Source: Oscillospiraceae bacterium (GTDB lineage Bacteria; Bacillota; Clostridia; Oscillospirales; Oscillospiraceae). From it: a DNA stretch of 64,000 nucleotides. The position numbers and the translations under genes were made by a program. The stretch's first letter is position 1. Every line of letters starts with the position of its first letter. The stretch is taken from the NCBI GenBank assembly GCA_017861365.1, contig JAGFXR010000001.1, forward strand, positions 62,001 through 126,000, written 5' to 3'. This document shows, one piece after another, positions 1 to 64,000 of this stretch. The notes under the pieces were generated by a model. That model made no database searches and was not told where the DNA came from. It saw only the letters and a list, made by a program, of their open reading frames with translations.

Positions 1-1364
1 AGCCCCCGGCTGCGCAGCAGAAGCCGAACAAGCTCCTGCGCCAGAGTGCCGCTGTCGAAGAGTCCATGAACATAGCTGCCAAGTACCGCCCCCTGGACGG
101 CTCCGTCAATGGGACGGGTTCCGCCGGTAAGAGCGGAAAAGGCGGCTCCGTTGACCTGAGTGACGCCCATATGAATTTCATAACCGGAAAAGGATGTTCC
201 GCTCAGGGGAGCGAAAAAGCCGTCCAGCCGCCCCACCGTCCCATCCACCCGGGTGCGGGTCTTTTCCTGTTCAAATACCGTCTGCGCGGGCAGCAGACCC
301 ATTCCCCGCACCGTGCCGCCGTGCTCCGTGGCGTAAGGGTCGGAAATGACGGTTCCCAGCATTTGATACCCGCCGCAGATGCCGATAATGGGAACTCCCT
401 GGGCGTGCAGCTTCAGGATGGAGGCCTCCAGGCCGTTTTGCCGCATCCACAGGAGATCCTCCATGGTGTTTTTGGTGCCGGGGAGCAGGATGAGATCGGG
501 TGCTCCCAGCTCACTTGGGGAGGCGACATAGCGAATACCCACGCCGTCGTACCGCTCCAGGGCGCTAAAATCGGTGAAATTGGAGATGCGGGGAATGTGG
601 ATGACGGCAATGTCCAGCAGAGCGGGCCGGGTTTTTGCGCTGAGCCGGGGGGACAGGCTGTCCTCGTCGTCAATGTCCAGGTGAAGGTAGGGGACGATTC
701 CGGCGGTGGGAATGTGAACCAGTTCCTCCAGCATGGAAAGGCCGGGCGTTAACAGTGCGGCATCACCACGGAATTTGTTGATGATCAGTGCCTTGATGTA
801 GGTCTGCTCCTCCGGCTCCAGCAGCTTCACGGTGCCGTACAGGCTTGCGAACACGCCGCCCCGGTCAATGTCGCCCACCAGCAGCACAGGGGACTTTGCC
901 ATCCTGGCCATGCCCATATTCACAATATCACCGGACTTTAAGTTGATTTCAGCGGGACTGCCCGCACCCTCAATGACGATGATATCATATTCCCGGGACA
1001 ACGATTCATATGCCCGCAGAATATGGGGAACCAGGTTGTGCTTATAGGCAAAATAATCGGCGGCACTCATGTTGCCCAGCACCTCGCCGTTGACAATCAC
1101 CTGACTGCCCGTGTCACCGGTGGGCTTGAGCAGAATGGGATTCATGCGCACGGAGGGCTCCACCCCCGCTGCCTCCGCCTGCATCACCTGTGCCCGGCCC
1201 ATTTCAAGACTCTCCCGGGTGATGAAGCTGTTGAGCGCCATGTTCTGACTTTTAAACGGGGCGACCCGGTAGCCGTTCTGCCGGAAAATCCGGCACAAAC
1301 CCGCCGTCACCAGGCTCTTGCCGGCGTTGGACGTGGTGCCCTGTACCATAATTGCTTTTGCCAT
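1..1364 (-). CDS. cbiP: Cobyric acid synthase (partial, C-terminus beyond window)
   Basis: Glutamine-dependent amidation of adenosylcobyrinate a,c-diamide at four side chains to give adenosylcobyrate. The reading frame opens with an ATG at 1364 ([17 protein letters not shown]), a dethiobiotin-synthetase-like ATP-binding N-terminus with a P-loop (TTSNAGKS) and the family motifs [10 protein letters not shown] and [14 protein letters not shown] class I glutamine amidotransferase domain follows, with the nucleophile elbow [10 protein letters not shown]. It runs off the left edge of the window with no stop, so only the extreme C-terminus is missing. It is the last visible gene of the cbi operon, 7 nt after cobD. 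The identification is secure; the gene is partial only because of the window. Confidence 0.95.
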
Positions 1365-1371
1365 GCGTCAT

Positions 1372-2430
1372 TCACCTCGTTGCTATGCTTCTGATGGCGG
1401 AGATCAACTGCTGATTTTCCTCATGGGTGCGAACCGCGATGCGGTAATAACCCGGAGAGAGTCCCGCATAGTTGGAACAGTCCCGGATCATGATTCCCGC
1501 CTCCCGCAGCTTTTTATGCAGCAGGAAATCGGTGGAGTGGAAAAAAATATAGTTGGCGGCGGAACCCAGGCAGGTAAGCCCCGCCCCCTCCAGCTCACGC
1601 AGCAAATACGGCTTTTCCTGCTCCAGCAGCCGTTTCACACGGGCGACATATTCGGTTTCCCTCAGAGCGGCGATGCCTGCTGCCTGAGCCGTAGAAGAGA
1701 CGGCCCAGGGCTGTCCCGAGCCCCACACCCGCGCGATCAGGGAGGGAGAAGCACATAGTCCGTAGCCAAGCCGGAGGCCCGCCATGGCGTAAAGCTTGGT
1801 GAAGGCCTTGAGGATGAAGAGGCGGTCATAGTCCGCAAGCTTGTCCGAGAGAGAATAGTCCTCCGGCTGGTCGAGAAACTCCACAAAGCATTCATCCACC
1901 ACCAGCGTGGTGCCGCAGGCGCGGCAGCGCTCCAGTATGGACAGCAGCAGCGGCCGCTCACAGAGAAGGCCCGTGGGGTTGTTGGGCTGACAGAGGAACA
2001 GAATATCCAGCGGCGGGGTAATGGCGTTTAAAAAATCCTCCGTGAGGGCAAAGCCGGTTGCAGGGCTCAGGGGGTAGCGAACGATCTCACAGTCATTTAA
2101 TCTCAGAGCGTGCTCGTACTCCGCGAAGCAGGGAGCCGGCAGGAGCGCAGACTTGGGGCGCAGGGCGCAGACGAGCCGGTAAATGAGATCCGCCGCGCCG
2201 TTCCCGCACACCACCTGCTCCGGTAGTTTGTCCTCGTGGGCGGCAATCGCCTGGCAGAGAGAGCGGCAGAGCGGGTCGGGATAGGCGTCGGCACTGTCCA
2301 GGCAGGCGGTGACCGCCTGCCTGACACCCTCCGGAAGGCCGAGAGGGCTTACATTTGCCGAAAAGTCCAGAGGCTGCTGCCCGAACTGACGCAGAAAGCC
2401 CTCCACGTCGCCCCCATGAATCAGAGGCAT
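1372..2430 (-). CDS. cobD: Threonine-phosphate decarboxylase (CobD), PLP-dependent
   Basis: Class I/II aminotransferase-fold enzyme that decarboxylates L-threonine-O-3-phosphate to (R)-1-aminopropan-2-ol phosphate, the linker of the lower-ligand loop. Visible family features: LIHGGD at the N-terminus, DFSANVSPLG, CQPNNPTG, VVDECFVEF and the PLP-lysine segment AFTKLYAMAGLRLGYG. An open frame extends upstream to about 2496, but an ATG at 2430 is preceded by GGGGAGGA six bases away and gives the usual N-terminus (MPLIHGGD), so I use it; 352 aa. It overlaps the 3' end of cbiB by 10 nt, which implies translational coupling and fits CbiB using the aminopropanol phosphate product. Confidence 0.93.
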   Translation of the reverse strand: MPLIHGGDVEGFLRQFGQQPLDFSANVSPLGLPEGVRQAVTACLDSADAYPDPLCRSLCQAIAAHEDKLPEQVVCGNGAADLIYRLVCALRPKSALLPAPCFAEYEHALRLNDCEIVRYPLSPATGFALTEDFLNAITPPLDILFLCQPNNPTGLLCERPLLLSILERCRACGTTLVVDECFVEFLDQPEDYSLSDKLADYDRLFILKAFTKLYAMAGLRLGYGLCASPSLIARVWGSGQPWAVSSTAQAAGIAALRETEYVARVKRLLEQEKPYLLRELEGAGLTCLGSAANYIFFHSTDFLLHKKLREAGIMIRDCSNYAGLSPGYYRIAVRTHEENQQLISAIRSIATR

Positions 2431-3410
2431 ATGATGTTCCTCCCCCATAGTAAAATAACGGCCAGCAGCCGGAGCAGAACGCAAAGGACAAAACACACGG
2501 CGGAGGTTCCGTAGAGCAGCCTGACGGCGAACGGAATATCCTCGGGAGTGATGGGGCGGATGGGGTCGCCTATCGTGGGCTTGTGAACGATCATGCCGAA
2601 GTAGCTGGCATCGCCCGCCAGCCGGATGCCCAGCGCCCCGGCACAGGCAGCCTCGGTATGCGCCGAATTGGGACTTTTGTGGTTTTTCCGGTCCCGCAGA
2701 AAGATACGGAATGCGCCCCTGCCGTCGAAGCCCAGCAGCGGTGACACCGCTGCCATGAGAAGTCCCGAAAGGCGGGCGGGAATGAAGTTGAGCACGTCGT
2801 CCAGCCGGGCGGCGGCGGTTCCGAAGTGGCGGTAGCGGTCATTTTGATAGCCGATCATGGAATCCATAGTGTTGACGGCCTTATAGAGCATCCCCAGCGG
2901 CGCGCCGCCCAGAAAGAGAAATAACAGTGGAGCCACACTGCCGTCGGAGGTGTTCTCAGCCACGGTTTCCACCGCGGCCCGGGTCACCCCATCTGCGTCC
3001 AGCGACCCGGTGTCGCGTCCCACGATGTATGACACCCGCCTCCGGGCCTCGGGCAGGTCGCCTGCCCTGAGGGCGCGGTAAACCTCCATAGCGGCGTCCC
3101 TCAGGCTTTTCACCGCCAGAAGCTGAAAACACCAGAAGCTCTCCGCCGCCAGCCGGAGCAGGGGATGAGCCAGCCCCAGCAGCCACAGAACGCCGCAGCA
3201 GATCAGAAAGGAGAGCGCGGGCAGAACCAGCGCCATCACCAGACCCGCGCACCGCTCTCCCCGGGGTGTCCGGGGAAACACACGCCGAAGAGGCGGCTCC
3301 AGCGCGGAGATGAGCTTTCCCATCCATACCACGGGGTGCGGCAGCCATCGGGGGTCACCGAGGAGCAGATCCAGAAGAAAGCCCACGGTCACAGCCGCTA
3401 AGATGTACAA
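2421..3410 (-). CDS. cbiB: Adenosylcobinamide-phosphate synthase (CbiB)
   Basis: Integral membrane enzyme that joins aminopropanol phosphate to adenosylcobyric acid. The 329-aa protein starts with the signature LLDLLLGDPRWLPHPVVWMGKLI and carries AAVETVAENTSDGSVAPL and YKAVNTMDSMIGY, both diagnostic of CbiB, with several hydrophobic segments. The start codon is TTG at 3408-3410; an AGGAGG lies 8 nt upstream, so this start is well supported despite being non-ATG. It lies between cobT (12 nt upstream) and cobD (10-nt overlap) in the cbi operon. Confidence 0.94.
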   Translation of the reverse strand: MYILAAVTVGFLLDLLLGDPRWLPHPVVWMGKLISALEPPLRRVFPRTPRGERCAGLVMALVLPALSFLICCGVLWLLGLAHPLLRLAAESFWCFQLLAVKSLRDAAMEVYRALRAGDLPEARRRVSYIVGRDTGSLDADGVTRAAVETVAENTSDGSVAPLLFLFLGGAPLGMLYKAVNTMDSMIGYQNDRYRHFGTAAARLDDVLNFIPARLSGLLMAAVSPLLGFDGRGAFRIFLRDRKNHKSPNSAHTEAACAGALGIRLAGDASYFGMIVHKPTIGDPIRPITPEDIPFAVRLLYGTSAVCFVLCVLLRLLAVILLWGRNIICL

Positions 3411-3422
3411 AAACGCCGCCTC

Positions 3423-4508
3423 CTATAAGGGCTGATAAGCCTCCACGTTGATTTCCTCAAAGGTCGCCATGGCGTTGTAAACCGCAAACGCCATATCAAG
3501 AAGGGGGATTGCCGCCACGGCTCCGGTACCCTCCCCCAGGCGCATACCGGCGGTCAGCATGGGATGCAGACCCAGACTGTCCAGCAGCAGCTGCCCGGCG
3601 GGTTCACCGCTGCAATGGCTGGCGAGCATATAGCCCAGAGTATCAGGACAGATGCGGGCGGCGCACAGAGCCGCGACACTGGAAATAAAGCCGTCGATCA
3701 CAACCGGAATCCGGCAGAGCGCGCCGCCCAGATAAAGGCCCACCATGCCCGCGATGTCAAAGCCGCCCACTGCCGCCAAAACGCCGATGGGATCCCGTGG
3801 GTCGGGGCTGTGGATGGAAATGGCGGTGCGGATGGCTGCGATTTTGTGCCGGAGACCCTCGTTGGACAGTCCTGCCCCCACGCCGGTCATCCGCTCCACG
3901 GGCTGATTCAGGAGAACCGAAGCCATAGCGCTGGACGTGGTGGTATTGCCAATGCCCATTTCCCCGGTGGCAAAGAGGCGGTAGCCCCGCGCCTTCAGTT
4001 CCCGTGCCAGTTCAATTCCGGCGAAAATGCCCCGCAAAGCGGTTTCTCGGGTCATGGCAGGCTCCTTTGCCATATTGGAGGTTCCGCTGCCAAGACGGCG
4101 CGGAAGAATGCGGTCGTCGTCGATGGGAGCATTCATGCCCATGTCCACAGGAATAACGTCTGTATTTGCCACAGCGGACATTTTGCAAACGCTGGTGTCC
4201 CCGGTGCAGAGATTTTTTGCCACAATGGCCGTTACCTCGCTGCCAGTCTGAGTGACGCCCTCGGCCACCACGCCGTTGTCGCCGCAAAATACCACCACAC
4301 ACCGCTTGGCAATGGAGGGTGAAACGAAATCGGTGATGGCGCAGATGCGGGCCACGGCCTCCTGCAGCAGTCCCAGGCTGCCCAGCGGAATGGCGATGGA
4401 GCTCCATTTTTCGCGGCACTCCCCAGCGGCATCTTCGCTGACGGGCTTGATAGAGGCGCAGATATGATCCAGCGTCTCACTGTATGGACATGTTTCTTCG
4501 GTAATCAT
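3423..4508 (-). CDS. cobT: Nicotinate-nucleotide-dimethylbenzimidazole phosphoribosyltransferase (CobT)
   Basis: Activates the lower-ligand base by transferring ribose phosphate from nicotinate mononucleotide to give alpha-ribazole phosphate. Recognised from IPLGSLGLLQEAVARI, VVFCGDNGVVAEGVTQ, GEMGIGNTTTSSA, GVGAGLSNEGL, and near the C-terminus GMRLGEGTGAVAAIPLLDMA, which holds the catalytic glutamate of the family. Its 361 aa are the normal length. The ATG overlaps the cbiA stop codon as ATGA (4505-4508), indicating coupling. Strict anaerobes often use bases other than dimethylbenzimidazole; the sequence alone does not tell which base this one prefers. Confidence 0.95.
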   Translation of the reverse strand: MITEETCPYSETLDHICASIKPVSEDAAGECREKWSSIAIPLGSLGLLQEAVARICAITDFVSPSIAKRCVVVFCGDNGVVAEGVTQTGSEVTAIVAKNLCTGDTSVCKMSAVANTDVIPVDMGMNAPIDDDRILPRRLGSGTSNMAKEPAMTRETALRGIFAGIELARELKARGYRLFATGEMGIGNTTTSSAMASVLLNQPVERMTGVGAGLSNEGLRHKIAAIRTAISIHSPDPRDPIGVLAAVGGFDIAGMVGLYLGGALCRIPVVIDGFISSVAALCAARICPDTLGYMLASHCSGEPAGQLLLDSLGLHPMLTAGMRLGEGTGAVAAIPLLDMAFAVYNAMATFEEINVEAYQPL

Positions 4509-5881
4509 CCATCTTTCCCTCCATATTGCTCCGCTGTCCGCACGAACTGCCGCGCAAAGGCGGGGTTGCTGTAAAAATATAAATGGGGAAAGCCCGCAAA
4601 CAGCGTCCGTGTTCCATGAATGCAGGGCCAGCCCGCGCGGCTGACGGGTTTTTCCGCGTAACAGGAGTCACCGCAGGAGTCGGAGTCAAAATAGTGAAAT
4701 TCATGAGCACGGATGTGGTCGCCCGTGAGGCAGAGCAGGTTGTCCTGTTCTGCGGTGAGGGTAATGTATCCGAACCGACGCAAGCCGCCGGTGTAGCGGC
4801 ATGCCCCGGGAAGAACACCGCACATGGGGAAGGATTGTCCGCCTTGGTCAGTCATGCTCTCGTGGAGATACAGGAAGCCGCCGCACTCGGCAAAGGTGGG
4901 CAGGCCGGAGATAACCGCGTCCCGAATTTCCCTGCGCAGGGTGCCGTTGTCCTCCAACGCCTTCCCATAAAGCTCCGGGTAACCCCCTCCCAGATAGAGG
5001 CCGCAGATGCCCTCCGGCAGGTGGGCGTCCTCCAGGGGAGAAAAAAAACAAAGCCGCGCGCCCAGTTTGGAGAGAAGCTCCAAATTCTCCCGGTAATAAA
5101 AGCAGAAGGCCTTGTCCCGCGCCACGGCGATCATCGGGGTGCTTTTGACGGCGGGAGGGATGGTTAGAGGGGCATACTCCAGCTCCGGCGCGCTCCTTGC
5201 CAAAGCGAGCAGGCGCTCCAAGTCCACCGTCTCAGACAGTGTGTCTGCCAGAAGATCCAGCTTCTCCTTCAGGTTGGAAACCTCGGCGGCTGTCACAAGA
5301 CCCAGATGCCGGCTCTCCAGCGCGAAACGAGAGTCTAAGGGGACATAGCCCAGCACCGAAACACCGCACTCCGCCTCAATCACCGGTTTGAGCAGCGCGT
5401 ACTGCGCCTTGGTACAGCGATTGAGAAGCACCGACTGAACCATACTGTCGTCACGAAAGCCGGTGAAGCCGCTGATGACGGCGCAGAGGGACAGGGAAGT
5501 TCCCTTTGCGTCCACAATCAGCACCGTGGGGGTATGAGTCACGCTGGCCAGATGATAGGAGGAGGCGGTATCGGTGACGCCGCCCAGGCCGTCGTAATAG
5601 CCCATGACTCCCTCCAACACGGCCAGAGAACAGCCCGCGCTCTCCTCCGCCAGCAGGGCTACGGCAGTGGAATCATCCGTGAAAAACAGGTCCAAATTGC
5701 CGGTTTGAGTTCCGATGACCTGGGCGTGAAACAGGGGGTCGATGTAGTCCGGCCCGCATTTGAAGGCGGCGGGACGAAGCCCCCGCCGCATGAGAAGCCG
5801 CAGCAAGCCGCAGGTGACGGTGGTTTTGCCGCCTCCGCTCTGAACCGCCGCCAGCATCACCCGTGGAACCGAGGCTTTCAT
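4505..5881 (-). CDS. cbiA: Cobyrinate a,c-diamide synthase (CbiA)
   Basis: ATP- and glutamine-dependent amidation of the a and c carboxylates of cobyrinate. The 458-aa protein has an N-terminal P-loop domain (VQSGGGKTTVTCGLLR, FKCGPDYIDP, LEGVMGYYDG) and a C-terminal class I amidotransferase domain (GLYLGGGYPELY, FAECGGFLYL with the nucleophilic Cys). The late motif HIRAHEFHYFD is also typical of CbiA. It is flanked by ATGA overlaps on both sides, with cbiET upstream (5878-5881) and cobT downstream (4505-4508). The assignment over CbiP rests on the GPDYIDP and HEFHYFD motifs. Confidence 0.95.
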   Translation of the reverse strand: MKASVPRVMLAAVQSGGGKTTVTCGLLRLLMRRGLRPAAFKCGPDYIDPLFHAQVIGTQTGNLDLFFTDDSTAVALLAEESAGCSLAVLEGVMGYYDGLGGVTDTASSYHLASVTHTPTVLIVDAKGTSLSLCAVISGFTGFRDDSMVQSVLLNRCTKAQYALLKPVIEAECGVSVLGYVPLDSRFALESRHLGLVTAAEVSNLKEKLDLLADTLSETVDLERLLALARSAPELEYAPLTIPPAVKSTPMIAVARDKAFCFYYRENLELLSKLGARLCFFSPLEDAHLPEGICGLYLGGGYPELYGKALEDNGTLRREIRDAVISGLPTFAECGGFLYLHESMTDQGGQSFPMCGVLPGACRYTGGLRRFGYITLTAEQDNLLCLTGDHIRAHEFHYFDSDSCGDSCYAEKPVSRAGWPCIHGTRTLFAGFPHLYFYSNPAFARQFVRTAEQYGGKDG

Positions 5882-7092
5882 GGGCGTTCGCCTCCTTGTG
5901 CCGAGAGCAGGAAAATGGGATTCTGCCCCGTCATCAGGTGATAGGTTCCTACCGGCTTGGAGCGGCTGACCGCCAGCTGGGTGATTTCAATTCCCGAAAA
6001 GGCAAGCTTTTTCAGATCCGTAAGAGCCTCCCCCAGCGTCTCCACGGCAATGGCGCTGATGACCACCCGGACGCCGGGATTTTTAAGAAGGAGCGCGGAG
6101 AGAATCGGCTCCAGTCTGCCCCGGCTTCCCCCGATAAAGGCGCATTGGGGCGGGGGCAGGGGTGACAGGGCTTCCGGAGCGGTTCCCTCTACCAGAGTGA
6201 GGTTCAGCGCGCAGAAGGCCTCCCGGTTTGCCCTGATGAGGCCGCAGGCCTCCGGGGCGCATTCCACGGCGAACACGGAACTCATGGGGGAGAGCAGCGC
6301 AAGCTCCACCCCCACCGAGCCGGTACCCGCCCCGATATCGTAGACCACGTCCTCCGTCTCCACCCGCAGCTTCGCCAGCACGCAGGCGCGTACCTCCTGC
6401 TTGGTCATGGGGACATCGGCGCGGATGAACGCGTCGTCCGGCAGGCCGGGGCAGAACAGCTCCTGTCGGAGCGGGTCACTCCGGCGCACCCAAACCGAGG
6501 AGAGGGGCGGAAAGGATTCCTCGCGTAGAGCGTTTGCAGTGTCGGTGACAATCCACTCGTCGGGATAAGAGAGATTCGCGCCGACGGTGACTTCGGACAG
6601 GCCAAGACCGGAGGAGCAAAGAACATGGAGGATAGTGGAAGGGGTGATTTTTCCCCCGGTGAGAAAGAACACCTCTCTGGCGGAGAGCACGGAGCCGATG
6701 ATGTTGCAGTCGATGCCGTGGGCGCTGACCAGCCGGACGTCTTGCCAGGGACGGCGCAACTTCGCGGCAAGATATTGCACCGTGGTGATGCCGCAGATGG
6801 TTTCCACCTCATAGCCCTCCAGCGCGGGCAGAAGGGCGGTGGTGCCGCTGTAAAAGCCGATGTCGCCGCTCATGACCACAGCCGCCTCTCTCCAGTGGCT
6901 GTGCTCCTCCAGCAGAGACCGGATTTCGGAGGGAGTGATCGCCGTGAGGCGGTCCGCTCCGCAGGAGGAGGGGAGGCTTGCCAGCAGGCGCGAGGCGCCG
7001 ATCACCGCATCGGCGCGCTCCAGGGCGCGGAGACCGCCCAGTGTGAGGGTCTCGGGGTTGCCCATGCCCACGCCCAGAATGGTGACCCGCAT
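5878..7092 (-). CDS. cbiET: Cobalt-precorrin-6B/7 C5,C15-methyltransferase and C12 decarboxylase, CbiE-CbiT fusion
   Basis: One 404-aa protein combining two steps of ring methylation. Residues 1 to about 200 are a tetrapyrrole methylase (CbiE) with ILGVGMGNPETLTLGGLRALERAD and VVMSGDIGFYSG. Residues about 205-404 are the class I SAM methyltransferase CbiT, with VYDIGAGTGSVGVELAL as the SAM loop and CAFIGGSRGRLEPIL. The organisation matches the fused CobL type, whereas many anaerobes keep cbiE and cbiT apart. The ATG at 7092 abuts the cbiJ stop and the 3' end overlaps cbiA by 4 nt. Confidence 0.94.
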   Translation of the reverse strand: MRVTILGVGMGNPETLTLGGLRALERADAVIGASRLLASLPSSCGADRLTAITPSEIRSLLEEHSHWREAAVVMSGDIGFYSGTTALLPALEGYEVETICGITTVQYLAAKLRRPWQDVRLVSAHGIDCNIIGSVLSAREVFFLTGGKITPSTILHVLCSSGLGLSEVTVGANLSYPDEWIVTDTANALREESFPPLSSVWVRRSDPLRQELFCPGLPDDAFIRADVPMTKQEVRACVLAKLRVETEDVVYDIGAGTGSVGVELALLSPMSSVFAVECAPEACGLIRANREAFCALNLTLVEGTAPEALSPLPPPQCAFIGGSRGRLEPILSALLLKNPGVRVVISAIAVETLGEALTDLKKLAFSGIEITQLAVSRSKPVGTYHLMTGQNPIFLLSAQGGERP

Positions 7093-7836
7093 CTAAAATT
7101 CCTCCTTTAACATCGATAATACCTGTTGATAGGTAAAGCCGCTCTCTCTGGGCCGTCTGATCACAAAGACCTCCGCGCCGGATTCCCGGGCGGCCTCCAC
7201 CTTCGCCGCAAAGCCGCCCTCCGCCCCGCCATCCTTGGTGATGACGGTTTTGGCATGGATATCATGAAGGAGCTGGAGATTGCATTCCTTGGAAAAAGGC
7301 CCTTTTTGGGCGATGATGTGACGGGCGGGGATTCCGGCGTTCAGACAGAGCAGCATGGATTCCTGCGTGGGAAGCACCCGAAAAAAGACCCGGTTGCGGT
7401 AATCTCTAATAGTGGTGTAAGGCTGAAGCACCTTACTCCCAGTGGTGGCCAAAATGGGTCCCGTTCGCCCCTCTGCCGCCGAGCAGGCATCGGAAAGGCT
7501 GTCGAAGTACACGCAGTCCCCGGCGGGGCTCTCCTCCCGGAGCAGACGAAGACACCGGACGCCGGTGAGATCACAGGCGTCCCTGACGTTGGCGCTGACG
7601 GCCACGGCGTAGGGGTGGGTCGCGTCAATCACACTGTCGAAGCTCTCCTGCCTGATCAGTGTCACCATATCCGCCGTCTCCAAACGCCCCGATATCACGC
7701 CGGGGAATCCGTCCGGAAACTGTGCCTTTCCGTATTCGGTCGCCACGCAGACCGTCACGTCGTAGCCCAGCTCGGCGGCGGCGAGGCTTAATTTCCGACC
7801 CTCGGTGGTTCCGGCAAACAGTAAGAGTCTGCTCAT
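7093..7836 (-). CDS. cbiJ: Cobalt-precorrin-6A reductase (CbiJ/CobK)
   Basis: NAD(P)H-dependent reduction of the corrin macrocycle of cobalt-precorrin-6A. The 247-aa protein begins LLLFAGTTEGRKLS, the usual N-terminal dinucleotide-binding signature, and has VIDATHPYAVAVSANV, LATTGSKVLQPY, HIIAQKGPFS and VITKDGGAEGGFAAKVEAA, all conserved in CobK/CbiJ. It overlaps cbiH as ATGA (7833-7836) and is directly followed by cbiET. Nothing in the sequence is unusual. Confidence 0.94.
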   Translation of the reverse strand: MSRLLLFAGTTEGRKLSLAAAELGYDVTVCVATEYGKAQFPDGFPGVISGRLETADMVTLIRQESFDSVIDATHPYAVAVSANVRDACDLTGVRCLRLLREESPAGDCVYFDSLSDACSAAEGRTGPILATTGSKVLQPYTTIRDYRNRVFFRVLPTQESMLLCLNAGIPARHIIAQKGPFSKECNLQLLHDIHAKTVITKDGGAEGGFAAKVEAARESGAEVFVIRRPRESGFTYQQVLSMLKEEF

Positions 7837-8567
7837 AGCTTTGCTTCGTAGCCCCGTGGTGTTACCATTTTACCGCCGAGGAGTTTGGTAGAGGAATTGC
7901 CGATGAAAACGGTGCAGAACATATCCAGCGTCATGTCCATCAGCGCTCCGAGGGTGGTAACCTGATGGGTCTGTCCCTCCCGGCCAATGTTGCGTACCCA
8001 GCCGCAGACCGTGTCCGGCGTCTTAGATTGCAGCAAAATTTCACAGGCGCGGCGAAGATAATCGGCGCGCTTTTTGCTGGCGGGGTTGTAGAGCGCCACA
8101 CAGAAATCACCCTGCGCCGCCAGCGCCAGCCGCCGTTCAATCAGATCCCACGGGGTGAGCAGGTCGGACAGGGAGATCACGGCGAAATCGTGGGAGAGGG
8201 GCGCGCCCAGCACTGCCGCTCCGGAGAGAGCCGCGGTCACGCCGCTGACCACCTCAATGTCCACGGCGGGGAAGTCACCGGAAAGCTCCAATATGAGACC
8301 GGCCATGCCGTACACCCCTGCGTCGCCGCTGCACACCATGGCAGTGGTTTTTCCTGCTGCGGCAGCCTCCAGTGCCATGCGGCAGCGCTCGATCTCCCGG
8401 GTCATGGGGGTGGTTAAAACCGGCTTGCCGGGAAACAGCGGCGCCACTAGGTCGATATATACCCCATAGCCGCAAAGGAGCTCGCATTCCTCAAGGGCAA
8501 GCCTGGCCGCACCGGTCATATACGGCTCCCCGCCGGGGCCGATACCCACCACATAGAGCTTATTCAT
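7833..8567 (-). CDS. cbiH: Cobalt-precorrin-3B C17-methyltransferase (CbiH)
   Basis: SAM-dependent methylation at C17 with ring contraction. Tetrapyrrole methylase fold: YVVGIGPGGEPYMTGAARLALEE at the N-terminus, VCSGDAGVYGMAGLILE, and VVSGVTAALSGAAVLGAPLSHDFAVISLSDLLTPW, which is specific to CbiH/CobJ. Two ATGs lie close together. An AGGAGA sits immediately before the upstream one (8573) but 7 nt before the one at 8567, so I use 8567, giving 244 aa. The cbiG stop lies 11 nt upstream and cbiJ overlaps the 3' end by 4 nt. Confidence 0.93.
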   Translation of the reverse strand: MNKLYVVGIGPGGEPYMTGAARLALEECELLCGYGVYIDLVAPLFPGKPVLTTPMTREIERCRMALEAAAAGKTTAMVCSGDAGVYGMAGLILELSGDFPAVDIEVVSGVTAALSGAAVLGAPLSHDFAVISLSDLLTPWDLIERRLALAAQGDFCVALYNPASKKRADYLRRACEILLQSKTPDTVCGWVRNIGREGQTHQVTTLGALMDMTLDMFCTVFIGNSSTKLLGGKMVTPRGYEAKL

Positions 8568-8577
8568 GGACATTCTC

Positions 8578-9585
8578 CTAAAATGACAGAATCACGCGGG
8601 GCATAGCCAACGCCATGGTGACGCCGTTGCCCGCGTTTTTTTTCACAATCAGGTCGCCTCCGCCTGGACAGCCACAGACGGCGCTTCTCTCGCAGACGTT
8701 GTCCACGCCGGTCACCTGCCTGACAAAAGCCGAGGAAGCAAAGGAGCCTTCCGCCTGAGCCAGAGTTTGAGCGGAAAAGCATTCGAAGGGAAGCCTGCGG
8801 GCGCGGCAGAAGGCCAAAATACCCGGCTCCCCGGCCTTCATATTAATGGAACATACCCGACAGACAGCCTGCTGGGCAATGCTGCCCTTGCCCAGCAGTG
8901 CCTGAAAAGCGGTTTCGACGGCTTCGGCGGGAATGTCCCTGCGGCAGCCCACGCCCAGGGCGCATACCGGGGGGATCAGACGCAGAACGCCTTCCCGTCC
9001 TCGCGTTTTGATGGAGACGAGCACATCGTATTCCTTATCGTCCGTCAATTCAATGCCGCGGGGAGGTGTGCCGGAGATAGGGAATTGGCTCCGGATGCGG
9101 ATGGTTTCTCCTGCCAGAAGCCGGGCGGAGACCCATTTGATGCGTTCGGGGTTTGCAATCATCAACCCCTGACGCCTGGCCCAGCTGTCCACGGCAAACA
9201 CGCCGTTTGAGTCTGTGGCGGTGGTGATCACCGGAATGGCTTGGAGCAGCTCCGCAACAGCGGCGGCCAGTTCGTTGGCTCCCCCCAGATGGCCGGACAG
9301 GATGGGGATGACAAACCGCCCGCAGTCATCCACCACAAGCACTCCTGGGTCAGAGATTTTGGAGGCCAAATGGGGCGCGATGGAACGCACGGCAATTCCC
9401 GCCGCGCCGATGAAAATCAGGCCTTCCGCTTCCGCGAAGGCCTCCGCCGTCCACCCGCTCAGGCTGGTTTTGTCCGCACCGAAGCCTTTGGACAGGGTGA
9501 CGCAATGGGATGCGCTCAGAAGGGCGGCAAGGGTTTCCCCCAGCGCGTAGCCCTTCCGTGTAAAGGAAATCATCCTAATTTCCAT
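8578..9585 (-). CDS. cbiG: Cobalt-precorrin-5A hydrolase (CbiG)
   Basis: Opens the delta-lactone ring of cobalt-precorrin-5A with release of acetaldehyde, a step unique to the anaerobic route. Recognised from the N-terminal ISFTRKGYALGETLA, GLIFIGAAGIAVRSIAPHLASKISDPGVLVVDDCGRFVIPILSGHLGGANELA, and the C-terminal CbiG domain ALGVGCRRDIPAEAVE. The frame is open far upstream of the true start, inside cbiF. The ATG at 9585 gives the normal N-terminus (MEIRMISFTRKG) and a 335-aa protein overlapping cbiF by 11 nt; an ATG at 9573 is an alternative. Confidence 0.92.
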   Translation of the reverse strand: MEIRMISFTRKGYALGETLAALLSASHCVTLSKGFGADKTSLSGWTAEAFAEAEGLIFIGAAGIAVRSIAPHLASKISDPGVLVVDDCGRFVIPILSGHLGGANELAAAVAELLQAIPVITTATDSNGVFAVDSWARRQGLMIANPERIKWVSARLLAGETIRIRSQFPISGTPPRGIELTDDKEYDVLVSIKTRGREGVLRLIPPVCALGVGCRRDIPAEAVETAFQALLGKGSIAQQAVCRVCSINMKAGEPGILAFCRARRLPFECFSAQTLAQAEGSFASSAFVRQVTGVDNVCERSAVCGCPGGGDLIVKKNAGNGVTMALAMPRVILSF

Positions 9586-10339
9586 GCTCGGCCGCCCGGA
9601 ATCCGGTGGTGAAGGAGGGATCATACAGCTTGGAGCGCTCGTAGCAACCGCCCAGAAAGCCGCCCACTGTGATGAGCGCGGTTTTGTCGATATGGTGCTC
9701 CTTTGCCGTTGCCTCCAGCGTGGCAATGGTGCAGTGAAACACCTGCTCATCCGGCCATGTGGCCTTGTAGACAATCGCGGCGGGAGTATCCCCAGTGTAA
9801 ACGCCGCCGGACAGCAGCTCCTCCGCCAGCTGCGGAATCAGGGAGGAGGAGAGAAAGAGCACCATCGTGCTGCCGAATTGAGAGAGATGTTTGATCTGCT
9901 CACGCTCCGGCACGGGAGTGCGCCCCGCCATGCGGGAGATGATCACCGTCTGGCTCACGCCGGGCAGCGTATATTCCGCCCCCAGCGCCGCCGCTGCGCC
10001 GCAGAAGCTGGAAACCCCGGGGACAATCTGATAGGGAATCCCGTCCTCTGCCAGCGCGTCCATTTGCTCGCGGATGGCGCTGAACAGGCTGGTGTCGCCG
10101 GTGTGCAGCCGTACGGTGGTCTGTCCTCCGGCCTCCGCCTGACGCATCACCGCCAGCACCTGCTCCAGTGTCATATAGGCACTGTCGTGAATGGCGCAGC
10201 CGGGCTTTGCGTAGTCCAGCAGCTGGGGATTGACAAGGCTGCCCGCGTAGATGATCACATCGGCCTCTCCCAAAAGCCGTGCCCCCCGGACGGTGATGAG
10301 ATCCACCGCGCCGGAGCCCGCGCCGACAAAGTATACCAT
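9575..10339 (-). CDS. cbiF: Cobalt-precorrin-4 C11-methyltransferase (CbiF)
   Basis: SAM-dependent methylation at C11. The 254-aa tetrapyrrole methylase begins VYFVGAGSGAVDLITVRGARLLGEADVIIYAGSLVNPQLL, the CobM/CbiF pattern. It also has RLHTGDTSLFSAIREQMDAL, VPGVSSFCGAAAALGAEYTLPGVSQTVIISRMAGRTPVPE and a late TALITVGGFLGG. An ATG at 10339 follows GGAGTGAGC. The gap to cbiL is only 4 nt and the 3' end overlaps cbiG. Confidence 0.95.
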   Translation of the reverse strand: MVYFVGAGSGAVDLITVRGARLLGEADVIIYAGSLVNPQLLDYAKPGCAIHDSAYMTLEQVLAVMRQAEAGGQTTVRLHTGDTSLFSAIREQMDALAEDGIPYQIVPGVSSFCGAAAALGAEYTLPGVSQTVIISRMAGRTPVPEREQIKHLSQFGSTMVLFLSSSLIPQLAEELLSGGVYTGDTPAAIVYKATWPDEQVFHCTIATLEATAKEHHIDKTALITVGGFLGGCYERSKLYDPSFTTGFRAAEHGN

Positions 10340-10343
10340 AGGC

Positions 10344-11033
10344 TCACTCCTTCACAATCATGGTGGTGAAATAGCTGATAGAATCGTCCGCCTCACTGAA
10401 ATTCCGGCAGATGTTCTGGTTGGGGAGACCGCAGTTCTGCACCAGCATGGTTTTGTCCGTCAGCCCGCGGGCGGTTATGGCCCTCTTGACGGCGGGCATG
10501 GCTTTGCCGGTTTTCATCAGAACCTTGGTGCCGGGCAGATCCAGAGCCTCGTCCACGGACATGCCACCCGCCGGGATGATATGAAGGGGCCGGTGCATGG
10601 CGGTGAGCCCGGTGCCCAGGGCGGCAGCCACGGCGCAGAAGCTGGGCACGCCGGGAATCATCTCCACAGGGTACCCATCGCCCACCAGAATATCCATCAG
10701 GTAGGCGAACGTGGAGTACACCGCCACGTCGCCCAGATTAAGCATGGCCACGTTGGTTCCAGCGTCCAGCCGGCACTTTAATAAATCCGCAAGCGCTCTG
10801 TGGTTCTTTTCCAGGGCCTTTCGGTCATGTACCATCAGAAACGGAAGAAAGAGAAGCTCCTTGCCCTCCAGATTGACGGTCTGAGCCGCGATGTCAAGGG
10901 CAAGCGTGTGTTCGCCGGCGGTCTGGGGAGACGCCACACAGGGGCAGCGCTCAATGGTTTTCACGGCCTTCAGCGTCATCAGCTCTGGGTCACCGGGACC
11001 CACGCTCACGCCGTAGAGAGTTCCTTTTGTCAT
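10344..11033 (-). CDS. cbiL: Cobalt-precorrin-2 C20-methyltransferase (CbiL)
   Basis: First dedicated methylation after cobalt insertion, adding a methyl group at C20. Motifs: TLYGVSVGPGDPELMTLKAVKTIERC (N-terminal tetrapyrrole methylase), LNLGDVAVYSTFAYLMD and IPGVPSFCAVAAALGTGLTAMHRPLHIIPAG. The upstream open frame to 11198 is read-through inside cbiD. The real ATG at 11033 overlaps the cbiD stop as ATGA and has GGAGG 8 nt upstream, giving 229 aa, the usual family length. Confidence 0.94.
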   Translation of the reverse strand: MTKGTLYGVSVGPGDPELMTLKAVKTIERCPCVASPQTAGEHTLALDIAAQTVNLEGKELLFLPFLMVHDRKALEKNHRALADLLKCRLDAGTNVAMLNLGDVAVYSTFAYLMDILVGDGYPVEMIPGVPSFCAVAAALGTGLTAMHRPLHIIPAGGMSVDEALDLPGTKVLMKTGKAMPAVKRAITARGLTDKTMLVQNCGLPNQNICRNFSEADDSISYFTTMIVKE

Positions 11034-12166
11034 GGCTCTGTCCTCCATTGGTTCAGAATGTCCTGTCCCGGCCCGGTGATGCCAAGCAGTCCGTATTGAT
11101 TGCTGAAGGCCACCGCGCCCACGAAAAACGCCCCCCTCACCCGATGGTCGAGATGCTCCTGAATTTTGACCAGCAGCCGCTGCAGCACAGGAGCCCATAG
11201 TCCCGCGTCCCGGAGGAGTTCAACGCAGGCGTCACTGGTGGCCGCGTTCATCAGAGTTTCGATCAACTCCTGGCTGCCGCCGCACAGCGCGGCGTGAACC
11301 GCGAAAAGCTCCGCGCGGCAGTCGGCGAAGCGGGAGTGGGTGTTCATGATGCCGCCTGCCAGCTTCACCAGCTTTCCCATGTGGGCCACCACTAAAACAC
11401 GGGAAAACTGGTGAACCGCGGCGAAATCCAGGGCATCACCGAAAAAGTTGGAGCACTTGACATGGGGAACGCGCCCGGCACCGGGCAGTGTCTCTAAAAA
11501 GGTTTCGCCGTAGTTGCCGGGGGTGAGGATGATATCCCGGCAGCCCTCGGCGGCGGCTACGTTCAATTCCACTCCGATGCTGTCCACAAGCGCCTGAAGG
11601 CTTTGAGGCTCCACAATGCCGCTGGTGCCCAGGATGGAGATGCCGCCGGTGATGCCCAGAGACCCGTTAAATGTGTGCTTGGCCAATTCCTCGCCTCCCG
11701 GAACTGAAATGATCACGGAGAGCCCGCCGGTATAACCGGTTTCCACGCAGAGGGCGGAGAGTGAGGACGCAATCATTTGACGAGGGACCCGGTTGATGGC
11801 CGCCGCGCCCACGGGCTGATCCAGCCCCTTTTTCGTGACCCTGCCTACGCCGGTGCCGCCGTCAATGACGATGCCGTGGTCACAAAGGCTGACCTCGGCG
11901 TAAATCAGCGCTCCGTCGGTGGCGTCGCAGTCGTCCCCGCCGTCCTTACGCACGGCGCAGGAGACCGAACGGGGAGAACGGACGCAGTCCACAATATCCA
12001 CCTCCACCGGGAGCCCCTTCGGGGTAACAATCGCGGAGGTTTCCACGGACGCTCCGGTCAGCAGTGTACGGGCGGCCGCCAGCGCCGCCAGCGCGGCGCA
12101 GCTTCCGGTGGTATACCCGCACCGCAGGAGCTTGGAGCCGCTTCTGATGTAATGCTCAAAGCTCAT
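11030..12166 (-). CDS. cbiD: Cobalt-precorrin-5B C1-methyltransferase (CbiD)
   Basis: SAM-dependent methylation at C1, specific to the anaerobic pathway. The protein begins SGSKLLRCGYTTGSCAALAALAAARTLL and carries VEVDIVDCVRSPRSVSCAVRKDGGDDCDATDGALIYAEV, GGTGVGRVTKKGLDQPVGAAAINRVPRQMI, ILGTSGIVEP and VLVVAHMGKLVKLAGGIMNTHSR, which together are diagnostic. The ATG at 12166 (MSFEHYIRSG) gives 378 aa and overlaps the cbiK 3' end by 11 nt; the longer upstream frame is only read-through into cbiK. Confidence 0.94.
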   Translation of the reverse strand: MSFEHYIRSGSKLLRCGYTTGSCAALAALAAARTLLTGASVETSAIVTPKGLPVEVDIVDCVRSPRSVSCAVRKDGGDDCDATDGALIYAEVSLCDHGIVIDGGTGVGRVTKKGLDQPVGAAAINRVPRQMIASSLSALCVETGYTGGLSVIISVPGGEELAKHTFNGSLGITGGISILGTSGIVEPQSLQALVDSIGVELNVAAAEGCRDIILTPGNYGETFLETLPGAGRVPHVKCSNFFGDALDFAAVHQFSRVLVVAHMGKLVKLAGGIMNTHSRFADCRAELFAVHAALCGGSQELIETLMNAATSDACVELLRDAGLWAPVLQRLLVKIQEHLDHRVRGAFFVGAVAFSNQYGLLGITGPGQDILNQWRTEP

Positions 12167-12938
12167 GGGTAAGCGCCCTCTCAATATGCGCGCAGTAAAG
12201 GGCGCGGACGGATTCATATTCGCCCAGGCCCCGCACCATACAGCGGGTTTGCAGGCCGTTGGCGGCAAAGACGGAGCGCCAGCTGCGGGGTTCCTCTCCC
12301 GCCATATCATTTTGGGCATGATCGCCGGCCACCAGCATCAGCGGCGTGAGGACAGCGCGGGTGAAGCCCTCCCGCAGGACTTGGGAAACCACCTCATCCA
12401 GGTCGGGCCAGGCCTCTACCGTACCCACAAACACATCCTCAAAGCCATTGGCCTTGGCGAAATAGTCCATGGCGGCGTAGGTCGTGTTGCTGAAATGACC
12501 GGTGCCGTGGCCCATCAGAACTAACGCTTCGTCCAGCTCCCGGGGGATGCCCTCGTCCAGCGCGGAGAGCACCTCGTACATATCGCTATAATCCGAAAGC
12601 AGGGGCGCGCCCACAGTCACGCGCTCAAAGCGGGAGGCCTGACCGGCGACGGCGGAGCGCATTTTGTCGTACTCGTCGCCATAGAGCAGATGAGTGGGCT
12701 GAACGGCAAGGCGTTTCACCCCATCCCGGAGGATTTGCTCCAAAGTATCCTCTACAGAAGGGATGTCAATGCCCCTCTGCTTCAGGATACCACGTACCAT
12801 CCCGCTGGTAAAGGCGGAATAGACGGCGTAATCGGGAAACTGACGCCTGATTTGCGCCTGTGTGGCGGCGATGGTTTTTTCACGGGTGTCGTCGAAGCTG
12901 GTGCCGAAGCTGACTACGAGGATTGCCTGATCTGACAT
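12156..12938 (-). CDS. cbiK: Anaerobic sirohydrochlorin cobaltochelatase (CbiK)
   Basis: ATP-independent insertion of Co2+ into sirohydrochlorin, the entry step of the anaerobic corrin route. The 260-aa protein starts AILVVSFGTSFDDTREKTI and has THLLYGDEYDKM, ALVLMGHGTGHFSNTTYAAMDY and LMLVAGDHAQNDMAGEE, the last two containing the histidines that bind metal in characterised CbiK proteins. There is no signal peptide, so it is a cytoplasmic form. Its position between the cobalt importer genes and the methyltransferases places cobalt uptake next to cobalt insertion. It has a good SD (GGAGGAATTAAC-ATG) and overlaps the end of cbiO. Confidence 0.95.
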   Translation of the reverse strand: MSDQAILVVSFGTSFDDTREKTIAATQAQIRRQFPDYAVYSAFTSGMVRGILKQRGIDIPSVEDTLEQILRDGVKRLAVQPTHLLYGDEYDKMRSAVAGQASRFERVTVGAPLLSDYSDMYEVLSALDEGIPRELDEALVLMGHGTGHFSNTTYAAMDYFAKANGFEDVFVGTVEAWPDLDEVVSQVLREGFTRAVLTPLMLVAGDHAQNDMAGEEPRSWRSVFAANGLQTRCMVRGLGEYESVRALYCAHIERALTHEL

Positions 12939-13738
12939 GTTAATTCCTCCATGGTGCGGGGGATGGGATGGATTCCGAGTGCCTCGGAGAGTGCGAACAC
13001 GGCGGGCTTTTCCAGCCCGGCCTGCTGTAACAGCGCGGTTTGAGAGAATACCTCGGCGGCGGGAGCATCGGCAATCAGATCACCCTTGGAGAGCACCAGA
13101 ATCCGGTCCGCAAAGCGCCAGGCAAAATTCACGTCGTGGGTGGAGACCAGCATCGCCATTCCCTGCCGGTGCAGCGCGGCCATTGTCTCCTCCAGACGGA
13201 CGGTGTGGGCGCAGTCCAGACCGGCGGTAGGCTCGTCCAGCAGGATCAGGCTGGGTTCCATGGCCAGAATGTCCGCGATGCTGACCCGCTTTTTTTCCCC
13301 GCCGCTGAGATAGTGGGGCGGGCGGGTGCGCATCGCCTCCAGATTCATGGCCTTTAGAGCGGCGTCCAGCCTGCCAGCCACTTGCGATTTCGGAAGACCC
13401 AGATTCATGGGGCCGAAGCTCACCTCGGATTCCACGGTGGAGGCGATGATCTGATGGTCGGGGTCCTGGAACACAATGCCCACGTGCCGCCGCAGCTCAG
13501 CCAGATCCCGCTTCTTGTTGGAAACGACGGTTCCATTTAACAGGACGGAGCCTGATTGAGGCTTTAATACCCCGTTGCAGCAGAGGAAGAAGGTGGACTT
13601 CCCGGCGCCGTTGTTGCCCAGCAGGGCGATTCGCTCGCCGGTGCGGATGGACACGGAGATGCCGCGGAGCGCGGGTTCGCCGTTGCCATAGGAGTAGGAG
13701 ATGCTCCGCAGCTCCAGAAGGGATTCCGGTTGTGTCAC
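12914..13738 (-). CDS. cbiO: Cobalt ECF transporter ATPase (CbiO)
   Basis: Energises the CbiMNQO cobalt importer. ABC ATPase with Walker A GNNGAGKST, Q-loop region VFQDPDHQI, signature LSGGEKKRVSIA, Walker B LILLDEPTAGLD and switch His in STHDVN; the ECF-type GPMNLGL segment after the Q-loop also fits. I start at the GTG at 13738, which overlaps the cbiQ stop as GTGA and lies 8 nt after GGAGG, giving 274 aa (TQPESLLELRSISY after the initiator). An in-frame GTG nine bases upstream is less well placed. Confidence 0.94.
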   Translation of the reverse strand: MTQPESLLELRSISYSYGNGEPALRGISVSIRTGERIALLGNNGAGKSTFFLCCNGVLKPQSGSVLLNGTVVSNKKRDLAELRRHVGIVFQDPDHQIIASTVESEVSFGPMNLGLPKSQVAGRLDAALKAMNLEAMRTRPPHYLSGGEKKRVSIADILAMEPSLILLDEPTAGLDCAHTVRLEETMAALHRQGMAMLVSTHDVNFAWRFADRILVLSKGDLIADAPAAEVFSQTALLQQAGLEKPAVFALSEALGIHPIPRTMEELTCQIRQSS

Positions 13739-14658
13739 AGAAACCACCTCCCCACGCAGTAGACGGCGGATAGGGCCAGGATACAGCAGAAGGCCATCAG
13801 TAGATGAAGCTCTTTGACTGCTTTTGGCGAAGTGAAAAAGACCAGATGCCCGTCATAGCAGCGGGATTCCATGGCGTCATAGGACGTGGAGGCCTTCCGG
13901 AAGGAGAGAATCAGCAGATTGGTCATGGTGCCTCCGGCGGTACGCATGACGGCGGAACGGCACGAAAAGCCGAATCGGGCATCGGCGGCGGTTTTCATGT
14001 CGGAAAGAATGCGGCTGAGGATAAAGATGTACCGGTAGATGAGAAACATCAGTTCAATGACCAGCTCGGGGAGCTTCAGCTTCCGGAGAACAGCGATCAG
14101 CTCGTGCAGCGGCGTGGAGAGGCTGAGCGCGTACAGGCAGCTCACGGCGGCCAATGCCTTGCACAGAATCACCAGCGAGGAGATCTGGCAGGCCCGGGTC
14201 ACAACGAGATAACCGGCGAAAAACGGCAGTTGGAGCACACCGGAGGGGACGGGAGAATAATCCAGCAGCAAAGCCAGCCCGCCCACCAGAAGAAACGCGG
14301 CGGGAATCAGAAGAAGCTCCAGATAGGCATGCAGGGGAATTTTGCCCCCAGCCACCGTAATCAACGCCATCAGCACAATGACGGCGGCATTCAGAGGGAC
14401 GGAATCAACCGCCACCGAGACGATCAGAATCAGAACAAAGAAGGCTGCCTTCAGTGCGGGATTCATTGAGGAGAGTCTTGAGCGTACGGCTAAACTGTCC
14501 AGCATGGTCAGGTCGTCATGCCGGTGCTCATGGTGTCTGCCCAGAACCAAAATCAGCGCGGCGACGGACAGGGAGAGGGCCAGCAGAAGCGGGGTGCCCA
14601 TCCAGCCATAGAACGTGAGCAGAACAACCGCGGCGGTTAAAATGGAAATTAAAATCAA
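13735..14658 (-). CDS. cbiQ: Cobalt ECF transporter T component (CbiQ)
   Basis: Transmembrane coupling subunit of CbiMNQO. The core has LDSLAVRSRLSSMNPALKAAFF at its start, several hydrophobic helices, and coupling-helix motifs (MLRGIK-like segments are replaced by AADARFGFSCRSAV and MESRCYDGHLVFF near the C-terminus). No ATG is well placed. A TTG at 14658 lies 5 nt after AGAGAGGTGA, so I use it (307 aa). This adds about 50 residues with two hydrophobic segments and a HHEHRHDD stretch before the usual CbiQ start. The gap to cbiN is 32 nt. Confidence 0.88.
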   Translation of the reverse strand: MILISILTAAVVLLTFYGWMGTPLLLALSLSVAALILVLGRHHEHRHDDLTMLDSLAVRSRLSSMNPALKAAFFVLILIVSVAVDSVPLNAAVIVLMALITVAGGKIPLHAYLELLLIPAAFLLVGGLALLLDYSPVPSGVLQLPFFAGYLVVTRACQISSLVILCKALAAVSCLYALSLSTPLHELIAVLRKLKLPELVIELMFLIYRYIFILSRILSDMKTAADARFGFSCRSAVMRTAGGTMTNLLILSFRKASTSYDAMESRCYDGHLVFFTSPKAVKELHLLMAFCCILALSAVYCVGRWFL

Positions 14659-14690
14659 AATAATCACCTCTCTGCGCGAGGCAAACCCGG

Positions 14691-15017
14691 TTAGGAGCTT
14701 GCCTGCGTTTGTCCGGCTTGCGCGCCGCCGCCATGAGTGGAATATTTTTTCCTGGCAGCCAGATAGCCAAAACAGAAGCACAGAATGCCGGAGCCGATGG
14801 CTGCCTCCAGGCAGAAGAGCAGGCTTTCTGTCTCGGGGCCGGGCAAGGTGATGAGACTTTCCGCCCAAGGCTGATAGGTGGGGTCAACAGAGGAAACCAC
14901 AGTTTCGGCGGCGTCGTCGGAGCCGCCGAATTCCGAGTTGAGCACAAGCAGGGGAATCACGGCAATGAGGACGCAGATGACAAGAATCAAAAGAACCTTC
15001 CGTACATTCTGTTTCAT
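14691..15017 (-). CDS. cbiN: Cobalt ECF transporter accessory protein (CbiN)
   Basis: Small membrane partner that stimulates Co2+ binding and uptake by CbiM. The 108 aa have two hydrophobic helices (about residues 7-25 and 72-92) around an extracytoplasmic loop containing LNSEFGGSDDAAE and YQPWAESL. The FGGSDDAAE and W-E-L pattern is typical of CbiN. An ATG at 15017 follows AGAGGAC and lies 1 nt after the cbiM stop. A short basic tail follows helix 2. Confidence 0.9.
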   Translation of the reverse strand: MKQNVRKVLLILVICVLIAVIPLLVLNSEFGGSDDAAETVVSSVDPTYQPWAESLITLPGPETESLLFCLEAAIGSGILCFCFGYLAARKKYSTHGGGAQAGQTQASS

Positions 15018-15018
15018 A

Positions 15019-15768
15019 TTAAGCACGTCCTCTCTCATAGCCCAGCGCGGAGAGTTCAGCGTCGGCGCAGCTTTCCAGACCCATGATGACAACGACGGTG
15101 AGCAGGCCCTCAATGACGGCAAGAGGAATTTGGGTGAGGGCGAAGATGCTCATAAATTCAGCAACGGAGCCCATTACGCCGCTCGTCGCGCTGGGGTGGG
15201 CCAGAGCCAGCTGGACGCTTGTGACGCAGTAGGTGAATAAATCACCCAGGCAACAGGATAGAAAGACGGCAATGTGCTGTTTGACATTCAGTTTGATGCA
15301 CAGGCGGTAAATGCCCCAGGCCAGCAGCGGCCCCGCGATGGCCATGGAGAAGGTGTTGGCGCCCAGAGTGGTCAGTCCGCCGTGCGCCAGAAGGATGGCC
15401 TGAAACAGCAGAATAATGATGCCCAGCACGGCCATGGGCGCAGGCCCGAACAAAATGGCGCCCAGTCCGGTGCCGGTGGCGTGGCTGGAGGAGCCTGTCA
15501 CACTGGGAATCTTCAGCGCGGAGAGGACAAAGGCGTAAGCGCCCGCCATGGCGAGAATAATCAGAGTCTTGCGGTTTTCCGAGACAATCTGCTGGATCTT
15601 CCGAATACCAAGGTACAGGAACGGCAGGCACAGTGCGCCCCAGACGATGCAGTGACCCATAGGAAGATAGCCCTCCATAATGTGCATGGCGCTTGCGGAG
15701 GTGACGAAACAGAGGATCAGGGCAGGGATGAGAGAGAGGAAAAGGCCGCGTTTTTTGCTGTTTGGCAT
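15019..15768 (-). CDS. cbiM: Cobalt ECF transporter substrate-binding component (CbiM)
   Basis: Membrane S component that binds Co2+. A signal-peptide-like N-terminus ([19 protein letters not shown]) precedes [17 protein letters not shown]. In CbiM/NikM proteins the mature N-terminus with its His residue forms the metal site, so cleavage here would expose [18 protein letters not shown] and [20 protein letters not shown] are also conserved. The ATG at 15768 has AAAGGAGAG 8 nt upstream, whereas the ATG at 15789 has no SD. It is the first gene after the cobalamin riboswitch and terminator, so the whole downstream operon is expected to be repressed by cobalamin. Confidence 0.94.
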
Positions 15769-15921
15769 AAGAGATACTCTCCTTTTCATAACTGCTCAGA
15801 GCTCTGGTACCGAAAGTTCTGGCGGGAATGAAGCGACGGATTTACTGACTTTAGGCGCATGTGCCGTAACAGCGGCGGTCCCGTGCGGGAAATTAACCCG
15901 GCTAATCCGTCAAAAGGGCAC

Positions 15922-15952
15922 AAAAAAACATCCTTTCCGGCAGAAAAGGATG
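15922..15952 (-). terminator. Intrinsic terminator of the cobalamin riboswitch
   Basis: On the minus strand an 8-bp stem (CATCCTTT / AAAGGATG) with an 8-nt loop is followed by seven T residues. It lies between the aptamer and cbiM, so it is the likely expression platform: cobalamin binding would favour termination before cbiM. Confidence 0.85.
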
Positions 15953-15994
15953 CTAATGGCAGCACAGCATAGGGTCAGCCGCAATCAACGTCCT

Positions 15995-16130
15995 GTTCAT
16001 ACCTCGTGAACAGCGCGCAAAGCAGACCGGCATTCTGGCTGAAAGGGCTCGTAGCCCTTAACACAGTGGCGGGACCGCGTGGGAATAAAACCCAACTTCC
16101 CCGGTGAACACAGCGTGTTCGCACTGCTTT
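15995..16130 (-). ncRNA. Cobalamin riboswitch (aptamer)
   Basis: The minus strand carries the landmarks of a B12 aptamer in order: a GGGAAG...TTCCC region, GGTCCCGCCACTGTG, and a B12-box-like AGCCAGAATGCCGGTCTGC at about 16023-16040. A hairpin with CTGTTCA/TGAACAG arms follows (candidate P13/L13). It sits just downstream of a good promoter and upstream of an intrinsic terminator and cbiM. The boundaries are approximate. Regulation by adenosylcobalamin or another cobamide is the family behaviour; which ligand this one senses is not visible. Confidence 0.92.
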
Positions 16131-16157
16131 GTATGTAAGATGTTCAATTGTAATGTA

Positions 16158-16186
16158 ATCATAGCATGAAGAATCGCGGGAGGCAA
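16158..16186 (-). promoter_or_regulatory. Promoter of the cbi operon
   Basis: Minus-strand TTGCCT (16181-16186), 17-nt spacer, TATGAT (16158-16163), just upstream of the riboswitch. This is a sigma-A-type promoter by consensus. Confidence 0.75.
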
Positions 16187-16201
16187 GGGATTATTTTGCG
16201 G

Positions 16202-16221
16202 TAAAAGGACATGAATGTCCT
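16202..16221 (-). terminator. Possible weak terminator after the cobU-like gene
   Basis: Inverted repeat AGGACAT/ATGTCCT (16206-16221) followed on the minus strand by TTTTA. The stem is only 7 bp with a tight loop, so the call is tentative. It lies between the cobU-cobS operon and the cbi promoter. Confidence 0.4.
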
Positions 16222-16328
16222 GAAACGACTATAGGACTGCTGATCCATAGCGCCCCGTGAGCGCTCTGCCTTAAAAATGGGCGTGCGCCGGAGTTACTGT
16301 GCCGTGCCGAAGGAGAAGCGGTTCCAAG

Positions 16329-16706
16329 TTAACCGCCGCCTTTGAGCACCATGGGCAGACCGCAAAAAATCCGCACAACCTGATCGGCCTGGGCGGCAAG
16401 GGTACAGCAGAGCCGGCCTGTGGCCTCCCGCCACTCCCGCTGGACAGGGTCGATGGGTACCACGCCGCCGCCCACCTCATCGCAGATGACGATCAGCCCG
16501 GGATTTTGTAAAAGCGCCCGCTCCATGGCCGCGGAAGGATCGCCTCCGGCGGACAGCAGGGCGCGCACCGCCTGATGCAGTCCGTAAAAAACAGCCTTGC
16601 TTCCGGCGGATTCAAAATCATACGCCACGTCGGAAGAGGTAAGCTGATAGTGCCCAAGGGTGTAGGCCAGCTTCCCCTGAGCCGCGCCGCCGATCATCAG
16701 AATCAT
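16329..16706 (-). CDS. CobU-like protein with degenerate P-loop
   Basis: Short 125-aa relative of adenosylcobinamide kinase/guanylyltransferase. The N-terminus ILMIGGAAQGKLAY resembles the CobU P-loop (GG..SGKS), but the Ser/Thr after the Lys is Leu. The C-terminal half is canonical for CobU: VICDEVGGGVVPIDPVQREWREATGRLCCTLAAQADQVVRIFCGLP. It is the third gene of the cobU-cobS-cobU-like operon, 5 nt after cobS. It may have lost nucleotide binding, or may cooperate with the other CobU copy; function is uncertain. The ATG at 16706 is chosen; the upstream frame is inside cobS. Confidence 0.75.
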   Translation of the reverse strand: MILMIGGAAQGKLAYTLGHYQLTSSDVAYDFESAGSKAVFYGLHQAVRALLSAGGDPSAAMERALLQNPGLIVICDEVGGGVVPIDPVQREWREATGRLCCTLAAQADQVVRIFCGLPMVLKGGG

Positions 16707-16710
16707 GCAA

Positions 16711-17472
16711 TCAGCCTCCCGCTGCCTGAGTGACCGCGACGGAGAATACCGCCGCCAGCTCACATAATTGAAGGAAAAAGCCCGCCAGGTCGCCGGTGAT
16801 TCCGCCGAATTGCCTCCGGCTCATGACGCTGTAATAGAGAAGGATCAGGGCGGAGGCGGACACGGCCGCGCCTCCCATCACGGGAGCCCAGCACACCATG
16901 GCCGCGGCGGCGAGGACGGTGAGCAGTCCCAGAATCAGTCTGGCCCGAAACAGGTTCATAGCGCCGGTGAAGGTGGCCAGCAGGCCGCTGCCTCTGGCGT
17001 TGGGAATGGTCACCGCTCCCAGTCCGGACAGACAGCGGGACAGAACGGGAATCAGAGCCAGAACCGGAATGGCCTGCCCGGTGGGAGTGATTTCACACCA
17101 GGCTGAGAAGAACACAAGCAGGTAGAGTGCGCAGGCGATCAGGGCAAAGGCACCTACATGGGAATCTTTCAGAATTTCCAGCTTGCGCTCCCGGTTCTGA
17201 TGGGAACCCAGCGCGTCGGCGGTGTCGCAGAAGCCGTCCAGATGGATGCCCCCGCTGACCGCGATGGGAAGGAGCAGGGCAACCGCGCCCCGCAGCATGG
17301 GACCCAGAGAGAGCAGCACGGCAAGCCGCAGCCAGACAGCGAGAAGCAGTCCGATGACGCCCCCCACCAGAGGAAACCAGCACAGTGCCCAGGCCATATG
17401 CTCCTTCGTCCAGTCCGCGCGGGGCACGGGAAGCTTGGAGTACATGGCAAACGCCACGAATAGGGAATTCAT
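16711..17472 (-). CDS. cobS: Adenosylcobinamide-GDP ribazoletransferase (cobalamin synthase, CobS)
   Basis: Membrane enzyme that joins adenosylcobinamide-GDP and alpha-ribazole (phosphate) to complete the nucleotide loop. The 253-aa protein has FAMYSKLPVPR near the N-terminus, WFPLVGGVIGLL, and the signature GGIHLDGFCDTADALGSHQNRERKLEILKDSHVGAFAL, which contains the conserved acidic D-x-x-D residues. Multiple hydrophobic helices are present. The ATG at 17472 overlaps the cobU stop as ATGA. Confidence 0.94.
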   Translation of the reverse strand: MNSLFVAFAMYSKLPVPRADWTKEHMAWALCWFPLVGGVIGLLLAVWLRLAVLLSLGPMLRGAVALLLPIAVSGGIHLDGFCDTADALGSHQNRERKLEILKDSHVGAFALIACALYLLVFFSAWCEITPTGQAIPVLALIPVLSRCLSGLGAVTIPNARGSGLLATFTGAMNLFRARLILGLLTVLAAAAMVCWAPVMGGAAVSASALILLYYSVMSRRQFGGITGDLAGFFLQLCELAAVFSVAVTQAAGG

Positions 17473-17990
17473 GACGCCGACTCCTTCCAAAGGATGGGGA
17501 TGCCGCAGATTACCTCGTATACCAGATCCGCCCGGGCGGCCACGGCGCGATTAAGCGCGGAAAGGCACATCAGGTAATCCAGGGTTTCCCGGTCATATTC
17601 CATTCCGTCTAAAAACAGCTCGTTAGACACAATGACAAGCGCCTCAGACAATTGCTCCAGACGCAGGATGCCGGACATGATCCGCCCGGCGGCTCCGGCG
17701 GAGTCTTCGTCCCCGAAAAATTCATTGGCGGCCAGATTGGACAGATCCTCCAGCAGCACCGACGAGCGGGGCGGTATATTGGCCCGTTCCAGAGCCCGGG
17801 GGCATTCCAGCGTCTCAAAGGCTTTGTCCCTGCGCATTTCCCGATGATGCAGGGCGCGTTTTTCGCATTCCTCGTCTCGGAGCAGCATGGTGGCAAGGTA
17901 GATGCGCCGTTCAGAATCCCCGGAGACCATCAGGGATTCCGCGAAGCTTGATTTTCCGCTGGCGGAGCCGCCGACGACCAATGTAAGCAT
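17469..17990 (-). CDS. cobU: Adenosylcobinamide kinase / adenosylcobinamide-phosphate guanylyltransferase (CobU-type)
   Basis: Phosphorylates adenosylcobinamide and/or transfers GMP to it. The P-loop is intact (LVVGGSASGKSSFAESL) and HHREMRRDKAFETLECP contains the His expected to carry GMP. The C-terminal part (VIVSNELFLDGMEYDRETLDYLMCLSALNRAVAARADLVYEVICGIPILWK) departs from the usual EVG.GIVP...R.YRD pattern, which is instead present in the second copy at 16329. The ATG at 17990 follows GGAGGAGAGGAT; 173 aa. First gene of the operon, behind its own promoter. Confidence 0.88.
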   Translation of the reverse strand: MLTLVVGGSASGKSSFAESLMVSGDSERRIYLATMLLRDEECEKRALHHREMRRDKAFETLECPRALERANIPPRSSVLLEDLSNLAANEFFGDEDSAGAAGRIMSGILRLEQLSEALVIVSNELFLDGMEYDRETLDYLMCLSALNRAVAARADLVYEVICGIPILWKESAS

Positions 17991-18036
17991 ATCCTCTCCT
18001 CCTGATACAGGCTGAAGACAAACAGTAAGCCGGTTC

Positions 18037-18065
18037 AGTATACCAAGCCTTCGGACAATTGTAAA
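18037..18065 (-). promoter_or_regulatory. Promoter of the cobU-cobS operon
   Basis: Minus-strand TTTACA (18060-18065), 17-nt spacer, TATACT (18037-18042), 46 nt before the cobU start. No riboswitch is seen between it and cobU, so this operon appears to be outside the cobalamin riboswitch. Confidence 0.7.
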
Positions 18066-18108
18066 GCCCGGCGCAGACGGCGTTGTGCGGAGGTCTTTTG
18101 TCCTATAA

Positions 18109-19290
18109 TCAGCGGCGGCCGTGAATCGCTTCCTCCAGACACTCCAGCGCAAGCTGAAGCGTTTTACGGGGGCAGGCGATGTTAATGCGCTCGAAGCCTT
18201 CACCCACCGCGCCAAAGATCGCGCCGCTGTCCAGCCAGAGTCCGGCCTTGTTGACGATGAGATACTCCCGCTCCTCCTCGGTCAGATTCAGCGCCCGGAA
18301 ATCCAGCCACAGCAGATAGGTTCCCTGCGGCTCAACAAGCTGAATCTCAGGTAGGTTCTCCCGCAGATAGCTTCTCACAAAGGAAATATTGTCCCATAAA
18401 TAATCCTTCAGCTCGTCAAACCATGCGCCTCCCCGGCTGTAAGCCGCCTGGCAGGCGGCCAGTCCCATGGTATTGTGCTGGCTGTAGCCCGCCCGGTCAA
18501 TTTCCAGCCGAAATTTCCTGCGCAGCTCGGGATTGGGAATAAAGCAGTTGGAAATCTGAAGCCCAGCCATGTTAAAGGTCTTACTGGGCGCGGTGAAGAT
18601 CAGGCAATTCTGTTCGAATGCTTCACCCAGGGTCGAGAATACCGTGTGCCTGTTGTCTCCCCAGACGAAATCCCAATGAATTTCATCCGACGCCACAATG
18701 ACGCCGTGACGCAGGCAGATATCGCCCATTGCCGCCAGCTCTTCCCTGGTCCAGACTCGTCCCACAGGATTGTGAGGGGAGCAGAGGAGGAAGAGCTTGA
18801 CCCGATGCTCCACAATGCACCGTTCGAAGTCCTCAAAATTGATTTGATACACGCCGCCGCGATTCTCCAGTGGATTGCTGACCAGAACCCGGTTGTTGTC
18901 CTCAATCACTTCGCTGAAGGGGTAGTAGACCGGCTGCTGGATGAGCACGCCGTCGCCGATCTCCGTATAGGCCCGCACCGCCATGGCCAGGGCAAACACA
19001 ATGCCCGGGGTTTTGACCAGCCATCTGCGTTGAGGGGTCCAGCCGTGACGCTCCTGATACCAGCCCAGCAGGGCTTCAAAATATCCTTCGCCCGGCTCGC
19101 TATAACCGAAAATACCGTGATCCACCCGCTCCCGCAGCGCATCCAGCACGGCGGGGGGCGCCTGAAAATCCATATCGGCCACCCAGAGGGGGAGCACATT
19201 GGCAGGCTTGCCCCGTCTGACGGCAAAATCATATTTCAGGCTGCCGGTACCCCGGCGGTCAATGATACGGTCAAACTGTGATTCCATCAT
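18109..19290 (-). CDS. PatB/MalY-type cystathionine beta-lyase (C-S lyase)
   Basis: PLP-dependent fold-type I aminotransferase relative that cleaves C-S bonds, typically cystathionine to homocysteine, pyruvate and ammonia. The 393-aa sequence has LPLWVADMDFQAPPAVLDAL near the N-terminus (the MalY/PatB hallmark), GIFGYSEP, CSPHNPVGRVW, VIVASDEIHWDFVW and the PLP-lysine segment FTAPSKTFNMAGLQISN. It lies 11 nt after the cystathionine gamma-synthase-type gene behind a Met T-box, so a role in transsulfuration to methionine is the best reading. A general cysteine-S-conjugate lyase activity is possible. Confidence 0.9.
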   Translation of the reverse strand: MMESQFDRIIDRRGTGSLKYDFAVRRGKPANVLPLWVADMDFQAPPAVLDALRERVDHGIFGYSEPGEGYFEALLGWYQERHGWTPQRRWLVKTPGIVFALAMAVRAYTEIGDGVLIQQPVYYPFSEVIEDNNRVLVSNPLENRGGVYQINFEDFERCIVEHRVKLFLLCSPHNPVGRVWTREELAAMGDICLRHGVIVASDEIHWDFVWGDNRHTVFSTLGEAFEQNCLIFTAPSKTFNMAGLQISNCFIPNPELRRKFRLEIDRAGYSQHNTMGLAACQAAYSRGGAWFDELKDYLWDNISFVRSYLRENLPEIQLVEPQGTYLLWLDFRALNLTEEEREYLIVNKAGLWLDSGAIFGAVGEGFERINIACPRKTLQLALECLEEAIHGRR

Positions 19291-19301
19291 AGTACCCTCT
19301 T

Positions 19302-20435
19302 TCAGTCGTCCAATGCCTGCTTTAAATCGGAAATAATATCGTCAACGCCTTCCAGCCCTACAGACAGCCGCAGAAGCCGCTCGTTGATGCCTTTAGCCAG
19401 ACACTCCTCACGGGGCACGTCGGCGTGGGTCTGTAAAATGGGATAGGTGATCAGGGTCTCGGCCCCGCCCAGGCTCTCCGCGAACAGAATCAGCTTGACG
19501 CGCTCCAAAATGGCGTGAGCGGTTTCCTCTGTGTCGGTTTCAAAGGAGATCATGCCGCCAAAGCCGCTGGTCTGGGCCAAACTGGTCTGATATCCGGCGC
19601 TGCCCGCCACACCGGGATAGTAGACCCGCTTCACCTTGGGATGACCGGTGAGCCAGTCCGCCAGTGCCGCGGCGGAGGTTCCGTGACGCTCCATCCGCAG
19701 CGGAAGGGTTTTGATGCCCCGCAGCACCATCCAGCTGTCAAAGGCGGAAAGGCAGGAGCCGATGGTTTTAAAGAGAAACCGCAGCCGCTCCGAATCATCC
19801 GCCCGGGCGGAAATGACAAATCCCGCGAGTACGTCGTTGTGGCCGCTCAAATATTTTGTCCCGCTGTGCACCACCAGATCGGCGCCCAGCAAAATCGGCT
19901 TTTGAAAATAGGGTGTCAGGAAGGTGTTGTCCACAATAGTGACAAGGCCGCGCTGCCGGGCAAGCTCGCTCAACGCCCGCAAATCTGTAATCTGCATGGT
20001 GGGGTTGGAGGGGGTCTCCACAAAAATAGCTTTTGTTTCCGGACGAATGGCGGCCTGCACCGCGGGTAAATCTCCGGTATCCAGCGCAGTGAAGGTCAGC
20101 CCGTTCTTCTCCGAAATGGTGTGGAACAGACGGATGGAGCCTCCGTACAGATCAGCGGAGGTGATAATATGGTCACCGGGCCGGAAGAGCTCCAAGACGC
20201 AGGCAATGGCGGCCATCCCGGAGGAAAAGGCCATGGCGTCGTGCCCCTCCTCCAGGGCACAAACTGTTTTTTCCAGATACTCCCGGGTGGGATTTTGCAG
20301 GCGGGAATAATCATACCCCGTGCTGCTGCCGATTCCGGGATGGGCAAAGGTAGACGAGAGATAAACCGGCGGCGTGACACTCCCCGCCCAGTCCGGCTGA
20401 TATCCCCCGTGGATGCACACTGTACTGATATCCAT
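19302..20435 (-). CDS. Cystathionine gamma-synthase / gamma-lyase family enzyme (Cys/Met metabolism PLP enzyme)
   Basis: PLP-dependent transsulfuration enzyme of 377 aa. Motifs: STVCIHGGY, TPPVYLSSTF, YDYSRLQNPTREYLE, AFSSGMAAI, ETPSNPTMQITDL, DNTFLTPYFQKP and VVHSGTKYLSGHNDVLAGF (PLP Lys). The family includes MetB, MetC, gamma-lyases and O-acetylhomoserine sulfhydrylases, and sequence alone does not separate them fully. The Met T-box leader and the downstream C-S lyase favour a biosynthetic MetB-like role. The ATG at 20435 follows AAGGAGG and is 30 nt after the T-box terminator. Confidence 0.9.
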   Translation of the reverse strand: MDISTVCIHGGYQPDWAGSVTPPVYLSSTFAHPGIGSSTGYDYSRLQNPTREYLEKTVCALEEGHDAMAFSSGMAAIACVLELFRPGDHIITSADLYGGSIRLFHTISEKNGLTFTALDTGDLPAVQAAIRPETKAIFVETPSNPTMQITDLRALSELARQRGLVTIVDNTFLTPYFQKPILLGADLVVHSGTKYLSGHNDVLAGFVISARADDSERLRFLFKTIGSCLSAFDSWMVLRGIKTLPLRMERHGTSAAALADWLTGHPKVKRVYYPGVAGSAGYQTSLAQTSGFGGMISFETDTEETAHAILERVKLILFAESLGGAETLITYPILQTHADVPREECLAKGINERLLRLSVGLEGVDDIISDLKQALDD

Positions 20436-20464
20436 AAATCATATGCCTCCTTAAAAATTAGAAT

Positions 20465-20496
20465 AAAAACCCCGTCTTCCAGATCAGAAGACGGGG
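20465..20496 (-). terminator. T-box terminator hairpin
   Basis: Minus-strand stem CCCCGTCTTC / GAAGACGGGG followed by TTTTT, located just downstream of the T-box core. It competes with the antiterminator. Confidence 0.88.
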
Positions 20497-20705
20497 AGCC
20501 CGTGGTACCACTTCAATTCACCTGACCGGGCGGTCAGGCCTCTTTCCTGTCTGATAACGGACAGATACCGTCGCAGTCTAGGCAAATACCTCGGTGCGCC
20601 GCTCCGGAGCCATCTTCAAGCCCAGTCCGTTTATCCCCTTTCACCGTATGGGGACTCTCTGAAAAACGGCGCTATGGCTTTACTATTTCCTTCATCGCAT
20701 TTTAA
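20465..20705 (-). ncRNA. T-box leader, probable methionine specifier
   Basis: The minus strand has an AGTAA/GAAG specifier-loop pattern, an AGAGAG motif in Stem I, a T-box core GAAGTGGTACCACGGG at about 20499-20514, and an intrinsic terminator. By analogy with glyQS-type leaders, where the codon follows GAA plus one base, the specifier reads ATG at 20611-20613 (GAAG-ATG-G), i.e. Met. This fits the methionine-related genes downstream. Uncharged tRNA-Met would promote antitermination. The specifier assignment is by eye. Confidence 0.9.
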
Positions 20706-20724
20706 TATGTGATTGATTACTGCA

Positions 20725-20753
20725 AGCTTATCAGAAGCGGCATGAAAAGTCAA
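20725..20753 (-). promoter_or_regulatory. Promoter of the T-box operon
   Basis: Minus-strand TTGACT (20748-20753), 17-nt spacer, TAAGCT (20725-20730), immediately before the T-box leader. The -10 is a weak match. Confidence 0.6.
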
Positions 20754-20778
20754 TATAAATCATATCGTAATAGTATGA

Positions 20779-21876
20779 TTAGTGGCTACGCTCCAAAATC
20801 TCCGTCAGCAGGGTCAGAACCAGCTGATTTTCCTCATAGATCCCGATGGAGACCCGCAGCCAGGTGGGCATTCCAAATTCCTTGCCGCCCCGCACCAGAA
20901 TGCCTTTTTTTAAAAATTCCAGCACGACATCATCGCTGTCGGTGCCCACGTCGAACATGATAAAATTCCCGTTGGTTTTAATATAGTCCAGCCCCAGCGT
21001 TTCTAGGGTCTGATAGTAAAGCTGCTTGCTTTTTCTGGCGTTATCCTGGACGAGCTCCACAAATTCCGTATCCTCCAGGCTGGCCAGCGCGGCCACCTGT
21101 GCCAGATGATTCACGCAGATTGGAAGCTGAGCCTTTGTCAAAAGGGAGATCAGCTCCTCGGAGGCAATTCCATAGCCGATGCGGAAGGAAGCCAGGCCGT
21201 AAAGCTTGGAAAAAGTTCGCAGAGAGATGATATTATGGTGCTGATTGATATAGTGAAGGCCGTTGGCGAAATCAGCGTCCTCGGAGAAGTCAAGATACGC
21301 CTCATCCAAAACGATGATAATGTCATCCCGAATACCCTCCAAAAAGCGGTCAAACTGAGCCCTGCCAAACTGTGTCCCGGTGGGATTGTTGGGGTTACAG
21401 AGCCAGATCACCCGGGTTCGGCCGGTAATTCGGGCTTTGATGGCGTCCAAATCCACAGCGTGATCCTTGAGGGGAACTTTGATGATTACGCCGTCCATCT
21501 GGGTGGTCGCCCCGGCATACCATCCGAAGGACGGGTCGGCCATAATGGCCTCCTCCCCCGGATTGATAAAGGCCTGTGCCACCAGCGAAATCAGGGAAAA
21601 GGAGCCGGTGCCGAAGATCAGCTGGGCAGGCTCCACATGCAGCCGCTGAGCCAGCGTTTCCCGCAGCCGGGTCACATATGGGTCGGGATAGTAGGACAGA
21701 CCCTCCAGCGATTCCGCCAGTGCCTTTTTTGCCAGCGGGGAATAGCCAAGATTGTTTTCGTTGCCCGCCAGCTTGATCACTCGTTCAAATCCGTATTCGC
21801 GCTGAATCGACTCCAGCGACCTTGCCGGCGCATAAGAGGAGAATTGCTCCAGGGCCGGTCTTGCGTGCAATGGCAT
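20779..21876 (-). CDS. Class I/II aminotransferase (HisC-like)
   Basis: PLP-dependent aminotransferase, 365 aa, related to histidinol-phosphate aminotransferases: IKLAGNENNLGYSPLAKKAL, YYPDPYVTRLR, WLCNPNNPTGTQF, VLDEAYLDF, and the PLP-lysine segment RTFSKLYGLASFRIGYG. No other his genes are nearby. It follows the Fe-ADH-family dehydrogenase by 2 nt and ends the operon that starts with the nitrogenase-like genes. A role in transaminating a small keto acid or amino acid derived from the imported compound is inference; methionine or aromatic specificity is possible. Confidence 0.85.
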   Translation of the reverse strand: MPLHARPALEQFSSYAPARSLESIQREYGFERVIKLAGNENNLGYSPLAKKALAESLEGLSYYPDPYVTRLRETLAQRLHVEPAQLIFGTGSFSLISLVAQAFINPGEEAIMADPSFGWYAGATTQMDGVIIKVPLKDHAVDLDAIKARITGRTRVIWLCNPNNPTGTQFGRAQFDRFLEGIRDDIIIVLDEAYLDFSEDADFANGLHYINQHHNIISLRTFSKLYGLASFRIGYGIASEELISLLTKAQLPICVNHLAQVAALASLEDTEFVELVQDNARKSKQLYYQTLETLGLDYIKTNGNFIMFDVGTDSDDVVLEFLKKGILVRGGKEFGMPTWLRVSIGIYEENQLVLTLLTEILERSH

Positions 21877-21878
21877 GA

Positions 21879-22970
21879 TTATGCCTCCCTTAGATCAGTT
21901 TTTCCGATTTCATCCGCTCTGTGAATGGCCGCTTTAATAGCCGCGGCGTCAAGCCCGGAGAGAAATTTCACGGAGGGAAGATACGCCAGCAGCTCGCTTG
22001 CGACACGCTCCAAAGTGGCCTCATCCTTCTCCGGGAAGCCGATCGCCTCCAGCGTCAGGGGCTGATCCAGCTTACGGAAGATGCGAAGCTCCCGCGCGAT
22101 CTCCGCCTTGCTTTTTCCCTCCAGAACAAATTGGATGAGCAGCCCGAAGGCAACCCGTTCGCCGTGCAGCCGGTCACGGGTTCCAGGGACGCTGGTGACG
22201 ACGTTATAAAAGCTGTGGGCGAAGCCGCCGTAGAAGTTGGAGGTAATGCTGCCCACCAGGCCCGCCAGATAAATCACCGCGTCAATGGCATTGGTCACCC
22301 TCCGGGTCACGGTTCCCGATCGGAGATCTGCAAGGGTCTCATCCAGATACTGTGTCAGCTCACGGTAGGCAAGCTGTGCGGTGTTGACCGTCTGGTTGAG
22401 GGTCAGCAGCTCCCCGTCCACCGCGAGATTGGGCTCGGTTTCGTAGAATTTTGCCAGCGTATCCACGATCCCCGCCTTAAGGTAGCGCTCCGGCGCGGCG
22501 GCGATGATCTGGGTATCCGCTAAAATCAGCTTGGGGGAATTGGTATTTGGAGCCACGTCGATCATGGTTCCTTCCTCATCGTAAACAATGGTGACTGAGG
22601 CCCACGCGGCACAGGTGGCGGCGATGGTGGGAATGGCAACGACGCTGAGGGCTTCTCGATCCCCAACCACCTTCACGGTGTCCAGAACCCGCCCGCCGCC
22701 CAGACCGATGATGGTGTCGGCCTGAAACGAGCGGACCGCAGTTTGGATGGGAGAAAAGGCCGACTCACTGGGAAAGCCCTCGAACAGGTGGGTGGTATAT
22801 GTGATACCGTGCTCCGTCAGGCTGTCCAGCAGGGGCTGCCCCGCCACCTGAAAGGAGGTTTTGCTGCCGACGACGACAGCCCGTTTGCCGTATTTGGCGA
22901 TGTAGGAGCCGGCGTGGGCGATGATTCCCGGCTCACTGAGATATTCCAGAGGTGCTTTGATGGTAAGCAT
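21879..22970 (-). CDS. Iron-type alcohol/glycerol dehydrogenase family protein (GldA/HcxA-like)
   Basis: NAD(P)-dependent, metal-containing dehydrogenase of 363 aa. Visible: RAVVVGSKTSF and GLGGGRVLDTVK for nucleotide binding, PTIAATCAAWASVTIVYDEEG, and metal-ligand positions D170 (AGIVDTLAKFYE), H252 (GGFAHSFYN) and H269 (RLHGERVAFG). It resembles the GldA subgroup containing hydroxycarboxylate dehydrogenase (YbdH) more than butanol dehydrogenases. In E. coli ybdH lies close to the methionine aminotransferase gene ybdL; here the partner is also an aminotransferase. The substrate is unknown. SD AGGGAGG precedes the ATG. Confidence 0.85.
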   Translation of the reverse strand: MLTIKAPLEYLSEPGIIAHAGSYIAKYGKRAVVVGSKTSFQVAGQPLLDSLTEHGITYTTHLFEGFPSESAFSPIQTAVRSFQADTIIGLGGGRVLDTVKVVGDREALSVVAIPTIAATCAAWASVTIVYDEEGTMIDVAPNTNSPKLILADTQIIAAAPERYLKAGIVDTLAKFYETEPNLAVDGELLTLNQTVNTAQLAYRELTQYLDETLADLRSGTVTRRVTNAIDAVIYLAGLVGSITSNFYGGFAHSFYNVVTSVPGTRDRLHGERVAFGLLIQFVLEGKSKAEIARELRIFRKLDQPLTLEAIGFPEKDEATLERVASELLAYLPSVKFLSGLDAAAIKAAIHRADEIGKTDLREA

Positions 22971-22999
22971 AGTATGATCCTCCCTGATGGAGTACGCCG

Positions 23000-23773
23000 T
23001 CAGATGGCGTACTCGCCGGGCCGGAGAGCGCTGCCCGACTCGGTATCGTCAATATTCAGTACTTTATTTAATATTTTCTGCTCAAAATAGGCGAAATCAG
23101 GCCCCTTCTGGCGCGGTCTGTCCAGGGTGATCCGGATGTCGAAGGCAACGGTATGATGATCCATCACGATGACCCGGTCGGCGAGCCGGACGGCCTCGCT
23201 GACGTCGTGGGTGACCAGAACCGCCGTGAAGCCCTGCTCCAGCCAAAGCGTTTCCACCAGATTCTGCATCTCGATTCGGGTGAGGGCGTCCAGAGCGCCC
23301 AGCGGCTCATCCAGCAGGAGCGCCCTTGGCTTTCCGGCAATGGCCCGAGCCAGAGAAACCCGCTGCCGCTGTCCGCCGGACAGCACGATGGGAAAGTTTT
23401 TGGCGCGATCCTCCAGCCCCACGGAAGCCAGGGCGGACAGAGCGGTTTTTTGATCCCGGTTGGGTGCGCCCAGCTTCACGTTGTCAACCGCCGTTTTCCA
23501 GGGAAGCAGCCGCGCCTCCTGAAAGACAAAGCGGACATCGCTGTTGACGCCCCTCACCTCCTGGTTTGCCACCGAGATGCCGCCGGAGGAGGGCTGATCC
23601 AGACCGGAAATGAGTCTGAGCAGAGTGCTTTTGCCGCAGCCGCTCCGGCCCACAATGGCGACAAAATCGCCCGCCTCGATGGTAATATCCACATGTTCCA
23701 GCACGGAAAGGCTGCCGAATTGTTTGGAAAGATTGTTTACCGCAATGTGGACGCCGTTTTCTGTTTGACTCAT
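23000..23773 (-). CDS. ABC transporter ATPase, sulfonate/taurine/nitrate type (SsuB-like)
   Basis: ATPase of a periplasmic-binding-protein-type importer. Walker A GRSGCGKST, Q-loop FVFQEARLLPWKTAVDNV (the RLLPW motif is typical of SsuB/TauB/NrtD), signature LSGGQRQRVSLARA, Walker B ALLLDEPLGALD and switch VTHDVSEA. The ATG at 23773 has GGAGG upstream; the longer frame lies in the permease gene. 257 aa. It forms a set with the permease at 23793 and the binding protein at 24743. Confidence 0.9.
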   Translation of the reverse strand: MSQTENGVHIAVNNLSKQFGSLSVLEHVDITIEAGDFVAIVGRSGCGKSTLLRLISGLDQPSSGGISVANQEVRGVNSDVRFVFQEARLLPWKTAVDNVKLGAPNRDQKTALSALASVGLEDRAKNFPIVLSGGQRQRVSLARAIAGKPRALLLDEPLGALDALTRIEMQNLVETLWLEQGFTAVLVTHDVSEAVRLADRVIVMDHHTVAFDIRITLDRPRQKGPDFAYFEQKILNKVLNIDDTESGSALRPGEYAI

Positions 23774-23792
23774 TGTTACTCGCCTCCAGATG

Positions 23793-24590
23793 TTATGCGT
23801 GGCGCCAGCGCAGGAATCGGTTCTCCAGGAGAGTTGCCACAAGATCGGAGAGTTTCCCCAGCAGCGCGTAAATGAAGATTGCCAAAAACACCTTATCCAT
23901 CTGCATCAGCTCTCTGGCCTGCGTGGCCATGTAGCCGATTCCCGCGTCGGTTCCGACCATCTCGGCGGCAATTAAAATCACCCACATGATGCCCAGGGAG
24001 ATCCTCACGCCGACCAGCACCGACTGCAGGGAGCCGGGTAGAATGACCTGGGTAAACAGCTCCCACTTGTTCAGGCCGTAAACCTTGCTCATCTCCAGCA
24101 GCCCGTCATCAATCGTCCTGACCCCGCCGTAGGTGTTGAGATACATGGGGAAGAACACGGCAAGGGCGACCATGAATATTTTCAGCGTCTCACCAATTCC
24201 CAGATAAATAATGAGAAGGGGAAGAAGGGCGAGTACGGGCACCGTGCGGAACATTTGGATGGTGGTGTTGAGAAACGCGTTAGATACCTTGGACATCCCG
24301 TTGAGCATCCCCATGAAGTAACCCAGCGCGCCGCCGATCACCAGTCCGATAAGGGCTCTCTGGGAGCTGATGATGATATACTCCCAGATGGAACCGTCAC
24401 TGACCATTTTAACGGTCCGCTCAATCACAGCGGTGGGGGAGGGCAGCAGGCGCAGCTTGAAGTCGCTGGAGTTTGTCGCCAGAACCCAGAGAAAAATGAT
24501 GAACGCCGGCAGAATCCATTGGAGGACAGGCGCCAATTTGTCAATCAGGGACTTTTCGTTTAAGGATGGTTTTATCTTATTTTTTGCCAT
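23793..24590 (-). CDS. ABC transporter permease, sulfonate/taurine type (SsuC-like)
   Basis: Binding-protein-dependent transport permease of 265 aa with about six hydrophobic helices. It carries the EAA-type coupling loop LLEMSKVYGLNKWELFTQVILPGSLQSVLVGVRISLG and the family motif AAEMVGTDAGIGYMATQARELMQMDKVF, shared by SsuC/TauC/NrtB. The ATG at 24590 has GGAGGTC upstream. It lies 152 nt after the binding protein, and that gap holds an inverted repeat. Confidence 0.9.
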   Translation of the reverse strand: MAKNKIKPSLNEKSLIDKLAPVLQWILPAFIIFLWVLATNSSDFKLRLLPSPTAVIERTVKMVSDGSIWEYIIISSQRALIGLVIGGALGYFMGMLNGMSKVSNAFLNTTIQMFRTVPVLALLPLLIIYLGIGETLKIFMVALAVFFPMYLNTYGGVRTIDDGLLEMSKVYGLNKWELFTQVILPGSLQSVLVGVRISLGIMWVILIAAEMVGTDAGIGYMATQARELMQMDKVFLAIFIYALLGKLSDLVATLLENRFLRWRHA

Positions 24591-24690
24591 AACGACCTCC
24601 TGTTCGCCGCAACGTGAGGCTGCCCTCAATTTCGTATTTCGCCATACCGCGGCTGCCGTGTTTCCGGCCGACGGCACGCCGTATTGTTTT

Positions 24691-24736
24691 GTTTGCCGGA
24701 TCGGCACCCCCACATTGGGATACCAATCCGGCAAAC
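24691..24736 (-). repeat. Inverted repeat between binding-protein and permease genes
   Basis: Two 14-nt arms (24691-24704 and 24723-24736; GTTTGCCGGAT..) match at 13 positions around an 18-nt loop. No T-run follows. It lies just after the ssuA-like stop codon. Such intercistronic hairpins commonly stabilise the upstream message, which would raise binding protein over permease; this role is inferred. Confidence 0.6.
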
Positions 24737-24742
24737 AGTGCG

Positions 24743-25807
24743 TCAGTTGGTTTTAACCTGCTGTGCGATCTGGTCGGCGAGGGTGTCGGAGTACAGCGTC
24801 TGCACGTCAATTTGACTCTCCAGCAGGCCTACGCCGTAGAACGAATCCGCCACATCCTGCAAGGAGGCCTGGTCACTCTCGGTGAAGGCGCGGATATGAG
24901 ATTCGCGCTGGGCGTCGCCGGTTTTCAGATAAGCAACATAATCCTCCTCGGTCATGCCGTTGGATTCCGCCGCAATCTTCGCGTACTCTTCGTAATGGTT
25001 GCGAATCCACTCATTGGCCTGTTCCGTGCGGCTTAAATAATCCACAATGGCGGCGGATGTCGCGGGATCGGCCAGCGCCAGCTCGGAGGCGCTGTAAATG
25101 TAGTTGCCGGAGAGGATATCCTCGGCGGATTCAAGGATGCGTCCGCCCTGTGCCAGATCGGTGGTAACCTGGGGGCCGTAGACGGCAAAGGCCGCGATGT
25201 CGCCGGAGATCAGTGCCGCCAGACCGTCGGACGGGGAGAGGTTGACAGGCTCAATGTCGTCCCAGGTGAGTCCGGCCTGATCGAGCATCTTCAGCAGGAA
25301 GTACTGGGCGGTGGTGGACTGGACATAGCCGACCTTCTGGCCCTTGAGCTCGGCAACGCTCTGAACGGTGGACTCCGGCCCGACAATCAGATCCTGAAGC
25401 TGGGTGTTGCCTTCGCCTGTTGCTACGATTTTAAAGTTTCCGCCGCCCTCGGCAAGAGAGGCGAACAGAGGGGGAATTTCACTGGTGTACGCCAGATCCA
25501 GTTCGTCGGCGGCCATTGCCTGCAGCGCCAGATTGCCGCCAGCGTATACGTCGATCTCCAGGGTGTACGGCGTATCGGACAGACCCGCCGCGTCCAGAAG
25601 CGCCTGTGTGGTGTTGAAGCCGTTCACCCGCAGGGTGACGCCGGACAGGTCAATATCGGATGAACTGTCTGTGGCTGTGGAAGCTGCGGTTTCGGTGGAA
25701 GCTGCGCTTTCCTGAGTCTGCGAGGAGCCTGTTGAGGACGAGCAGCCTGTCAGGAGCAGCGCGATGACTGTCATCAGCGAGAGTGCAAGAGTTGTGGCCT
25801 TTTTCAT
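24743..25807 (-). CDS. ABC transporter substrate-binding lipoprotein (SsuA-like)
   Basis: Extracellular lipoprotein receptor for the importer. A type II signal peptide ends in LLLTGC with the lipobox Cys at about residue 22, followed by a low-complexity Ser/Thr/Ala linker. The mature domain resembles the SsuA/TauA/NMT1 family: LRVNGFNTTQALLDAAGL, EIDVYAGGNLALQAMAADELDLAYTSEIPPLFA, LKGQKVGYVQSTTAQYFLLKML and LSPSDGLAALISGDIAAFAVYGPQ. The family binds sulfonates, taurine, nitrate or pyrimidine precursors. Next to a nitrogenase-like enzyme and methionine genes, an organosulfur ligand is plausible but unproven. Confidence 0.9.
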   Translation of the reverse strand: MKKATTLALSLMTVIALLLTGCSSSTGSSQTQESAASTETAASTATDSSSDIDLSGVTLRVNGFNTTQALLDAAGLSDTPYTLEIDVYAGGNLALQAMAADELDLAYTSEIPPLFASLAEGGGNFKIVATGEGNTQLQDLIVGPESTVQSVAELKGQKVGYVQSTTAQYFLLKMLDQAGLTWDDIEPVNLSPSDGLAALISGDIAAFAVYGPQVTTDLAQGGRILESAEDILSGNYIYSASELALADPATSAAIVDYLSRTEQANEWIRNHYEEYAKIAAESNGMTEEDYVAYLKTGDAQRESHIRAFTESDQASLQDVADSFYGVGLLESQIDVQTLYSDTLADQIAQQVKTN

Positions 25808-25866
25808 GTTGTTTCCTCCCTAAAATATCTAAAGATGTGCGATCACTTCATGGAAGCGGCTGTGGA

Positions 25867-27126
25867 TCAAAGATTGTTGTACATATCCTCAATCAGCGTG
25901 AGGCAGCCGCGGTAGCCGATGTGACTTTTGTTCAGAATGTGCTGGTCGGTGCAGGGGTAGGACAGAGTGACGTGGAAGGTATCCAGCTCACTGGCTATTT
26001 CTTTTTCATAGCTGCTGCCCAGAATCAGATTGATAAAATCCTCATGCTCCCGAATGATCTCTGAAATCTTAAATTTATCATTCTCATAAAAGATTTTGGG
26101 AGGCTTGCCGTATTCCAGGTGAGAGAGCTCCTCTTCCACGGCGGCTCTTTTGCTTTGAGGCAGTTGATCGGTAATAATCGCCGCGTATGCAACCTGACCC
26201 ACATCGTTGGTGAGGTACCGGCTGTAGCCCAGAACCGTATTGACGTCGCCCACGATGATATAGCGGTAGAGCTCCCGGAGGGCATGCTCGTAATAGCGGT
26301 AGACGTAATCTTCTTCCTCACGGATTACCCGCTCCACAAGCGCCTTGTCAATCCCCAGAGTCTCGCCTACCTTGCGCAGAAAATCCGAGGTTGCGGTGGG
26401 GCCCACGGGAAGGCCGGGGTAGTGCAGAGTTTGAATGCCGAAGCTGCTTTGGAGCAGAGCCTCCACGTTGGAGAGCAGCCAGGGGGAGAGATTGATGTTG
26501 AGGGCGGCGTTTCCCGCGTGCCTGAACTGTTCGACGCCGTCGGGGATGTAGAAGAAGGTATTCGCATTCACCCCGATTCGGCCTAATACCCGGACCAGTT
26601 CCTCAAAATCGCCGTTGGAGGTAATGTCCAGATTGGGCACCAGACCAAACAGGTTGACGGTTTTTTCCTCTGTCACGGTTTTTTGCGCCAAATGCTTGAA
26701 CAGTGCCAGCATCGTCACGGAGTAGCCGTAGTAGGTGTCGCCCTTAAAACCGGCGGTTTCGATGGCAAGGACGGTGTGCCCGGAATCCTGAAATTCCTCC
26801 ACCACGCTTTGGATGTCGTCGCCGATGATGCCAGCCGTGCAGCCGGACAGCACCACATAGACATCTGCGTCTATCACGTCCAGCGTACCCTGAATGGTCT
26901 CCCGCAGACGCTGCTCGCCGCCGAAGATGACCTCTTTTTCATATGTATTGGTGCTGGGACAGCCTGTTCCTCCGCCCAGGTAATCAATCTGGGTGCCGAT
27001 GGAGGCCTGTATGCCGCAGCCTGGTCCGGCGTGCAGAATGGGAATCGCCCGGTAAATGGCGCCCAGCGTACCCAGGCCGCCGCTCAGAGAACAGGAAACT
27101 CTGGGGTTTTCTACGAAATTTCTCAT
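25867..27126 (-). CDS. Nitrogenase-like component 1, K-type subunit
   Basis: 419-aa member of the nitrogenase/oxidoreductase component 1 family, beta-like partner of the 487-aa protein upstream. P-cluster cysteines are present at C12 (VSCSLSGG), C37 (HAGPGCGIQ) and C96 (LSGCTAGIIGDD), with spacings of 25 and 59 residues against 25 and 58 for NifK Cys70/95/153. The protein is short and lacks the N-terminal extension of true NifK. The ATG overlaps the stop of the D-like gene as ATGA, so the two are translationally coupled and probably form a heterotetramer. It is not clearly NifK, BchB, CfbD or NifN; the neighbours suggest a sulfur-related reductase. Confidence 0.88.
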   Translation of the reverse strand: MRNFVENPRVSCSLSGGLGTLGAIYRAIPILHAGPGCGIQASIGTQIDYLGGGTGCPSTNTYEKEVIFGGEQRLRETIQGTLDVIDADVYVVLSGCTAGIIGDDIQSVVEEFQDSGHTVLAIETAGFKGDTYYGYSVTMLALFKHLAQKTVTEEKTVNLFGLVPNLDITSNGDFEELVRVLGRIGVNANTFFYIPDGVEQFRHAGNAALNINLSPWLLSNVEALLQSSFGIQTLHYPGLPVGPTATSDFLRKVGETLGIDKALVERVIREEEDYVYRYYEHALRELYRYIIVGDVNTVLGYSRYLTNDVGQVAYAAIITDQLPQSKRAAVEEELSHLEYGKPPKIFYENDKFKISEIIREHEDFINLILGSSYEKEIASELDTFHVTLSYPCTDQHILNKSHIGYRGCLTLIEDMYNNL

Positions 27127-28586
27127 TCCTCGTCCTCCTCCCGTTTCATATAGTGAAAGGCGTCCTGCTGGTACCAGCTGTCCCGGTAAGGCAGCTTGCG
27201 GTGCGCCGCCATTTTATCCGCCCAGGCGGTGTTTTCAAGCGCGGTGGCAATTTTTCGTCCAAGATATACCACGCCGCGATAGCCGAAGGTAGGCCGCTTG
27301 GGCTCAAGGATATGGGTGTTTGGGATACCCAGCTTATCGACCCACGAGCCGATTCCAATGAAAAAGTCTGGCTTGAGACGATTGACGAGATTAACCTGCT
27401 CAAAAGGCTGCATGGTGGCTACGTCAATGATAAAGTCATCCCCATGGAATTCCGCCAGCCGCTCATAGTCGTCCACGTAGGCATCCTCGTAGGTGGGGGA
27501 TTGAATTCCCACCAGCTTCATATTGTAATCCTCAATCAGGGTTGCCGCCGCCACACCCCGGCCGGTGCCGGTACAGACGAACACCCGCCGTCCCTGAATT
27601 TTTTCCCTCAGGGACTCAATCTCGGGAAGAACCGCGGCTCGCTCCCGCGCCAGAAAAGCCGCCGCTTCCTCTTCTTTTCCCACCATCTTTGCGATCTCGG
27701 TCAGCCAGCGGTCAGTGCTGCGGGTACCCACTGGCATTCCTGTAATCACGTAGGGAATGCCGTATTCCTCATACAGGAACTTCATATAGGTATCCGCGAA
27801 TACCTGGCAGACCGACACGGAATACTCCGCGGCCGGAATTTTTTTGAGCTTTTCGTAGCTTGAAAAAAACGGGATATAGTTGACCTTCAGCCCGATGGCC
27901 TTCAGCATCCGCTCCAGCTCCAGCTGATCCGCATAGCCAATGGAGGTGGTGGCGAAAATATTGACCAGGCCCTCTTCGGTTTCGGGGCGGTCGTCGCCGA
28001 TGATATAATTCTGAATGGCGTTAAACACCACGTCAAAGCCGGTGGAGTGAATTTTGGATTTAAAACCCTCACAGTGGATGGGAATAATCACGGTGGAGTC
28101 ATAATCCTTCTGGAGTTCGGCTGCCACGGCATCAATGTCATCTCCGATGATCCCCGAAGAGCAGGAAGAAAACAGAAACACAATTTTAGGCTGGTACCGC
28201 TGCACGACGGACCGGATGGTGGTTCTCAGCTTTGTTTCTCCACCCATAATCACGTCGTTTTCATCAAAGCTGGAGGAAACAATATGGGCATTTTTTGCCA
28301 CGCGCTTGCCACGGTGATACTGCCCCACCTTATAGCTTTCATTGAACATAGACGCGCAGCCGCTGCAGCCATCGGGCGCGTGTACGATAAAGACCGAATC
28401 TTCCATGGACAGCAGTGTCGCGATTGCGTTCATCTGCTGGCATTGCGTGGTCTGGGCAAAGGTTCTGTCCGCCGGTTTCAGACAGCCGCCTCTGCTTTTG
28501 CCGCGAAGGTAGCATTCCGGCCCCCCCTGAGAAGAGGTGAAGCCGGGGCGGTCCTCCCGCAGCGCGTCTAACAGTTTTGTCGCCAT
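27123..28586 (-). CDS. Nitrogenase-like component 1, D-type subunit with cofactor ligands
   Basis: 487-aa alpha-like subunit. P-cluster cysteines by eye: C49, C74 (HAPDGCSGC) and C142 (SSCSSGIIGDD), spaced 25 and 68 residues against 26 and 66 for NifD Cys62/88/154. C260 (SVSVCQVFADTYMKFLYEEYGIP) aligns with NifD Cys275, and H425 (THILEPKRPTFGYRG) lies ten residues before the GYRG that matches NifD GFDG, as His442 does. Retaining both ligands separates it from BchN/CfbD types and suggests an Fe-S-carbide-type active-site cofactor. Two extra cysteines, C25 and C35, lie N-terminal. No NifH reductase is in the window. Confidence 0.88.
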   Translation of the reverse strand: MATKLLDALREDRPGFTSSQGGPECYLRGKSRGGCLKPADRTFAQTTQCQQMNAIATLLSMEDSVFIVHAPDGCSGCASMFNESYKVGQYHRGKRVAKNAHIVSSSFDENDVIMGGETKLRTTIRSVVQRYQPKIVFLFSSCSSGIIGDDIDAVAAELQKDYDSTVIIPIHCEGFKSKIHSTGFDVVFNAIQNYIIGDDRPETEEGLVNIFATTSIGYADQLELERMLKAIGLKVNYIPFFSSYEKLKKIPAAEYSVSVCQVFADTYMKFLYEEYGIPYVITGMPVGTRSTDRWLTEIAKMVGKEEEAAAFLARERAAVLPEIESLREKIQGRRVFVCTGTGRGVAAATLIEDYNMKLVGIQSPTYEDAYVDDYERLAEFHGDDFIIDVATMQPFEQVNLVNRLKPDFFIGIGSWVDKLGIPNTHILEPKRPTFGYRGVVYLGRKIATALENTAWADKMAAHRKLPYRDSWYQQDAFHYMKREEDEE

Positions 28587-28690
28587 TGAATAGTCTTCCC
28601 TTCATGATTGTTCTATTGGAAGCAGGCAAAAAACCAAGTATGGTTTTTCGCGGGCAGACCTCCGGTTGCGTGGTCAGTGCGTTCCGTAGT

Positions 28691-29032
28691 TTATTCCTTT
28701 GCTCTTTGGGTATAGGTAATGAGATTTTGCATGGCTTCATCGATAAAATGGGATATTTCAAGGGGAATAATCCCGCGATGCCGCAGCTTCTGTTCCGCGC
28801 CCGGCCCGATTTTGGTACAGAGTACATATTTGCAGTCCGACAGGCTCTCTATGACCTGCTCCATGGTGACGTCATCGTGGGAACCCAGCTGACAGGCCGC
28901 TCCCGGGCTGCGTTTTTCTATATATTCGTACTGCGTGTCTTCGACCTGGACAATCAAAAATTCTTCCGCGTGGCCGAAGTGCTGGTTGACAACCTTTCCG
29001 TCCGAGGACGCGATGGCTACCCGATAACTCAT
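28691..29032 (-). CDS. NifX/NifB C-terminal-type cofactor-binding protein
   Basis: Small 113-aa protein of the dinitrogenase iron-molybdenum cofactor (NifX/NafY/NifB C-terminal) family: YRVAIASSDGKVVNQHFGHAEEFLIVQV, the typical first strand with the HFGHA motif, and CKYVLCTKIGPGAEQKLRHRGIIPLEI. Such proteins bind or carry Fe-S cofactor precursors. It is the first gene after a strong promoter and 104 nt before the D-like subunit, supporting a cofactor-delivery role. I start at the ATG at 29032, with AAGAGGAA upstream; a TTG at 29041 is less likely. Confidence 0.88.
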   Translation of the reverse strand: MSYRVAIASSDGKVVNQHFGHAEEFLIVQVEDTQYEYIEKRSPGAACQLGSHDDVTMEQVIESLSDCKYVLCTKIGPGAEQKLRHRGIIPLEISHFIDEAMQNLITYTQRAKE

Positions 29033-29085
29033 ATTAATCAATTCCTCTTAACGCCTATTAATTATGTAGGTTTTAATGTATATAT

Positions 29086-29114
29086 ATCATATCGCAAACG
29101 TAGGTAATTGTCAA
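29086..29114 (-). promoter_or_regulatory. Promoter of the nitrogenase-like operon
   Basis: Minus-strand TTGACA (29109-29114), 17-nt spacer, TATGAT (29086-29091): a near-consensus sigma-A promoter, about 50 nt before the NifX-like start. No sigma-54 (-24/-12) element or riboswitch was seen. Confidence 0.85.
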
Positions 29115-29230
29115 GACGAAAATAGGTCCGGCTTTTGGCAGATTTTTATGAACCTTGTGCAGGAAGCAATCCACATCACCGGCAGACGCAGGTCGGGCGT
29201 CAGGGCCCTCAGGAAGACCCCGGCGCGCCC

Positions 29231-29260
29231 TTGACAAAGAAGGATCAGTTGATTTACAAT
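29231..29260 (+). promoter_or_regulatory. Promoter of tcdA
   Basis: TTGACA (29231-29236), 18-nt spacer, TACAAT (29255-29260), 40 nt before the tcdA ATG and divergent from the nitrogenase-like operon promoter. Confidence 0.7.
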
Positions 29261-29300
29261 TCAAATACTTGTTTATCAATGAGGATGAGAGGAGCGTATC

Positions 29301-30056
29301 ATGAATCAGTTTTCTCGTACCCAGCTGATGCTGGGGGCCGCATCTATGGAGAGGCTGTCTCACAGTAAGGTTGCGGTGTTCGGCATTGGCGGCGTGGGAG
29401 GCTATGCCGTGGAGGCACTGGTCAGGAGCGGAGTGGGTGCGGTTGATCTTTATGACGACGACAAAATATGCCTTACGAACTTAAACCGCCAGATCATTGC
29501 AACCAGAAAAACGGTGGGGCAGTACAAGGTGGAGGTGATGAAGGAGCGGGCTTTGGACATTAATCCGGACTGCCGGGTCGGCACCTTTCGAACCTTTTAT
29601 GGCCCGGATACCGCACCGGACATCGATTTGGAACAATATGACTATGTGATTGACGCCGTGGACACCATGACCGCCAAGCTGGAGCTTGCCTGCCGGGCGT
29701 ACGCTGGCGGCGTGCCGATCATCAGTTCCATGGGCGCGGCCAATAAGCTGGATCCCACCGCTTTCCGGGTGGCCGACCTCTACAAAACCTCCTTTGATCC
29801 GCTGGCCAGAATTATGCGCAGAGAGCTCCGCAAGCGCGGCGTGAAGGCGCTGAAGGTGGTTTATTCGGAGGAACCCGCGTTGACTCCGGCGGAGGAGGAT
29901 CCGGCCGCCAGCTGCAAAGCGAACTGCGTCTGTCCCCCCGGCACGGCGAGAACCTGCACGCAGCGTCGGCAGATTCCAGCCAGCAATGCCTTTGTGCCGT
30001 CTGTGGCGGGGCTGATTATTGCGGGAGAAGTCGTGAAGGACCTGGCCCGGGCTTAA
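29301..30056 (+). CDS. tcdA: tRNA threonylcarbamoyladenosine dehydratase (TcdA/CsdL)
   Basis: E1-like, ThiF-fold enzyme that cyclises t6A37 in tRNA to the hydantoin ct6A using ATP. The 251-aa protein has the Rossmann motif VAVFGIGGVGGYAVEALVRSGVG, DLYDDDKICLTNLNRQI, VIDAVDTMTAKLEL, and a C-terminal block ending NAFVPSVAGLIIAGEVVKDL. Four Cys residues in CKANCVCPPG and RTC lie near the C-terminus. SD GAGAGGAGC precedes the ATG. Monocistronic, ending at a strong terminator. Confidence 0.93.
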   Translation: MNQFSRTQLMLGAASMERLSHSKVAVFGIGGVGGYAVEALVRSGVGAVDLYDDDKICLTNLNRQIIATRKTVGQYKVEVMKERALDINPDCRVGTFRTFYGPDTAPDIDLEQYDYVIDAVDTMTAKLELACRAYAGGVPIISSMGAANKLDPTAFRVADLYKTSFDPLARIMRRELRKRGVKALKVVYSEEPALTPAEEDPAASCKANCVCPPGTARTCTQRRQIPASNAFVPSVAGLIIAGEVVKDLARA

Positions 30057-30071
30057 AACGAAGGCAAATAG

Positions 30072-30113
30072 AAAAGGAAAGCGCTGAGCCATAGGCTCAG
30101 CGCTTTCCTTTTT
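30072..30113. terminator. Bidirectional terminator between tcdA and uppP
   Basis: A perfect 19-bp stem (30072-30090 with 30094-30112) with a 3-nt loop and T-runs on both strands, between two convergent genes. Confidence 0.9.
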
Positions 30114-30147
30114 ATTATGAGGCGATTTACGGAGTACTGCGGCAGCT

Positions 30148-30972
30148 TTAATGGAGCGCAAAATACAGAAGGACAACAGAGCCCAGCACGATGCGATACC
30201 ATCCGAAAGCCTTAAAATCGTGCTTTTTGATGTAACCCATCAAAAATTTAATGGACAGGATGGAGACAACAAACGCGACCGCCATACCGATCAACAGCAC
30301 CGCAACCTGTTCTCCGGTAAAGTGAAAGCCAAATTTAACAATTTTCAGCAGACTGGCGCCAAACATGACGGGAATGGCAAGAAAAAAGGTAAATTCCGCG
30401 GCCACGGTTCTCGACACGCCCAGAAGCAGTGCTCCCACAATGGTGGCGCCCGAGCGGGATGTGCCGGGGAAGACGGCCGCAATCAGCTGGAACACACCAA
30501 TCATCAGCGCCATTGGGTAGGTGATGTCAGCCAGCTCTGTCACCCTGGGACGCTTTCCACGAAAGCGGGTTTCAATGATGATAAACAGAATGCCGAACAG
30601 GATGAGCATAATGGCCACTGTCTGATAATTATAGAACAGCGCGTTGAATTCGTCGTCCCAAGGGATGCCGATGGCAGCGGCCGGCAGGCACGATACGATA
30701 ATTTTCAGCCACATGGACAGGGTGTTTCGTTTGACCGAGATCACCCGGCCGAAGGAGACGGGGAGCAGTGTCTTCCAATACAGCACGACCACCGCGAGAA
30801 TCGCGCCAAGCTGAATGACCACCAGAAACAGTTCCTTAAACGCGGCGCTGGTGTTCAGCTGGATAAACTCATCGGCCAAAATCATGTGTCCGGTGCTGCT
30901 GATGGGCAGCCATTCGGTAATACCCTCGACAATGCCGAGAAACGCGGCTTTCAATAATTCGATCAGTTCCAT
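30148..30972 (-). CDS. uppP: Undecaprenyl-diphosphatase (UppP/BacA)
   Basis: Membrane phosphatase that recycles undecaprenyl diphosphate for cell-wall synthesis; overproduction gives bacitracin resistance in other species. The 274-aa protein has the conserved GIVEGITEWLPISSTGHMIL near the N-terminus and PGTSRSGATIVGALLLGVSR, both active-site motifs, with about eight hydrophobic helices. The ATG has CAGGAGGAAAC upstream. Monocistronic, with its own promoter. Confidence 0.95.
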   Translation of the reverse strand: MELIELLKAAFLGIVEGITEWLPISSTGHMILADEFIQLNTSAAFKELFLVVIQLGAILAVVVLYWKTLLPVSFGRVISVKRNTLSMWLKIIVSCLPAAAIGIPWDDEFNALFYNYQTVAIMLILFGILFIIIETRFRGKRPRVTELADITYPMALMIGVFQLIAAVFPGTSRSGATIVGALLLGVSRTVAAEFTFFLAIPVMFGASLLKIVKFGFHFTGEQVAVLLIGMAVAFVVSILSIKFLMGYIKKHDFKAFGWYRIVLGSVVLLYFALH

Positions 30973-31034
30973 TGTTTCCTCCTGATTTTAGATCATGCAG
31001 GCACGATCTGGGGTATTGAACATATCACACTAAA

Positions 31035-31064
31035 ATCATAGCACAGGTATACGGGGATTGTCAT
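31035..31064 (-). promoter_or_regulatory. Probable promoter of uppP
   Basis: Minus-strand ATGACA (31059-31064), 18-nt spacer, TATGAT (31035-31040), about 60 nt before uppP. The rest of the 280-nt gap up to 31254 holds only the bactofilin terminator. Confidence 0.55.
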
Positions 31065-31138
31065 GAAAAAATGCCTAAAAATGTTTGAAGAAAATCCAAA
31101 AACAGTCATGCAGCGGGTGTGCAGGGGAACCGGGCATG

Positions 31139-31171
31139 AAAAAACGACTCCCCGGGTATGGCGGGGAGCCG
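31139..31171 (-). terminator. Terminator of the bactofilin operon
   Basis: Minus-strand stem CGGCTCCCCG / CGGGGAGTCG (one mismatch) followed by TTTTTT. Confidence 0.8.
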
Positions 31172-31254
31172 TTTGAACAGCTCTGCATGTCCGTTTGCTG
31201 ATGTTTATGGGACATCGCCCTATGTAAGTGGAAGCCCTGCCTGATGCTCAGGTG

Positions 31255-32070
31255 TTAGGAAAGCTCCGTGTCGTCGAAAACCACTTCTCTGGGGAATGCG
31301 GTGTCGGCGTGCTCCATCAGATAAGCGGTGTTGACGAAACCCTGAATGTTGGCGCCGTCCTCCACCCGGATGGTTCCGGTTTTAATGTCTCCCAATATCA
31401 CCGCGTTTGAACCGAATTCCGTTTTGCTGCCAATGTCCACGTCGCCTTTGATCTTGCCGTCAATATTGGCGTACTGGGCGATCATGTTGCCCAGCAAAAT
31501 GGAATCATTGTCCACAAATATGTTTCCCTTTGTTTGAACGTTGCCCTGGATTGAGGAGCCCTGCATATCGGCATTGTTGCAGGTAAGGTTGCCCACCAGC
31601 AGACCCTGCATGCTGACATCCTTCATAACATCCACGCGGCCACGGACGCTGCCCTCGATGGTGACGTTGGCAAAGGAGCGGATATTGCCGTCCACAAAGG
31701 AATTCTTTGAAATGATGGTCCGCTCCTCCGGAGCCCTGCCGTAGGGCGTCCCGCCCGCCTCAAAGCTGGGTGCCTGGGACGATCGGAATTTGTCATCTTG
31801 GCGGAAGGAATCGTTCCGGTCGGAGAATGGCTTGCGGAACGGACTGGCGGAGGCCGGCGCTGGATTCGGGGCCTCGCTGTACGTCGCGTCCGCCTGAAAG
31901 GGTTTTACAGTCTCGGATGCCTCCTGAACCGGGGAAGCTTTGGGCGGTGTCTCTATGTAGGAATCCAACTCTGAGCCGGATTTTGCCTTTTCCTCAAGGT
32001 CGGAGCCAACCAGCCCGCCGTGATTGAGCAATTCTCGGAGCGCTTGATAAAAATTCTCCTTCAGACTCAT
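31255..32070 (-). CDS. Bactofilin-family polymer-forming cytoskeletal protein
   Basis: 271-aa protein with a charged, Pro/Ser-rich N-terminal 120 residues and a C-terminal bactofilin beta-helix (about residues 125-255): RTIISKNSFVDGNIRSFANVTIEGSVRGRVDV, GNLTCNNADMQGSSIQGNV and GDVDIGSKTEFGSNAVILGDIKTGTIRVEDGANIQGFV. Bactofilins self-assemble into filaments that localise cell-envelope enzymes. The ATG at 32070 has AGGAG upstream. It lies 66 nt after a membrane-anchored coiled-coil protein, a likely partner. The N-terminal tail is longer than in many bactofilins. Confidence 0.88.
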   Translation of the reverse strand: MSLKENFYQALRELLNHGGLVGSDLEEKAKSGSELDSYIETPPKASPVQEASETVKPFQADATYSEAPNPAPASASPFRKPFSDRNDSFRQDDKFRSSQAPSFEAGGTPYGRAPEERTIISKNSFVDGNIRSFANVTIEGSVRGRVDVMKDVSMQGLLVGNLTCNNADMQGSSIQGNVQTKGNIFVDNDSILLGNMIAQYANIDGKIKGDVDIGSKTEFGSNAVILGDIKTGTIRVEDGANIQGFVNTAYLMEHADTAFPREVVFDDTELS

Positions 32071-32136
32071 GTGAATTCTCCTGTCCAAAATGATGTACGC
32101 CAAGTGGTTGTGCCGGTGAGGGAAACGAGCCCACGG

Positions 32137-32805
32137 TCAGGGAGCGGTTGACGATTCACCGGACTGTGAAAGCGCGTCGAGCTTTTGATTGGTTTGCGTC
32201 AGCTGCTCTTCCAGCGCGTTGATTTGCTGGCTGAAGGAGTCCAGCTGCTGCTGGATGACGGTAGACTGCTGCGTGAAGGAGTCGTCAAGCTGCTGTTGAA
32301 GCGCAGCCGTCTGCTCCTCCATGGAAGTGTTCAGCTGATCCTTAAACCCGTACAGCTTATTGCTGACGACATAGCTTAAACGCGAAGAGAGCGGAGCGAT
32401 ATCGTCGCTCAGACCGTCAAACTGCTGCTGGATCACAGTAGACTGCTGGCCAAACGAATCGCTCAGCTGTTGTTGCAGAATGGTTGTCTGATCCTCCAGA
32501 GAGGATTCGAGCTGCTGCGTTAAATCGGAGGCTACCGTCGCGTCGGAGGTGTCCGTGCTTTGCTGAAACGCCGTGACATCCGAGTTGCCCGCCGCATTGG
32601 TGGAATTGGCCGCATTGCCAGTTTGCACCGCTTCGTTCCCCTGCGCGGAAAGAACTTGACTGCCGGGGACGGTCTCCTTCAGCTGCTGCTGAGCCGTGTG
32701 CAGCTTTACGCCAAAGATGATGGCCAGAATCAGCGGAGTAACAAACAGCAGCAGAACTATGGTTATAATCAGGTGTCGAAAAAATTTGACACTCCCCAAA
32801 TACAT
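32137..32805 (-). CDS. Membrane-anchored Gln-rich coiled-coil protein, unknown function
   Basis: I do not recognise a named family. The 222-aa protein has one N-terminal membrane helix (about residues 9-34, IITIVLLLFVTPLILAIIFGV), a Ser/Thr/Asn/Ala linker (50-90), then a long coiled coil. The coiled coil holds two copies of a 30-residue unit (SLEDQTTILQQQLSDSFGQQ.. and SMEEQTAALQQQLDDSFTQQ..), each ending STVIQQQ[FL]D. The copies are separated by a hydrophobic stretch (APLSSRLSYVVSNKLYGF). It is first in an operon with a bactofilin, so a scaffold or envelope-organising role is plausible. SD AGGTGGG lies 8 nt before the ATG. Confidence 0.8.
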   Translation of the reverse strand: MYLGSVKFFRHLIITIVLLLFVTPLILAIIFGVKLHTAQQQLKETVPGSQVLSAQGNEAVQTGNAANSTNAAGNSDVTAFQQSTDTSDATVASDLTQQLESSLEDQTTILQQQLSDSFGQQSTVIQQQFDGLSDDIAPLSSRLSYVVSNKLYGFKDQLNTSMEEQTAALQQQLDDSFTQQSTVIQQQLDSFSQQINALEEQLTQTNQKLDALSQSGESSTAP

Positions 32806-32911
32806 AAATTTGACCCACCTTGAAGGAAAAATAAAGAAGCAGCCGGTACGGCGCGGGGGTTCACGAGCAGTAAAACAAGCATGCTAAATCTGTCAATATG
32901 TATCAAAATCA

Positions 32912-32940
32912 ATTATATAGTGTATGTCCGAAAAAGTCAA
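32912..32940 (-). promoter_or_regulatory. Promoter of the coiled-coil/bactofilin operon
   Basis: Minus-strand TTGACT (32935-32940), 17-nt spacer, TATAAT (32912-32917). The leader to the ATG at 32805 is about 100 nt. Confidence 0.8.
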
Positions 32941-32949
32941 CTGTGGGGC

Positions 32950-33585
32950 TTAAATGGCCGCATCCTCGCAAAGAGAAAGAATACAGCGCTGGAATTCCTG
33001 TTCCAGGCAGAGATAAAACAGGTAAAACAGCACGTCTGTCGCGCCAAAAAAGAAGAAATTGCGGTTGCTGATTTCAGAAAAACCGGGGATTGCACCGTAC
33101 AGGTAGGAGCGGAACCATTCGGCGCTGTAAGGAGGAATGGAAGTGCCCTTGCGTACGCTGGCGCGAATATCCGAGAATTTCTCCGGAATGACACCGCTTG
33201 CGTTGGAGATGCCCTCCTTGAGAATGGCGTTATACACGGCGGAGACCTGATGGTCGGTCATCCGGTCGTTTCCCGCACCGGTACGGCACAAAACAGGCAG
33301 CCGCACCGCAAAGCTGTACACCATCAGCCGGAATACCATTTTATAGTCCAGAGAATTGACGATGGCGCAAGAGGCGTCGCTCAGGTCAAGGTGGAAGGCG
33401 GACAGGCTGTCCGCGCTGCGCACGTTGTTGAGAACGACCTTAAAGACATCCTTTACATTGCAGTTGTAGGAGGAGTCACCGGATAAGGCGTATAAATGCC
33501 TGGTCGCGGCAAACAGGCTTTCACCCGCGTCAAACAGCAGAGCCGACAATTGCGCGACGGCGTTCTTTTCATCGCGAAACACCAT
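32950..33585 (-). CDS. Hypothetical protein, divergent partner of the 33.9-kb gene
   Basis: Unknown 211-aa, probably cytoplasmic, helical protein. No signal peptide or clear membrane segment; the most hydrophobic stretches are MVFRLMVYSFAVRLPVL and a Phe-rich NRNFFFFGATDVLFYLFYLC near the C-terminus. I choose the ATG at 33585 (MVFRDEKNAV), preceded by AGAAGGA at about 11 nt; an ATG at 33612 or TTG at 33633 would extend it. It has its own consensus promoter, back-to-back with that of the 646-aa protein, so the two may be co-regulated. Confidence 0.7.
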   Translation of the reverse strand: MVFRDEKNAVAQLSALLFDAGESLFAATRHLYALSGDSSYNCNVKDVFKVVLNNVRSADSLSAFHLDLSDASCAIVNSLDYKMVFRLMVYSFAVRLPVLCRTGAGNDRMTDHQVSAVYNAILKEGISNASGVIPEKFSDIRASVRKGTSIPPYSAEWFRSYLYGAIPGFSEISNRNFFFFGATDVLFYLFYLCLEQEFQRCILSLCEDAAI

Positions 33586-33716
33586 GTTGAAACCAATCCT
33601 TCTCTTAAACATGTACTGACTCAATTCAGGCAAGCGTCAGCTGCGTCCGGCGGGATCTCCGCCGCGGAGCGTTCGCAGGCTGACATACGCGGAGGTTTCT
33701 TAAGATAATTTGAAAT

Positions 33717-33745
33717 ATTATACTCCAAGATGGCGTTGAATACAA
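33717..33745 (-). promoter_or_regulatory. Promoter of the 32950-33585 gene
   Basis: Minus-strand TTGTAT (33740-33745), 17-nt spacer, TATAAT (33717-33722), giving a leader of about 125 nt. Confidence 0.7.
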
Positions 33746-33859
33746 GAAAATTTCACAGGATATGATACTGTTTTCCAATGTCTGCTCCGGCGGAGCGGCA
33801 GAAACGGCTCTAAATCGCCGGATTCCGACAGTTAATATCTTTAACCTATATTTCAGATA

Positions 33860-33888
33860 TTGAAAACAGAACATCTGTATGCTATGAT
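33860..33888 (+). promoter_or_regulatory. Promoter of the 33932-35872 gene
   Basis: TTGAAA (33860-33865), 17-nt spacer, TATGAT (33883-33888). It lies inside the longest possible reading frame of the downstream gene, which argues for the start at 33932. Confidence 0.7.
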
Positions 33889-33931
33889 AATTAAAATATG
33901 GAGATGCGGGAAAAGGGGTGTGGATCGTCCT

Positions 33932-35872
33932 ATGAGCGCAACGATTACGTTCGCTGTCGGAGACAGCAGTTTGCTGCACAGACTTCCCCTCGGGGATACC
34001 ATGCTGCATTTTATTGAGAGCGATTTTACCTATTTCAGGGAGCAGTGTGTGGAGAGCGTGAACCGGTATCAAAGTACCGGCGCGTTTGCGCCTGAGCGAA
34101 CCGCAGTCCTTAAGGAGTACATCAGAGGCTGTCACCCATACTGCAGTGCCGCAATCAGCAGCGACTTCGATCAGATCGCCATGGACTGCATCATCGATTA
34201 CCTGTGCGAAACAGACGAGGTAGGGCTGGAAGAGCTTTGGGTCAGGACACTCTCCTCCACAGATGCCTTCGGCAGAGGGGTCTTTCACCGCATCACGGAG
34301 TATAAAACAGGATATGCCATTAACCAGTGGACCAATCTTCTGCGGATGCAGAAGTATGCTGCCTCAAAATTGGAATTCCTGTTTCATGGGGAAGCGGCAA
34401 GCCGTTCCGAATACGAGGCGCGAAAGCTGTATTTTGATATGGCGTTCATGCTGACGGCACAGGAGCTTGGCTGCGATGCGGAAGCCCTGCCCCAGGTGAA
34501 GCGTTATAGCGTCCCTCTGCTGCCGGGTTCCGCGTCCATTCTGAAAAATGCCGTGAATGCCATCAGACCTCAGGTGAAACCGCTGACGGAGGGGCGAAAG
34601 ATCACGCCGCCAGGCAAGGGCCGGGATTGTGTGCACGACCAGACGGCGGGAGTGATCTCAAATCTCATGATGAATGTGCAGCGCCCACTCTTGCCCGAGC
34701 TCAGGCAGATCATGAAGGCATATGGCGGTCTGCCCGCGGAAGTCTACGTGCCCAGTTGTCTGAAGGCAATTTTGGACTTGGAATTTGACAAGCTCATTGA
34801 ATCGGACTTACTGCTCCAATCAGCTCCGGAAACAGGAAGCTATCGGCTGGTCAGCCGTGACGGAATACCGGTGGTGCCGATGACGGCGGAAGAATCCTTA
34901 CCCATGGAAGAAAATCCCGCGCCTGTGGTACTGGAAGCTGACTTGAAGGTTTACGAAAAAGCCATGAACGAAGAAGAAAATCCCGCGCCTGTGGTACTGG
35001 AAGCCGCCCCGGAGGCGGAAGAGTCTGTGCCCGTGGCAGAGGAAGCCGTGCCGGAGGCGGAAGAGCCTGTGCCCGTGGCAGAGGAAACCGTGCCCGCAGA
35101 GGAAGAGTCTGTGCCCACGGCAGAGGAAGCCGCCCCAGAGGCGGAAGAGCCCACACCTATGGTGGAAGTATGGGCCTTCCATGCGCAGGAGCTTGAGCCC
35201 GAGACGGAGGAAGCCGTCCCTATGGTGGAAGTGCGCGCCTTCGAGGCGGAAGAGCTTGAGCCAGTGGCGGAAGAACTCGTACCTGTGGCAGAGGAAGCCG
35301 CGCCGGAGGCGGAAGAGCCCGTGCCTGCGGAGAAAACAATTGATTTGGTAAAAGAAATCCCTTTTATTATGGTGGAAGCACCAACGTTGGTGGATTTCAT
35401 TTCCTCAATACACGCAGAAGCGCCCGCTCCGGCGGCAAACATTCCGTCCATCAAGGTGGGTACAACCGCCCCGGCGGCAGGCATTCCCTCCATAAAAGCG
35501 GAGCAGGTTGTGCCTTTTAAACCAGTGCCGCCGGAAGAACCGCAGATATCCGCGACTGAAGGCAAGCCACCTGTTGTCATTCCGGAGGATGGCTTTGAGC
35601 GGGTGAAGCGGATCCGCACTATGGCCGCCGATCCCGGACGAACGGTGTCAAAGGTCAGGACACCGGAGGAAATTAATATGCGCTGCAACGAGCTGTGGGA
35701 TGCGGTACGCAAAAGTGTCGGCAGTTACATGACCGAGGATGAAAACCGTGAATGGGTGAAAGCACTCATTGAAATCCGCCGGAGCATTGGTGCCGGTGAG
35801 ATGACGCCAGAGGATTTGGATCAATTTCTGGATGCCACCGAGGATGTTTATGGAATCGCAGTCCGACTGTAA
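33932..35872 (+). CDS. Large hypothetical protein with Glu/Pro/Val-rich repeat region
   Basis: No family recognised. The 646-aa protein has three parts. Residues 1 to about 320 are a folded, mostly helical region (LPLGDTMLHFIESDFTYFREQCVESV, YKTGYAINQWTNLLRMQKYAASKLEFLF). About 325-475 is acidic low complexity built on PVAEEAxPEAEE units. After a Pro/Ala linker comes a C-terminal helical domain of about 85 residues (EEINMRCNELWDAVRKSVGSYMTEDENREWVKALIEIRRSI). No signal peptide is seen. The ATG at 33932 is used because the promoter overlaps upstream codons. The repeat region looks like a spacer joining two interaction domains. Confidence 0.75.
   Translation: MSATITFAVGDSSLLHRLPLGDTMLHFIESDFTYFREQCVESVNRYQSTGAFAPERTAVLKEYIRGCHPYCSAAISSDFDQIAMDCIIDYLCETDEVGLEELWVRTLSSTDAFGRGVFHRITEYKTGYAINQWTNLLRMQKYAASKLEFLFHGEAASRSEYEARKLYFDMAFMLTAQELGCDAEALPQVKRYSVPLLPGSASILKNAVNAIRPQVKPLTEGRKITPPGKGRDCVHDQTAGVISNLMMNVQRPLLPELRQIMKAYGGLPAEVYVPSCLKAILDLEFDKLIESDLLLQSAPETGSYRLVSRDGIPVVPMTAEESLPMEENPAPVVLEADLKVYEKAMNEEENPAPVVLEAAPEAEESVPVAEEAVPEAEEPVPVAEETVPAEEESVPTAEEAAPEAEEPTPMVEVWAFHAQELEPETEEAVPMVEVRAFEAEELEPVAEELVPVAEEAAPEAEEPVPAEKTIDLVKEIPFIMVEAPTLVDFISSIHAEAPAPAANIPSIKVGTTAPAAGIPSIKAEQVVPFKPVPPEEPQISATEGKPPVVIPEDGFERVKRIRTMAADPGRTVSKVRTPEEINMRCNELWDAVRKSVGSYMTEDENREWVKALIEIRRSIGAGEMTPEDLDQFLDATEDVYGIAVRL
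34896..35330 (+). repeat. In-gene degenerate repeat coding PVAEE/PEAEE units
   Basis: Tandem degenerate units of about 24-36 nt built on GTGCCCGTGGCAGAGGAA-like sequence; one near-identical block (GAAAATCCCGCGCCTGTGGT) recurs at 34910 and 34976. It is in frame, coding acidic Glu/Pro/Val/Ala sequence, so copy number could vary without breaking the frame. Confidence 0.8.
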
Positions 35873-35919
35873 ATTCACCTCGCGTGCCGTTCATACACGA
35901 GATGCTTCACATAAAATCC

Positions 35920-35949
35920 TTTACAAAGGTCCATCTTATCTTTTATAAT
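35920..35949 (+). promoter_or_regulatory. Promoter of prfB
   Basis: TTTACA (35920-35925), 18-nt spacer, TATAAT (35944-35949), 58 nt before the prfB ATG. Confidence 0.7.
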
Positions 35950-36007
35950 ATTTCGGTGATGGAATCGAAGCATAGACGCAAAATAAGTGAAGTGAGCGTG
36001 TGAAAAA

Positions 36008-37132
36008 ATGCTGCAATTTGACGAATATAAGGTTCGCCTGAATAATTTACTGCCCCAGCTGGAGGTTCTGAGAGAAGCTCTGGATCTCAACCGCGCGGAG
36101 CAGGAGCTGGATATGCTGCATGCCGAGAGCGGGGCGGACGGATTTTGGGATCATCTCGAAAAAGCGCAGAAGGTACAGCAGCGGATTAAAACCCTTCAGG
36201 CAAAGGTGGAAGGACACAAAAAACGCACGGACAGCTGGTCGGACCTGATGACCCTCTGTGAAATGGGCAATGAAGAGGATGATGAGTCCCTTTTGCCTGA
36301 ACTGGAGACGGGGTTTGCTCAACTGGAAGCAAGTATGGAAAGCGCCCGGCTCCAGACCCTGTTGAAAGGGGAATATGATAATTACAATGCCATCATGACC
36401 TTTCACGCCGGAGCGGGCGGAACCGAGGCCCAGGACTGGGCTCAGATGCTGTTTCGCATGTATACCCGCTGGGCGGAGCGCCATGGATTTGCCTGTACCA
36501 CGCTGGACTATCTGGACGGTGACGAGGCGGGGCTGAAAAGCGCTACCATCCTCATTGAGGGTGAAAATGCCTATGGATACCTGCGCAGTGAGCACGGGGT
36601 TCACCGCCTTGTGCGTGTTTCCCCCTTTGATTCCCAGGCTCGCCGCCATACCTCGTTTTCCGCGGTGGAGGTTATGCCCGAAATCCCGGATGACGTGGAG
36701 GTGGATATCCGCCCTGAGGATATCAAAATGGATGTATTCCGTGCCTCCGGCGCCGGAGGACAGCACATCAATAAAACCTCATCGGCGGTTCGGCTGACCC
36801 ATATTCCAACGGGAATTGTGGTGTCCTGCCAGACGGAGCGCAGTCAGTTTCAAAATAAGGACACCTGTATGAGAATGCTCCGGTCCCGCCTGATCCAGAT
36901 TAAAACACAGGAGCATTTGGATAAAATTTCGGACATCAAGGGCATTCAGCTGAAAATTGAATGGGGCAGCCAGATTCGCTCCTATGTGTTCATGCCCTAC
37001 CAGCTGGTCAAGGATAACCGAACCGCCTATGAAACCAGCAATATAGGCGGGGTGATGGACGGTGACTTGGACGGCTTTATCAACGCGTACCTCACCGCCG
37101 GCGCCACGGGTAACTGGGCGGTGAAGTCGTAA
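36008..37132 (+). CDS. prfB: Peptide chain release factor 2 (RF2)
   Basis: Terminates translation at UGA and UAA. The 374-aa protein contains the GGQ hydrolysis loop RASGAGGQHINKTSSAVRLTHIPTGIVVSCQ and the RF2 pattern FHAGAGGTEAQDWAQMLFRMY and HRLVRVSPFDSQARRHTSFSAV. The stop-codon recognition loop appears as SPFD. The frame is continuous from the ATG through VLREALDLNRAEQE, where many bacteria have an in-frame UGA and a +1 programmed frameshift, so autoregulation by frameshifting is absent here. The SD is weak. Confidence 0.95.
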   Translation: MLQFDEYKVRLNNLLPQLEVLREALDLNRAEQELDMLHAESGADGFWDHLEKAQKVQQRIKTLQAKVEGHKKRTDSWSDLMTLCEMGNEEDDESLLPELETGFAQLEASMESARLQTLLKGEYDNYNAIMTFHAGAGGTEAQDWAQMLFRMYTRWAERHGFACTTLDYLDGDEAGLKSATILIEGENAYGYLRSEHGVHRLVRVSPFDSQARRHTSFSAVEVMPEIPDDVEVDIRPEDIKMDVFRASGAGGQHINKTSSAVRLTHIPTGIVVSCQTERSQFQNKDTCMRMLRSRLIQIKTQEHLDKISDIKGIQLKIEWGSQIRSYVFMPYQLVKDNRTAYETSNIGGVMDGDLDGFINAYLTAGATGNWAVKS

Positions 37133-37157
37133 CAGATCGGTTTCCTGCAATGAAATG

Positions 37158-37199
37158 AAAAAAAGCACCGGGCTTCGTTGTTTCTGCGGAGTCCGGTGC
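37158..37199 (-). terminator. Terminator after the polysaccharide deacetylase gene
   Basis: Stem GCACCGG / CCGGTGC with an extended imperfect inner stem; followed on the minus strand by seven T residues. It may also help end prfB transcription. Confidence 0.75.
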
Positions 37200-37266
37200 G
37201 CCTGTTCATGAGAAAAACAAAAATAATTTTGAACACTGCCGGGGAGCATTCACCGCCGGTTTTCAT

Positions 37267-38034
37267 TCAATCATCCTCATATCTGCGGGGGTAGAACGTG
37301 GTTTGATCTGCGGACGTATTCGGCGCACAACGGTAAATTGTCCCGTTTTCCAAAAGAATGCCGTACGCGCTGAATAACTCCTCCACGGTTACAAAATAAT
37401 AACCTTGGCGGAGCAGCTCGTCCACAGCGGTGAGAGTTGCTTCGACAGTTGAGGAAAAAATATCATGCAGTAAAATAATATCACCCGGGCTGGCCTGATT
37501 GATCATTACCGAGGCAATCCGCTGTACGTTATGGTCGCTCCAGTCCTTTGGGTCCACGGACCAGAGGATGATGGGCGCGTTCGACCATTGAATGACATTT
37601 TTATCTACAAAACCGTAAGGGGGACGCAGCGGAAAGCTCTCCTCGCCTAAAATGGAGGTCAGAAGTTCTCTGGTGCGCCCGATTTGCCGGTAAAACTGCG
37701 TTTGAGTCAGTCCTGTTATAGCAACATGGGAATAGGTATGAATCCCTACCTGATGCCCCTCAGACTCCATGCGGGTAACCAGCGCCTCATTGCCCTCAAT
37801 CCGATTTCCAATGAGAAAAAATGTAGCGTGGACGCCGCGTTCCGCAAGGCCATCCAGAAGCTTTGGGGTGACTGAGCTGCTGGGACCATCGTCAAAGGTC
37901 AGCGCCAGCAATTTTTCAGTGTCCGAATGTTCAGCGGTCAGCTCCGCGGCGGAGGCAAAAACCGAATGGCACGTGGTCAGAAAGAAAAAACACAGGGAGA
38001 ACAGAAGAGCCTCGCTGCGGATGGAACGCTTCAA
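37267..38034 (-). CDS. Polysaccharide (peptidoglycan-type) deacetylase, NodB domain, secreted
   Basis: 255-aa exported or membrane-tethered carbohydrate esterase family 4 protein. An N-terminal signal (LLFSLCFFFLTTCHSVFASA) precedes the NodB domain: LALTFDDGPSSSVTPKLLDGL (catalytic Asp and metal Asp), HTYSH metal motif, RPPYGFVD, LWSVDPKDWSD and GDIILLHDIFSSTVEA. All five CE4 motifs look intact. Spore-cortex PdaA/PdaB-type enzymes are possible given the nearby SASP gene, but it could act on vegetative wall. The start appears to be TTG at 38032-38034, with AAGGGTG upstream and no suitable ATG. Confidence 0.88.
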   Translation of the reverse strand: MKRSIRSEALLFSLCFFFLTTCHSVFASAAELTAEHSDTEKLLALTFDDGPSSSVTPKLLDGLAERGVHATFFLIGNRIEGNEALVTRMESEGHQVGIHTYSHVAITGLTQTQFYRQIGRTRELLTSILGEESFPLRPPYGFVDKNVIQWSNAPIILWSVDPKDWSDHNVQRIASVMINQASPGDIILLHDIFSSTVEATLTAVDELLRQGYYFVTVEELFSAYGILLENGTIYRCAPNTSADQTTFYPRRYEDD

Positions 38035-38147
38035 TGAAATCGCACCCTTCCAAATGAACTATCCAAAGTATGTGTCGGAATACGGAGTGTGATTCAGACA
38101 CAAAATGGTAGATAGCGGCATAGAGTGGGGTAAAGGAGGCATTGAAG

Positions 38148-38996
38148 ATGAACTTCTGTCCTATTTCCACAAGCCCTCCGGTGGCATTTTCCAACCGAGT
38201 CACCGCTTCCGGTGTTTTAGATAGTGACGACGAAAGCACCGTCAATTCCATCAGCAGACCCTTAATCATTCATGTATTGGACCCGGTTTTAAGTCTTTCT
38301 GTTTTACCGGATTATGCCAATCCTGGAGAGCGCGTTCATTTTACCGTCAGACTGCGAAACGGTTCCACGGTTCCGATTGTGGATATTGTTCTGAGACTCA
38401 ATCTTCCAACGTATTTAATTCCGGAACGTGCCACGGTCAACGAAGCTCCGTTTCCCGCCAGCGAGCTTGTAAGCGGTATGGTGATTTCAGGCATCGGCCC
38501 GGGCGGCACCGCTGTGATTGAGTTTGACGCGCTGGTAACGCTGAACAGCCCCGATTCCATTTCGGTGGAAGCACAGGCAAATTACCGCTACCCGATCAGT
38601 CCCTTGACCGGCGGGAACGCCGCCTATAGCTGCGGACTGTTCCGCCGCGCATCCATAACATCAAATACGGTCACGCTGACCATCTTTACGTCAGATCTGG
38701 AGATCACCTTGCTGGCGGATCGGACCGTTGTCTCAGCGGAAAATCCGATTGTTACCTATACTGTAACCGTTACCAATCGGAGTGACAGTACGGTAAATGA
38801 TATTATTATCACGGATATTACACTGGAAAAATCCCTTGAGCCCGGCATGGAGTTTGTGTCCGGAAGCGTTACGGTGGACGGTACGGCAGAGACCGACGAT
38901 TCGCCGATCGACGGGATTAACATCGGCAGCCTTACGGCGGGAGCCAGCAGTACGATTACGTACCAGGTGCGCATTGCTGTTGATGATGACGATTGA
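38148..38996 (+). CDS. DUF11-type repeat protein, no signal peptide
   Basis: 282 aa. Two immunoglobulin-like segments of the DUF11 type are visible: residues about 40-135 (LSLSVLPDYANPGERVHFTVRLRNGSTVPIVDIVLRLNLP) and about 180-278 (LEITLLADRTVVSAENPIVTYTVTVTNRSDSTVNDIIITDI..LEPGMEFVSGSVTVDG). The motif of a named 'conserved repeat domain' ends DGINIGSLTAGASSTITYQVRI. Unusually there is no signal peptide or membrane helix, so the protein may coat spores or be released by lysis. The ATG at 38148 has AGGAGG 8 nt upstream. It lies 116 nt before the SASP gene on the same strand. Confidence 0.82.
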   Translation: MNFCPISTSPPVAFSNRVTASGVLDSDDESTVNSISRPLIIHVLDPVLSLSVLPDYANPGERVHFTVRLRNGSTVPIVDIVLRLNLPTYLIPERATVNEAPFPASELVSGMVISGIGPGGTAVIEFDALVTLNSPDSISVEAQANYRYPISPLTGGNAAYSCGLFRRASITSNTVTLTIFTSDLEITLLADRTVVSAENPIVTYTVTVTNRSDSTVNDIIITDITLEKSLEPGMEFVSGSVTVDGTAETDDSPIDGINIGSLTAGASSTITYQVRIAVDDDD

Positions 38997-39112
38997 AAAA
39001 ATTTCGCTATCCTGAATTTAGCAGCCGCTTTTCTGCATAGAAAGATTCGCTGGGGTAAACATATGTTTGGATTCCCAATCCACAATCTTTCACGAAAAGG
39101 AGTTGCGATATT

Positions 39113-39370
39113 ATGTCTAGCAATAAACAGTCTCTGGTTCCCTCCGCACGTGAGGCTCTCAATAAGTTTAAGATGGAAGCCGCCAGCGAGGTTGGCGTTA
39201 ACCTGAAGCAGGGATATAACGGCGATCTGACCTCTCGTCAGGCGGGCTCAATCGGCGGACAGATGGTCAAAAAGATGTGTCCCATACATACCGCGAGTTT
39301 TGCCCGTGCGGACCGCACTGCCATGGGTCATGTCAGCACCGTTTGTTATGAGGCCGCACTTATTGATTAA
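39113..39370 (+). CDS. Alpha/beta-type small acid-soluble spore protein
   Basis: 85-aa DNA-binding spore protein that protects DNA in the dormant forespore. The core KFKMEAASEVGVNLKQGYNGDLTSRQAGSIGGQMVKKM matches the family: the E-x-A-S-E segment is the expected germination-protease cleavage region, and LTSRQAGSIGGQM is the conserved DNA-binding helix region. The C-terminal tail (CPIHTASFARADRTAM..) is longer than usual and includes two cysteines. Strong SD AAAAGGAG. This is the direct evidence that the organism forms endospores. Confidence 0.93.
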   Translation: MSSNKQSLVPSAREALNKFKMEAASEVGVNLKQGYNGDLTSRQAGSIGGQMVKKMCPIHTASFARADRTAMGHVSTVCYEAALID

Positions 39371-39375
39371 ATGAA

Positions 39376-39413
39376 AACAACCGGCTCTCTGATGGTTCAG
39401 AGGGCCGGTTGTT
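39376..39413 (+). terminator. Terminator of the SASP gene
   Basis: Ten-bp stem AACAACCGGC / GCCGGTTGTT with an imperfect inner extension, followed by CTTTACTT. The next ~200 nt to the tetR stop hold nothing I can support. Confidence 0.75.
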
Positions 39414-39617
39414 CTTTACTTGGTTCAACACTCCTTCACCCGGAATGCCAGAATTCACCCAGAGCCTTTCAACGCTTAGGGTTGAAGGAGTAGCGGCTGT
39501 GGCGTTTGAATTTGATACACAATCAAATAATTTGTTGTTAGAACGGCATGAAAAAGGAACACAAAGGTGTTTAATATTTGTCGTACCACCGAATTTTCAC
39601 AGTTCACGATAAGTATC

Positions 39618-40256
39618 TTATGACAGCTCCGCCAGATTTTGAAGCAGCTTATAGAGCAGATCAACGGTCTGCTCTATGTAGGTACCGGAATCTTGGATGT
39701 AATCGTCAAACAAAATGCCATGGCACACGTCTTCAATTAGAAGATTGCAATAATGCAAAAATATATTCTGAGCCTCTTCATTCTTAAAAGGAATTTTGAT
39801 AATATCAAACACGTCCCGCGTGTTCTGGTCACGTTTTTTCAGAGATTCAGCATTGATTGCGGCGATGTCTTTATCTAAAAGATCCAGCGCCGTCATATCG
39901 TCATGAAACAACTTAGAAAAATTATGGCAGTCCATCATCAGTTTGATAAACAATTTAAAGAGGTCCTTCATCCGTTTTTCGTCTTTGAGTTGATAAGGCC
40001 CGCTTATTTCCCAGAAGCTATGGGTTGGCAGATGAAATTGATTACTGATTCTTTGGTGAACCTCAATATAGATTTCTTTTTTATCCACAAAATAGGAGTA
40101 TAGTGATCCGGTTGATACGCCTGCTTCTTTTGCGATATCTGCCGTGGTGACGCGGTAGTAACCTTTTTCATTAAAGAGTGTAAAGGCAGAATCCAAAATC
40201 TTTTCATATTTTTCAAGGGATCGTTTCTGCACTGGCATTCTTGTTTTCCGTTCCAT
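39618..40256 (-). CDS. TetR-family transcriptional regulator
   Basis: 212-aa repressor with an N-terminal helix-turn-helix domain: EKILDSAFTLFNEKGYYRVTTADIAKEAGVSTGSLYSYFVDKKEIYIEV, the TetR/AcrR signature, followed by a ligand-binding region of unknown specificity. It is transcribed divergently from the MFS exporter gene, and two near-identical palindromic sites flank the exporter promoter, so it very probably represses that exporter (and perhaps itself). SD AGAGGG lies 5 nt before the ATG. Confidence 0.92.
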   Translation of the reverse strand: MERKTRMPVQKRSLEKYEKILDSAFTLFNEKGYYRVTTADIAKEAGVSTGSLYSYFVDKKEIYIEVHQRISNQFHLPTHSFWEISGPYQLKDEKRMKDLFKLFIKLMMDCHNFSKLFHDDMTALDLLDKDIAAINAESLKKRDQNTRDVFDIIKIPFKNEEAQNIFLHYCNLLIEDVCHGILFDDYIQDSGTYIEQTVDLLYKLLQNLAELS

Positions 40257-40329
40257 AATAACCCTCTGTTCTGTCCATCAAAGGCGTTTTTTCTATGATT
40301 AATATAATACCTACGGATATGGAAGTCAA

Positions 40330-40351
40330 GAATGTGAAATTTGTTTCATAT
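40330..40351. promoter_or_regulatory. Putative TetR operator 1
   Basis: Palindrome with half-sites ATGTGAAA / TTTCATAT just upstream of the -35 of the exporter promoter. It matches operator 2 at 20 of 22 positions. Confidence 0.75.
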
Positions 40352-40357
40352 TTAATA

Positions 40358-40386
40358 TTGACATCTGTTGTGTCAGCTATTATTAT
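40358..40386 (+). promoter_or_regulatory. Promoter of the MFS exporter
   Basis: TTGACA (40358-40363), 17-nt spacer, TATTAT (40381-40386), lying exactly between the two operators. Confidence 0.85.
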
Positions 40387-40388
40387 GT

Positions 40389-40410
40389 GAATGTGAAAGC
40401 TGTTTCATAT
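40389..40410. promoter_or_regulatory. Putative TetR operator 2
   Basis: Second copy of the ATGTGAAA-N4-TTTCATAT palindrome, starting 2 nt after the -10 box, where bound repressor would block initiation. Start-to-start distance to operator 1 is 59 bp. Confidence 0.8.
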
Positions 40411-40510
40411 ATCAATGTAGAGAATTTTAAAGGTATATTGTAGCTGTGCTGCGGGTCTGGGCGTTTAGCCGCTTCAGGATCAATCAGCAGCGAAGAAAGA
40501 GAGGTTTACT

Positions 40511-42166
40511 ATGCTGAAAAAAAGATTAGCCTTTATTGCCATTGACATTGCGTGTTTTCTGACGGTGCTCGACAGCACCATTGTGAATGTGTCGCTGCCC
40601 AACATGGCAGAGTATTTTAACACCACGACAACAGGAATTTCCTGGGTGAGTACGGCATATTTAATTGCATTTTCATCACTGCTGATTAATTTTTCTAAAA
40701 TCGCGGATATTTACGGAAGAAAACGATTATTTTTAATCGGCCTTTTCTTGTTTGGAATTTCTTCCGCCTGCTGCGGGCTTGCAGACTCTTTGCCGCTGCT
40801 GATTGCCTGCCGCATCATGCAGGGGGTTGGAGCCGCGATTTTGACACCGCTGGCCATCCCGCTTGGGGTCGAACTATTTGGCAAGGAGGCGCTCGGTAAG
40901 CTCTCCGTTATTGTTGGCTTGACCATTTCCATTTCGGCTGCGTTAGGCCCGGTAATAGGCGGTCTTTTGAATGAATGGTTTACTTACAGGGCAATCTTCT
41001 ACATCAATATTCCCTTTGTGATCGTGGCCCTGGTTCTCGGTACGTTCTATGTAAAAGAATGTTATGACGAGAGTGTTGAAAAGAAGATTGATTTTCTGGG
41101 ATGTCTATTGCTGTTCGTGGCATTGGGAACATTCACATTGCTTTTGGTCCGGGGAAATGAATATGGCTGGGGAAGCAATCGGACTATCCTGCTGGGCTGT
41201 AGTTCCGTGCTTTCAGCCGTACTGTTTGCAGTGGTCGAACGGAACTCAAAAAATCCAATGATTGATTTCAAGTTATTTCAGATGGGGTCTTTTTCTGCGT
41301 CCAGTGTATTAATTGCCGTGTTCTTCTACGCTTACATGCCGATATCCTATCTGTTGAACTTTTTCTTTGAAAACACGCTGGGTTATTCCGTGCTGAAAGC
41401 CGGTTTAATGATGGGAATTCCCAGTCTCACCGCATTATTAGTAACACCGTTGATGCCGTTTTTGTCAAAAAAAGCATCCGCGAAAGTTATCTCTTTCCTA
41501 ACTGTTCTCATTGCGGTGATCGGAAACCTGCTTCTTGTGTTTATGAACAGCTCTAATCACATGCTCATCATTTGCACTTCTTTCGTGCTGATGGGGATTG
41601 GCGTCAGAATCGCAACCATACTATATCAGACTGCCTATGAGGAGATATCCAAGGATCAAAATGCAATGGCGTCAGGCATTCAAAACAGCATGCGGCAGTT
41701 GACGGCATGCATTGCCATCGCCTTCGTAGCCACGCTCAGTACCCACTATACAACTATCGCTACCGATCATACAAAGGTGGAACTGATCAGCGATGTCACG
41801 GCGAGCACTGTGCTGGATCAAAGTGTCAAGGACGCGTTTATCACAGCTGCAAGCCAGTCAACAGATTCTGTCAGCCTTGATGACTCGAAAGAAATGGTTC
41901 ATACCATGCTTGCCCAAGAAGAACAGGTCGTTTTATCCGCACTTCCCAGTGACCAGCAGTCGGCTGTAACGGAACAGTTCAGTGCACAGGAAGCAGAGTT
42001 GGATTCTATTCTGGAGCATACCTCCATATTCAAGGAAGCAGAAAGCTATCGAGTTTACAACAAGTGCTTTTTTGTGACGGGAATGATCGCGCTCTTGGGA
42101 ATGATTGCTGTTCCGTTCAATCATAAAAAACGCAACACAATTACAATGGAAGTCAGCAATCAATAG
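40511..42166 (+). CDS. MFS drug exporter, DHA2 (14-TM, EmrB/QacA) family
   Basis: 551-aa proton-coupled efflux pump. N-terminal IDIACFLTVLDSTIVNVSLPNMAEYF is the DHA2 motif D1 (LDxTIVNVALP), and GRKRLFLIGLFLFGISSACCG, RIMQGVGAAILTPLAIPLG and LGPVIGGLLNEWFTYRAIFYINIP follow as motifs A-C. A hydrophilic segment of about 115 residues (about 415-525) between the last helices is a large extracytoplasmic loop typical of 14-TM members. The drug is unknown. It is controlled by the divergent TetR regulator. Confidence 0.92.
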   Translation: MLKKRLAFIAIDIACFLTVLDSTIVNVSLPNMAEYFNTTTTGISWVSTAYLIAFSSLLINFSKIADIYGRKRLFLIGLFLFGISSACCGLADSLPLLIACRIMQGVGAAILTPLAIPLGVELFGKEALGKLSVIVGLTISISAALGPVIGGLLNEWFTYRAIFYINIPFVIVALVLGTFYVKECYDESVEKKIDFLGCLLLFVALGTFTLLLVRGNEYGWGSNRTILLGCSSVLSAVLFAVVERNSKNPMIDFKLFQMGSFSASSVLIAVFFYAYMPISYLLNFFFENTLGYSVLKAGLMMGIPSLTALLVTPLMPFLSKKASAKVISFLTVLIAVIGNLLLVFMNSSNHMLIICTSFVLMGIGVRIATILYQTAYEEISKDQNAMASGIQNSMRQLTACIAIAFVATLSTHYTTIATDHTKVELISDVTASTVLDQSVKDAFITAASQSTDSVSLDDSKEMVHTMLAQEEQVVLSALPSDQQSAVTEQFSAQEAELDSILEHTSIFKEAESYRVYNKCFFVTGMIALLGMIAVPFNHKKRNTITMEVSNQ

Positions 42167-42175
42167 AAAAACAAG

Positions 42176-42213
42176 AGAGCCGACGCGTTTTGTAACGCAT
42201 CGGCTCTTTTATT
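42176..42213. terminator. Bidirectional terminator between MFS exporter and the flavin operon
   Basis: Fourteen-bp stem (42176-42189 with 42194-42207, one mismatch) and 4-nt loop, followed by TTTTATTTTTT on the plus strand and TTGTTTTT on the minus strand, serving two convergent genes. Confidence 0.88.
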
Positions 42214-42244
42214 TTTTGCATCAAACGGGAGATGATTTGCCCTG

Positions 42245-44908
42245 TTAGGGCTGATACCGGATGAGATCGGCAATGTAATAGCCCATACTATCCTGCTCAA
42301 TACCGGCGGAAAGAATACTGCCGTCGGACATCTGCACTGCGTTAAACATGAGGCTGCCCCGGCTTGTAGCAAAGACAAAGCTCCAATCCACAGCGCCGCT
42401 TTCAGAATTGATGGAACCAAGCCAGCCATATTTCTCGGTATACTCCTCGTCATAGCTTTCTATGACCAGAAGGGGCTGATTGTCTGATCCCAGCGTCAAG
42501 GCGCTTAAGTAATCCTCATCGGCATAGGTATAATCCTTGACCCAAAGCTCGGAGCCGTCCCCATCCAGCTTGGCCAGTGTGACGCAGTCCGTTCCCGACT
42601 TATAACTGTAGGCGGCATAGATATTGTCTTCATTATCCACGACTACGCTGGACTGGTAGGGTTCCCAATCAGTCTGGTAAAGCTTAGTCCACCGGACGGT
42701 GTCCAGATCCGCGCTGACGCGCATGACAAACAGCTTAGCGTCCCAGGTGTTGTCGGACCATCCGCCGTTCTGGAAGGTAAAGTTCTCCCCGGCCGAGCCT
42801 CCGATCACAATCAGGTCTCCATCGCTTGTTTTGGCAAGGCTCACAATCAGGTCATCGCTGTCGCTTCCGAACACCTGAACTGTCTTCAGCTCACCTGTCG
42901 CTGCGTCAATGACCGCAAGAAGCGCATTGGAGTCTCCAAGGGCAGAGCCAAAGACGCCGTCTGCGGCGTTGCTCATGCCGCCGACCACAATGGTGCCGTT
43001 GCCCATGTCAACAGCGTTATTGGCCCACATCCAGTACTGGTTGAAGGCATCATTGCTGGCTGCTCCGTCGGCGGTTACACTGCCGCTGCTATAGTTTTTC
43101 TGCCAGAGGATCTGGCCGTCCGCAGACAGAAGGATGGCTGCGGCATCGGTATCCTCTCCATCTTCGCCGTCCGTGGATGTGTCTGGATCAACGGCATAAT
43201 AGCCTGTCAGAAACAGACCTTCGGAGGTTGTGATGATGTTTGCGAAGCGGTATCCCGGTACCAGCTGCTTCCACACAAGTGCACCGGATGTATCATACTT
43301 GACGATCAGAGCGTTGGATACGCCGTCCACGTTGGTCAGTCCTGTGGCGACATAACCGTCGTCCACCTCCTGTACATCATAGAACCAGCTGTCTCCATCC
43401 GACATGGATTCGCCGCCGTAGCTTGCAAACACGGTGTAGCCGTCGCGGCTTTCCTCCTGCTCGGACACCGGGTTTTCGGAGGCCAGATTGAGAGCGTATT
43501 TGGTTGCGTTGATAATGCCTTTGCTCGAATAAGTGGCACTGCTGACCGTATCCACATCTGTGCTCTGCTGCTCCAGAATTTCACTGATGACACCTTCCGC
43601 CGCCTGAACGACATAGGGACTGTCCTCGTTGTTCTCGCCCAGGGTGAGCGCAACCAGCTGATTGTCCTCAATGGTCGCCGTGACATGCAGTCCGGCATAA
43701 AGGCCGCGCGCAATTCCCACATAGGTTCCGTCCTTGTAGGTTCCGGTAAGCGCGTCGGCAACAGTGTAGCCCTTTTCTGTCACGGAAGATTTCAGCGCGT
43801 TTTTGACTGCGTTGACGATACCACGGCTGGAGAAGGTGGCGCCGCTGACTGTATCCACATCCGTGGTGCTCCCAGCCAGCATCTTATCCACGACCACGTC
43901 CGCTACGTTGAAATAGAGCTTATCCTCATCATGATTGACGACATTGATGGCAGACAGAGCGCCGTTTTCGACCTGTACCTGCACCTGAATCGTGCTTTTG
44001 TAACCATAGGCGCTGCCTGTATAGGTGCCGTCGGCCCATTTGTCAGGTTTACGGGTTTCAGCGGCAGTGCTGCCGTTTTGAAGGACGATCTGCGTATCGA
44101 GAGACTTCTGATTCAGCAGACCGGAAACAGTTACGCCATCTAAAGTGACACTCCCGCTGCCCACTGAGGCGCTTACGGTCAGGTCTCCCGTTACAGACGT
44201 ATTCGCCAAAGTGACATCCGCCCCGCTGATGCTCACATCAGAAACCGTTCCCAGCGTGTAGGTGCCGGGAAAATACAGGGTGCGGGAATCCGCATAGAGA
44301 CGGTTGAGCAGGGTGACGGCCTCGGCGCGGGTCAGGTTGTCCGTGGGCAGGAGGTTACCGCCGCTGCCTACGACATAACCGCTGTTGATGGCCGCGGCTA
44401 CCGCGGGTTTGGCCCAGCTGGCAATGTCCGAAGCGTCAGAAACCTGACTGAGAATGGACTGATCCGCTGCATCTGTGGAAAGCCCTGCTGCCCGGGAAAG
44501 CATTACAATGGCCTCCTGCTTGGATACCAATGCCTCGGGGGACATGGTATCCGAGGCGGTGCCGGTAATATAACCCGCCGCCAGTGCCTTGGAGACCTCG
44601 GTGTAATACCATGCGTCTGTTGAAATGTCCGTGTACTGGGAGACGGAGTCAGAAGTGGCTTCAAAGTCCATCATCCGGTTCACCAGCGTGAGATACTCGG
44701 CGCGGGTGATTTCACTGTCGGGATCGAGGTTGCCGTCGCCGTCGCCCGTCAGAAAGCCGTCCTCCTGCCAGTCCAGCATGACGTCCTGCGCCCAGTGGCC
44801 GCTGACATCGGTGATCTCGTCGGAGCCGTGGGCAGATGCGTTGATCATGAGTCCGGCGGCGGAAACGACGGTCAGGGTAAATATGCATAGTTTCTTACTG
44901 AATTTCAT
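42245..44908 (-). CDS. S-layer-homology surface protein with two covalent-FMN-binding domains
   Basis: 887-aa exported surface protein, last gene of the flavin operon. Order: signal peptide (1-26); three SLH segments (about 30-205: VSGHWAQDVMLDWQEDGFLTGDGDGNLDPDSEITRAEYL; DAWYYTEVSKALAAGYITG; LTRAEAVTLLNRLY); a Ser/Thr-rich beta region (about 210-285); FMN-binding domain 1 (290-375), predicted flavinylation Thr358 in DTVSGAT; FMN-binding domain 2 (388-475), Thr459 in DTVSSAT; then a C-terminal repeat domain resembling a beta-propeller (about 495-887). SLH anchors it to the wall. It probably accepts electrons from the membrane FMN protein; the propeller may bind a mineral, partner or substrate. 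Confidence 0.9.
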   Translation of the reverse strand: MKFSKKLCIFTLTVVSAAGLMINASAHGSDEITDVSGHWAQDVMLDWQEDGFLTGDGDGNLDPDSEITRAEYLTLVNRMMDFEATSDSVSQYTDISTDAWYYTEVSKALAAGYITGTASDTMSPEALVSKQEAIVMLSRAAGLSTDAADQSILSQVSDASDIASWAKPAVAAAINSGYVVGSGGNLLPTDNLTRAEAVTLLNRLYADSRTLYFPGTYTLGTVSDVSISGADVTLANTSVTGDLTVSASVGSGSVTLDGVTVSGLLNQKSLDTQIVLQNGSTAAETRKPDKWADGTYTGSAYGYKSTIQVQVQVENGALSAINVVNHDEDKLYFNVADVVVDKMLAGSTTDVDTVSGATFSSRGIVNAVKNALKSSVTEKGYTVADALTGTYKDGTYVGIARGLYAGLHVTATIEDNQLVALTLGENNEDSPYVVQAAEGVISEILEQQSTDVDTVSSATYSSKGIINATKYALNLASENPVSEQEESRDGYTVFASYGGESMSDGDSWFYDVQEVDDGYVATGLTNVDGVSNALIVKYDTSGALVWKQLVPGYRFANIITTSEGLFLTGYYAVDPDTSTDGEDGEDTDAAAILLSADGQILWQKNYSSGSVTADGAASNDAFNQYWMWANNAVDMGNGTIVVGGMSNAADGVFGSALGDSNALLAVIDAATGELKTVQVFGSDSDDLIVSLAKTSDGDLIVIGGSAGENFTFQNGGWSDNTWDAKLFVMRVSADLDTVRWTKLYQTDWEPYQSSVVVDNEDNIYAAYSYKSGTDCVTLAKLDGDGSELWVKDYTYADEDYLSALTLGSDNQPLLVIESYDEEYTEKYGWLGSINSESGAVDWSFVFATSRGSLMFNAVQMSDGSILSAGIEQDSMGYYIADLIRYQP

Positions 44909-45497
44909 TTATGCCATCCTTTTCCTTATATTTTTGTTTAATTTTGTTTTTTTGAATCTTTGACGCAAGCCGGTTGCATTGCTCACCTCCTTTAAGGTTT
45001 TCGAACCCGATATGGCGCAGGTGCTGAATGAAAAATTGAGAGCACAGTCCTGTGAACAGTCCCGTAAACACCCCAATCAGGATCAGTGCCGGCAGATACC
45101 AGAATACCACGGTTGTTTTCATGACCGCCGCCGCGACTGCAATCTGTCCGATATTATGGGCAATGGCTCCCGCTACCCCGGTTACCCAGACCTCCCGCGC
45201 ACCCACCAGCCGTCGAAAAAGCAGCAATGTCAGATAACACAGAAGGCCACCGCCCAGACTGTAAAGAAACACCGTCATCTGCCCGGAGAAAACACTGCCC
45301 CAAAAGATCCGGCACAGAAGAATGCCTAAAGCGTCTGCCGGACCAAGCAGGAACATGGCGCATACCGTGACAATATTGGAAAGCCCCAGCTTGATGCCCG
45401 GTATGGGGACAATGAGCGGCAGCTGCGCTTCAATCACGTGAATGATCAGCGCGGCCGCCGTCAGCAGAGCCATGGTGGTCAGCCGCTTTGTATTCAT
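44895..45497 (-). CDS. EetB-like membrane protein (Gx / Hpre_diP_synt_I family)
   Basis: 200-aa membrane protein with about five or six helices. LLTAAALIIHVIEAQLPLIVPIPGIKLGLSNIVTVCAMFLLGPADALGILLCRIFWGSVF is the signature of the family annotated 'heptaprenyl diphosphate synthase component I' or 'Gx transporter', which in Listeria is EetB of the extracellular electron-transfer locus. I start at the ATG at 45497, 8 nt after AAAGGAG; an ATG at 45515 has no SD. Its C-terminal 14 nt overlap the SLH-FMN gene. The exact biochemical role of EetB is not established. Confidence 0.88.
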   Translation of the reverse strand: MNTKRLTTMALLTAAALIIHVIEAQLPLIVPIPGIKLGLSNIVTVCAMFLLGPADALGILLCRIFWGSVFSGQMTVFLYSLGGGLLCYLTLLLFRRLVGAREVWVTGVAGAIAHNIGQIAVAAAVMKTTVVFWYLPALILIGVFTGLFTGLCSQFFIQHLRHIGFENLKGGEQCNRLASKIQKNKIKQKYKEKDGINEIQ

Positions 45498-45511
45498 CGG
45501 CATAGCTCCTT

Positions 45512-45889
45512 TCATTGGCTTAAACCGTCAATCGAGTCAGACGACGTGTCGCCCACAATTTCGATTATCAAATGGTGCGGCAGGCAGACGATGGGCTGCC
45601 CAGGCTGATCAATCCAGCCTTGATGGACACAGATCTGGTCAGGGCAGTCAGCGTCAGTGATACAAATACGGCCTGTTTCAACAGAAACCGTATTTGTGCC
45701 CGTGTCGTCTGTGATATCAATGGTATAGGGAGTCTCAACCGCGCTTAAATCAATGCTGTATAGAAGCTGACCGTCCTGATAAATGTTTGCCACGGAGCCG
45801 TGCGCCGCTGTCGCGGAAAGCAATAAGGCGGCCGAGCAGAGAAGAACAATGCAGGCAATCAGGACAATCCAGGGAAGGTGCCGCCTCAC
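45512..45889 (-). CDS. EetA-like NusG domain II protein, membrane-anchored
   Basis: 125-aa protein with one N-terminal membrane helix (WIVLIACIVLLCSAALLL) and an extracytoplasmic NusG_II domain: VANIYQDGQLLYSIDLS and the Cys-rich ICITDADCPDQICVHQGWIDQPGQPIVCLPHHLIIEI. This family is EetA in Listeria-type electron-transfer loci. The conserved C-x5-C and IVCLPH residues are present. The start is a GTG at 45887-45889 overlapping the apbE stop as GTGA; downstream it nearly abuts the eetB-like gene. Confidence 0.88.
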   Translation of the reverse strand: MRRHLPWIVLIACIVLLCSAALLLSATAAHGSVANIYQDGQLLYSIDLSAVETPYTIDITDDTGTNTVSVETGRICITDADCPDQICVHQGWIDQPGQPIVCLPHHLIIEIVGDTSSDSIDGLSQ

Positions 45890-46995
45890 GGCTGTATCAC
45901 CGTGAGAGTGCGGCCCGTGTCAGTGTCGGAAAGGGTGAAGCTGTTTTCCAAGCCACTGGTGATGTAGACATCGCCGTCTTCTGTAATGAACACAGCCTCG
46001 AAATCTCTGTGTTCCCGCCAAAAGTCCGAAGCTTGATCCAATCCCATAACAAACAGGGACGTGGAAAGTGCCTCCGCGTATATTCCCGTGTCGGTAATAA
46101 TGGAAACCGAGAGCAGGCCGGTTTTGGCGGGATATCCGGTTCTGGGATCGAAGATATGCCAGTAGACCGTGCCATCGTCGCCGGTAAAATAGCGCTCGTA
46201 GCCGCCGGAGGTAATGACTGTTTTGTTGACAACGGATACAATTCCCAGATAGTCGTCCCCACTGGGATCTTCAATTCCAACCCGCCACGCGGAGCCGTCC
46301 GGCTTGGCCCCCAGAGTTTGCACATTGCCGCCTAAATTGACCATGGCGGAGGTGATGCCGTTGTCGGCAAAAAGCTTGAGCAGTACATCGCCCGTATAAC
46401 CCTTGGCAAGGCTTCCGAAGTCCACCATCACTCCCTCCGGCAAAGTGACGACGGAGGTGTCGGCATCAAAAGAAATGCTTCGGTAATCTACCGTTTTCAA
46501 AAGCTCGGTCAAGGTGTCCGCGTCCGGTATCTGGTATTCTCCCGTGGTGAAGCCCCAGGCCCGGACGACCGGATAAATGGTCACGTCCAGAAGTCCGCCC
46601 GTCAGCTGGCCGTATTTGATTCCGTCCTCCACCAGAGCCGCTGTGTCGGGGGACACCGTGGCTGTGCCCTGGGCGTTGAGCGCGTATATCTCGCTGTCCG
46701 GGTTGGTGGTGGAAAGCAGGCTGTCCAGGGCTGTAATCCGGTCTGATGCTTCTTGCATCAGGGCGTCGTCCCCGCCATAGGCGGTCAATTGCATGACCGT
46801 GTCCATAGCAAACACCGTCGTTGTCGCCGGGGTGCTGGTTATGTCGGACGATACGTCGGCTGACATGGTGGATGTGCTGGATGTACCCGACGCGCCGGAC
46901 GCACTGCCGCAGCCGGCCATCAGCCCCAGCAGCATGACCAGCACCGCGATTTTTACCCCGCTTGAGACTCCGGTGATCTGATTACGCTTTTGCAT
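45886..46995 (-). CDS. apbE: FAD:protein FMN transferase (ApbE), lipoprotein
   Basis: 369-aa enzyme that transfers FMN from FAD to a Thr of target proteins outside the membrane. A lipobox signal (VLVMLLGLMAGC) and Ser/Thr/Ala linker precede the ApbE domain: FAMDTVMQLTAYG, LTGGLLDVTIYPVVRAWGF, VMVDFGSLAKGYTGDVLLKLF, SAMVNLGGNVQTLG, HIFDPRTGYPAKTGL and the Mg-binding IITDTGIYAEALSTSLFVMG. Its targets are most likely the three FMN-binding domains encoded on either side. The ATG overlaps the 3' end of the membrane gene by 14 nt. Confidence 0.95.
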   Translation of the reverse strand: MQKRNQITGVSSGVKIAVLVMLLGLMAGCGSASGASGTSSTSTMSADVSSDITSTPATTTVFAMDTVMQLTAYGGDDALMQEASDRITALDSLLSTTNPDSEIYALNAQGTATVSPDTAALVEDGIKYGQLTGGLLDVTIYPVVRAWGFTTGEYQIPDADTLTELLKTVDYRSISFDADTSVVTLPEGVMVDFGSLAKGYTGDVLLKLFADNGITSAMVNLGGNVQTLGAKPDGSAWRVGIEDPSGDDYLGIVSVVNKTVITSGGYERYFTGDDGTVYWHIFDPRTGYPAKTGLLSVSIITDTGIYAEALSTSLFVMGLDQASDFWREHRDFEAVFITEDGDVYITSGLENSFTLSDTDTGRTLTVIQP

Positions 46996-48385
46996 GACTG
47001 AGTGCCGCCTCCACCGCCGCGATAATTCCCTTGGAGCTGTATGTGGCTCCGCTGACCGTATCTACTGATGTGCTTTGGCTTGCTAAAATGTCGTTGATCA
47101 GATCCTTGGCGGCAGAAAAATACGGCTCATCCTCATCTTCATCGGTGACAGCAATGGCGGTAATGACATCATTTTGAATGGTTACACTGACGGTTATGGT
47201 TCCGGCGTAGCCTGTGCCACTGCCGCTGAACGTGCCGTTTTTGTAAGTATAAGTCACCGCTGCCACAGGCTCTGAGGCCGTTGTCTCGGCAGTCTGTGGG
47301 GCGGCGGCTTCGGCGGCGGTTTCATTCTGAGTTGCCTTCGAAGCGGCCGTGCTCGCGGCGGCCGCCACGGTCTGGGTGGCGGGACTTGCTTGAGTACTTG
47401 CCGCAGCCGCAGTTGTTTCAGTGTTGGAGGAAACAGAAGCTTCGGGAGTTTCAGTAACGTCTGAAATCTCAGTCTCGGCAGGTTCCGATTCGGAGGAGTC
47501 CTGCGTTGTCTCAGCAGCTGCCGCGACCGATTCACTTGTCACCGCATCTGTTGACGAAACGTATTCTGTGTCCACTTCAACCGCTGCCGCGGCATTCTCC
47601 TGTGCCTGTACCGAGGCTGCCGCTTGGGAAGCAACCGGCAGGCAGATCAGAGCCAGCACCGCAAGCGCCGCGCCGTAGGGAATCATAGACCTGCGGGGAG
47701 AGGCGCCTCGTTTTTTCAGCGCCTTGCCTACCCGCATAGCGGCATAACCCAAAAATACCAGACTGTAAATTACCACTGTCAGGCTGTAAATGGTTTGTCC
47801 CGCGAGGGCTCCGGGCACTGACAGAAGCATGACATGCACATAAAGCAGGCCATAAAACAGATATGAGCTTCGTTGAAACGCCTTCCAGCGTGCGGGTTTC
47901 ATTTTTTTACGCACCGCGGGAAAGGAGGTGATTGTGAGCGGCACCATAAGGCAGATCAGGATAATGGTGATGACTCCCGCTGCAAATTGATTTGAGGAAA
48001 GCAGAGCGGGCTTTGTAAACATAAATACAAAATATGTAGTGCCGTAAGTGGCGTTATGACATAATGTCAGAATCGCCGCTAAAATAGAAAGCTCCGCCCG
48101 GATCGGCATCAGTACTTTGATGAGCCGGGAGCCGGTGGGCAGAGCTCCTGCGTACATAACGAAAATAAACAGAGCGGTTGCGAGGGCGCCTCTGGAAAAC
48201 AGCCCTACAATCCAATACTGAACCCATTTTGGAAGTTCGGTTACAGCGCCTGTGGATGTTGCCAGAAAAACTAAGACCGCAATAATGACGGCAGCCGCAT
48301 AGAATACGGCAGGACGCTTCCTAATGAGTACACGGCAGGTAATGATGAACGCGAAGGAGATGCACAGGGCTAGGAGAAGCAGCAT
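46982..48385 (-). CDS. Ferric-reductase-like transmembrane protein with C-terminal FMN-binding domain
   Basis: 467-aa first gene of the flavin operon. Residues 1 to about 255 have six to seven membrane helices in the ferric-reductase-like pattern, with candidate haem ligands H110 (ILTLCHNATYG) and H184 (GLLYVHVMLL). Residues 256-375 are an Ala/Glu/Thr/Ser-rich extracytoplasmic linker. Residues about 380-467 form an FMN-binding domain with predicted flavinylation Thr448 (DTVSGATYSS). This architecture could carry electrons across the membrane through haem to a covalently bound flavin and then to the S-layer flavoprotein. Strong SD AGAGGG. Confidence 0.88.
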   Translation of the reverse strand: MLLLLALCISFAFIITCRVLIRKRPAVFYAAAVIIAVLVFLATSTGAVTELPKWVQYWIVGLFSRGALATALFIFVMYAGALPTGSRLIKVLMPIRAELSILAAILTLCHNATYGTTYFVFMFTKPALLSSNQFAAGVITIILICLMVPLTITSFPAVRKKMKPARWKAFQRSSYLFYGLLYVHVMLLSVPGALAGQTIYSLTVVIYSLVFLGYAAMRVGKALKKRGASPRRSMIPYGAALAVLALICLPVASQAAASVQAQENAAAAVEVDTEYVSSTDAVTSESVAAAAETTQDSSESEPAETEISDVTETPEASVSSNTETTAAAASTQASPATQTVAAAASTAASKATQNETAAEAAAPQTAETTASEPVAAVTYTYKNGTFSGSGTGYAGTITVSVTIQNDVITAIAVTDEDEDEPYFSAAKDLINDILASQSTSVDTVSGATYSSKGIIAAVEAALSHAKA

Positions 48386-48413
48386 AATTTGTCCCTCTTT
48401 TAATGAAATGATA

Positions 48414-48429
48414 GTTAGCGTGGGCTAAT
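48414..48429. promoter_or_regulatory. Putative operator, GTTAG-N6-CTAAT
   Basis: Inverted repeat GTTAGC-GTGG-GCTAAT in the leader of the flavin operon. It matches the motif found twice here and at two other loci in the window. Confidence 0.65.
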
Positions 48430-48441
48430 TTTGGGGGATGT

Positions 48442-48465
48442 AATAACCCCCGTACGGGGGTTATT
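48442..48465. repeat. Perfect 24-bp palindrome in the flavin operon leader
   Basis: Arms AATAACCCCC and GGGGGTTATT around GTAC, lying between the two GTTAG operators. In RNA it would form a 10-bp hairpin, but no T-run follows on the minus strand, so it is not an ordinary terminator. The CCCCC-N4-GGGGG layout resembles operators of the CsoR/CstR family; that link is inference. Confidence 0.8.
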
Positions 48466-48468
48466 GGG

Positions 48469-48484
48469 GTTAGCTAGAGCTAAC
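48469..48484. promoter_or_regulatory. Putative operator, GTTAG-N6-CTAAC (perfect)
   Basis: GTTAGC-TAGA-GCTAAC, starting 9 nt after the -10 box of the flavin operon promoter, i.e. over the expected start of transcription. Confidence 0.75.
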
Positions 48485-48493
48485 GTTTTTCTG

Positions 48494-48522
48494 AGAATAC
48501 CATGTTTTTTCCTCTCCGTCAA
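48494..48522 (-). promoter_or_regulatory. Promoter of the flavin electron-transfer operon
   Basis: Minus-strand TTGACG (48517-48522), 17-nt spacer, TATTCT (48494-48499), giving a leader of about 100 nt. The 180 nt beyond, up to 48703, show nothing I can support. Confidence 0.7.
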
Positions 48523-48703
48523 GAAGCAGTTTAGATTGAATGGTTTTTCAAAGCGATCGTCCGTTCAAATTTGGCAATCTGGTTGCCGGTTCGAATTTTG
48601 CTCTCAATGCCGGTATTTCGCAGGATTTCTCTGTCACACAAGTGATCTGATTCGATCAGGTCATGCTTGCTGCAGGGGGGTCGTTGCCCGTCTGCCCATA
48701 ACA

Positions 48704-48746
48704 AATAAGGTCAGTCAGGGTTGAATAGACCCTGACTGACCTTATT
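48704..48746 (-). terminator. Strong hairpin, probable terminator of the His/Cys-rich protein gene
   Basis: Perfect 18-bp arms (48704-48721 with 48729-48746) and a 7-nt loop; minus-strand continuation TTTGTTATG. It is about 120 nt after the stop at 48867. The interval 48747-48866 shows no gene. Confidence 0.7.
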
Positions 48747-48866
48747 GAGGGAAGCAAAAGTGAATTTCTGTCATTACGGATGTTCCATATGATCACGGTG
48801 AAACGCAAGCTGACCGTCGGTGCCGCAGATGATGGAGCATATGCTTCTCCTGCATGATGACGGTAT

Positions 48867-49346
48867 TTACAGCGTATCTACGACCGCATATCCCCGGGAT
48901 GTCAGTGCCATGCTTCCGCAATCCATTCGGGCAATATCAAACAGGAATCCCTCTCGGTCGCTGCCCTCAAGTACGGTATTTTGAAAGACCCGGTATGCCA
49001 TTGACAGATGATATTGCTCATACCCGCATCCCTGCAGAGGTTGGTCATAGTCAAGAGAAATAAAATTCTTTTGTTCCAGCTCGCGGAGTACGTGACTGTT
49101 TTCCAGTACAGATTCAAACGTTTCTTCTGCTTCCGACAAATATACCGGTGCAAGTGCAACCGATTCCAAATGCTCAGATTTCGTGCTGGCCAGCACAAAT
49201 CGGACGATAGGCAGATAGGGGATTTGCGCCAGACCCATCAGCAGCGTCTGCTCGCGCTGCGACAGCGTGACATGATGACAATGGCAGCTTTGGCAGCCGC
49301 CACAGCAATGGTGCGCCGCCTTGCTATGCGAATTTGTATGATTCAT
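48867..49346 (-). CDS. His/Cys-rich N-terminal protein, unknown, predicted metal-responsive
   Basis: 159 aa; no named family recognised. The first 28 residues are rich in metal-ligand residues (HSKAAHHCCGGCQSCHCHH), which would bind transition metal. The remaining ~130 residues form a compact domain with helical character (LSQREQTLLMGLAQIPYLPIVRFVL; ESVLENSHVLRELEQKNFISLDYDQPL) resembling a winged-helix layout by eye only. It stands alone, with an excellent SD (GGAGG) and a promoter whose -10 is immediately followed by a 30-bp inverted repeat containing the GTTAG-N6-CTAAC motif, so it is tightly regulated. Confidence 0.75.
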   Translation of the reverse strand: MNHTNSHSKAAHHCCGGCQSCHCHHVTLSQREQTLLMGLAQIPYLPIVRFVLASTKSEHLESVALAPVYLSEAEETFESVLENSHVLRELEQKNFISLDYDQPLQGCGYEQYHLSMAYRVFQNTVLEGSDREGFLFDIARMDCGSMALTSRGYAVVDTL

Positions 49347-49367
49347 AAATACCTCCGGAAAATCCAG

Positions 49368-49397
49368 TATAGGTTAGTTAGCGATAACTAACCTATA
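49368..49397. promoter_or_regulatory. 30-bp inverted-repeat operator containing GTTAG-N6-CTAAC
   Basis: Perfect 13-bp arms (TATAGGTTAGTTA / TAACTAACCTATA) around GCGA. The core GTTAG-CGATAA-CTAAC is at 49377-49392. It directly abuts the -10 box, an ideal repressor position. Confidence 0.85.
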
Positions 49398-49425
49398 GTT
49401 TAACAGAGTGCGGCGGGCACGTCAA
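49397..49425 (-). promoter_or_regulatory. Promoter of the His/Cys-rich protein gene
   Basis: Minus-strand TTGACG (49420-49425), 17-nt spacer, TAAACT (49397-49402). Confidence 0.7.
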
Positions 49426-49481
49426 TCATCAGTTGTCGATCTTTTATTCACCGGAACCTGAAAAATCATATTGCAGGCAAG

Positions 49482-50312
49482 TCAAACGTCTTTGTTTGAA
49501 TGACCGTCCTCCAAAAACGGTGCGTACATCATAAGCACATGATTTTCCGAAACAAACTCCTCGCCATAATCAGTTCCATCCCAGTCAAAGACCTGCCGCC
49601 AAAGCTCATTATGGCGGGTGAAACCGCCCCAGTATTCACCCCGGATGTAATGGTTCCGTTCCACGATCCTATATTGTTGAACCGGTTTGCATGTCGACCG
49701 CCATTCGCCAAATAAATTTTCATCCTGCACCTGTACATGAAGTTGAAATTCCTGATCGGTATCATTTCGAATCATTAAATCACCGTATGGGTAAAAGCAG
49801 GTTGCGCCGCTGCCAAAGGGTTGTGTCCGATTGGAGTCTGGGAATACATCATAGCCATGATGATGTCGTTCCGTCACCGTCAGCGGCGTGTGCAGTGCCA
49901 TCCAGTAAATGAGATTGGAAAGCTGACATAGCCCTCCGCCGACCCCTGCTTCCACTTTCCCGCTTACCAGAATCATACCCGGCAAATATCCCTTTCGCAC
50001 CGTTGGCTTCCCGATTGTTTTCCAATAGCTAAAGGTTTCGCCCGGTTTGAGTATGAGCCCATCCAATTGAGCGCAGGCCAGACGCAGATTGGTCACTTTG
50101 TTGTATTGAAGCTGCAATTCAAGTCCGCTCAGTTGGCGCAGTAACGGTGTGGCGTGCCGAAACTGGATCTCCGGGAGCATCAGAGCGCCGCGCTTTTTCG
50201 CATATGGGCCGGAACACCTCCATTGAAGATAGCGCATAGCTGAAAAATACGCTTTTCCTGCCATCATGTGCAGTTTGGAGCGATGCTTGGGCCGGTGACG
50301 CAGCTCATCCAT
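49482..50312 (-). CDS. VanW-family protein
   Basis: 276-aa protein with the VanW domain: LKPGETFSYWKTIGKPTVRKGYLPGMILVSGKVEAGVGGGLCQLSNLIYWMALHTPLTVTERHHHGYDVFPDSNRTQPFGSGATCFYPYGDLMIRNDT, the conserved GGGLCQ and F-P-x-S-x-R-x-x-P-x-G-x-D/A-A motifs. The family was named after an accessory gene in vanB glycopeptide-resistance clusters, but its biochemical function is unknown and no van genes are present here. It has no obvious signal peptide. SD AAAGGATG precedes the ATG. Confidence 0.88.
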   Translation of the reverse strand: MDELRHRPKHRSKLHMMAGKAYFSAMRYLQWRCSGPYAKKRGALMLPEIQFRHATPLLRQLSGLELQLQYNKVTNLRLACAQLDGLILKPGETFSYWKTIGKPTVRKGYLPGMILVSGKVEAGVGGGLCQLSNLIYWMALHTPLTVTERHHHGYDVFPDSNRTQPFGSGATCFYPYGDLMIRNDTDQEFQLHVQVQDENLFGEWRSTCKPVQQYRIVERNHYIRGEYWGGFTRHNELWRQVFDWDGTDYGEEFVSENHVLMMYAPFLEDGHSNKDV

Positions 50313-50640
50313 GAAATCATCCTTTCGTTATTCAAAGTGCCGCGCTGGTTTTAATATCTTATGGCTACTTCATAAAATTGTAAATGAATTCAATGAAAAA
50401 TTCAATAAGATAGCTGTATTTGATATAAAATTAATATGTTTTTGTTGTCCGTTTAAAGGGCGCTGCACAGAAAAAGCTGCTTTTTCGAAGTGCGGAGATA
50501 AAAATTTTTATTTATGCAAAATAAGGGCTGTTCAAAATGCTTTGGAAGTGATACAGTAAACATATGTGAACAATATGCATTGAGGAGAAAACGGACTGCA
50601 CCGCGGAAAAGCGTGCCGAACGACCGGAAAGGAAGATTTT
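50313..50640 (+). other. Intergenic region upstream of the cysK-GST operon
   Basis: AT-rich 328-nt gap between divergent genes. A weak sigma-A-like pair, TTCAAT then TATAAA with a 17-nt spacer, lies near 50400-50430 on the plus strand. I see no T-box, SAM riboswitch or clear operator. Nothing else is supportable. Confidence 0.4.
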
Positions 50641-52596
50641 ATGGGTAAGATTTACGGCAGCGTTTTGGATGTTGTGGGACATACACCTCTGGTGGAACTT
50701 CAGCGTCTGGGAGAAAAACATGGAGGGTCTGCGCGGATTCTGGCAAAGCTGGAGTTTTTCAATCCCGCCGGAAGCGTGAAAGACCGTATAGCCAAGGAAA
50801 TCATTGAGGCGGCGGAGCGGGAAGGAACGCTTGCTCCGGGCGGAACCATTGTGGAAGGCACCAGCGGAAACACGGGAATCGGACTCGCCGCCATTGCCGC
50901 GGTGAAGGGGTATCGGTCTGTGATCGTCATGCCGGACAATATGAGCCAGGAGCGCATCAGTATTTTAAAAGGCTATGGTGCCAAGGTGGTGTTAACACCG
51001 GCGGAGCAGAATATAGCGGGAGCCGGGGCGAAGGCGGCGGAGCTGGCCGCTTCCATTCCGGGCGCCTTCATTCCCGCCCAGGGGGCGAATCCCGCTAATC
51101 CGGCCGCCCACTACCAGACCACGGGGCCTGAAATCTGGGAAGACACCGACGGTGAGGTAGACATCTTCATCGCCACCGCAGGAACCGGAGGTACCATTAC
51201 CGGAGCGGGAACCTACTTACGGGAAAAGAAGCCGGAGATTGAGATCATTCTGGTGGAGCCAGCCGGATGCCCGGTGTTTTCCGGCGGCGAGCCGGGACCC
51301 CACAAAATTCAGGGCATCGGCGGAGGTTTGATTCCTCCGGTGGCAAGCCGGGACATCTATAATGAAGTGATCACCGTCACCGACGAGGATGCCTATCGGA
51401 TTGCCAGGGAGCTGGCTCGGGAAGAGGGCATCTCAGCCGGAATCTCCGCGGGAGCCGCGGTATGGGCCGCGCTGGAGGTGGCCGCCCGTCCGGGGAATGC
51501 CGGGAAGCGGATTGTGGTGATCATCCCCGATTCCGGTGAGCGCTATCTCTCCTCCGATCTGTATGATGAGGAGCTGGAAGCAGAATCGACGGAGGGTGCG
51601 GTTCGCCCCCGGCCGATGGAGACGCAAAACGAAATAGACGAAACCGGTGCCTTTATCCGGCAGAAAAACCACTTTACCACCCCGTTTGGAGACGGGGAAG
51701 GTCAGCTCAAGGCGGAAGCGGGCCGATACCGGCTGTTCTGGGCAAAAGGGTGCCACTGGTCCAACAGGGCGTCCATTGTCCGGGAGCTGCTTGGTCTGGA
51801 GGATTCGGTCGGTATCAATCTGGTGGGTCATGAAGGGGGAGAAGGCGCACAGTACGGCTGGGCCTTTGTGCATGATGAGGGTCACCGGGATCCGGTACTG
51901 GGAGTGCGGTATTTGAGCGAGCTTTATTACAATGCCGACCCCGCTTATACAGGACGGTGCACCGTACCTGCCCTGGTGGATGTCACCACCAAACAGGTAG
52001 TCAATAACGATTATCATCGCCTCACCAACTACCTGGAAACTGCATTCCGTCCCTTCCACAAAAAGGGTGCCCCGGATCTCTATCCGGAACCGTTGAGACA
52101 GCAGATTGATGCTCTGAACGACTGGCTGTTTCCCCATGTCAACAACGCCACCTACCGTATGATGTTTGCCCAGTCGATCGGCGCCTATGAGGAAGCCTTC
52201 GAGGATTTTTACCAGTCTCTTGATGTTCTGGAGGCCAGGCTGCAAGACAGCCGATTCCTGTTCGGAGATTATGTAACCGACAGCGATATCCGGCTTTTTG
52301 TCACACTGGCGCGGTTTGATACCCACTACTATCGGAATCTGGGGCCTATCAAAAAACGAATCGCCGATTATCAAAACCTCTGGGGGTATGCCCGGGATTT
52401 ATACGAAATTCCGGCGTTTCGCCACAATACCTACCTGCGGGACATTGCGGCGGGGGGCACACGGGATCAATCCGTGCTGTTTGAAGATTTTAATACCCGC
52501 TTTGCGGATCAGATTGACTATGATGCCCTGTGGTCTACTCATCAAAACCGGTGGAAACTCAGCAAAACACCGGATCAAAAATTCAAACTTGTCTGA
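50641..52596 (+). CDS. Cysteine synthase fused to a Xi-class glutathione transferase domain
   Basis: 651-aa two-domain protein. Residues 1-310 are an O-acetylserine sulfhydrylase: VVGHTPLVEL, PLP-lysine NPAGSVKDR (K47), EGTSGNTGIGLA, TAGTGGTITG, EGISAGISAGAAVWAAL and PDSGERYLSSDLY. After a linker (311-330), residues about 331-651 are a glutathionyl-hydroquinone-reductase-like domain: GAFIRQKNHFTTPFG, GRYRLFWAKGCHWSNRASIVRELLGL (active Cys371; CPWAHR in relatives is CHWSNR here), VNNDYHRLTNYLETAF, LFGDYVTDSDIRLFVTLARFD and NLWGYARDLYEIPAF. No frameshift signature is seen at the junction. The fusion suggests cysteine or a cysteine-derived thiol is the co-substrate. Confidence 0.9.
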   Translation: MGKIYGSVLDVVGHTPLVELQRLGEKHGGSARILAKLEFFNPAGSVKDRIAKEIIEAAEREGTLAPGGTIVEGTSGNTGIGLAAIAAVKGYRSVIVMPDNMSQERISILKGYGAKVVLTPAEQNIAGAGAKAAELAASIPGAFIPAQGANPANPAAHYQTTGPEIWEDTDGEVDIFIATAGTGGTITGAGTYLREKKPEIEIILVEPAGCPVFSGGEPGPHKIQGIGGGLIPPVASRDIYNEVITVTDEDAYRIARELAREEGISAGISAGAAVWAALEVAARPGNAGKRIVVIIPDSGERYLSSDLYDEELEAESTEGAVRPRPMETQNEIDETGAFIRQKNHFTTPFGDGEGQLKAEAGRYRLFWAKGCHWSNRASIVRELLGLEDSVGINLVGHEGGEGAQYGWAFVHDEGHRDPVLGVRYLSELYYNADPAYTGRCTVPALVDVTTKQVVNNDYHRLTNYLETAFRPFHKKGAPDLYPEPLRQQIDALNDWLFPHVNNATYRMMFAQSIGAYEEAFEDFYQSLDVLEARLQDSRFLFGDYVTDSDIRLFVTLARFDTHYYRNLGPIKKRIADYQNLWGYARDLYEIPAFRHNTYLRDIAAGGTRDQSVLFEDFNTRFADQIDYDALWSTHQNRWKLSKTPDQKFKLV

Positions 52597-52626
52597 CCTT
52601 ACGGAGGCGGAAAAGGGGTTACATAT

Positions 52627-53619
52627 ATGACTGTTACACAGTGGATTTCCGGAGAAATTGGGGATCAAGGAAGCTTTGTCCGCCAGAAAAACCGGTTTAC
52701 TACACCATTTGGGCAGGGAGAGGGAGCGCTGCCGGTGGAGGCGGGGCGGTACAGGCTGCTCTGGTCCCCTGCCTGCCCTTGGGCACACCGCTCGGTGATT
52801 GTGCGGAGCCTTCTGGGTTTGGACCGGGTGATCAGCTTGGGTACGGCGGATCCCGTTCGCCCGAAGCAGACAAAGGGTGACTGGGCGTTTACGCTGGACA
52901 AAGGCGGAATGGATCCCGTTTTAAACGTCAAAACCGTCAGCGAGGTATATTTAAACGCCGACCCGGACTACACAGGGCGGTTCACTGTTCCTGTTGTCGT
53001 GGATTTGACGACAAAGCAGGCGGTGAATAATGACTACTTCAATTTAACCCGATACTGGGAGACGGCATGGAAGCAGTACCATAAGCAGGACGCGCCCGAC
53101 CTTTATCCAGAGCCGCTCCGAGAGGAAATCGACGCGCTCAACGGCGTTCTATTTGATGAGATCAACAACGGGGTATACAAGGCGGGCTTTGCCCGGAGCC
53201 AGGAGGCCTATGAACGGGCTTATGACCAGGTGTTCCAGCGGCTGGATAGCCTGGAGGAGCGGCTGAGCACAAGCCGGTTTTTGTTCGGGGATTATATTAC
53301 GGAATCCGATGTCCGCCTATATGTTACGCTGGCTCGGTTTGATGTGGCCTATTACAACGGATTTCTCCTCAACCGCAATCAAATCGCTGATTTTCGGAAT
53401 TTGTGGGGTTACGCGAGGGATCTGTATCAGACCCCTGGCTTCGGTGATACCACGGATTTTGACGCCATTAAAAAACACTATCATTTGTGTGCTGTGGCGA
53501 CCAATCCCAAGCAATTATTGCCCAAGGGGCCGGAATCCTCCGGCTGGAGGCTGCCCCATGACCGGGAGAACCTGAGCCGCGATCCGCAGCGGAAGTTTTT
53601 GCCGGAACAGGGCGTGTGA
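52627..53619 (+). CDS. Xi-class glutathione transferase / glutathionyl-hydroquinone reductase-like protein (paralog 2)
   Basis: 330-aa stand-alone copy close in length to E. coli YqjG. SFVRQKNRFTTPFGQGEG opens the conserved part, GRYRLLWSPACPWAHRSVIVRSLLGL carries the active Cys50 in the canonical CPWAHR, then NNDYFNLTRYWETAW, DLYPEPLREEIDALNGVLFDEINNGVYKAGFA, LFGDYITESDVRLYVTLARFD and NLWGYARDLYQTPGF. Family enzymes reduce glutathionyl-hydroquinones using a thiol nucleophile and GSH. It follows the cysK fusion by 30 nt. Whether the host makes glutathione is not visible here. Confidence 0.9.
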   Translation: MTVTQWISGEIGDQGSFVRQKNRFTTPFGQGEGALPVEAGRYRLLWSPACPWAHRSVIVRSLLGLDRVISLGTADPVRPKQTKGDWAFTLDKGGMDPVLNVKTVSEVYLNADPDYTGRFTVPVVVDLTTKQAVNNDYFNLTRYWETAWKQYHKQDAPDLYPEPLREEIDALNGVLFDEINNGVYKAGFARSQEAYERAYDQVFQRLDSLEERLSTSRFLFGDYITESDVRLYVTLARFDVAYYNGFLLNRNQIADFRNLWGYARDLYQTPGFGDTTDFDAIKKHYHLCAVATNPKQLLPKGPESSGWRLPHDRENLSRDPQRKFLPEQGV

Positions 53620-53635
53620 GGTGTATGAACGACCA

Positions 53636-54127
53636 ATGGAGATAAAAACAACGACCGAAGAGGTCAACTGGAATCGGGTCGCCAGCATTTTGAGCGCCGC
53701 CGGATTGAGTCAGGACGATGGGGACACGCTGAAAACCGTGTTTGAGCGCAGCTATGGGGTGGCCTTTGCCTATGACGGGCCGCTTTTGATTGGCTGCGGG
53801 CGCGTTCTTTCCGACGGGCTTCGTCAGGCCGCCATTTACAACATCGCGGTGGACGAGGCCTATCGCGGGCAGCAGCTGGGCAGAGCGGTCATCGAGTCCC
53901 TGTTGGAACAGGTGAAGGGATGCACCGTGACGCTGTATACTCACCCGAAAACCGTCCGGCTGTATGAGAAATTTGGATTTCGCCGGCAGAAAACCGGCAT
54001 GGTACTGTATGGCGTGGGCGCCGAGACGCTTTCTTGGATGGAAGACGAGGGCTTCCTTCTGCCCGGGGGATACCGCTTCGGAGATAACGATTATGAACGG
54101 GAGCACGCGCCCGGTACCGGGCTTTAA
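53636..54127 (+). CDS. GNAT-family N-acetyltransferase
   Basis: 163-aa acetyltransferase with acetyl-CoA motif A IYNIAVDEAYRGQQLGRAVIESLLEQ and a following VRLYEKFGFRRQKTGMVLY. The C-terminal ~40 residues (ETLSWMEDEGFLLPGGYRFGDNDYEREHAPG) extend past the GNAT core. The substrate is unknown; acetylation of a cysteine S-conjugate amine, as in mercapturate chemistry, is an attractive but unproven reading from its neighbours. An in-frame GTG at 53621, 1 nt after the upstream stop, could extend it by five residues. Confidence 0.85.
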   Translation: MEIKTTTEEVNWNRVASILSAAGLSQDDGDTLKTVFERSYGVAFAYDGPLLIGCGRVLSDGLRQAAIYNIAVDEAYRGQQLGRAVIESLLEQVKGCTVTLYTHPKTVRLYEKFGFRRQKTGMVLYGVGAETLSWMEDEGFLLPGGYRFGDNDYEREHAPGTGL

Positions 54128-54185
54128 TTGAGTGAATGTCATCGCTAATAAAGTAAAATAAACGACTGGGAAAGGAAGAATCGCC

Positions 54186-55211
54186 ATGTCACAGAAGCGT
54201 ATTGATTTAAGCAGCGGTCAGGATGCATCCATAGGAAAGGTTGCCACGTCGGAGGGGCTGCACGAGATCAGCCAGGAAGGGGCGTTTGTCCGGCAGCAGA
54301 ACCGTTTTACCACTCCCTTTGGCGCAGGAGAGGGAGAGCTTCCCGTGGAAGCGGGAAGATACCGTCTGCTGTGGGCACCCATCTGCCCCTGGGCGCACCG
54401 ATCGGTGATTGTACGACGGATTCTTGGGCTGGAGGATGTGATCAGCCTGGGCACTGCCAATCCGGTGCGAACGGAAAACGGCTGGGAATTTTCTCTGGAC
54501 GAGGGCGGCGTGGATCCGGTGCTGGGCATCCGCTATCTGCCTGAGATTTACGTCAAAACCGACCCGGAGTACACAGGCCGCGCCACGGTTCCCACTGTGG
54601 TGGACGTGAAGCTGGGTAAGGTGGTCAATAACGACTATTTCCGGCTGACCAACTACTGGGAGACCGCATGGAAGCCGTTCCACAAAGAGGGTGCGCCCGA
54701 TCTGTATCCACAGGCGCTGCGGCAGGAGATTGATGCCCTCAACGACATCGTGTTTCACGAAGTAAACAACGGGGTGTACAAGGCCGGCTTTGCCCAGACC
54801 CAGCAAGCCTATGAGGCGGCTTATGACGTACTCTTCGACCGGTTGGACAATTTGGAGGAGCGGCTGGCGCATCAGCGCTTCCTGTTCGGAGATTATATTA
54901 CTGATTCCGATGTGCGGCTGTACGTTACACTGGCACGGTTTGATCCGGCGTATTACTTTGTGTTTCGCACCAACCGAAACCGTCTGGTGGATTTTCCGAA
55001 TCTCTGGGGGTATGCGAGGGACCTCTACCAAACCTACGGATTTGGTGACACCACAGAGTTCGATGCCATCAAGCGGGGCTATCAGCTGGGGGATATCGCG
55101 GAAAATCCCTATCAGCTGTTGGCAAAGGGGCCGGATTTGTCTGGCTGGGAGACACCGCACAACAGAGAAGGTTTGAGCAAAACGCCGGAAAGTCGGTTTT
55201 TAATCCCTTAA
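54186..55211 (+). CDS. Xi-class glutathione transferase / glutathionyl-hydroquinone reductase-like protein (paralog 3)
   Basis: 341-aa copy with a ~30-residue N-terminal lead and active Cys67 in APICPWAHRSVIVRRILGL. The remainder is close to paralog 2: FVRQQNRFTTPFGAGEGELPVEAGRYRLLW, VNNDYFRLTNYWETAWKPFHKEGAPDLYPQALRQEIDALNDIVFHEVNNGVYKAGFAQTQQAYEAAY, LFGDYITDSDVRLYVTLARFDPAYY and LWGYARDLYQTYGFGDTT. It begins 58 nt after the GNAT gene with SD AAAGGAAG. Confidence 0.9.
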   Translation: MSQKRIDLSSGQDASIGKVATSEGLHEISQEGAFVRQQNRFTTPFGAGEGELPVEAGRYRLLWAPICPWAHRSVIVRRILGLEDVISLGTANPVRTENGWEFSLDEGGVDPVLGIRYLPEIYVKTDPEYTGRATVPTVVDVKLGKVVNNDYFRLTNYWETAWKPFHKEGAPDLYPQALRQEIDALNDIVFHEVNNGVYKAGFAQTQQAYEAAYDVLFDRLDNLEERLAHQRFLFGDYITDSDVRLYVTLARFDPAYYFVFRTNRNRLVDFPNLWGYARDLYQTYGFGDTTEFDAIKRGYQLGDIAENPYQLLAKGPDLSGWETPHNREGLSKTPESRFLIP

Positions 55212-55235
55212 TAGAACGGAAAGGAGGGGTACAGT

Positions 55236-56264
55236 ATGCCGGAGGATCAGTCATATGAAGGAATTGAGCTGTTTGAACGCACCTTTCAGCATCAAATACA
55301 GAGCGACGGAGAAATCAAAACCCAGGAAAATCTCTTTACCACTCGATTCGGAACCGGAGCGGGAGAATGGCCGGTGGAGCCGGGCCGATACCGGCTGATT
55401 TGGATGCCGGGCTGCCCCCACGCCCATAAAGTGGTGATTACCCGGGCGCTGCTGGGACTGGAGGATGCCATCAGCCTGGGCACCACCGGAATTTGCCGAA
55501 CGAAGAAGGGGTGGGTGTTCAGCGAGGATCCGGGCGAGGTGGATCCGGTACTGGGCATTCATGAACTGCATGATATTTATCTCAGGGAAGACCCAACTTT
55601 TGAAGGGCGGTCCACTGTACCTATTTTAGTGGATACAGTGACGGGGAGAGGGGTCAACAATGACCATTTCTGGATTCCCATTTATTTAAATACCGATTGG
55701 CACCCCTATCACAAGGCGGGCGCTCCCGAGCTCTACCCCGATAATCTGCGGGAAGAGATCGACACATGGAACCGGTTTATCTATGAACAGGTCAATGAAG
55801 GGGTGTACCATGTGGGCTTTGCCCGGTCACAGGACGCCTATGAGAAGGCCTACGACCAATTTTTTGAGGCGATGGATCAGCTAGATCAGCGGCTGGAGCA
55901 CCGACGATTCCTGATGGGGGATTTTATCACGGACTCCGACGTACGCCTGTATCCCACGCTGGTGCGGTTTCAGGTGACCTATTACCAGGTATTCCGGGCC
56001 AACCGCAGTCGGCTGGAGGAGTTTAAAAATCTCTGGCCCTACGCCAGGGATCTTTACCAAACGGAGGGCTTCCGGGATACCACATATCTGGAATTGATCA
56101 AGAAGCACTACCAGCTCTCGCCCCATATGCGGTCGCTGTTTGGAAATGTACATGGCATTTACGCCAAGGGTCCCGATGTGAGCGGTTGGGAGCTGCCCCA
56201 CGGACGGGAGGCACTGTCCAAGCTGGATACAAAATTTTTAACACAGCGATCAGAAAGAGTGTGA
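55236..56264 (+). CDS. Xi-class glutathione transferase / glutathionyl-hydroquinone reductase-like protein (paralog 4)
   Basis: 342-aa, the most divergent stand-alone copy: the active site reads MPGCPHAHKVVITRALLGL (Cys60), so CPWAHR is CPHAHK. NLFTTRFGTGAGEWPVEPGRYRLIW, VNNDHFWIPIYLNTDWHPYHKAGAPELYPDNLREEIDTWNRFIYEQVNEGVYHVGFARSQDAYEKAY, LMGDFITDSDVRLYPTLVRFQ and NLWPYARDLYQTEGFRDTTYL follow. The Trp-to-His and Arg-to-Lys changes next to the nucleophile suggest a different substrate. Strong SD AAGGAGGGG, 24 nt after paralog 3. Confidence 0.9.
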   Translation: MPEDQSYEGIELFERTFQHQIQSDGEIKTQENLFTTRFGTGAGEWPVEPGRYRLIWMPGCPHAHKVVITRALLGLEDAISLGTTGICRTKKGWVFSEDPGEVDPVLGIHELHDIYLREDPTFEGRSTVPILVDTVTGRGVNNDHFWIPIYLNTDWHPYHKAGAPELYPDNLREEIDTWNRFIYEQVNEGVYHVGFARSQDAYEKAYDQFFEAMDQLDQRLEHRRFLMGDFITDSDVRLYPTLVRFQVTYYQVFRANRSRLEEFKNLWPYARDLYQTEGFRDTTYLELIKKHYQLSPHMRSLFGNVHGIYAKGPDVSGWELPHGREALSKLDTKFLTQRSERV

Positions 56265-56268
56265 AAAC

Positions 56269-56709
56269 ATGATTGAGTTTCTTCGGGCCACGGCGCTTTG
56301 GCAGCACGCGGGGGTGCACTATGTGAGAACTGAGGCGATGGTGAAAGGGTTTAACATCCCCTTATCTCTGGAATTTGACGAGGGAGATACACCTGAGACC
56401 CAGTATGTACTGGCGCTGGATGGGGTGCTACCGGTAGCAACCTGCCGTCTGCATCGCGTGGATGGGCAGACGGCGAAGATTGAGCGGGTTTGCGTTCTGG
56501 AGTCCTATCGGGATCAAAAGATAGGACGGGACATGATTTTGTTTGCGGAGTCCTGGCTGGGCGAGTTGGGCGTTTCAAAAATTGTGATTACCAGCCGGGA
56601 TACGGCGGTTGGCTTTTATGAGACGCTGGGTTATCGCGCGGACTGGAACCAGACCGATGATACCGGCGTGTTTAAAATTGTATATACGGAAAAAATCATT
56701 CGATCCTAA
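56269..56709 (+). CDS. GNAT-family N-acetyltransferase (YjcF/ElaA-like)
   Basis: 146-aa acetyltransferase, last gene of the operon, 4 nt after paralog 4. Motif A reads KIERVCVLESYRDQKIGRDMILFAESWLGELG, followed by KIVITSRDTAVGFYETLGYRADWNQTDDTGVFKIVYTEK. The arrangement resembles small single-domain GNATs of the YjcF/ElaA kind. It is not closely similar to the GNAT at 53636, so the two probably have different substrates. SD is weak, consistent with coupling. Confidence 0.85.
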   Translation: MIEFLRATALWQHAGVHYVRTEAMVKGFNIPLSLEFDEGDTPETQYVLALDGVLPVATCRLHRVDGQTAKIERVCVLESYRDQKIGRDMILFAESWLGELGVSKIVITSRDTAVGFYETLGYRADWNQTDDTGVFKIVYTEKIIRS

Positions 56710-56760
56710 TTTTGAACAGCTTCGTAAGGCCGGAAAATCGCAAGACCGCTTGGTTTATAA

Positions 56761-56805
56761 AAACAGAGAAGCATCCGTTTTTAAAAAACGGATGCTTCTC
56801 TGTTT
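56761..56805. terminator. Bidirectional terminator after the cysK-GST operon
   Basis: Perfect 22-bp inverted repeat (56761-56782 with 56784-56805). T-rich continuation on both strands (TTTGCTG and TTTATAAACC). It separates the operon from the convergent amidohydrolase gene. Confidence 0.85.
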
Positions 56806-56904
56806 GCTGTGTCATGCTCGCCATAAATATCAATTCTGCTTGGGTGGAATATGTTCAAAACAAAAGCGCCACTTCATCTTAAAGCAGCGATTCCGAGCTG
56901 CCAT

Positions 56905-58173
56905 TCACGGCTTGGCGCTCAACGTATTTTTATAAATAACAGCATCCTTCATAATCAGCTGAATTCGGCTGCGGTCTGCTAGCACATCCAAATCCTCAAC
57001 CGGATTTCCATCAACGATGAGCAAATCGGCAAAAGCTCCAGCCTCCAGAACACCGATTTTTCCCTCGAGATATGGATTCTGGTAAGTGGTCAGCCGGGTC
57101 AACTCGTAAAAATGGCCGGTGGCCGCGATCAATCCCTTGAGACTTCCAAATCTCTTTTTAAACAGGCGGAAATCATCCAGCTGTATTTCGTCCACTCGCT
57201 GGGGATTGCCCAGCGCATCCGTCCCAAACAGAATTGGCAAGCGGTATTTCTCGATGAGTTCTGTGGCCTGTGCTTCTCCCCGCCTTACGAGCTCTCCTTT
57301 TTTTGTCATTGCGGAAGAAGACGCCGGTACTTTGTGCGCTCGGCCAAACTGAGGCCCGGGCATAACCCAAATGCCGTGATCCGCAATGATGCGCGCGGTC
57401 TCTTCATCCATCAGTGTAGCGTGCTCAAAACTTCTTACCCCCGCTTTCGCCGCGCGCTGCATGGACTTCGGCGTATACAAATGCGCCATGACATAGGTTC
57501 CGTAATCAGCGGCGGCATTCACAATTGCGTTCATCTCTTCCAGGGTAAACTGAACGGTTTCGATTGGGTCATAGTTTGAGGAGATACCGCCGCCCGCCAT
57601 CATTTTAATCTGGGACGCGCCGAGAAACAGATTTTCCCTGACCGACTTCAATACCTCGGACACACCGTCGGAGAGTGAGGCTTTCTGGGCAAAAAGGCTG
57701 GCCGAGGTGTAGAGTCCCGCTGTCACACGCTCCTCCGCATGACTGGCCCGAATGTCTCCGTGACCACAGGTCTGGGTGATAAAACTGTGGGATGGAAAAA
57801 TGCGCGGTCCTTCCAGATAACCGTCATCAATATTCTTTTTCAGTCCGTAAACCAGCCCGCCCGCATCCCGAACCGTGGTAAATCCCCTAAGAAGCATATC
57901 TCTGGCGAATCTGACAGAACGTACCGCCTTCTCGTCCACTCTCATACTGGCTCTGTTGTCGTCATTTCCACCCGACAAATGAACATGCGCGTCAGTCAAC
58001 CCCGGAATCACCGTCTTGTTCGCGGCATCTATCACCGTTTCAAACCGCTCCCCGGAGCATTCCCCGTCGATGATTTCACGGATCAGATGATTCTCAATCA
58101 CAATACTTGCATTTTTGCGCAGGGCCGCATTTTTTCCATCAAATACATTGGAATTTTTGATCAATATGCCCAT
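56905..58173 (-). CDS. Amidohydrolase family protein (imidazolonepropionase/prolidase-like)
   Basis: 422-aa metal-dependent hydrolase: VIPGLTDAHVHLSGG (HxH), QIKMMAGGGISSNYDP with a probable metal Lys region, YVMAHLYTP and SFEHATLMDEETA (metal His residues), FGTDALGN (metal Asp) and C-terminal GVLEAGAFADLLIVDGNPVEDLDVL. This subgroup includes Xaa-Pro/peptide-like and aryl-amide hydrolases; the substrate is unknown. The ATG at 58173 with GGAG 9 nt upstream is the real start. It is artificially joined to the upstream ATPase by a frameshift and should be annotated separately. Confidence 0.88.
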   Translation of the reverse strand: MGILIKNSNVFDGKNAALRKNASIVIENHLIREIIDGECSGERFETVIDAANKTVIPGLTDAHVHLSGGNDDNRASMRVDEKAVRSVRFARDMLLRGFTTVRDAGGLVYGLKKNIDDGYLEGPRIFPSHSFITQTCGHGDIRASHAEERVTAGLYTSASLFAQKASLSDGVSEVLKSVRENLFLGASQIKMMAGGGISSNYDPIETVQFTLEEMNAIVNAAADYGTYVMAHLYTPKSMQRAAKAGVRSFEHATLMDEETARIIADHGIWVMPGPQFGRAHKVPASSSAMTKKGELVRRGEAQATELIEKYRLPILFGTDALGNPQRVDEIQLDDFRLFKKRFGSLKGLIAATGHFYELTRLTTYQNPYLEGKIGVLEAGAFADLLIVDGNPVEDLDVLADRSRIQLIMKDAVIYKNTLSAKP

Positions 58174-58190
58174 ATTACTGTTCTCCAATC

Positions 58191-58944
58191 CTAAATGAAG
58201 TACTCTGATTCCGGCAGAATGCGGCGCAGGAATTGCCGCGTTCTCTCTTCCTTGGGGCCTGGAGAAAATTTCGCTTGGCTTTCCTTCTTCCACAGCCACG
58301 CCGTCATCCATAAAAATGACCTTATTGGCTACGTCGGAAGCAAAGGACATTTCATGCGTTACCACGATCATAGTAATTCCCTCTCTGGCCACCTGCTTAA
58401 GCAGTTTCAGTGTCTCCCCGATCAGTTCGGGGTCCAGCGCAGAGGTAGGCTCATCAAATAAAATAACCTCAGGATTTAAGACCACGGCTCTGGCGATGGC
58501 AACCCGCTGCTGCTGCCCTCCTGACAACTGGGAGGGATAGTAGGCATAGCGGTTCGACAGGCCCACTTTATCAAGGGCTTCCTTCGCTTTTTTCAACGCG
58601 TCTGCCTTTGGTACCTTTCTGGCAATCACAAGACCTTCCGTCACATTTTCCAGCGCCGTCTTATTTTCAAACAGATTATAATTTTGAAAGACAAAGGCGG
58701 TTTTTCGTCTCATCTCCAGAATATCTTTCTTTTTCGCCTTGCTGAATTCAACCGTTGTTTCCCCGATGGTCAGCGTTCCCTGATCCGCTTTTTCCAAAAA
58801 GTTAATGCATCGGAGCAGTGTGGTTTTTCCGGAACCGCTTGCGCCTAAAATTACCACTACCTCTCCGGTTTCAATCCGCAGGGAGACACCCTTCAGCACC
58901 TCTTGCTTCCCGAACGCCTTATGTACATTCGTTATCTCAATCAA
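58191..58944 (-). pseudogene. Polar amino-acid ABC transporter ATPase with a one-base frameshift near its 3' end
   Basis: GlnQ/HisP-type ATPase of about 250 aa: Walker A GASGSGKTT, FVFQNYNLFENKTALENV, LSGGQQQRVAIARA, VILFDEPTSALDPE, VVTHEMSFASDVA. After EIFSRPQ the frame is lost: the usual ending (EERTRQFLRRIL, stop at 58191) is in the next frame, and removing one base at about 58250 restores it. The actual frame reads on into the amidohydrolase, making a false 679-aa fusion. Only the last ~20 residues are affected, so the ATPase may still work, or the extra base may be a sequencing error. Confidence 0.85.
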
Positions 58945-59429
58945 GCCAGCCGCCTCCTTCCCCTTGCGAGTCTTTTTTCCGCCATTGTGCCGATAAACTG
59001 AATCACAAGGCTGAACGCCCAGTACACCAGCGCGGCCGCTAAATACGCCTCAAAAAAACAGTAAGCCGTGTTGGCAAATTTCAGCGCTCCATTTAAAATA
59101 TCCACAACACCCAATAAAATCACCAGCGAGGTCGCCTTGGTCATACCGATGACGGTTCCAGTCAATCCGGGCAGCAGAACCAGCATGAGCTGCGGGAAAA
59201 TGATACGGCGAAAGGTCTGTCCGTTGGTCAGTCCAACCGAATAGGCCGCTTCATATTGCCCCTTGCTGATGGATAACAGGGCACCTCTGATATTTTCAGA
59301 GATCATAGTGGTGCTGAAAAACGATAATGCAAAAATAGCAATGTAAACGGTACTGACGTCCTTAACGCGGATGCCGAGACCCAGAGCCTCAGCAAAGGTG
59401 TTAAATTGGGTGATTTGGGAGGGGAGCAT
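58941..59429 (-). pseudogene. Polar amino-acid ABC transporter permease, 5'-truncated
   Basis: 162-aa remnant of a HisM/GlnP-type permease that normally has about 220 aa. It retains IAIFALSFFSTTMISENIRGALLSISKGQYEAAYSVGLTNGQTFRRIIFPQLMLVLLPGLTGTVIGMTKATSLVILLG, the EAA coupling loop, and the last helices, but lacks the first membrane helices and the usual start. The frame meets a stop upstream at about 59448. It overlaps the ATPase by 4 nt. The recombinase element adjoins the break, and neither the rest of the permease nor a binding protein appears on its far side. Confidence 0.85.
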
Positions 59430-59517
59430 TTTAAGGGAGCACCGGCGTTAATTTTTAGGTTGCTGTATTGATACTAACCATAAAGGCTATCATATAGTTG
59501 TATTGGGAGGTGAAATC

Positions 59518-59670
59518 ATGGTGATTGGCGGCGAAAAAAAAGCGGTTGCAGAGGAAGTGTGGCTGCTGTACTTCAATCAGACACTATTCGAGCGGGGCCT
59601 TATTACAGAGCAGGAGCGAAACCGAATGGTCCAGCGCATTAAAGCCCGCCGTGGTTTCATATCTTATTAG
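59518..59670 (+). CDS. Small conserved-type protein upstream of recombinase
   Basis: 50-aa protein that starts MVIGGEKKAVAEEVWLLYFN and ends MVQRIKARRGFISY, charged and helical, with a motif QTLFERGLITEQERNRM resembling SHOCT-like short C-terminal domains. An excellent SD (GGGAGGTGAAATC-ATG) supports expression. It lies 184 nt before the serine recombinase. Small proteins of this kind often precede Firmicutes recombinase genes; role unknown, possibly a recombination directionality or regulatory factor. Confidence 0.75.
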   Translation: MVIGGEKKAVAEEVWLLYFNQTLFERGLITEQERNRMVQRIKARRGFISY

Positions 59671-59678
59671 CACATAGA

Positions 59679-59716
59679 GCAAGCTCCCAGCTGACAGGAC
59701 ACAGCTGGGAGCTTGC
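59679..59716 (+). terminator. Strong hairpin after the small protein gene
   Basis: Perfect 15-bp arms (59679-59693 with 59702-59716) with an 8-nt loop; no clear T-run follows (GTTGTAT). It may attenuate transcription into the recombinase gene. Confidence 0.65.
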
Positions 59717-59853
59717 GTTGTATAGGAAACACGAGGGGACGGTGTGATTTCCTTCCTGATTAATAAAAGTGGAAATTTCTTTTATAGTTGATAGTTTCAG
59801 TTCTTCTGATATAATAGAATCATGATACAACGAACTTTTGGAGGTAACGCAGT

Positions 59854-61521
59854 ATGGATATTCACAGTGTACGGCAGGAGATGCGGCGAAAAGCCATTTA
59901 TGACATTCCTCTGAGGGTTACCTTCTATGCTCGCGTTTCCAGTGAATCGGATGAACAGCTCAACTCTCTGGGCAATCAGATTTCTTACTACGAGGAACTT
60001 ATTAAAAAGAACCATGCATGGACATTTGTTTCGGGGTATATCGACGAAGGGCTGTCCGGCATCTCCACAAAAAAGCGTGAAAATTTTCACCGCATGGTGG
60101 ATGACGGAAGAAACGGGAAGTTTGACCTGATTATCACAAAGGAAATTTCCCGTTTTGCCCGTAATACCTTGGATTCGATTTCCTTTACTCGCGAGCTGCT
60201 GGCTGCCGGAGTGGGAGTGTTCTTTCAAAACGATAACATCAATACGCTGGACGAGGATTCCGAACTGCGGTTGACTATTATGTCTGGCATCGCACAGGAC
60301 GAGCTTCGAAAGCTCTCCAGCCGTATTAAATTTGGGCATCAGCAGGCGATTAAGAAAAATATTGTACTGGGGAACAGCCGTATCTTCGGATATGTCAAAC
60401 AGGACAAGCGTCTTGTGATTGATGAGGAACAGGCGGTTATGGTGCGTGAACTGTTTGAGCATTACGCCACCGGACAATACAGCATGAAGGAGCTGGAGCG
60501 TCTGTTGTGGGATAAGGGTTACCGCAACAGCAACGGGAATAAAATCGCGCATTCCACCATGTCTAATATTATCTCCAACCCAAAATATAAGGGATATTAT
60601 GTGGGCAACAAGGTGAAGGTTGTGGACATGTTCACGAAAAAACAAAAATTTCTCCCCCAGGAGGAATGGGTGATGTTCAAGGATGAGACAGGTGAACTTG
60701 TTCCCGCCATTGTAACCGAAGAGCTCTGGGACACGGCTAATGGCATTCTGCAAACAAGAAGCGAGGATGTACGTTCCCGACAGGGAATCTGCAATCACGC
60801 CAATCTCTTAACGGGGAAGATGCTTTGTACCCATTGCGGGCAACTGTATTACCGCAAGGACGCAAAAGGGCGGGATGGAACCAAGACCAGCAAATGGGTG
60901 TGCAGCGGGAAAATCAACAACGGAGCCGATTCCTGTCCGTCCTTTGCGGTATATGAGAACGAGCTGCAGCCGGTTTTGTATGAGGTGTTCCGTGAGACGG
61001 AGGCGAATGCGGAGGCGCTGATTGAGGAATACATCCGTATGTATCAGACACTGGAGGAGGACGGCGAGCTTCCCAAGAAAATGGCCGTTCAAACAGCCGT
61101 AATTGAAACGGCACAAAAGAAAAAGAGCAAGCTGCTGGGCTATAATGCCATGGGGGAATTGTCTGATCAAGACTTTTTAGCGATGAATCGGCAATGTGAA
61201 AGGGAAATCCAGGCTGCCGAGCAGGAGCTTGCGGCATTGGAGGAAGAGAGGAATTCAAAGGATGATTTTAAAAAGCATATCGATGCCATCCGCAGAGTTC
61301 TGCGGGAGGCCCAGCGAGACGCGGCGCAGGGGATCATCAACAAGGAGTTTGTGGACAGGTACATCGACAAGATATATGCCACGCCGGAGGAGGGGCGTCT
61401 GCGGCTTGAAATCAAGATTTTTACCGGAGAAACCACGCAGAAATACCTCTCCCAGCTCAAAAGTCGTACGGGTCACACGTCTAAAAAGATGATTCAGTCC
61501 TACGAGACCGGCATGCAGTAA
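59854..61521 (+). CDS. Large serine recombinase
   Basis: 555-aa site-specific recombinase. The N-terminal resolvase domain has FYARVSSESDEQLNSLGNQI (catalytic Ser29), GYIDEGLSGISTKKRENFHRMVDDGRNGKFDLIITKEISRFARNTLDSI and SGIAQDELRKLSSRIKFG. Then the recombinase domain (GNSRIFGYVKQDKRLVIDEEQAVMVRELFEHYATG; STMSNIISNPKYKGYYVG), a zinc ribbon (LCTHCGQLYYRK..WVCSGK) and a C-terminal coiled coil (AAEQELAALEEERN). This is the transposon/integrase type. It appears intact. Confidence 0.93.
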   Translation: MDIHSVRQEMRRKAIYDIPLRVTFYARVSSESDEQLNSLGNQISYYEELIKKNHAWTFVSGYIDEGLSGISTKKRENFHRMVDDGRNGKFDLIITKEISRFARNTLDSISFTRELLAAGVGVFFQNDNINTLDEDSELRLTIMSGIAQDELRKLSSRIKFGHQQAIKKNIVLGNSRIFGYVKQDKRLVIDEEQAVMVRELFEHYATGQYSMKELERLLWDKGYRNSNGNKIAHSTMSNIISNPKYKGYYVGNKVKVVDMFTKKQKFLPQEEWVMFKDETGELVPAIVTEELWDTANGILQTRSEDVRSRQGICNHANLLTGKMLCTHCGQLYYRKDAKGRDGTKTSKWVCSGKINNGADSCPSFAVYENELQPVLYEVFRETEANAEALIEEYIRMYQTLEEDGELPKKMAVQTAVIETAQKKKSKLLGYNAMGELSDQDFLAMNRQCEREIQAAEQELAALEEERNSKDDFKKHIDAIRRVLREAQRDAAQGIINKEFVDRYIDKIYATPEEGRLRLEIKIFTGETTQKYLSQLKSRTGHTSKKMIQSYETGMQ

Positions 61522-61648
61522 TCAATCCCTTTCGGGTAATCACTTGAGAGGTGCCGTTAGGTGATGTGTTGACTGACAAAGAAGTCGGTGATCAAATATG
61601 TCACGTGAAGGTTCAAATGTCAGTGAATCATTGCTTAATATGCATGAG

Positions 61649-61684
61649 ACACCAGGAGGTCGGTTTTAACCGTCCTCCTGGTGT
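61649..61684 (+). terminator. Terminator-like hairpin between recombinase and flavodoxin genes
   Basis: Seventeen-bp stem (ACACCAGGAGG outer arm, CGGTT inner arm) with one T-T mismatch; TTTTT follows six bases later on the plus strand. Confidence 0.7.
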
Positions 61685-61713
61685 TGGTGTTTTTAACGTT
61701 TATGGAGCGGGTG

Positions 61714-62139
61714 TTATCCCGCCAGAGCCCGGCCCATGGCAAGAAGGGTGTCCCGGATTGAATCGTCGGGCGCATCCTGACAGATGACGCTCTCATGGGC
61801 CAGACGCGCGCCCATCTGGAGACAGCGCTCCTCCCAGTCCCGCATCCATTGCCCGTCTCCCCAGCCATAGGAGCCGAACAAAGCAATCGGCTTATCGGAC
61901 AGCTTGGGGATGCAGTTTAGAAACATCGGCTCAAATTCCATATCCTCCAGCTCCTCCGCACCCATGGAAGGGCAGCCGAAGGCAATGACGTCATAGCCAT
62001 CCATTTGATCCACGGAAAATTCTCCCGCTGTGTACATCGTGATATCCCCGCCGGCGGAAGCGATGCCCTCTTTGATGGAGAGCGCCATAGCCTCCGTATT
62101 TCCGGTTCCGCTCCAAAATACAATTGCTGCCTTTTTCAT
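61714..62139 (-). CDS. Flavodoxin
   Basis: 141-aa FMN-binding electron carrier: AIVFWSGTGNTEAMALSIKEG is the phosphate loop, and FGCPSMGAEELEDMEFEPMF and LFGSYGWGDGQWMRDWEERC form the flavin loops. Short-chain flavodoxins replace ferredoxin under iron limitation in many bacteria. It lies 24 nt after the DUF3793 gene and shares its promoter and the GTTAG-N6-CTAAC operators. SD AAAGGTGAGG. Confidence 0.93.
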   Translation of the reverse strand: MKKAAIVFWSGTGNTEAMALSIKEGIASAGGDITMYTAGEFSVDQMDGYDVIAFGCPSMGAEELEDMEFEPMFLNCIPKLSDKPIALFGSYGWGDGQWMRDWEERCLQMGARLAHESVICQDAPDDSIRDTLLAMGRALAG

Positions 62140-62163
62140 GAGTTACCTCACCTTTCTAAAAAA

Positions 62164-62715
62164 TTATGCCGCCACAGTCAGCTGTTCGATGGATTTTCCT
62201 AATTGGAATTGCTTCAAATAGCAATCGGTACATTTTTTGTATCGATCAAATCGTTTTATCGACTCGGATTCGTCTCCGTATACCTTCCAGCAACCGGTGC
62301 ACTTGCAGTTTTTCCCTTGATTTCTCATAAAACCGACCACATCCCGCAAAGGATATTGCAACAGCAGGCCGATTTCGTGCGGGAAAGCGCCCTGTTTTGA
62401 CATCCGTGCCGAAATTTCCTTGATAAACCCGTCCACAGAGCAGTCTTGATACCCCAGCTTCGTGAGAAATCGCTGGGTGATGGGATTGCCAAGCTCTTTA
62501 AGGGCCATCCGTTCCCGGTATACCAAAATGAGAGCTGCCGCTTTGCCGTCTCTGAGCACCGTAATGTTGATGCCTTTTCCTCTCAGTCGCCGGTTGGCAT
62601 CGGATACCTGCCTCTCAAGCTCTGATAAAGAACGATAAGGGAAGCGAAATAGGCTCCCGCACTTCATGCCGGCCAGGGTGGGCGCGCAGTATTGGATGAA
62701 ATACGAATCGATCAT
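62164..62715 (-). CDS. DUF3793 family protein
   Basis: 183 aa. Recognised as DUF3793 from APTLAGMKCGSLFRFPY at the N-terminus, ALILVYRERMAL, and FPHEIGLLLQYPLRDVVGFMRNQGKNCKCTGCWKVYGDES, with a Cys pair CKCTGC and a second KKCTDCYLKQFQ near the C-terminus. No biochemical role is known; the family commonly lies beside flavodoxins. Here it is the first gene of a two-gene operon under a strong promoter with two operator motifs. SD AAAGGAG. Confidence 0.85.
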   Translation of the reverse strand: MIDSYFIQYCAPTLAGMKCGSLFRFPYRSLSELERQVSDANRRLRGKGINITVLRDGKAAALILVYRERMALKELGNPITQRFLTKLGYQDCSVDGFIKEISARMSKQGAFPHEIGLLLQYPLRDVVGFMRNQGKNCKCTGCWKVYGDESESIKRFDRYKKCTDCYLKQFQLGKSIEQLTVAA

Positions 62716-62732
62716 GCGGATTCACTCCTTTG

Positions 62733-62748
62733 ATTAGTAACTGCTAAC
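62733..62748. promoter_or_regulatory. Putative operator, ATTAG-N6-CTAAC
   Basis: ATTAG-TAACTG-CTAAC, 18 nt before the DUF3793 ATG; secondary site of the motif. Confidence 0.6.
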
Positions 62749-62765
62749 TAAATGAGATGGATGTG

Positions 62766-62781
62766 GTTAGCAAAAACTAAC
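62766..62781. promoter_or_regulatory. Putative operator, GTTAG-N6-CTAAC
   Basis: GTTAG-CAAAAA-CTAAC, 7 nt after the -10 box, over the expected transcription start. Confidence 0.75.
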
Positions 62782-62788
62782 TATACCT

Positions 62789-62817
62789 ATCTTACAAAAT
62801 CAATTTTGGTTTGTCAA
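62789..62817 (-). promoter_or_regulatory. Promoter of the DUF3793-flavodoxin operon
   Basis: Minus-strand TTGACA (62812-62817), 17-nt spacer, TAAGAT (62789-62794). Confidence 0.85.
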
Positions 62818-62878
62818 GCGTTTTTCAAAGAAGCCTTTTATGGGGACATGAAGAAAGTTCAAGGGATCGGTTGAGAGC

Positions 62879-62931
62879 AAAAACGTGCTTCCCCCGGGTC
62901 GTTAAAACGTACCCGACGGAAGCACGCAAAA
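62879..62931 (-). terminator. Terminator of the amino-acid permease gene
   Basis: Outer stem CGTGCTTCC / GGAAGCACG and inner CGGGT / ACCCG; T-runs on both sides (TTTTTG on the minus strand). Confidence 0.8.
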
Positions 62932-62950
62932 AGGCTGACGGAAACGGGAA

Positions 62951-64000
62951 TTAACCCAAATCCAGCTGTGGCACAGGGTTTCGCAGCCCTTTGGTGATGA
63001 GAAGTAAATAGACAAAGCCGATTGCAAGCCAGCCGAAACCGACCACATGAGCGTTTACCCCGAGATTGATGAAGATGGCCAGTGAGACGAGCAGACCGAT
63101 GATAGGGCAAATCAGATATTGAAGCGCGGCCTTTCCGGGAGCTTGAAGGCGTGCCTCGGTATTTTTGAAGTAGAATTTCCAGACCACGGAGATGTTCAGC
63201 AGCATAAAGCCCACCAGTGCGCCAAAGCTGACCATGGTAGAAATCAGCGCCAGAGAACAGAACAGAGCGATGGGTGTGATGACAATTCCAACAAAAATAG
63301 TGGCGGCATAGGGTGTCTGATGCTTTTTGCTGATGTAAGAGAGTGCTTTAGGCAGAACTCCGTCTCGTCCCATGGCAAACAGGACTCTGGACACCGCAGC
63401 CTGGGAGGTCTGACAGGTTGCCACGCCAAAGGACAGAACGAGGGTGAACGTGGTTAAGCCGGTCAGCCACGGTCCGCCGACATAATTCACGATTTCAATA
63501 AAGGCGGAGTCCACAGACAATTCCTCATAGTTGGGATACGCAATGCCGCAGAAGAAGGTGAGCACAATAAAGATGAGGCCGATCAGCAGGATGGCGAAAA
63601 TAATGGCCCGCCCCACGGTTTTCTCCGGCTTGACGGATTCCTCCGCCAGAGTGCTGATGGCGTCGAAGCCGAGATAGCTCAAGATGACAATTCCGGTGGC
63701 CTGAAGAACGCCGGAGAGATGAAAGGAGCCGGGATGATAGAAGGAGATGGTATTAAAATGAACGGTGCCGTTGGCCCACAGGCGGATGGTGCAGCCGATA
63801 AAAGCGATGATGACGATGATTTGCAGCGCAAACAAAATCCAGCTGCACTTCGACATCAGGTCGACGCCTAGGATATTGATGGCGGTGCTGAACACAATAA
63901 AGAACAGTGTCCACGCCCAAAGGGGAATTGCTGGAAGCAGCGCGTTGGCAAAGGAGCTGCCGATGATGACCACCGTGGCGGGCATCAGGAAATAATCCAG
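62951..64000 (-). CDS. APC-superfamily amino-acid permease (partial, N-terminus beyond window)
   Basis: C-terminal 349 residues of an amino acid-polyamine-cation transporter. The frame is open to the right edge (LDYFL before MPATVVIIG), so the first helices lie outside. Conserved: LSYLGFDAISTLAEESVKPEKTVGRAI, the APC motif for helices 6-7, and FAMGRDGVLPKALSYISKKHQTPYAATIF, typical of the cationic amino-acid/YfnA-type group. About nine hydrophobic helices are visible. Substrate unknown. Confidence 0.9.
   Translation of the reverse strand: MDYFLMPATVVIIGSSFANALLPAIPLWAWTLFFIVFSTAINILGVDLMSKCSWILFALQIIVIIAFIGCTIRLWANGTVHFNTISFYHPGSFHLSGVLQATGIVILSYLGFDAISTLAEESVKPEKTVGRAIIFAILLIGLIFIVLTFFCGIAYPNYEELSVDSAFIEIVNYVGGPWLTGLTTFTLVLSFGVATCQTSQAAVSRVLFAMGRDGVLPKALSYISKKHQTPYAATIFVGIVITPIALFCSLALISTMVSFGALVGFMLLNISVVWKFYFKNTEARLQAPGKAALQYLICPIIGLLVSLAIFINLGVNAHVVGFGWLAIGFVYLLLITKGLRNPVPQLDLG

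Follow-up and report, generated by a model that had tools for sequence, protein, structure and literature searches.

A five-gene flavin operon of Clostridia ending in an S-layer-anchored flavoprotein: a possible iron-repressed surface relay for ferric reduction

Introduction

The flavin-based extracellular electron transfer (EET) locus of Listeria monocytogenes comprises Ndh2, DmkA/B, FmnA/FmnB, EetA/EetB and PplA. An operon with some of these functions lies in a 64,000-nucleotide stretch of the genome of an Oscillospiraceae bacterium (hereafter, the window), where ApbE, EetA-like and EetB-like genes stand between those of two predicted flavoproteins, and it raises the question of what a flavin path to the cell wall would be for: disposal of electrons onto extracellular oxidants, or the acquisition of iron. 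With its five genes the operon is a compact example, and two named strains of Ruminiclostridium share it; neither it, nor its SLH–FMN–propeller protein, nor DUF3793 with flavodoxin appears in any title or abstract among the literature matches listed, subscription papers and supplements lying outside that search.

Operon organisation and conservation

Five overlapping genes occupy the minus strand at 42245–48385, with open reading frames of 467, 369, 125, 206 and 887 amino acids and overlaps of 14, 4, 4 and 14 bases between consecutive frames, and the layout given in an earlier sequence-only reading agrees with both the coordinates and the Pfam matches. The first gene (46982..48385; 467 aa) encodes a cytochrome–FMN fusion (Pfam FMN_bind, 5.2e-15). 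The three that follow are as previously named: ApbE, an FAD:protein FMN transferase (45886..46995; 369 aa; PF02424, 4.5e-85) and a probable lipoprotein with C29, judged by eye; an EetA-like protein with NusG domain II (NusG_II; 45512..45889; 125 aa; PF07009, 3.3e-36), read from a GTG start; and an EetB-like protein (Hpre_diP_synt_I; 44895..45515; 206 aa; PF07456, 8.5e-40). By analogy with the role of EetB in Listeria (PMC9973259), the latter is probably an ECF-S subunit for FAD export; EetA is dispensable in Listeria (PMC9973259). The last gene (42245..44908; 887 aa) encodes a secreted protein with three SLH domains, two FMN_bind domains and a propeller-like end, the FMN domains of both first and last proteins having been correctly recognised from the outset. 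A terminator-like hairpin of 14 pairs (42176..42207, minus strand), the longest stem among 11 listed, lies 3′ of the last gene, and Rfam returned nothing at gathering scores across 40000–51000.

A search for the same architecture recovered the exact operon, its five genes arranged identically, in Ruminiclostridium hungatei (DSM 14427) and R. sufflavum (DSM 19573), whose last genes are 61% identical to that of the window over the full length. Both of these genomes also carry, elsewhere, a partly Listeria-EET-like gene row, rejected as a full Listeria-type locus since its lipoprotein has no FMN_bind match, PplA match or flavinylation motif.

The cytochrome–FMN fusion

The first protein consists of a transmembrane cytochrome b part of STEAP/NOX/MsrQ-like character (aa 1 to ~256), an Ala/Ser/Thr/Glu-rich linker (~aa 257–380) and a C-terminal FMN_bind domain (46997..47212, minus strand) bearing the motif SGATYSS. 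Residue 448, read by script, is the Thr of SGAT, in keeping with the earlier proposal of Thr448 as a predicted site of FMN attachment, and the Lys/Arg-rich loops of the cytochrome fit an extracytosolic placement of this domain. Because H110 and H184 are the sole invariant histidines across 42 aligned cytochrome sequences, the membrane part is expected to hold one haem, between these two residues; a ferrochelatase was found in none of nine genomes.

The AF2 model of the cytochrome (pLDDT 94.9) has as its top structural matches STEAP4/2/1, S. pneumoniae NOX, Dcytb and NOX5 (Z 12.5–9.1), and the modelled transmembrane part is a STEAP/NOX-reductase-like fold. The description ‘ferric-reductase-like’ draws some support from the predicted fold, and from the 22 of 42 sequences scanned alongside it that match PF01794 (E up to 0.1, best 9.8e-9), but none from the window's own cytochrome sequence, which has no Pfam match to this ferric-reductase family. 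Comparison of the cytochrome profile with PDB sequences gave nothing relevant, and Pfam detected no NAD-binding or cytosolic NADPH domain in the fusion. The joining of haem and FMN modules, initially regarded as unusual, has a precedent in an MsrQ–FMN_bind1 protein already modelled in Fig 5B of PMC11334425, and the cytochrome is fused to FMN_bind in 73 of 79 fetched loci, a share biased upward because the query rows were themselves fused proteins.

The wall-anchored flavoprotein and its C-terminal domain

The last protein has three SLH domains (Pfam SLH ×3, 5.2e-25), two FMN_bind domains above cut-off (5.4e-22) and an N-terminus that is signal-peptide-like by eye, and is predicted to be extracytosolic, on the wall. 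Its first FMN_bind domain (43790..44005, minus strand) contains Thr358 and its second (43487..43690, minus strand) Thr459; both residues, again read by script, are Thr, in SGAT and SSAT respectively, as had been supposed, and are predicted to carry FMN. An S-layer flavoprotein is less singular than it first appeared, SLH proteins having been reported within multi-flavinylated clusters (PMC8238504).

The C-terminal domain (aa 491–887; 42248..43438, minus strand) is probably a beta-propeller. Many beta-propellers are among the top Foldseek ranks, a suggestive result only, coming as it does from a poor single-sequence AF2 model (pLDDT 51.5); in a leave-one-out blade test, the decoys among 1000 shuffled sequences that reached the weakest real copy numbered 25, 15, 375, 58, 266, 108 and 1, so that just blade 7 of the seven assumed blades is clearly supported. 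The earlier label ‘propeller-like’ has as its basis this poor model, the fold matches of the model and weak evidence for blade repeats. Pfam gave nothing over cut-off for the domain.

Because SLH domains dominated the results of a whole-protein search, separate searches were made with the C-terminal part and with the cytochrome. The domain is rare, with three full-length fused cases among 391 class genomes; a marginal match (E 9.6e-4) in a single further genome of the family was left uncounted, and a plasmid search yielded no record covering 80% of the query. Rarity would suit an unrelated adhesin riding on the flavoprotein, and bacterial surfaces often carry propeller-like repeat proteins, yet the propeller part is 63 and 60% identical to those of the two Ruminiclostridium proteins and the SLH part 53 and 60%, so that it is conserved at least as strongly as the SLH part. 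A second R. sufflavum locus also bears on this explanation: there, a homologue of the propeller takes the form of a lipoprotein (direct comparison: E 1e-24, 27% identity across 431 aligned columns), and the genes next in line on that strand are those of a stand-alone cytochrome and of a lipoprotein with an FMN_bind domain. Because this split version pairs the domain with a cytochrome and a flavin lipoprotein, the adhesin reading, which would leave the domain with no redox link, is disfavoured and appears very improbable. In a genome search with the R. sufflavum lipoprotein as single query sequence, the window's genome gave no match at E 0.001.

In the searched genomes, full-length propeller relatives lie in or beside a flavin/cytochrome module, and the SLH–FMN proteins of related cassettes (1994, 1400, 1396 and 1004 aa in total) have no match to the propeller profile, those of 1994, 1400 and 1396 aa bearing different C-terminal parts, as if the acceptor differed among them. 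Together with the conservation of the domain, this would also suit an enzyme, or a module that binds one specific acceptor other than iron, with the flavins feeding that reaction; for an enzyme, however, a family match is lacking, the sole match among PDB sequences being PpgL at E 0.033 beside the empty Pfam result, and this explanation is judged unlikely.

An operator-like palindrome shared with iron genes

Upstream of the operon lies a sigma-70-like promoter, TTGACG-N17-TATTCT with TG before the −10 (48494..48522, minus strand), which is a consensus match only, such matches numbering 12 in the region vs 4.8 in shuffles. Nine bases downstream of its −10 is an operator-like palindrome, GTTAG-N6-CTAAC (48469..48484), with a second copy at one mismatch (48414..48429). 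The palindrome is an addition of the present analysis, with no claim that the motif is unpublished. It recurs in the window at 49377..49392, 30 bases before a gene (48867–49346) for a 159-aa protein with a His/Cys-rich head, and at 62766..62781, 50 bases before a DUF3793 gene (62164–62715) that is followed by a flavodoxin gene (61714–62139), making these two genes a candidate member of the same regulon.

The palindrome precedes all three operons, in the window, R. hungatei and R. sufflavum. Across 1.598 Mb of fetched loci it has 89 distinct sites, 80 of them intergenic, vs 0–3 sites for each of twelve other spacings and 0–4 for two control palindromes; the regulon is sampled with bias here, because the loci were mostly picked around the cytochrome gene. 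In 496 kb of the window's own genome there are five sites, vs 0 or 1 for comparison patterns; only two of the five fall outside the window, and for one of the five (L229:6847) no target gene is evident. Of the 79 cytochrome loci, 78 have 400 bases of upstream sequence and only 4 of these contain the palindrome within it, as do 21 of the 68 with 2.5 kb upstream; of the four stand-alone cytochromes in this set, one (L130) has it. In the window's own family, stand-alone cytochrome genes have it in five of five cases (L049–L053), the site ending 35–72 bases before the matched start.

Families in the 69 genes scanned behind the palindrome include DUF3793 (7), FMN_bind (6), ApbE (3), Fe_dep_repress (2), and FeoB_N, FeoA and Zip (1 each), and the operator is thus shared with iron genes of the FeoA, FeoB and DtxR-like families. 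At the split R. sufflavum locus, a DtxR/MntR-family gene lies divergently upstream, but the palindrome is closer to this repressor gene (152 bases) than to the lipoprotein gene (432 bases), which counts against the proposal. Enolase genes account for 7 of the 69 (an eighth, truncated, was left out) and are out of place in an iron regulon; the enolases concerned are 94–97% identical to a reference copy, all belong to the Ruminococcus flavefaciens group, and their sites perhaps stem from one event. Overall, the DNA signals before the operon suggest that expression rises when iron is scarce.

Iron uptake or electron sink

Because the operator is shared with iron genes, iron limitation is the preferred purpose over extracellular respiration: the original electron-transfer interpretation had the right kind of system, a flavin path to the cell wall, with a purpose that is not the best supported. 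Under a respiratory or fermentative alternative, the relay would be a sink onto extracellular minerals, quinones or shuttles, much as in Listeria, with iron control secondary or absent. ApbE, EetA and EetB are common to the Listeria system (PMC9973259), and a DHNA-prenyltransferase-like protein is present in each of the three genomes that have the exact operon, though below curated cut-offs in the two Ruminiclostridium. An initial impression that the latter had no quinone prenyltransferase was overturned on reading the remaining UbiA loci, the first ones being of other types. In the window's genome the MenA-like gene is on another contig (C24), and MenG and ETF genes lie near the DHNA-prenyltransferase-like gene, so that a quinol donor is possible. 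MenD was over cut-off in none of nine genomes and the Mqn family PF02621 in one, not the window's. Against a sink stand the operator that ties the operon to iron genes, the lack of any Ndh2-, DmkA/B- or PplA-type gene among the five, and the absence of UbiA matches from all six of the relatives that have a related cytochrome, four of whose genomes are 95% complete or better; this alternative is considered doubtful.

We therefore prefer a role in iron uptake, through iron-repressed ferric reduction, to that of a respiratory sink, and assign a probability of about 0.5 to an iron-repressed surface flavin relay of this kind. In such a relay, electrons from the cytosol or a quinol would enter the membrane cytochrome b, with its one haem between H110 and H184, pass to FMN on Thr448, held outside the membrane on the long flexible linker, and continue to the FMNs on Thr358 and Thr459 of the SLH-anchored wall protein, whose propeller-like end would dock an acceptor that is most likely a ferric complex or iron-bearing ligand; Feo-type transporters would import the resulting Fe(II). 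Together with ECF partners whose genes lie elsewhere, EetB would deliver FAD to the outside, where ApbE would fix FMN at all three sites, and a DtxR/MntR-family repressor would bind GTTAG-N6-CTAAC at the promoter, leaving the operon on when iron is short. The sequence itself shows which genes are present, the flavinylation motifs, the fold class of the cytochrome, the conservation of the operon across three genomes and the excess of the palindrome with the genes near it. What we infer is that haem and FMN are loaded, the route and direction that electrons take, what the propeller binds, which protein is the repressor, and that ferric iron is reduced at all; the operator predicts that iron starvation induces the operon and that surface-bound ferric iron is reduced. 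More tentatively, and at less than even odds, the operon may represent an undescribed iron-repressed surface iron-uptake machine of Gram-positive anaerobes, passing electrons from a STEAP-like cytochrome–FMN protein through S-layer flavins to ferric iron on a propeller, or on other surface modules in its relatives, and forming a branch of a Clostridia GTTAG-N6-CTAAC regulon that includes DUF3793/flavodoxin, Feo and stand-alone cytochromes. If iron uptake is indeed the purpose, some of what is now classed as extracellular electron transfer in anaerobes of the gut and rumen would serve to acquire iron.

Comparison with known systems

With Listeria EET the operon shares an ApbE (FmnB)-type transferase, EetB-type PF07456 and EetA-type NusG_II proteins, and the presence of an extracytosolic flavinylated protein, predicted as such here. 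It differs in its membrane cytochrome fused to FMN, in the absence of Ndh2 and demethylmenaquinone genes from the five genes and four scanned flanking genes, and in an operator that suggests iron control; where Listeria has the lipoprotein PplA, the operon has an SLH protein, predicted to be held on the wall, that bears two FMN domains and ends in a propeller-like part, and no PplA model is among the six NCBIfam matches of that protein.

STEAP metalloreductases, which carry a single haem, provide the best fold match to the cytochrome (Z 12.3–12.5) and likewise have two invariant histidines, whereas the present protein is bacterial, with an extracytosolic FMN domain fused to it and no cytosolic NADPH domain found.

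The MsrQ-like systems (Meheust et al. 2021, PMC8238504; Huang et al. 2024, PMC11334425) combine a ferric-reductase-domain cytochrome with apbE and FMN_bind, and have a conserved histidine pair in the membrane bundle, corresponding to H110/H184 here. Clusters of this PF01794 class, 153 of which include a VIT1-type iron transporter, are reported as broad in Actinobacteria and infrequent elsewhere; the window's cytochrome, by contrast, falls below PF01794, has STEAPs as its nearest folds and has no NAD-binding domain found. The multi-flavinylated wall-binding proteins (PMC8238504) are alike in having more than one FMN_bind domain, SLH domains and several flavinylated proteins per cluster; going by the text of that paper, a possible distinguishing feature of the operon is the union of SLH, two FMN and propeller-like domains in one polypeptide.

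Operon organisation and predicted flavinylation sites

The operon consists of five minus-strand ORFs, from 48385 down to 42245, each overlapping the next (by 14, 4, 4 and 14 bases), with the Pfam families FMN_bind, ApbE, NusG_II, Hpre_diP_synt_I and, in the last product, three SLH plus two FMN_bind domains, bearing out the five overlapping genes proposed in a sequence-only reading. The first product is a 467-aa membrane protein with FMN_bind in its C-terminal part; the three threonines proposed as flavin sites, Thr448 in this protein and Thr358 and Thr459 in the last, are present within the motifs SGAT, SGAT and SSAT, respectively. A minus-strand sigma-70-like promoter is placed at 48522-48494 by consensus match, such matches being about twice as common here as in shuffled sequence, and downstream of the last gene there is a terminator-like hairpin of 14 pairs (42207-42176, minus strand). 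Between the operator and the first gene lies a 24-bp perfect palindrome, AATAACCCCCGTACGGGGGTTATT (48442-48465), single in the window and absent from 100 shuffles. The preferred reading of the operon, at a probability of roughly 85%, is a relay that passes electrons through flavins as far as the cell wall.

The assembly is incomplete (1.69 Mb, 26 contigs, 74% complete), and the sole further FMN_bind gene found in it encodes 553 aa, by eye a NapH-like protein fused to two FMN_bind domains, adjoining a second ApbE gene on contig 19. This second flavinylation locus (L006:3678-8559) also holds, by eye, a two-component system.

The predicted membrane cytochrome

The window's own membrane protein gave no match to PF01794; across an alignment of 42 sequences, comprising the window and 41 of 79 loci from a genome-contig profile scan, 22 matched at E 0.1 or better, the strongest at 9.8e-9. 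An AF2 model of the membrane part built from this alignment reached pLDDT 94.9, and in Foldseek rows 1-4 were STEAP2 and STEAP1, row 6 was NOX5 and row 8 Dcytb, with a best E of 0.082 and no row at E < 0.001. VIA-align, a re-examination of Foldseek's own candidates, ranked STEAP4, STEAP2, STEAP1, S. pneumoniae NOX, Dcytb, NOX5 and DUOX1 within its top 16 rows, at Z 12.5 to 8.3; the tool cautions that helical bundles may score up to about Z 13 by common arrangement, so what carries weight is that membrane haem reductases follow one another without a break. H110 and H184 are the only invariant histidines of the alignment, a pair that would fit one haem. Lys/Arg residues number 3, 3, 6 and 7 in loops 19-28, 80-96, 154-168 and 216-236, against 2, 1 and 0 in loops 46-66, 120-131 and 193-199 and 0 in residues 256-300, a distribution from which the positive-inside rule predicts the cytochrome's FMN domain to lie outside the membrane.

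Conservation of the five-gene architecture

A four-row profile scanned against genome_contigs (84,980 species per the tool description) matched 541 stretches, 134 encoding a relative, and the 80 top-scoring ones, which were retained, make up 79 loci. By our own profiles, cytochrome and FMN share a single ORF in 73 of the 79, with ApbE in 32, EetA in 23, EetB in 26 and all four in 22, counts affected by loci that stop at contig ends and by query rows that were themselves fused proteins. The search for the same architecture, suggested earlier as a check, recovered the identical five genes in the same order in Ruminiclostridium hungatei DSM 14427 (locus L089) and R. sufflavum DSM 19573 (L090). 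Their last proteins (889 and 887 aa) are both 61% identical to that of the window over the full length and retain both flavinylation motifs; identities for R. hungatei and R. sufflavum, respectively, are 53 and 60% in the SLH part, 66 and 65% in FMN1, 72 and 76% in FMN2, and 63 and 60% in the propeller part. A C-terminal profile matched 6 of 391 genomes of the class at E 0.001, the full fused domain occurring in three, with 2 of 11 in the family of this genus. The three are the window's genome and the R. hungatei and R. sufflavum records, and the latter two encode the very same proteins as L089 and L090. SLH-FMN proteins of related cassettes (1994, 1400, 1396 and 1004 aa) gave no match to the propeller profile.

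The C-terminal domain and the split locus

Structure prediction of the C-terminal domain (aa 491-887) from a single sequence gave a poor model (pLDDT 51.5) of successive strands and one helix. Many of the top Foldseek ranks, CylK among them, are beta-propellers (TM about 0.2-0.4, from this poor input), and a leave-one-out repeat test clearly supported one of seven assumed blades. The propeller-like fold proposed for the domain is thus likely.

A link of the domain to redox is better supported than its fold, as judged from gene context. On another contig, R. sufflavum encodes a lipoprotein that consists of the domain (profile E 2.8e-27), matching the window's domain directly at 27% identity over 431 columns (E 1e-24); a single-sequence genome search with the lipoprotein gave no hit in the window's genome at E 0.001. 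Behind the lipoprotein gene, in the same orientation, come genes for a stand-alone cytochrome (PF01794 27.7 bits against a cut-off of 28) and an FMN_bind lipoprotein (3.9e-13). A domain fused at one locus and neighbouring cytochrome and FMN genes at another is a usual sign of joint function.

Electron donor and haem

Quinol is a possible donor. Every one of the three genomes that carry the five-gene operon has UbiA-family genes, which were found in none of six relatives with a related cytochrome (two only 77-83% complete), which suggests that a quinol donor is perhaps dispensable for this kind of cytochrome. In the window's genome, MenA (136.8 bits, cut-off 102.15) and MenG exceed their cut-offs, in a stretch also holding ETF genes and a NapH-like protein. 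Besides the five-gene operon, R. hungatei (L221) and R. sufflavum (L222) carry a row encoding a pyridine-nucleotide oxidoreductase, polyprenyl synthase, DHNA-prenyltransferase-like protein, lipoprotein and ApbE. The gene row resembles the Listeria EET locus, but the lipoprotein differs, with no FMN_bind match and no flavinylation motif. Ferrochelatase (PF00762) was not found in any of nine genomes with a predicted cytochrome (G000, G562, G330, G065, G026, G127, G153, G173 and G097), with 8 of 14 controls matching; a different route, or an external source, may supply the haem.

An operator-like palindrome and a proposed role in iron acquisition

The palindrome GTTAG-N6-CTAAC lies upstream of all three operons, with copies at 48469 (perfect) and 48414 (one mismatch) in the window and two ahead of each Ruminiclostridium operon. 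Spacing 6 accounts for 89 distinct sites in 1.598 Mb of fetched loci (a few of which overlap, each site counted once), 80 of them intergenic by our own ORF calls. Any one of the twelve other spacings from 0 to 12 gave 0-3 sites, and two control palindromes gave 0-4. Five such sites occur in 496 kb of the window's own genome, any other spacing occurring 0 or 1 times. Three are inside the window; a fourth, 73 bases ahead of an MptD-type ECF transporter gene, coincides with the start of an AraC-type gene that points the other way; and the fifth is without a clear target gene.

Iron regulons classically include genes for flavodoxin, Feo and DtxR-type proteins. Of 72 downstream ORFs, 69 were scanned (two cut at contig ends, one an enolase, and a 97-aa ORF overlapping the window site were dropped), and among the 25 of 39 families listed were DUF3793 (7), enolase (7), FMN_bind (6), a Shr-like haemoglobin-interacting domain (5), AraC-type (4), ApbE (3), iron-dependent repressor (2), and FeoB_N, FeoA and Zip (1 each). 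The repressor genes, at L202 and L109, score below the cut-offs of the MntR and DtxR models that they match. One of the seven DUF3793 genes is that of the window, and two others, at L097 and L098, resemble each other; the recurrence of DUF3793 behind the palindrome suggests that it may belong to the response to iron limitation. In the window, the palindrome precedes a DUF3793 gene and then a flavodoxin gene (together 61714-62715; flavodoxin TIGR01753 over cut-off). A 159-aa protein with a His/Cys-rich head (48867-49346), unmatched in Pfam and NCBIfam and encoded 30 bases behind a copy of the palindrome, is a candidate metal-related member of the regulon. In L097 (7518-8915) and some other loci, similar genes between palindrome and cytochrome encode secreted proteins, roughly 470-520 aa long, with the pattern 'MDIPYxxFYxAE...VDAVSSATxSK'; VDAVSSAT resembles the flavinylation motif, and these could be a further flavinylated or haem/iron-binding module.

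Sites end 35-72 bases before the matched start in all five stand-alone cytochrome genes of the window's family (L049-L053). Several observations count against the iron reading. The sample of sites is biased towards cytochrome loci. Of four stand-alone cytochromes in the 79-locus set, only L130 has a site. Within that set, the palindrome falls within 400 bases of the cytochrome in 4 of 78 loci and within 2.5 kb in 21 of 68, often before an upstream gene of the presumed operon. At the split R. sufflavum locus it lies 152 bases from the repressor gene versus 432 from the lipoprotein gene. An iron regulon does not explain the sites before enolase genes of the Ruminococcus flavefaciens group (L127, L137, L138, L148, L153, L155 and L159, plus L143, cut off); these genes are 94-97% identical, so the operator there may represent one event. 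The direct match of the R. sufflavum lipoprotein to the window's domain is a point in favour; weighed against it, the Listeria-like row lacking a flavin motif and the thin operator counts leave the likelihoods of the relay and of the iron reading unchanged. That the operon serves reductive iron acquisition under iron limitation is an evenly balanced proposition.

Comparison with known systems

In published work, MsrQ-like systems are described as spread broadly through Actinobacteria and infrequent in other groups, and SLH proteins are reported in multi-flavinylated clusters, whose role is called generally unclear (PMC8238504); an MsrQ-FMN_bind1 protein has been modelled (PMC11334425); and Listeria FAD export needs EetB and FmnA, with EetA dispensable (PMC9973259). 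The components of the operon are thus already known, and the haem-FMN fusion and SLH flavoprotein, which the sequence-only reading had considered unusual, are both of kinds in print (PMC11334425, PMC8238504). What is added here, from comparison of sequences, is threefold: a five-gene architecture that two named strains conserve, a locus at which propeller, cytochrome and FMN domain are split over separate genes, and a putative operator that would tie the operon to iron.
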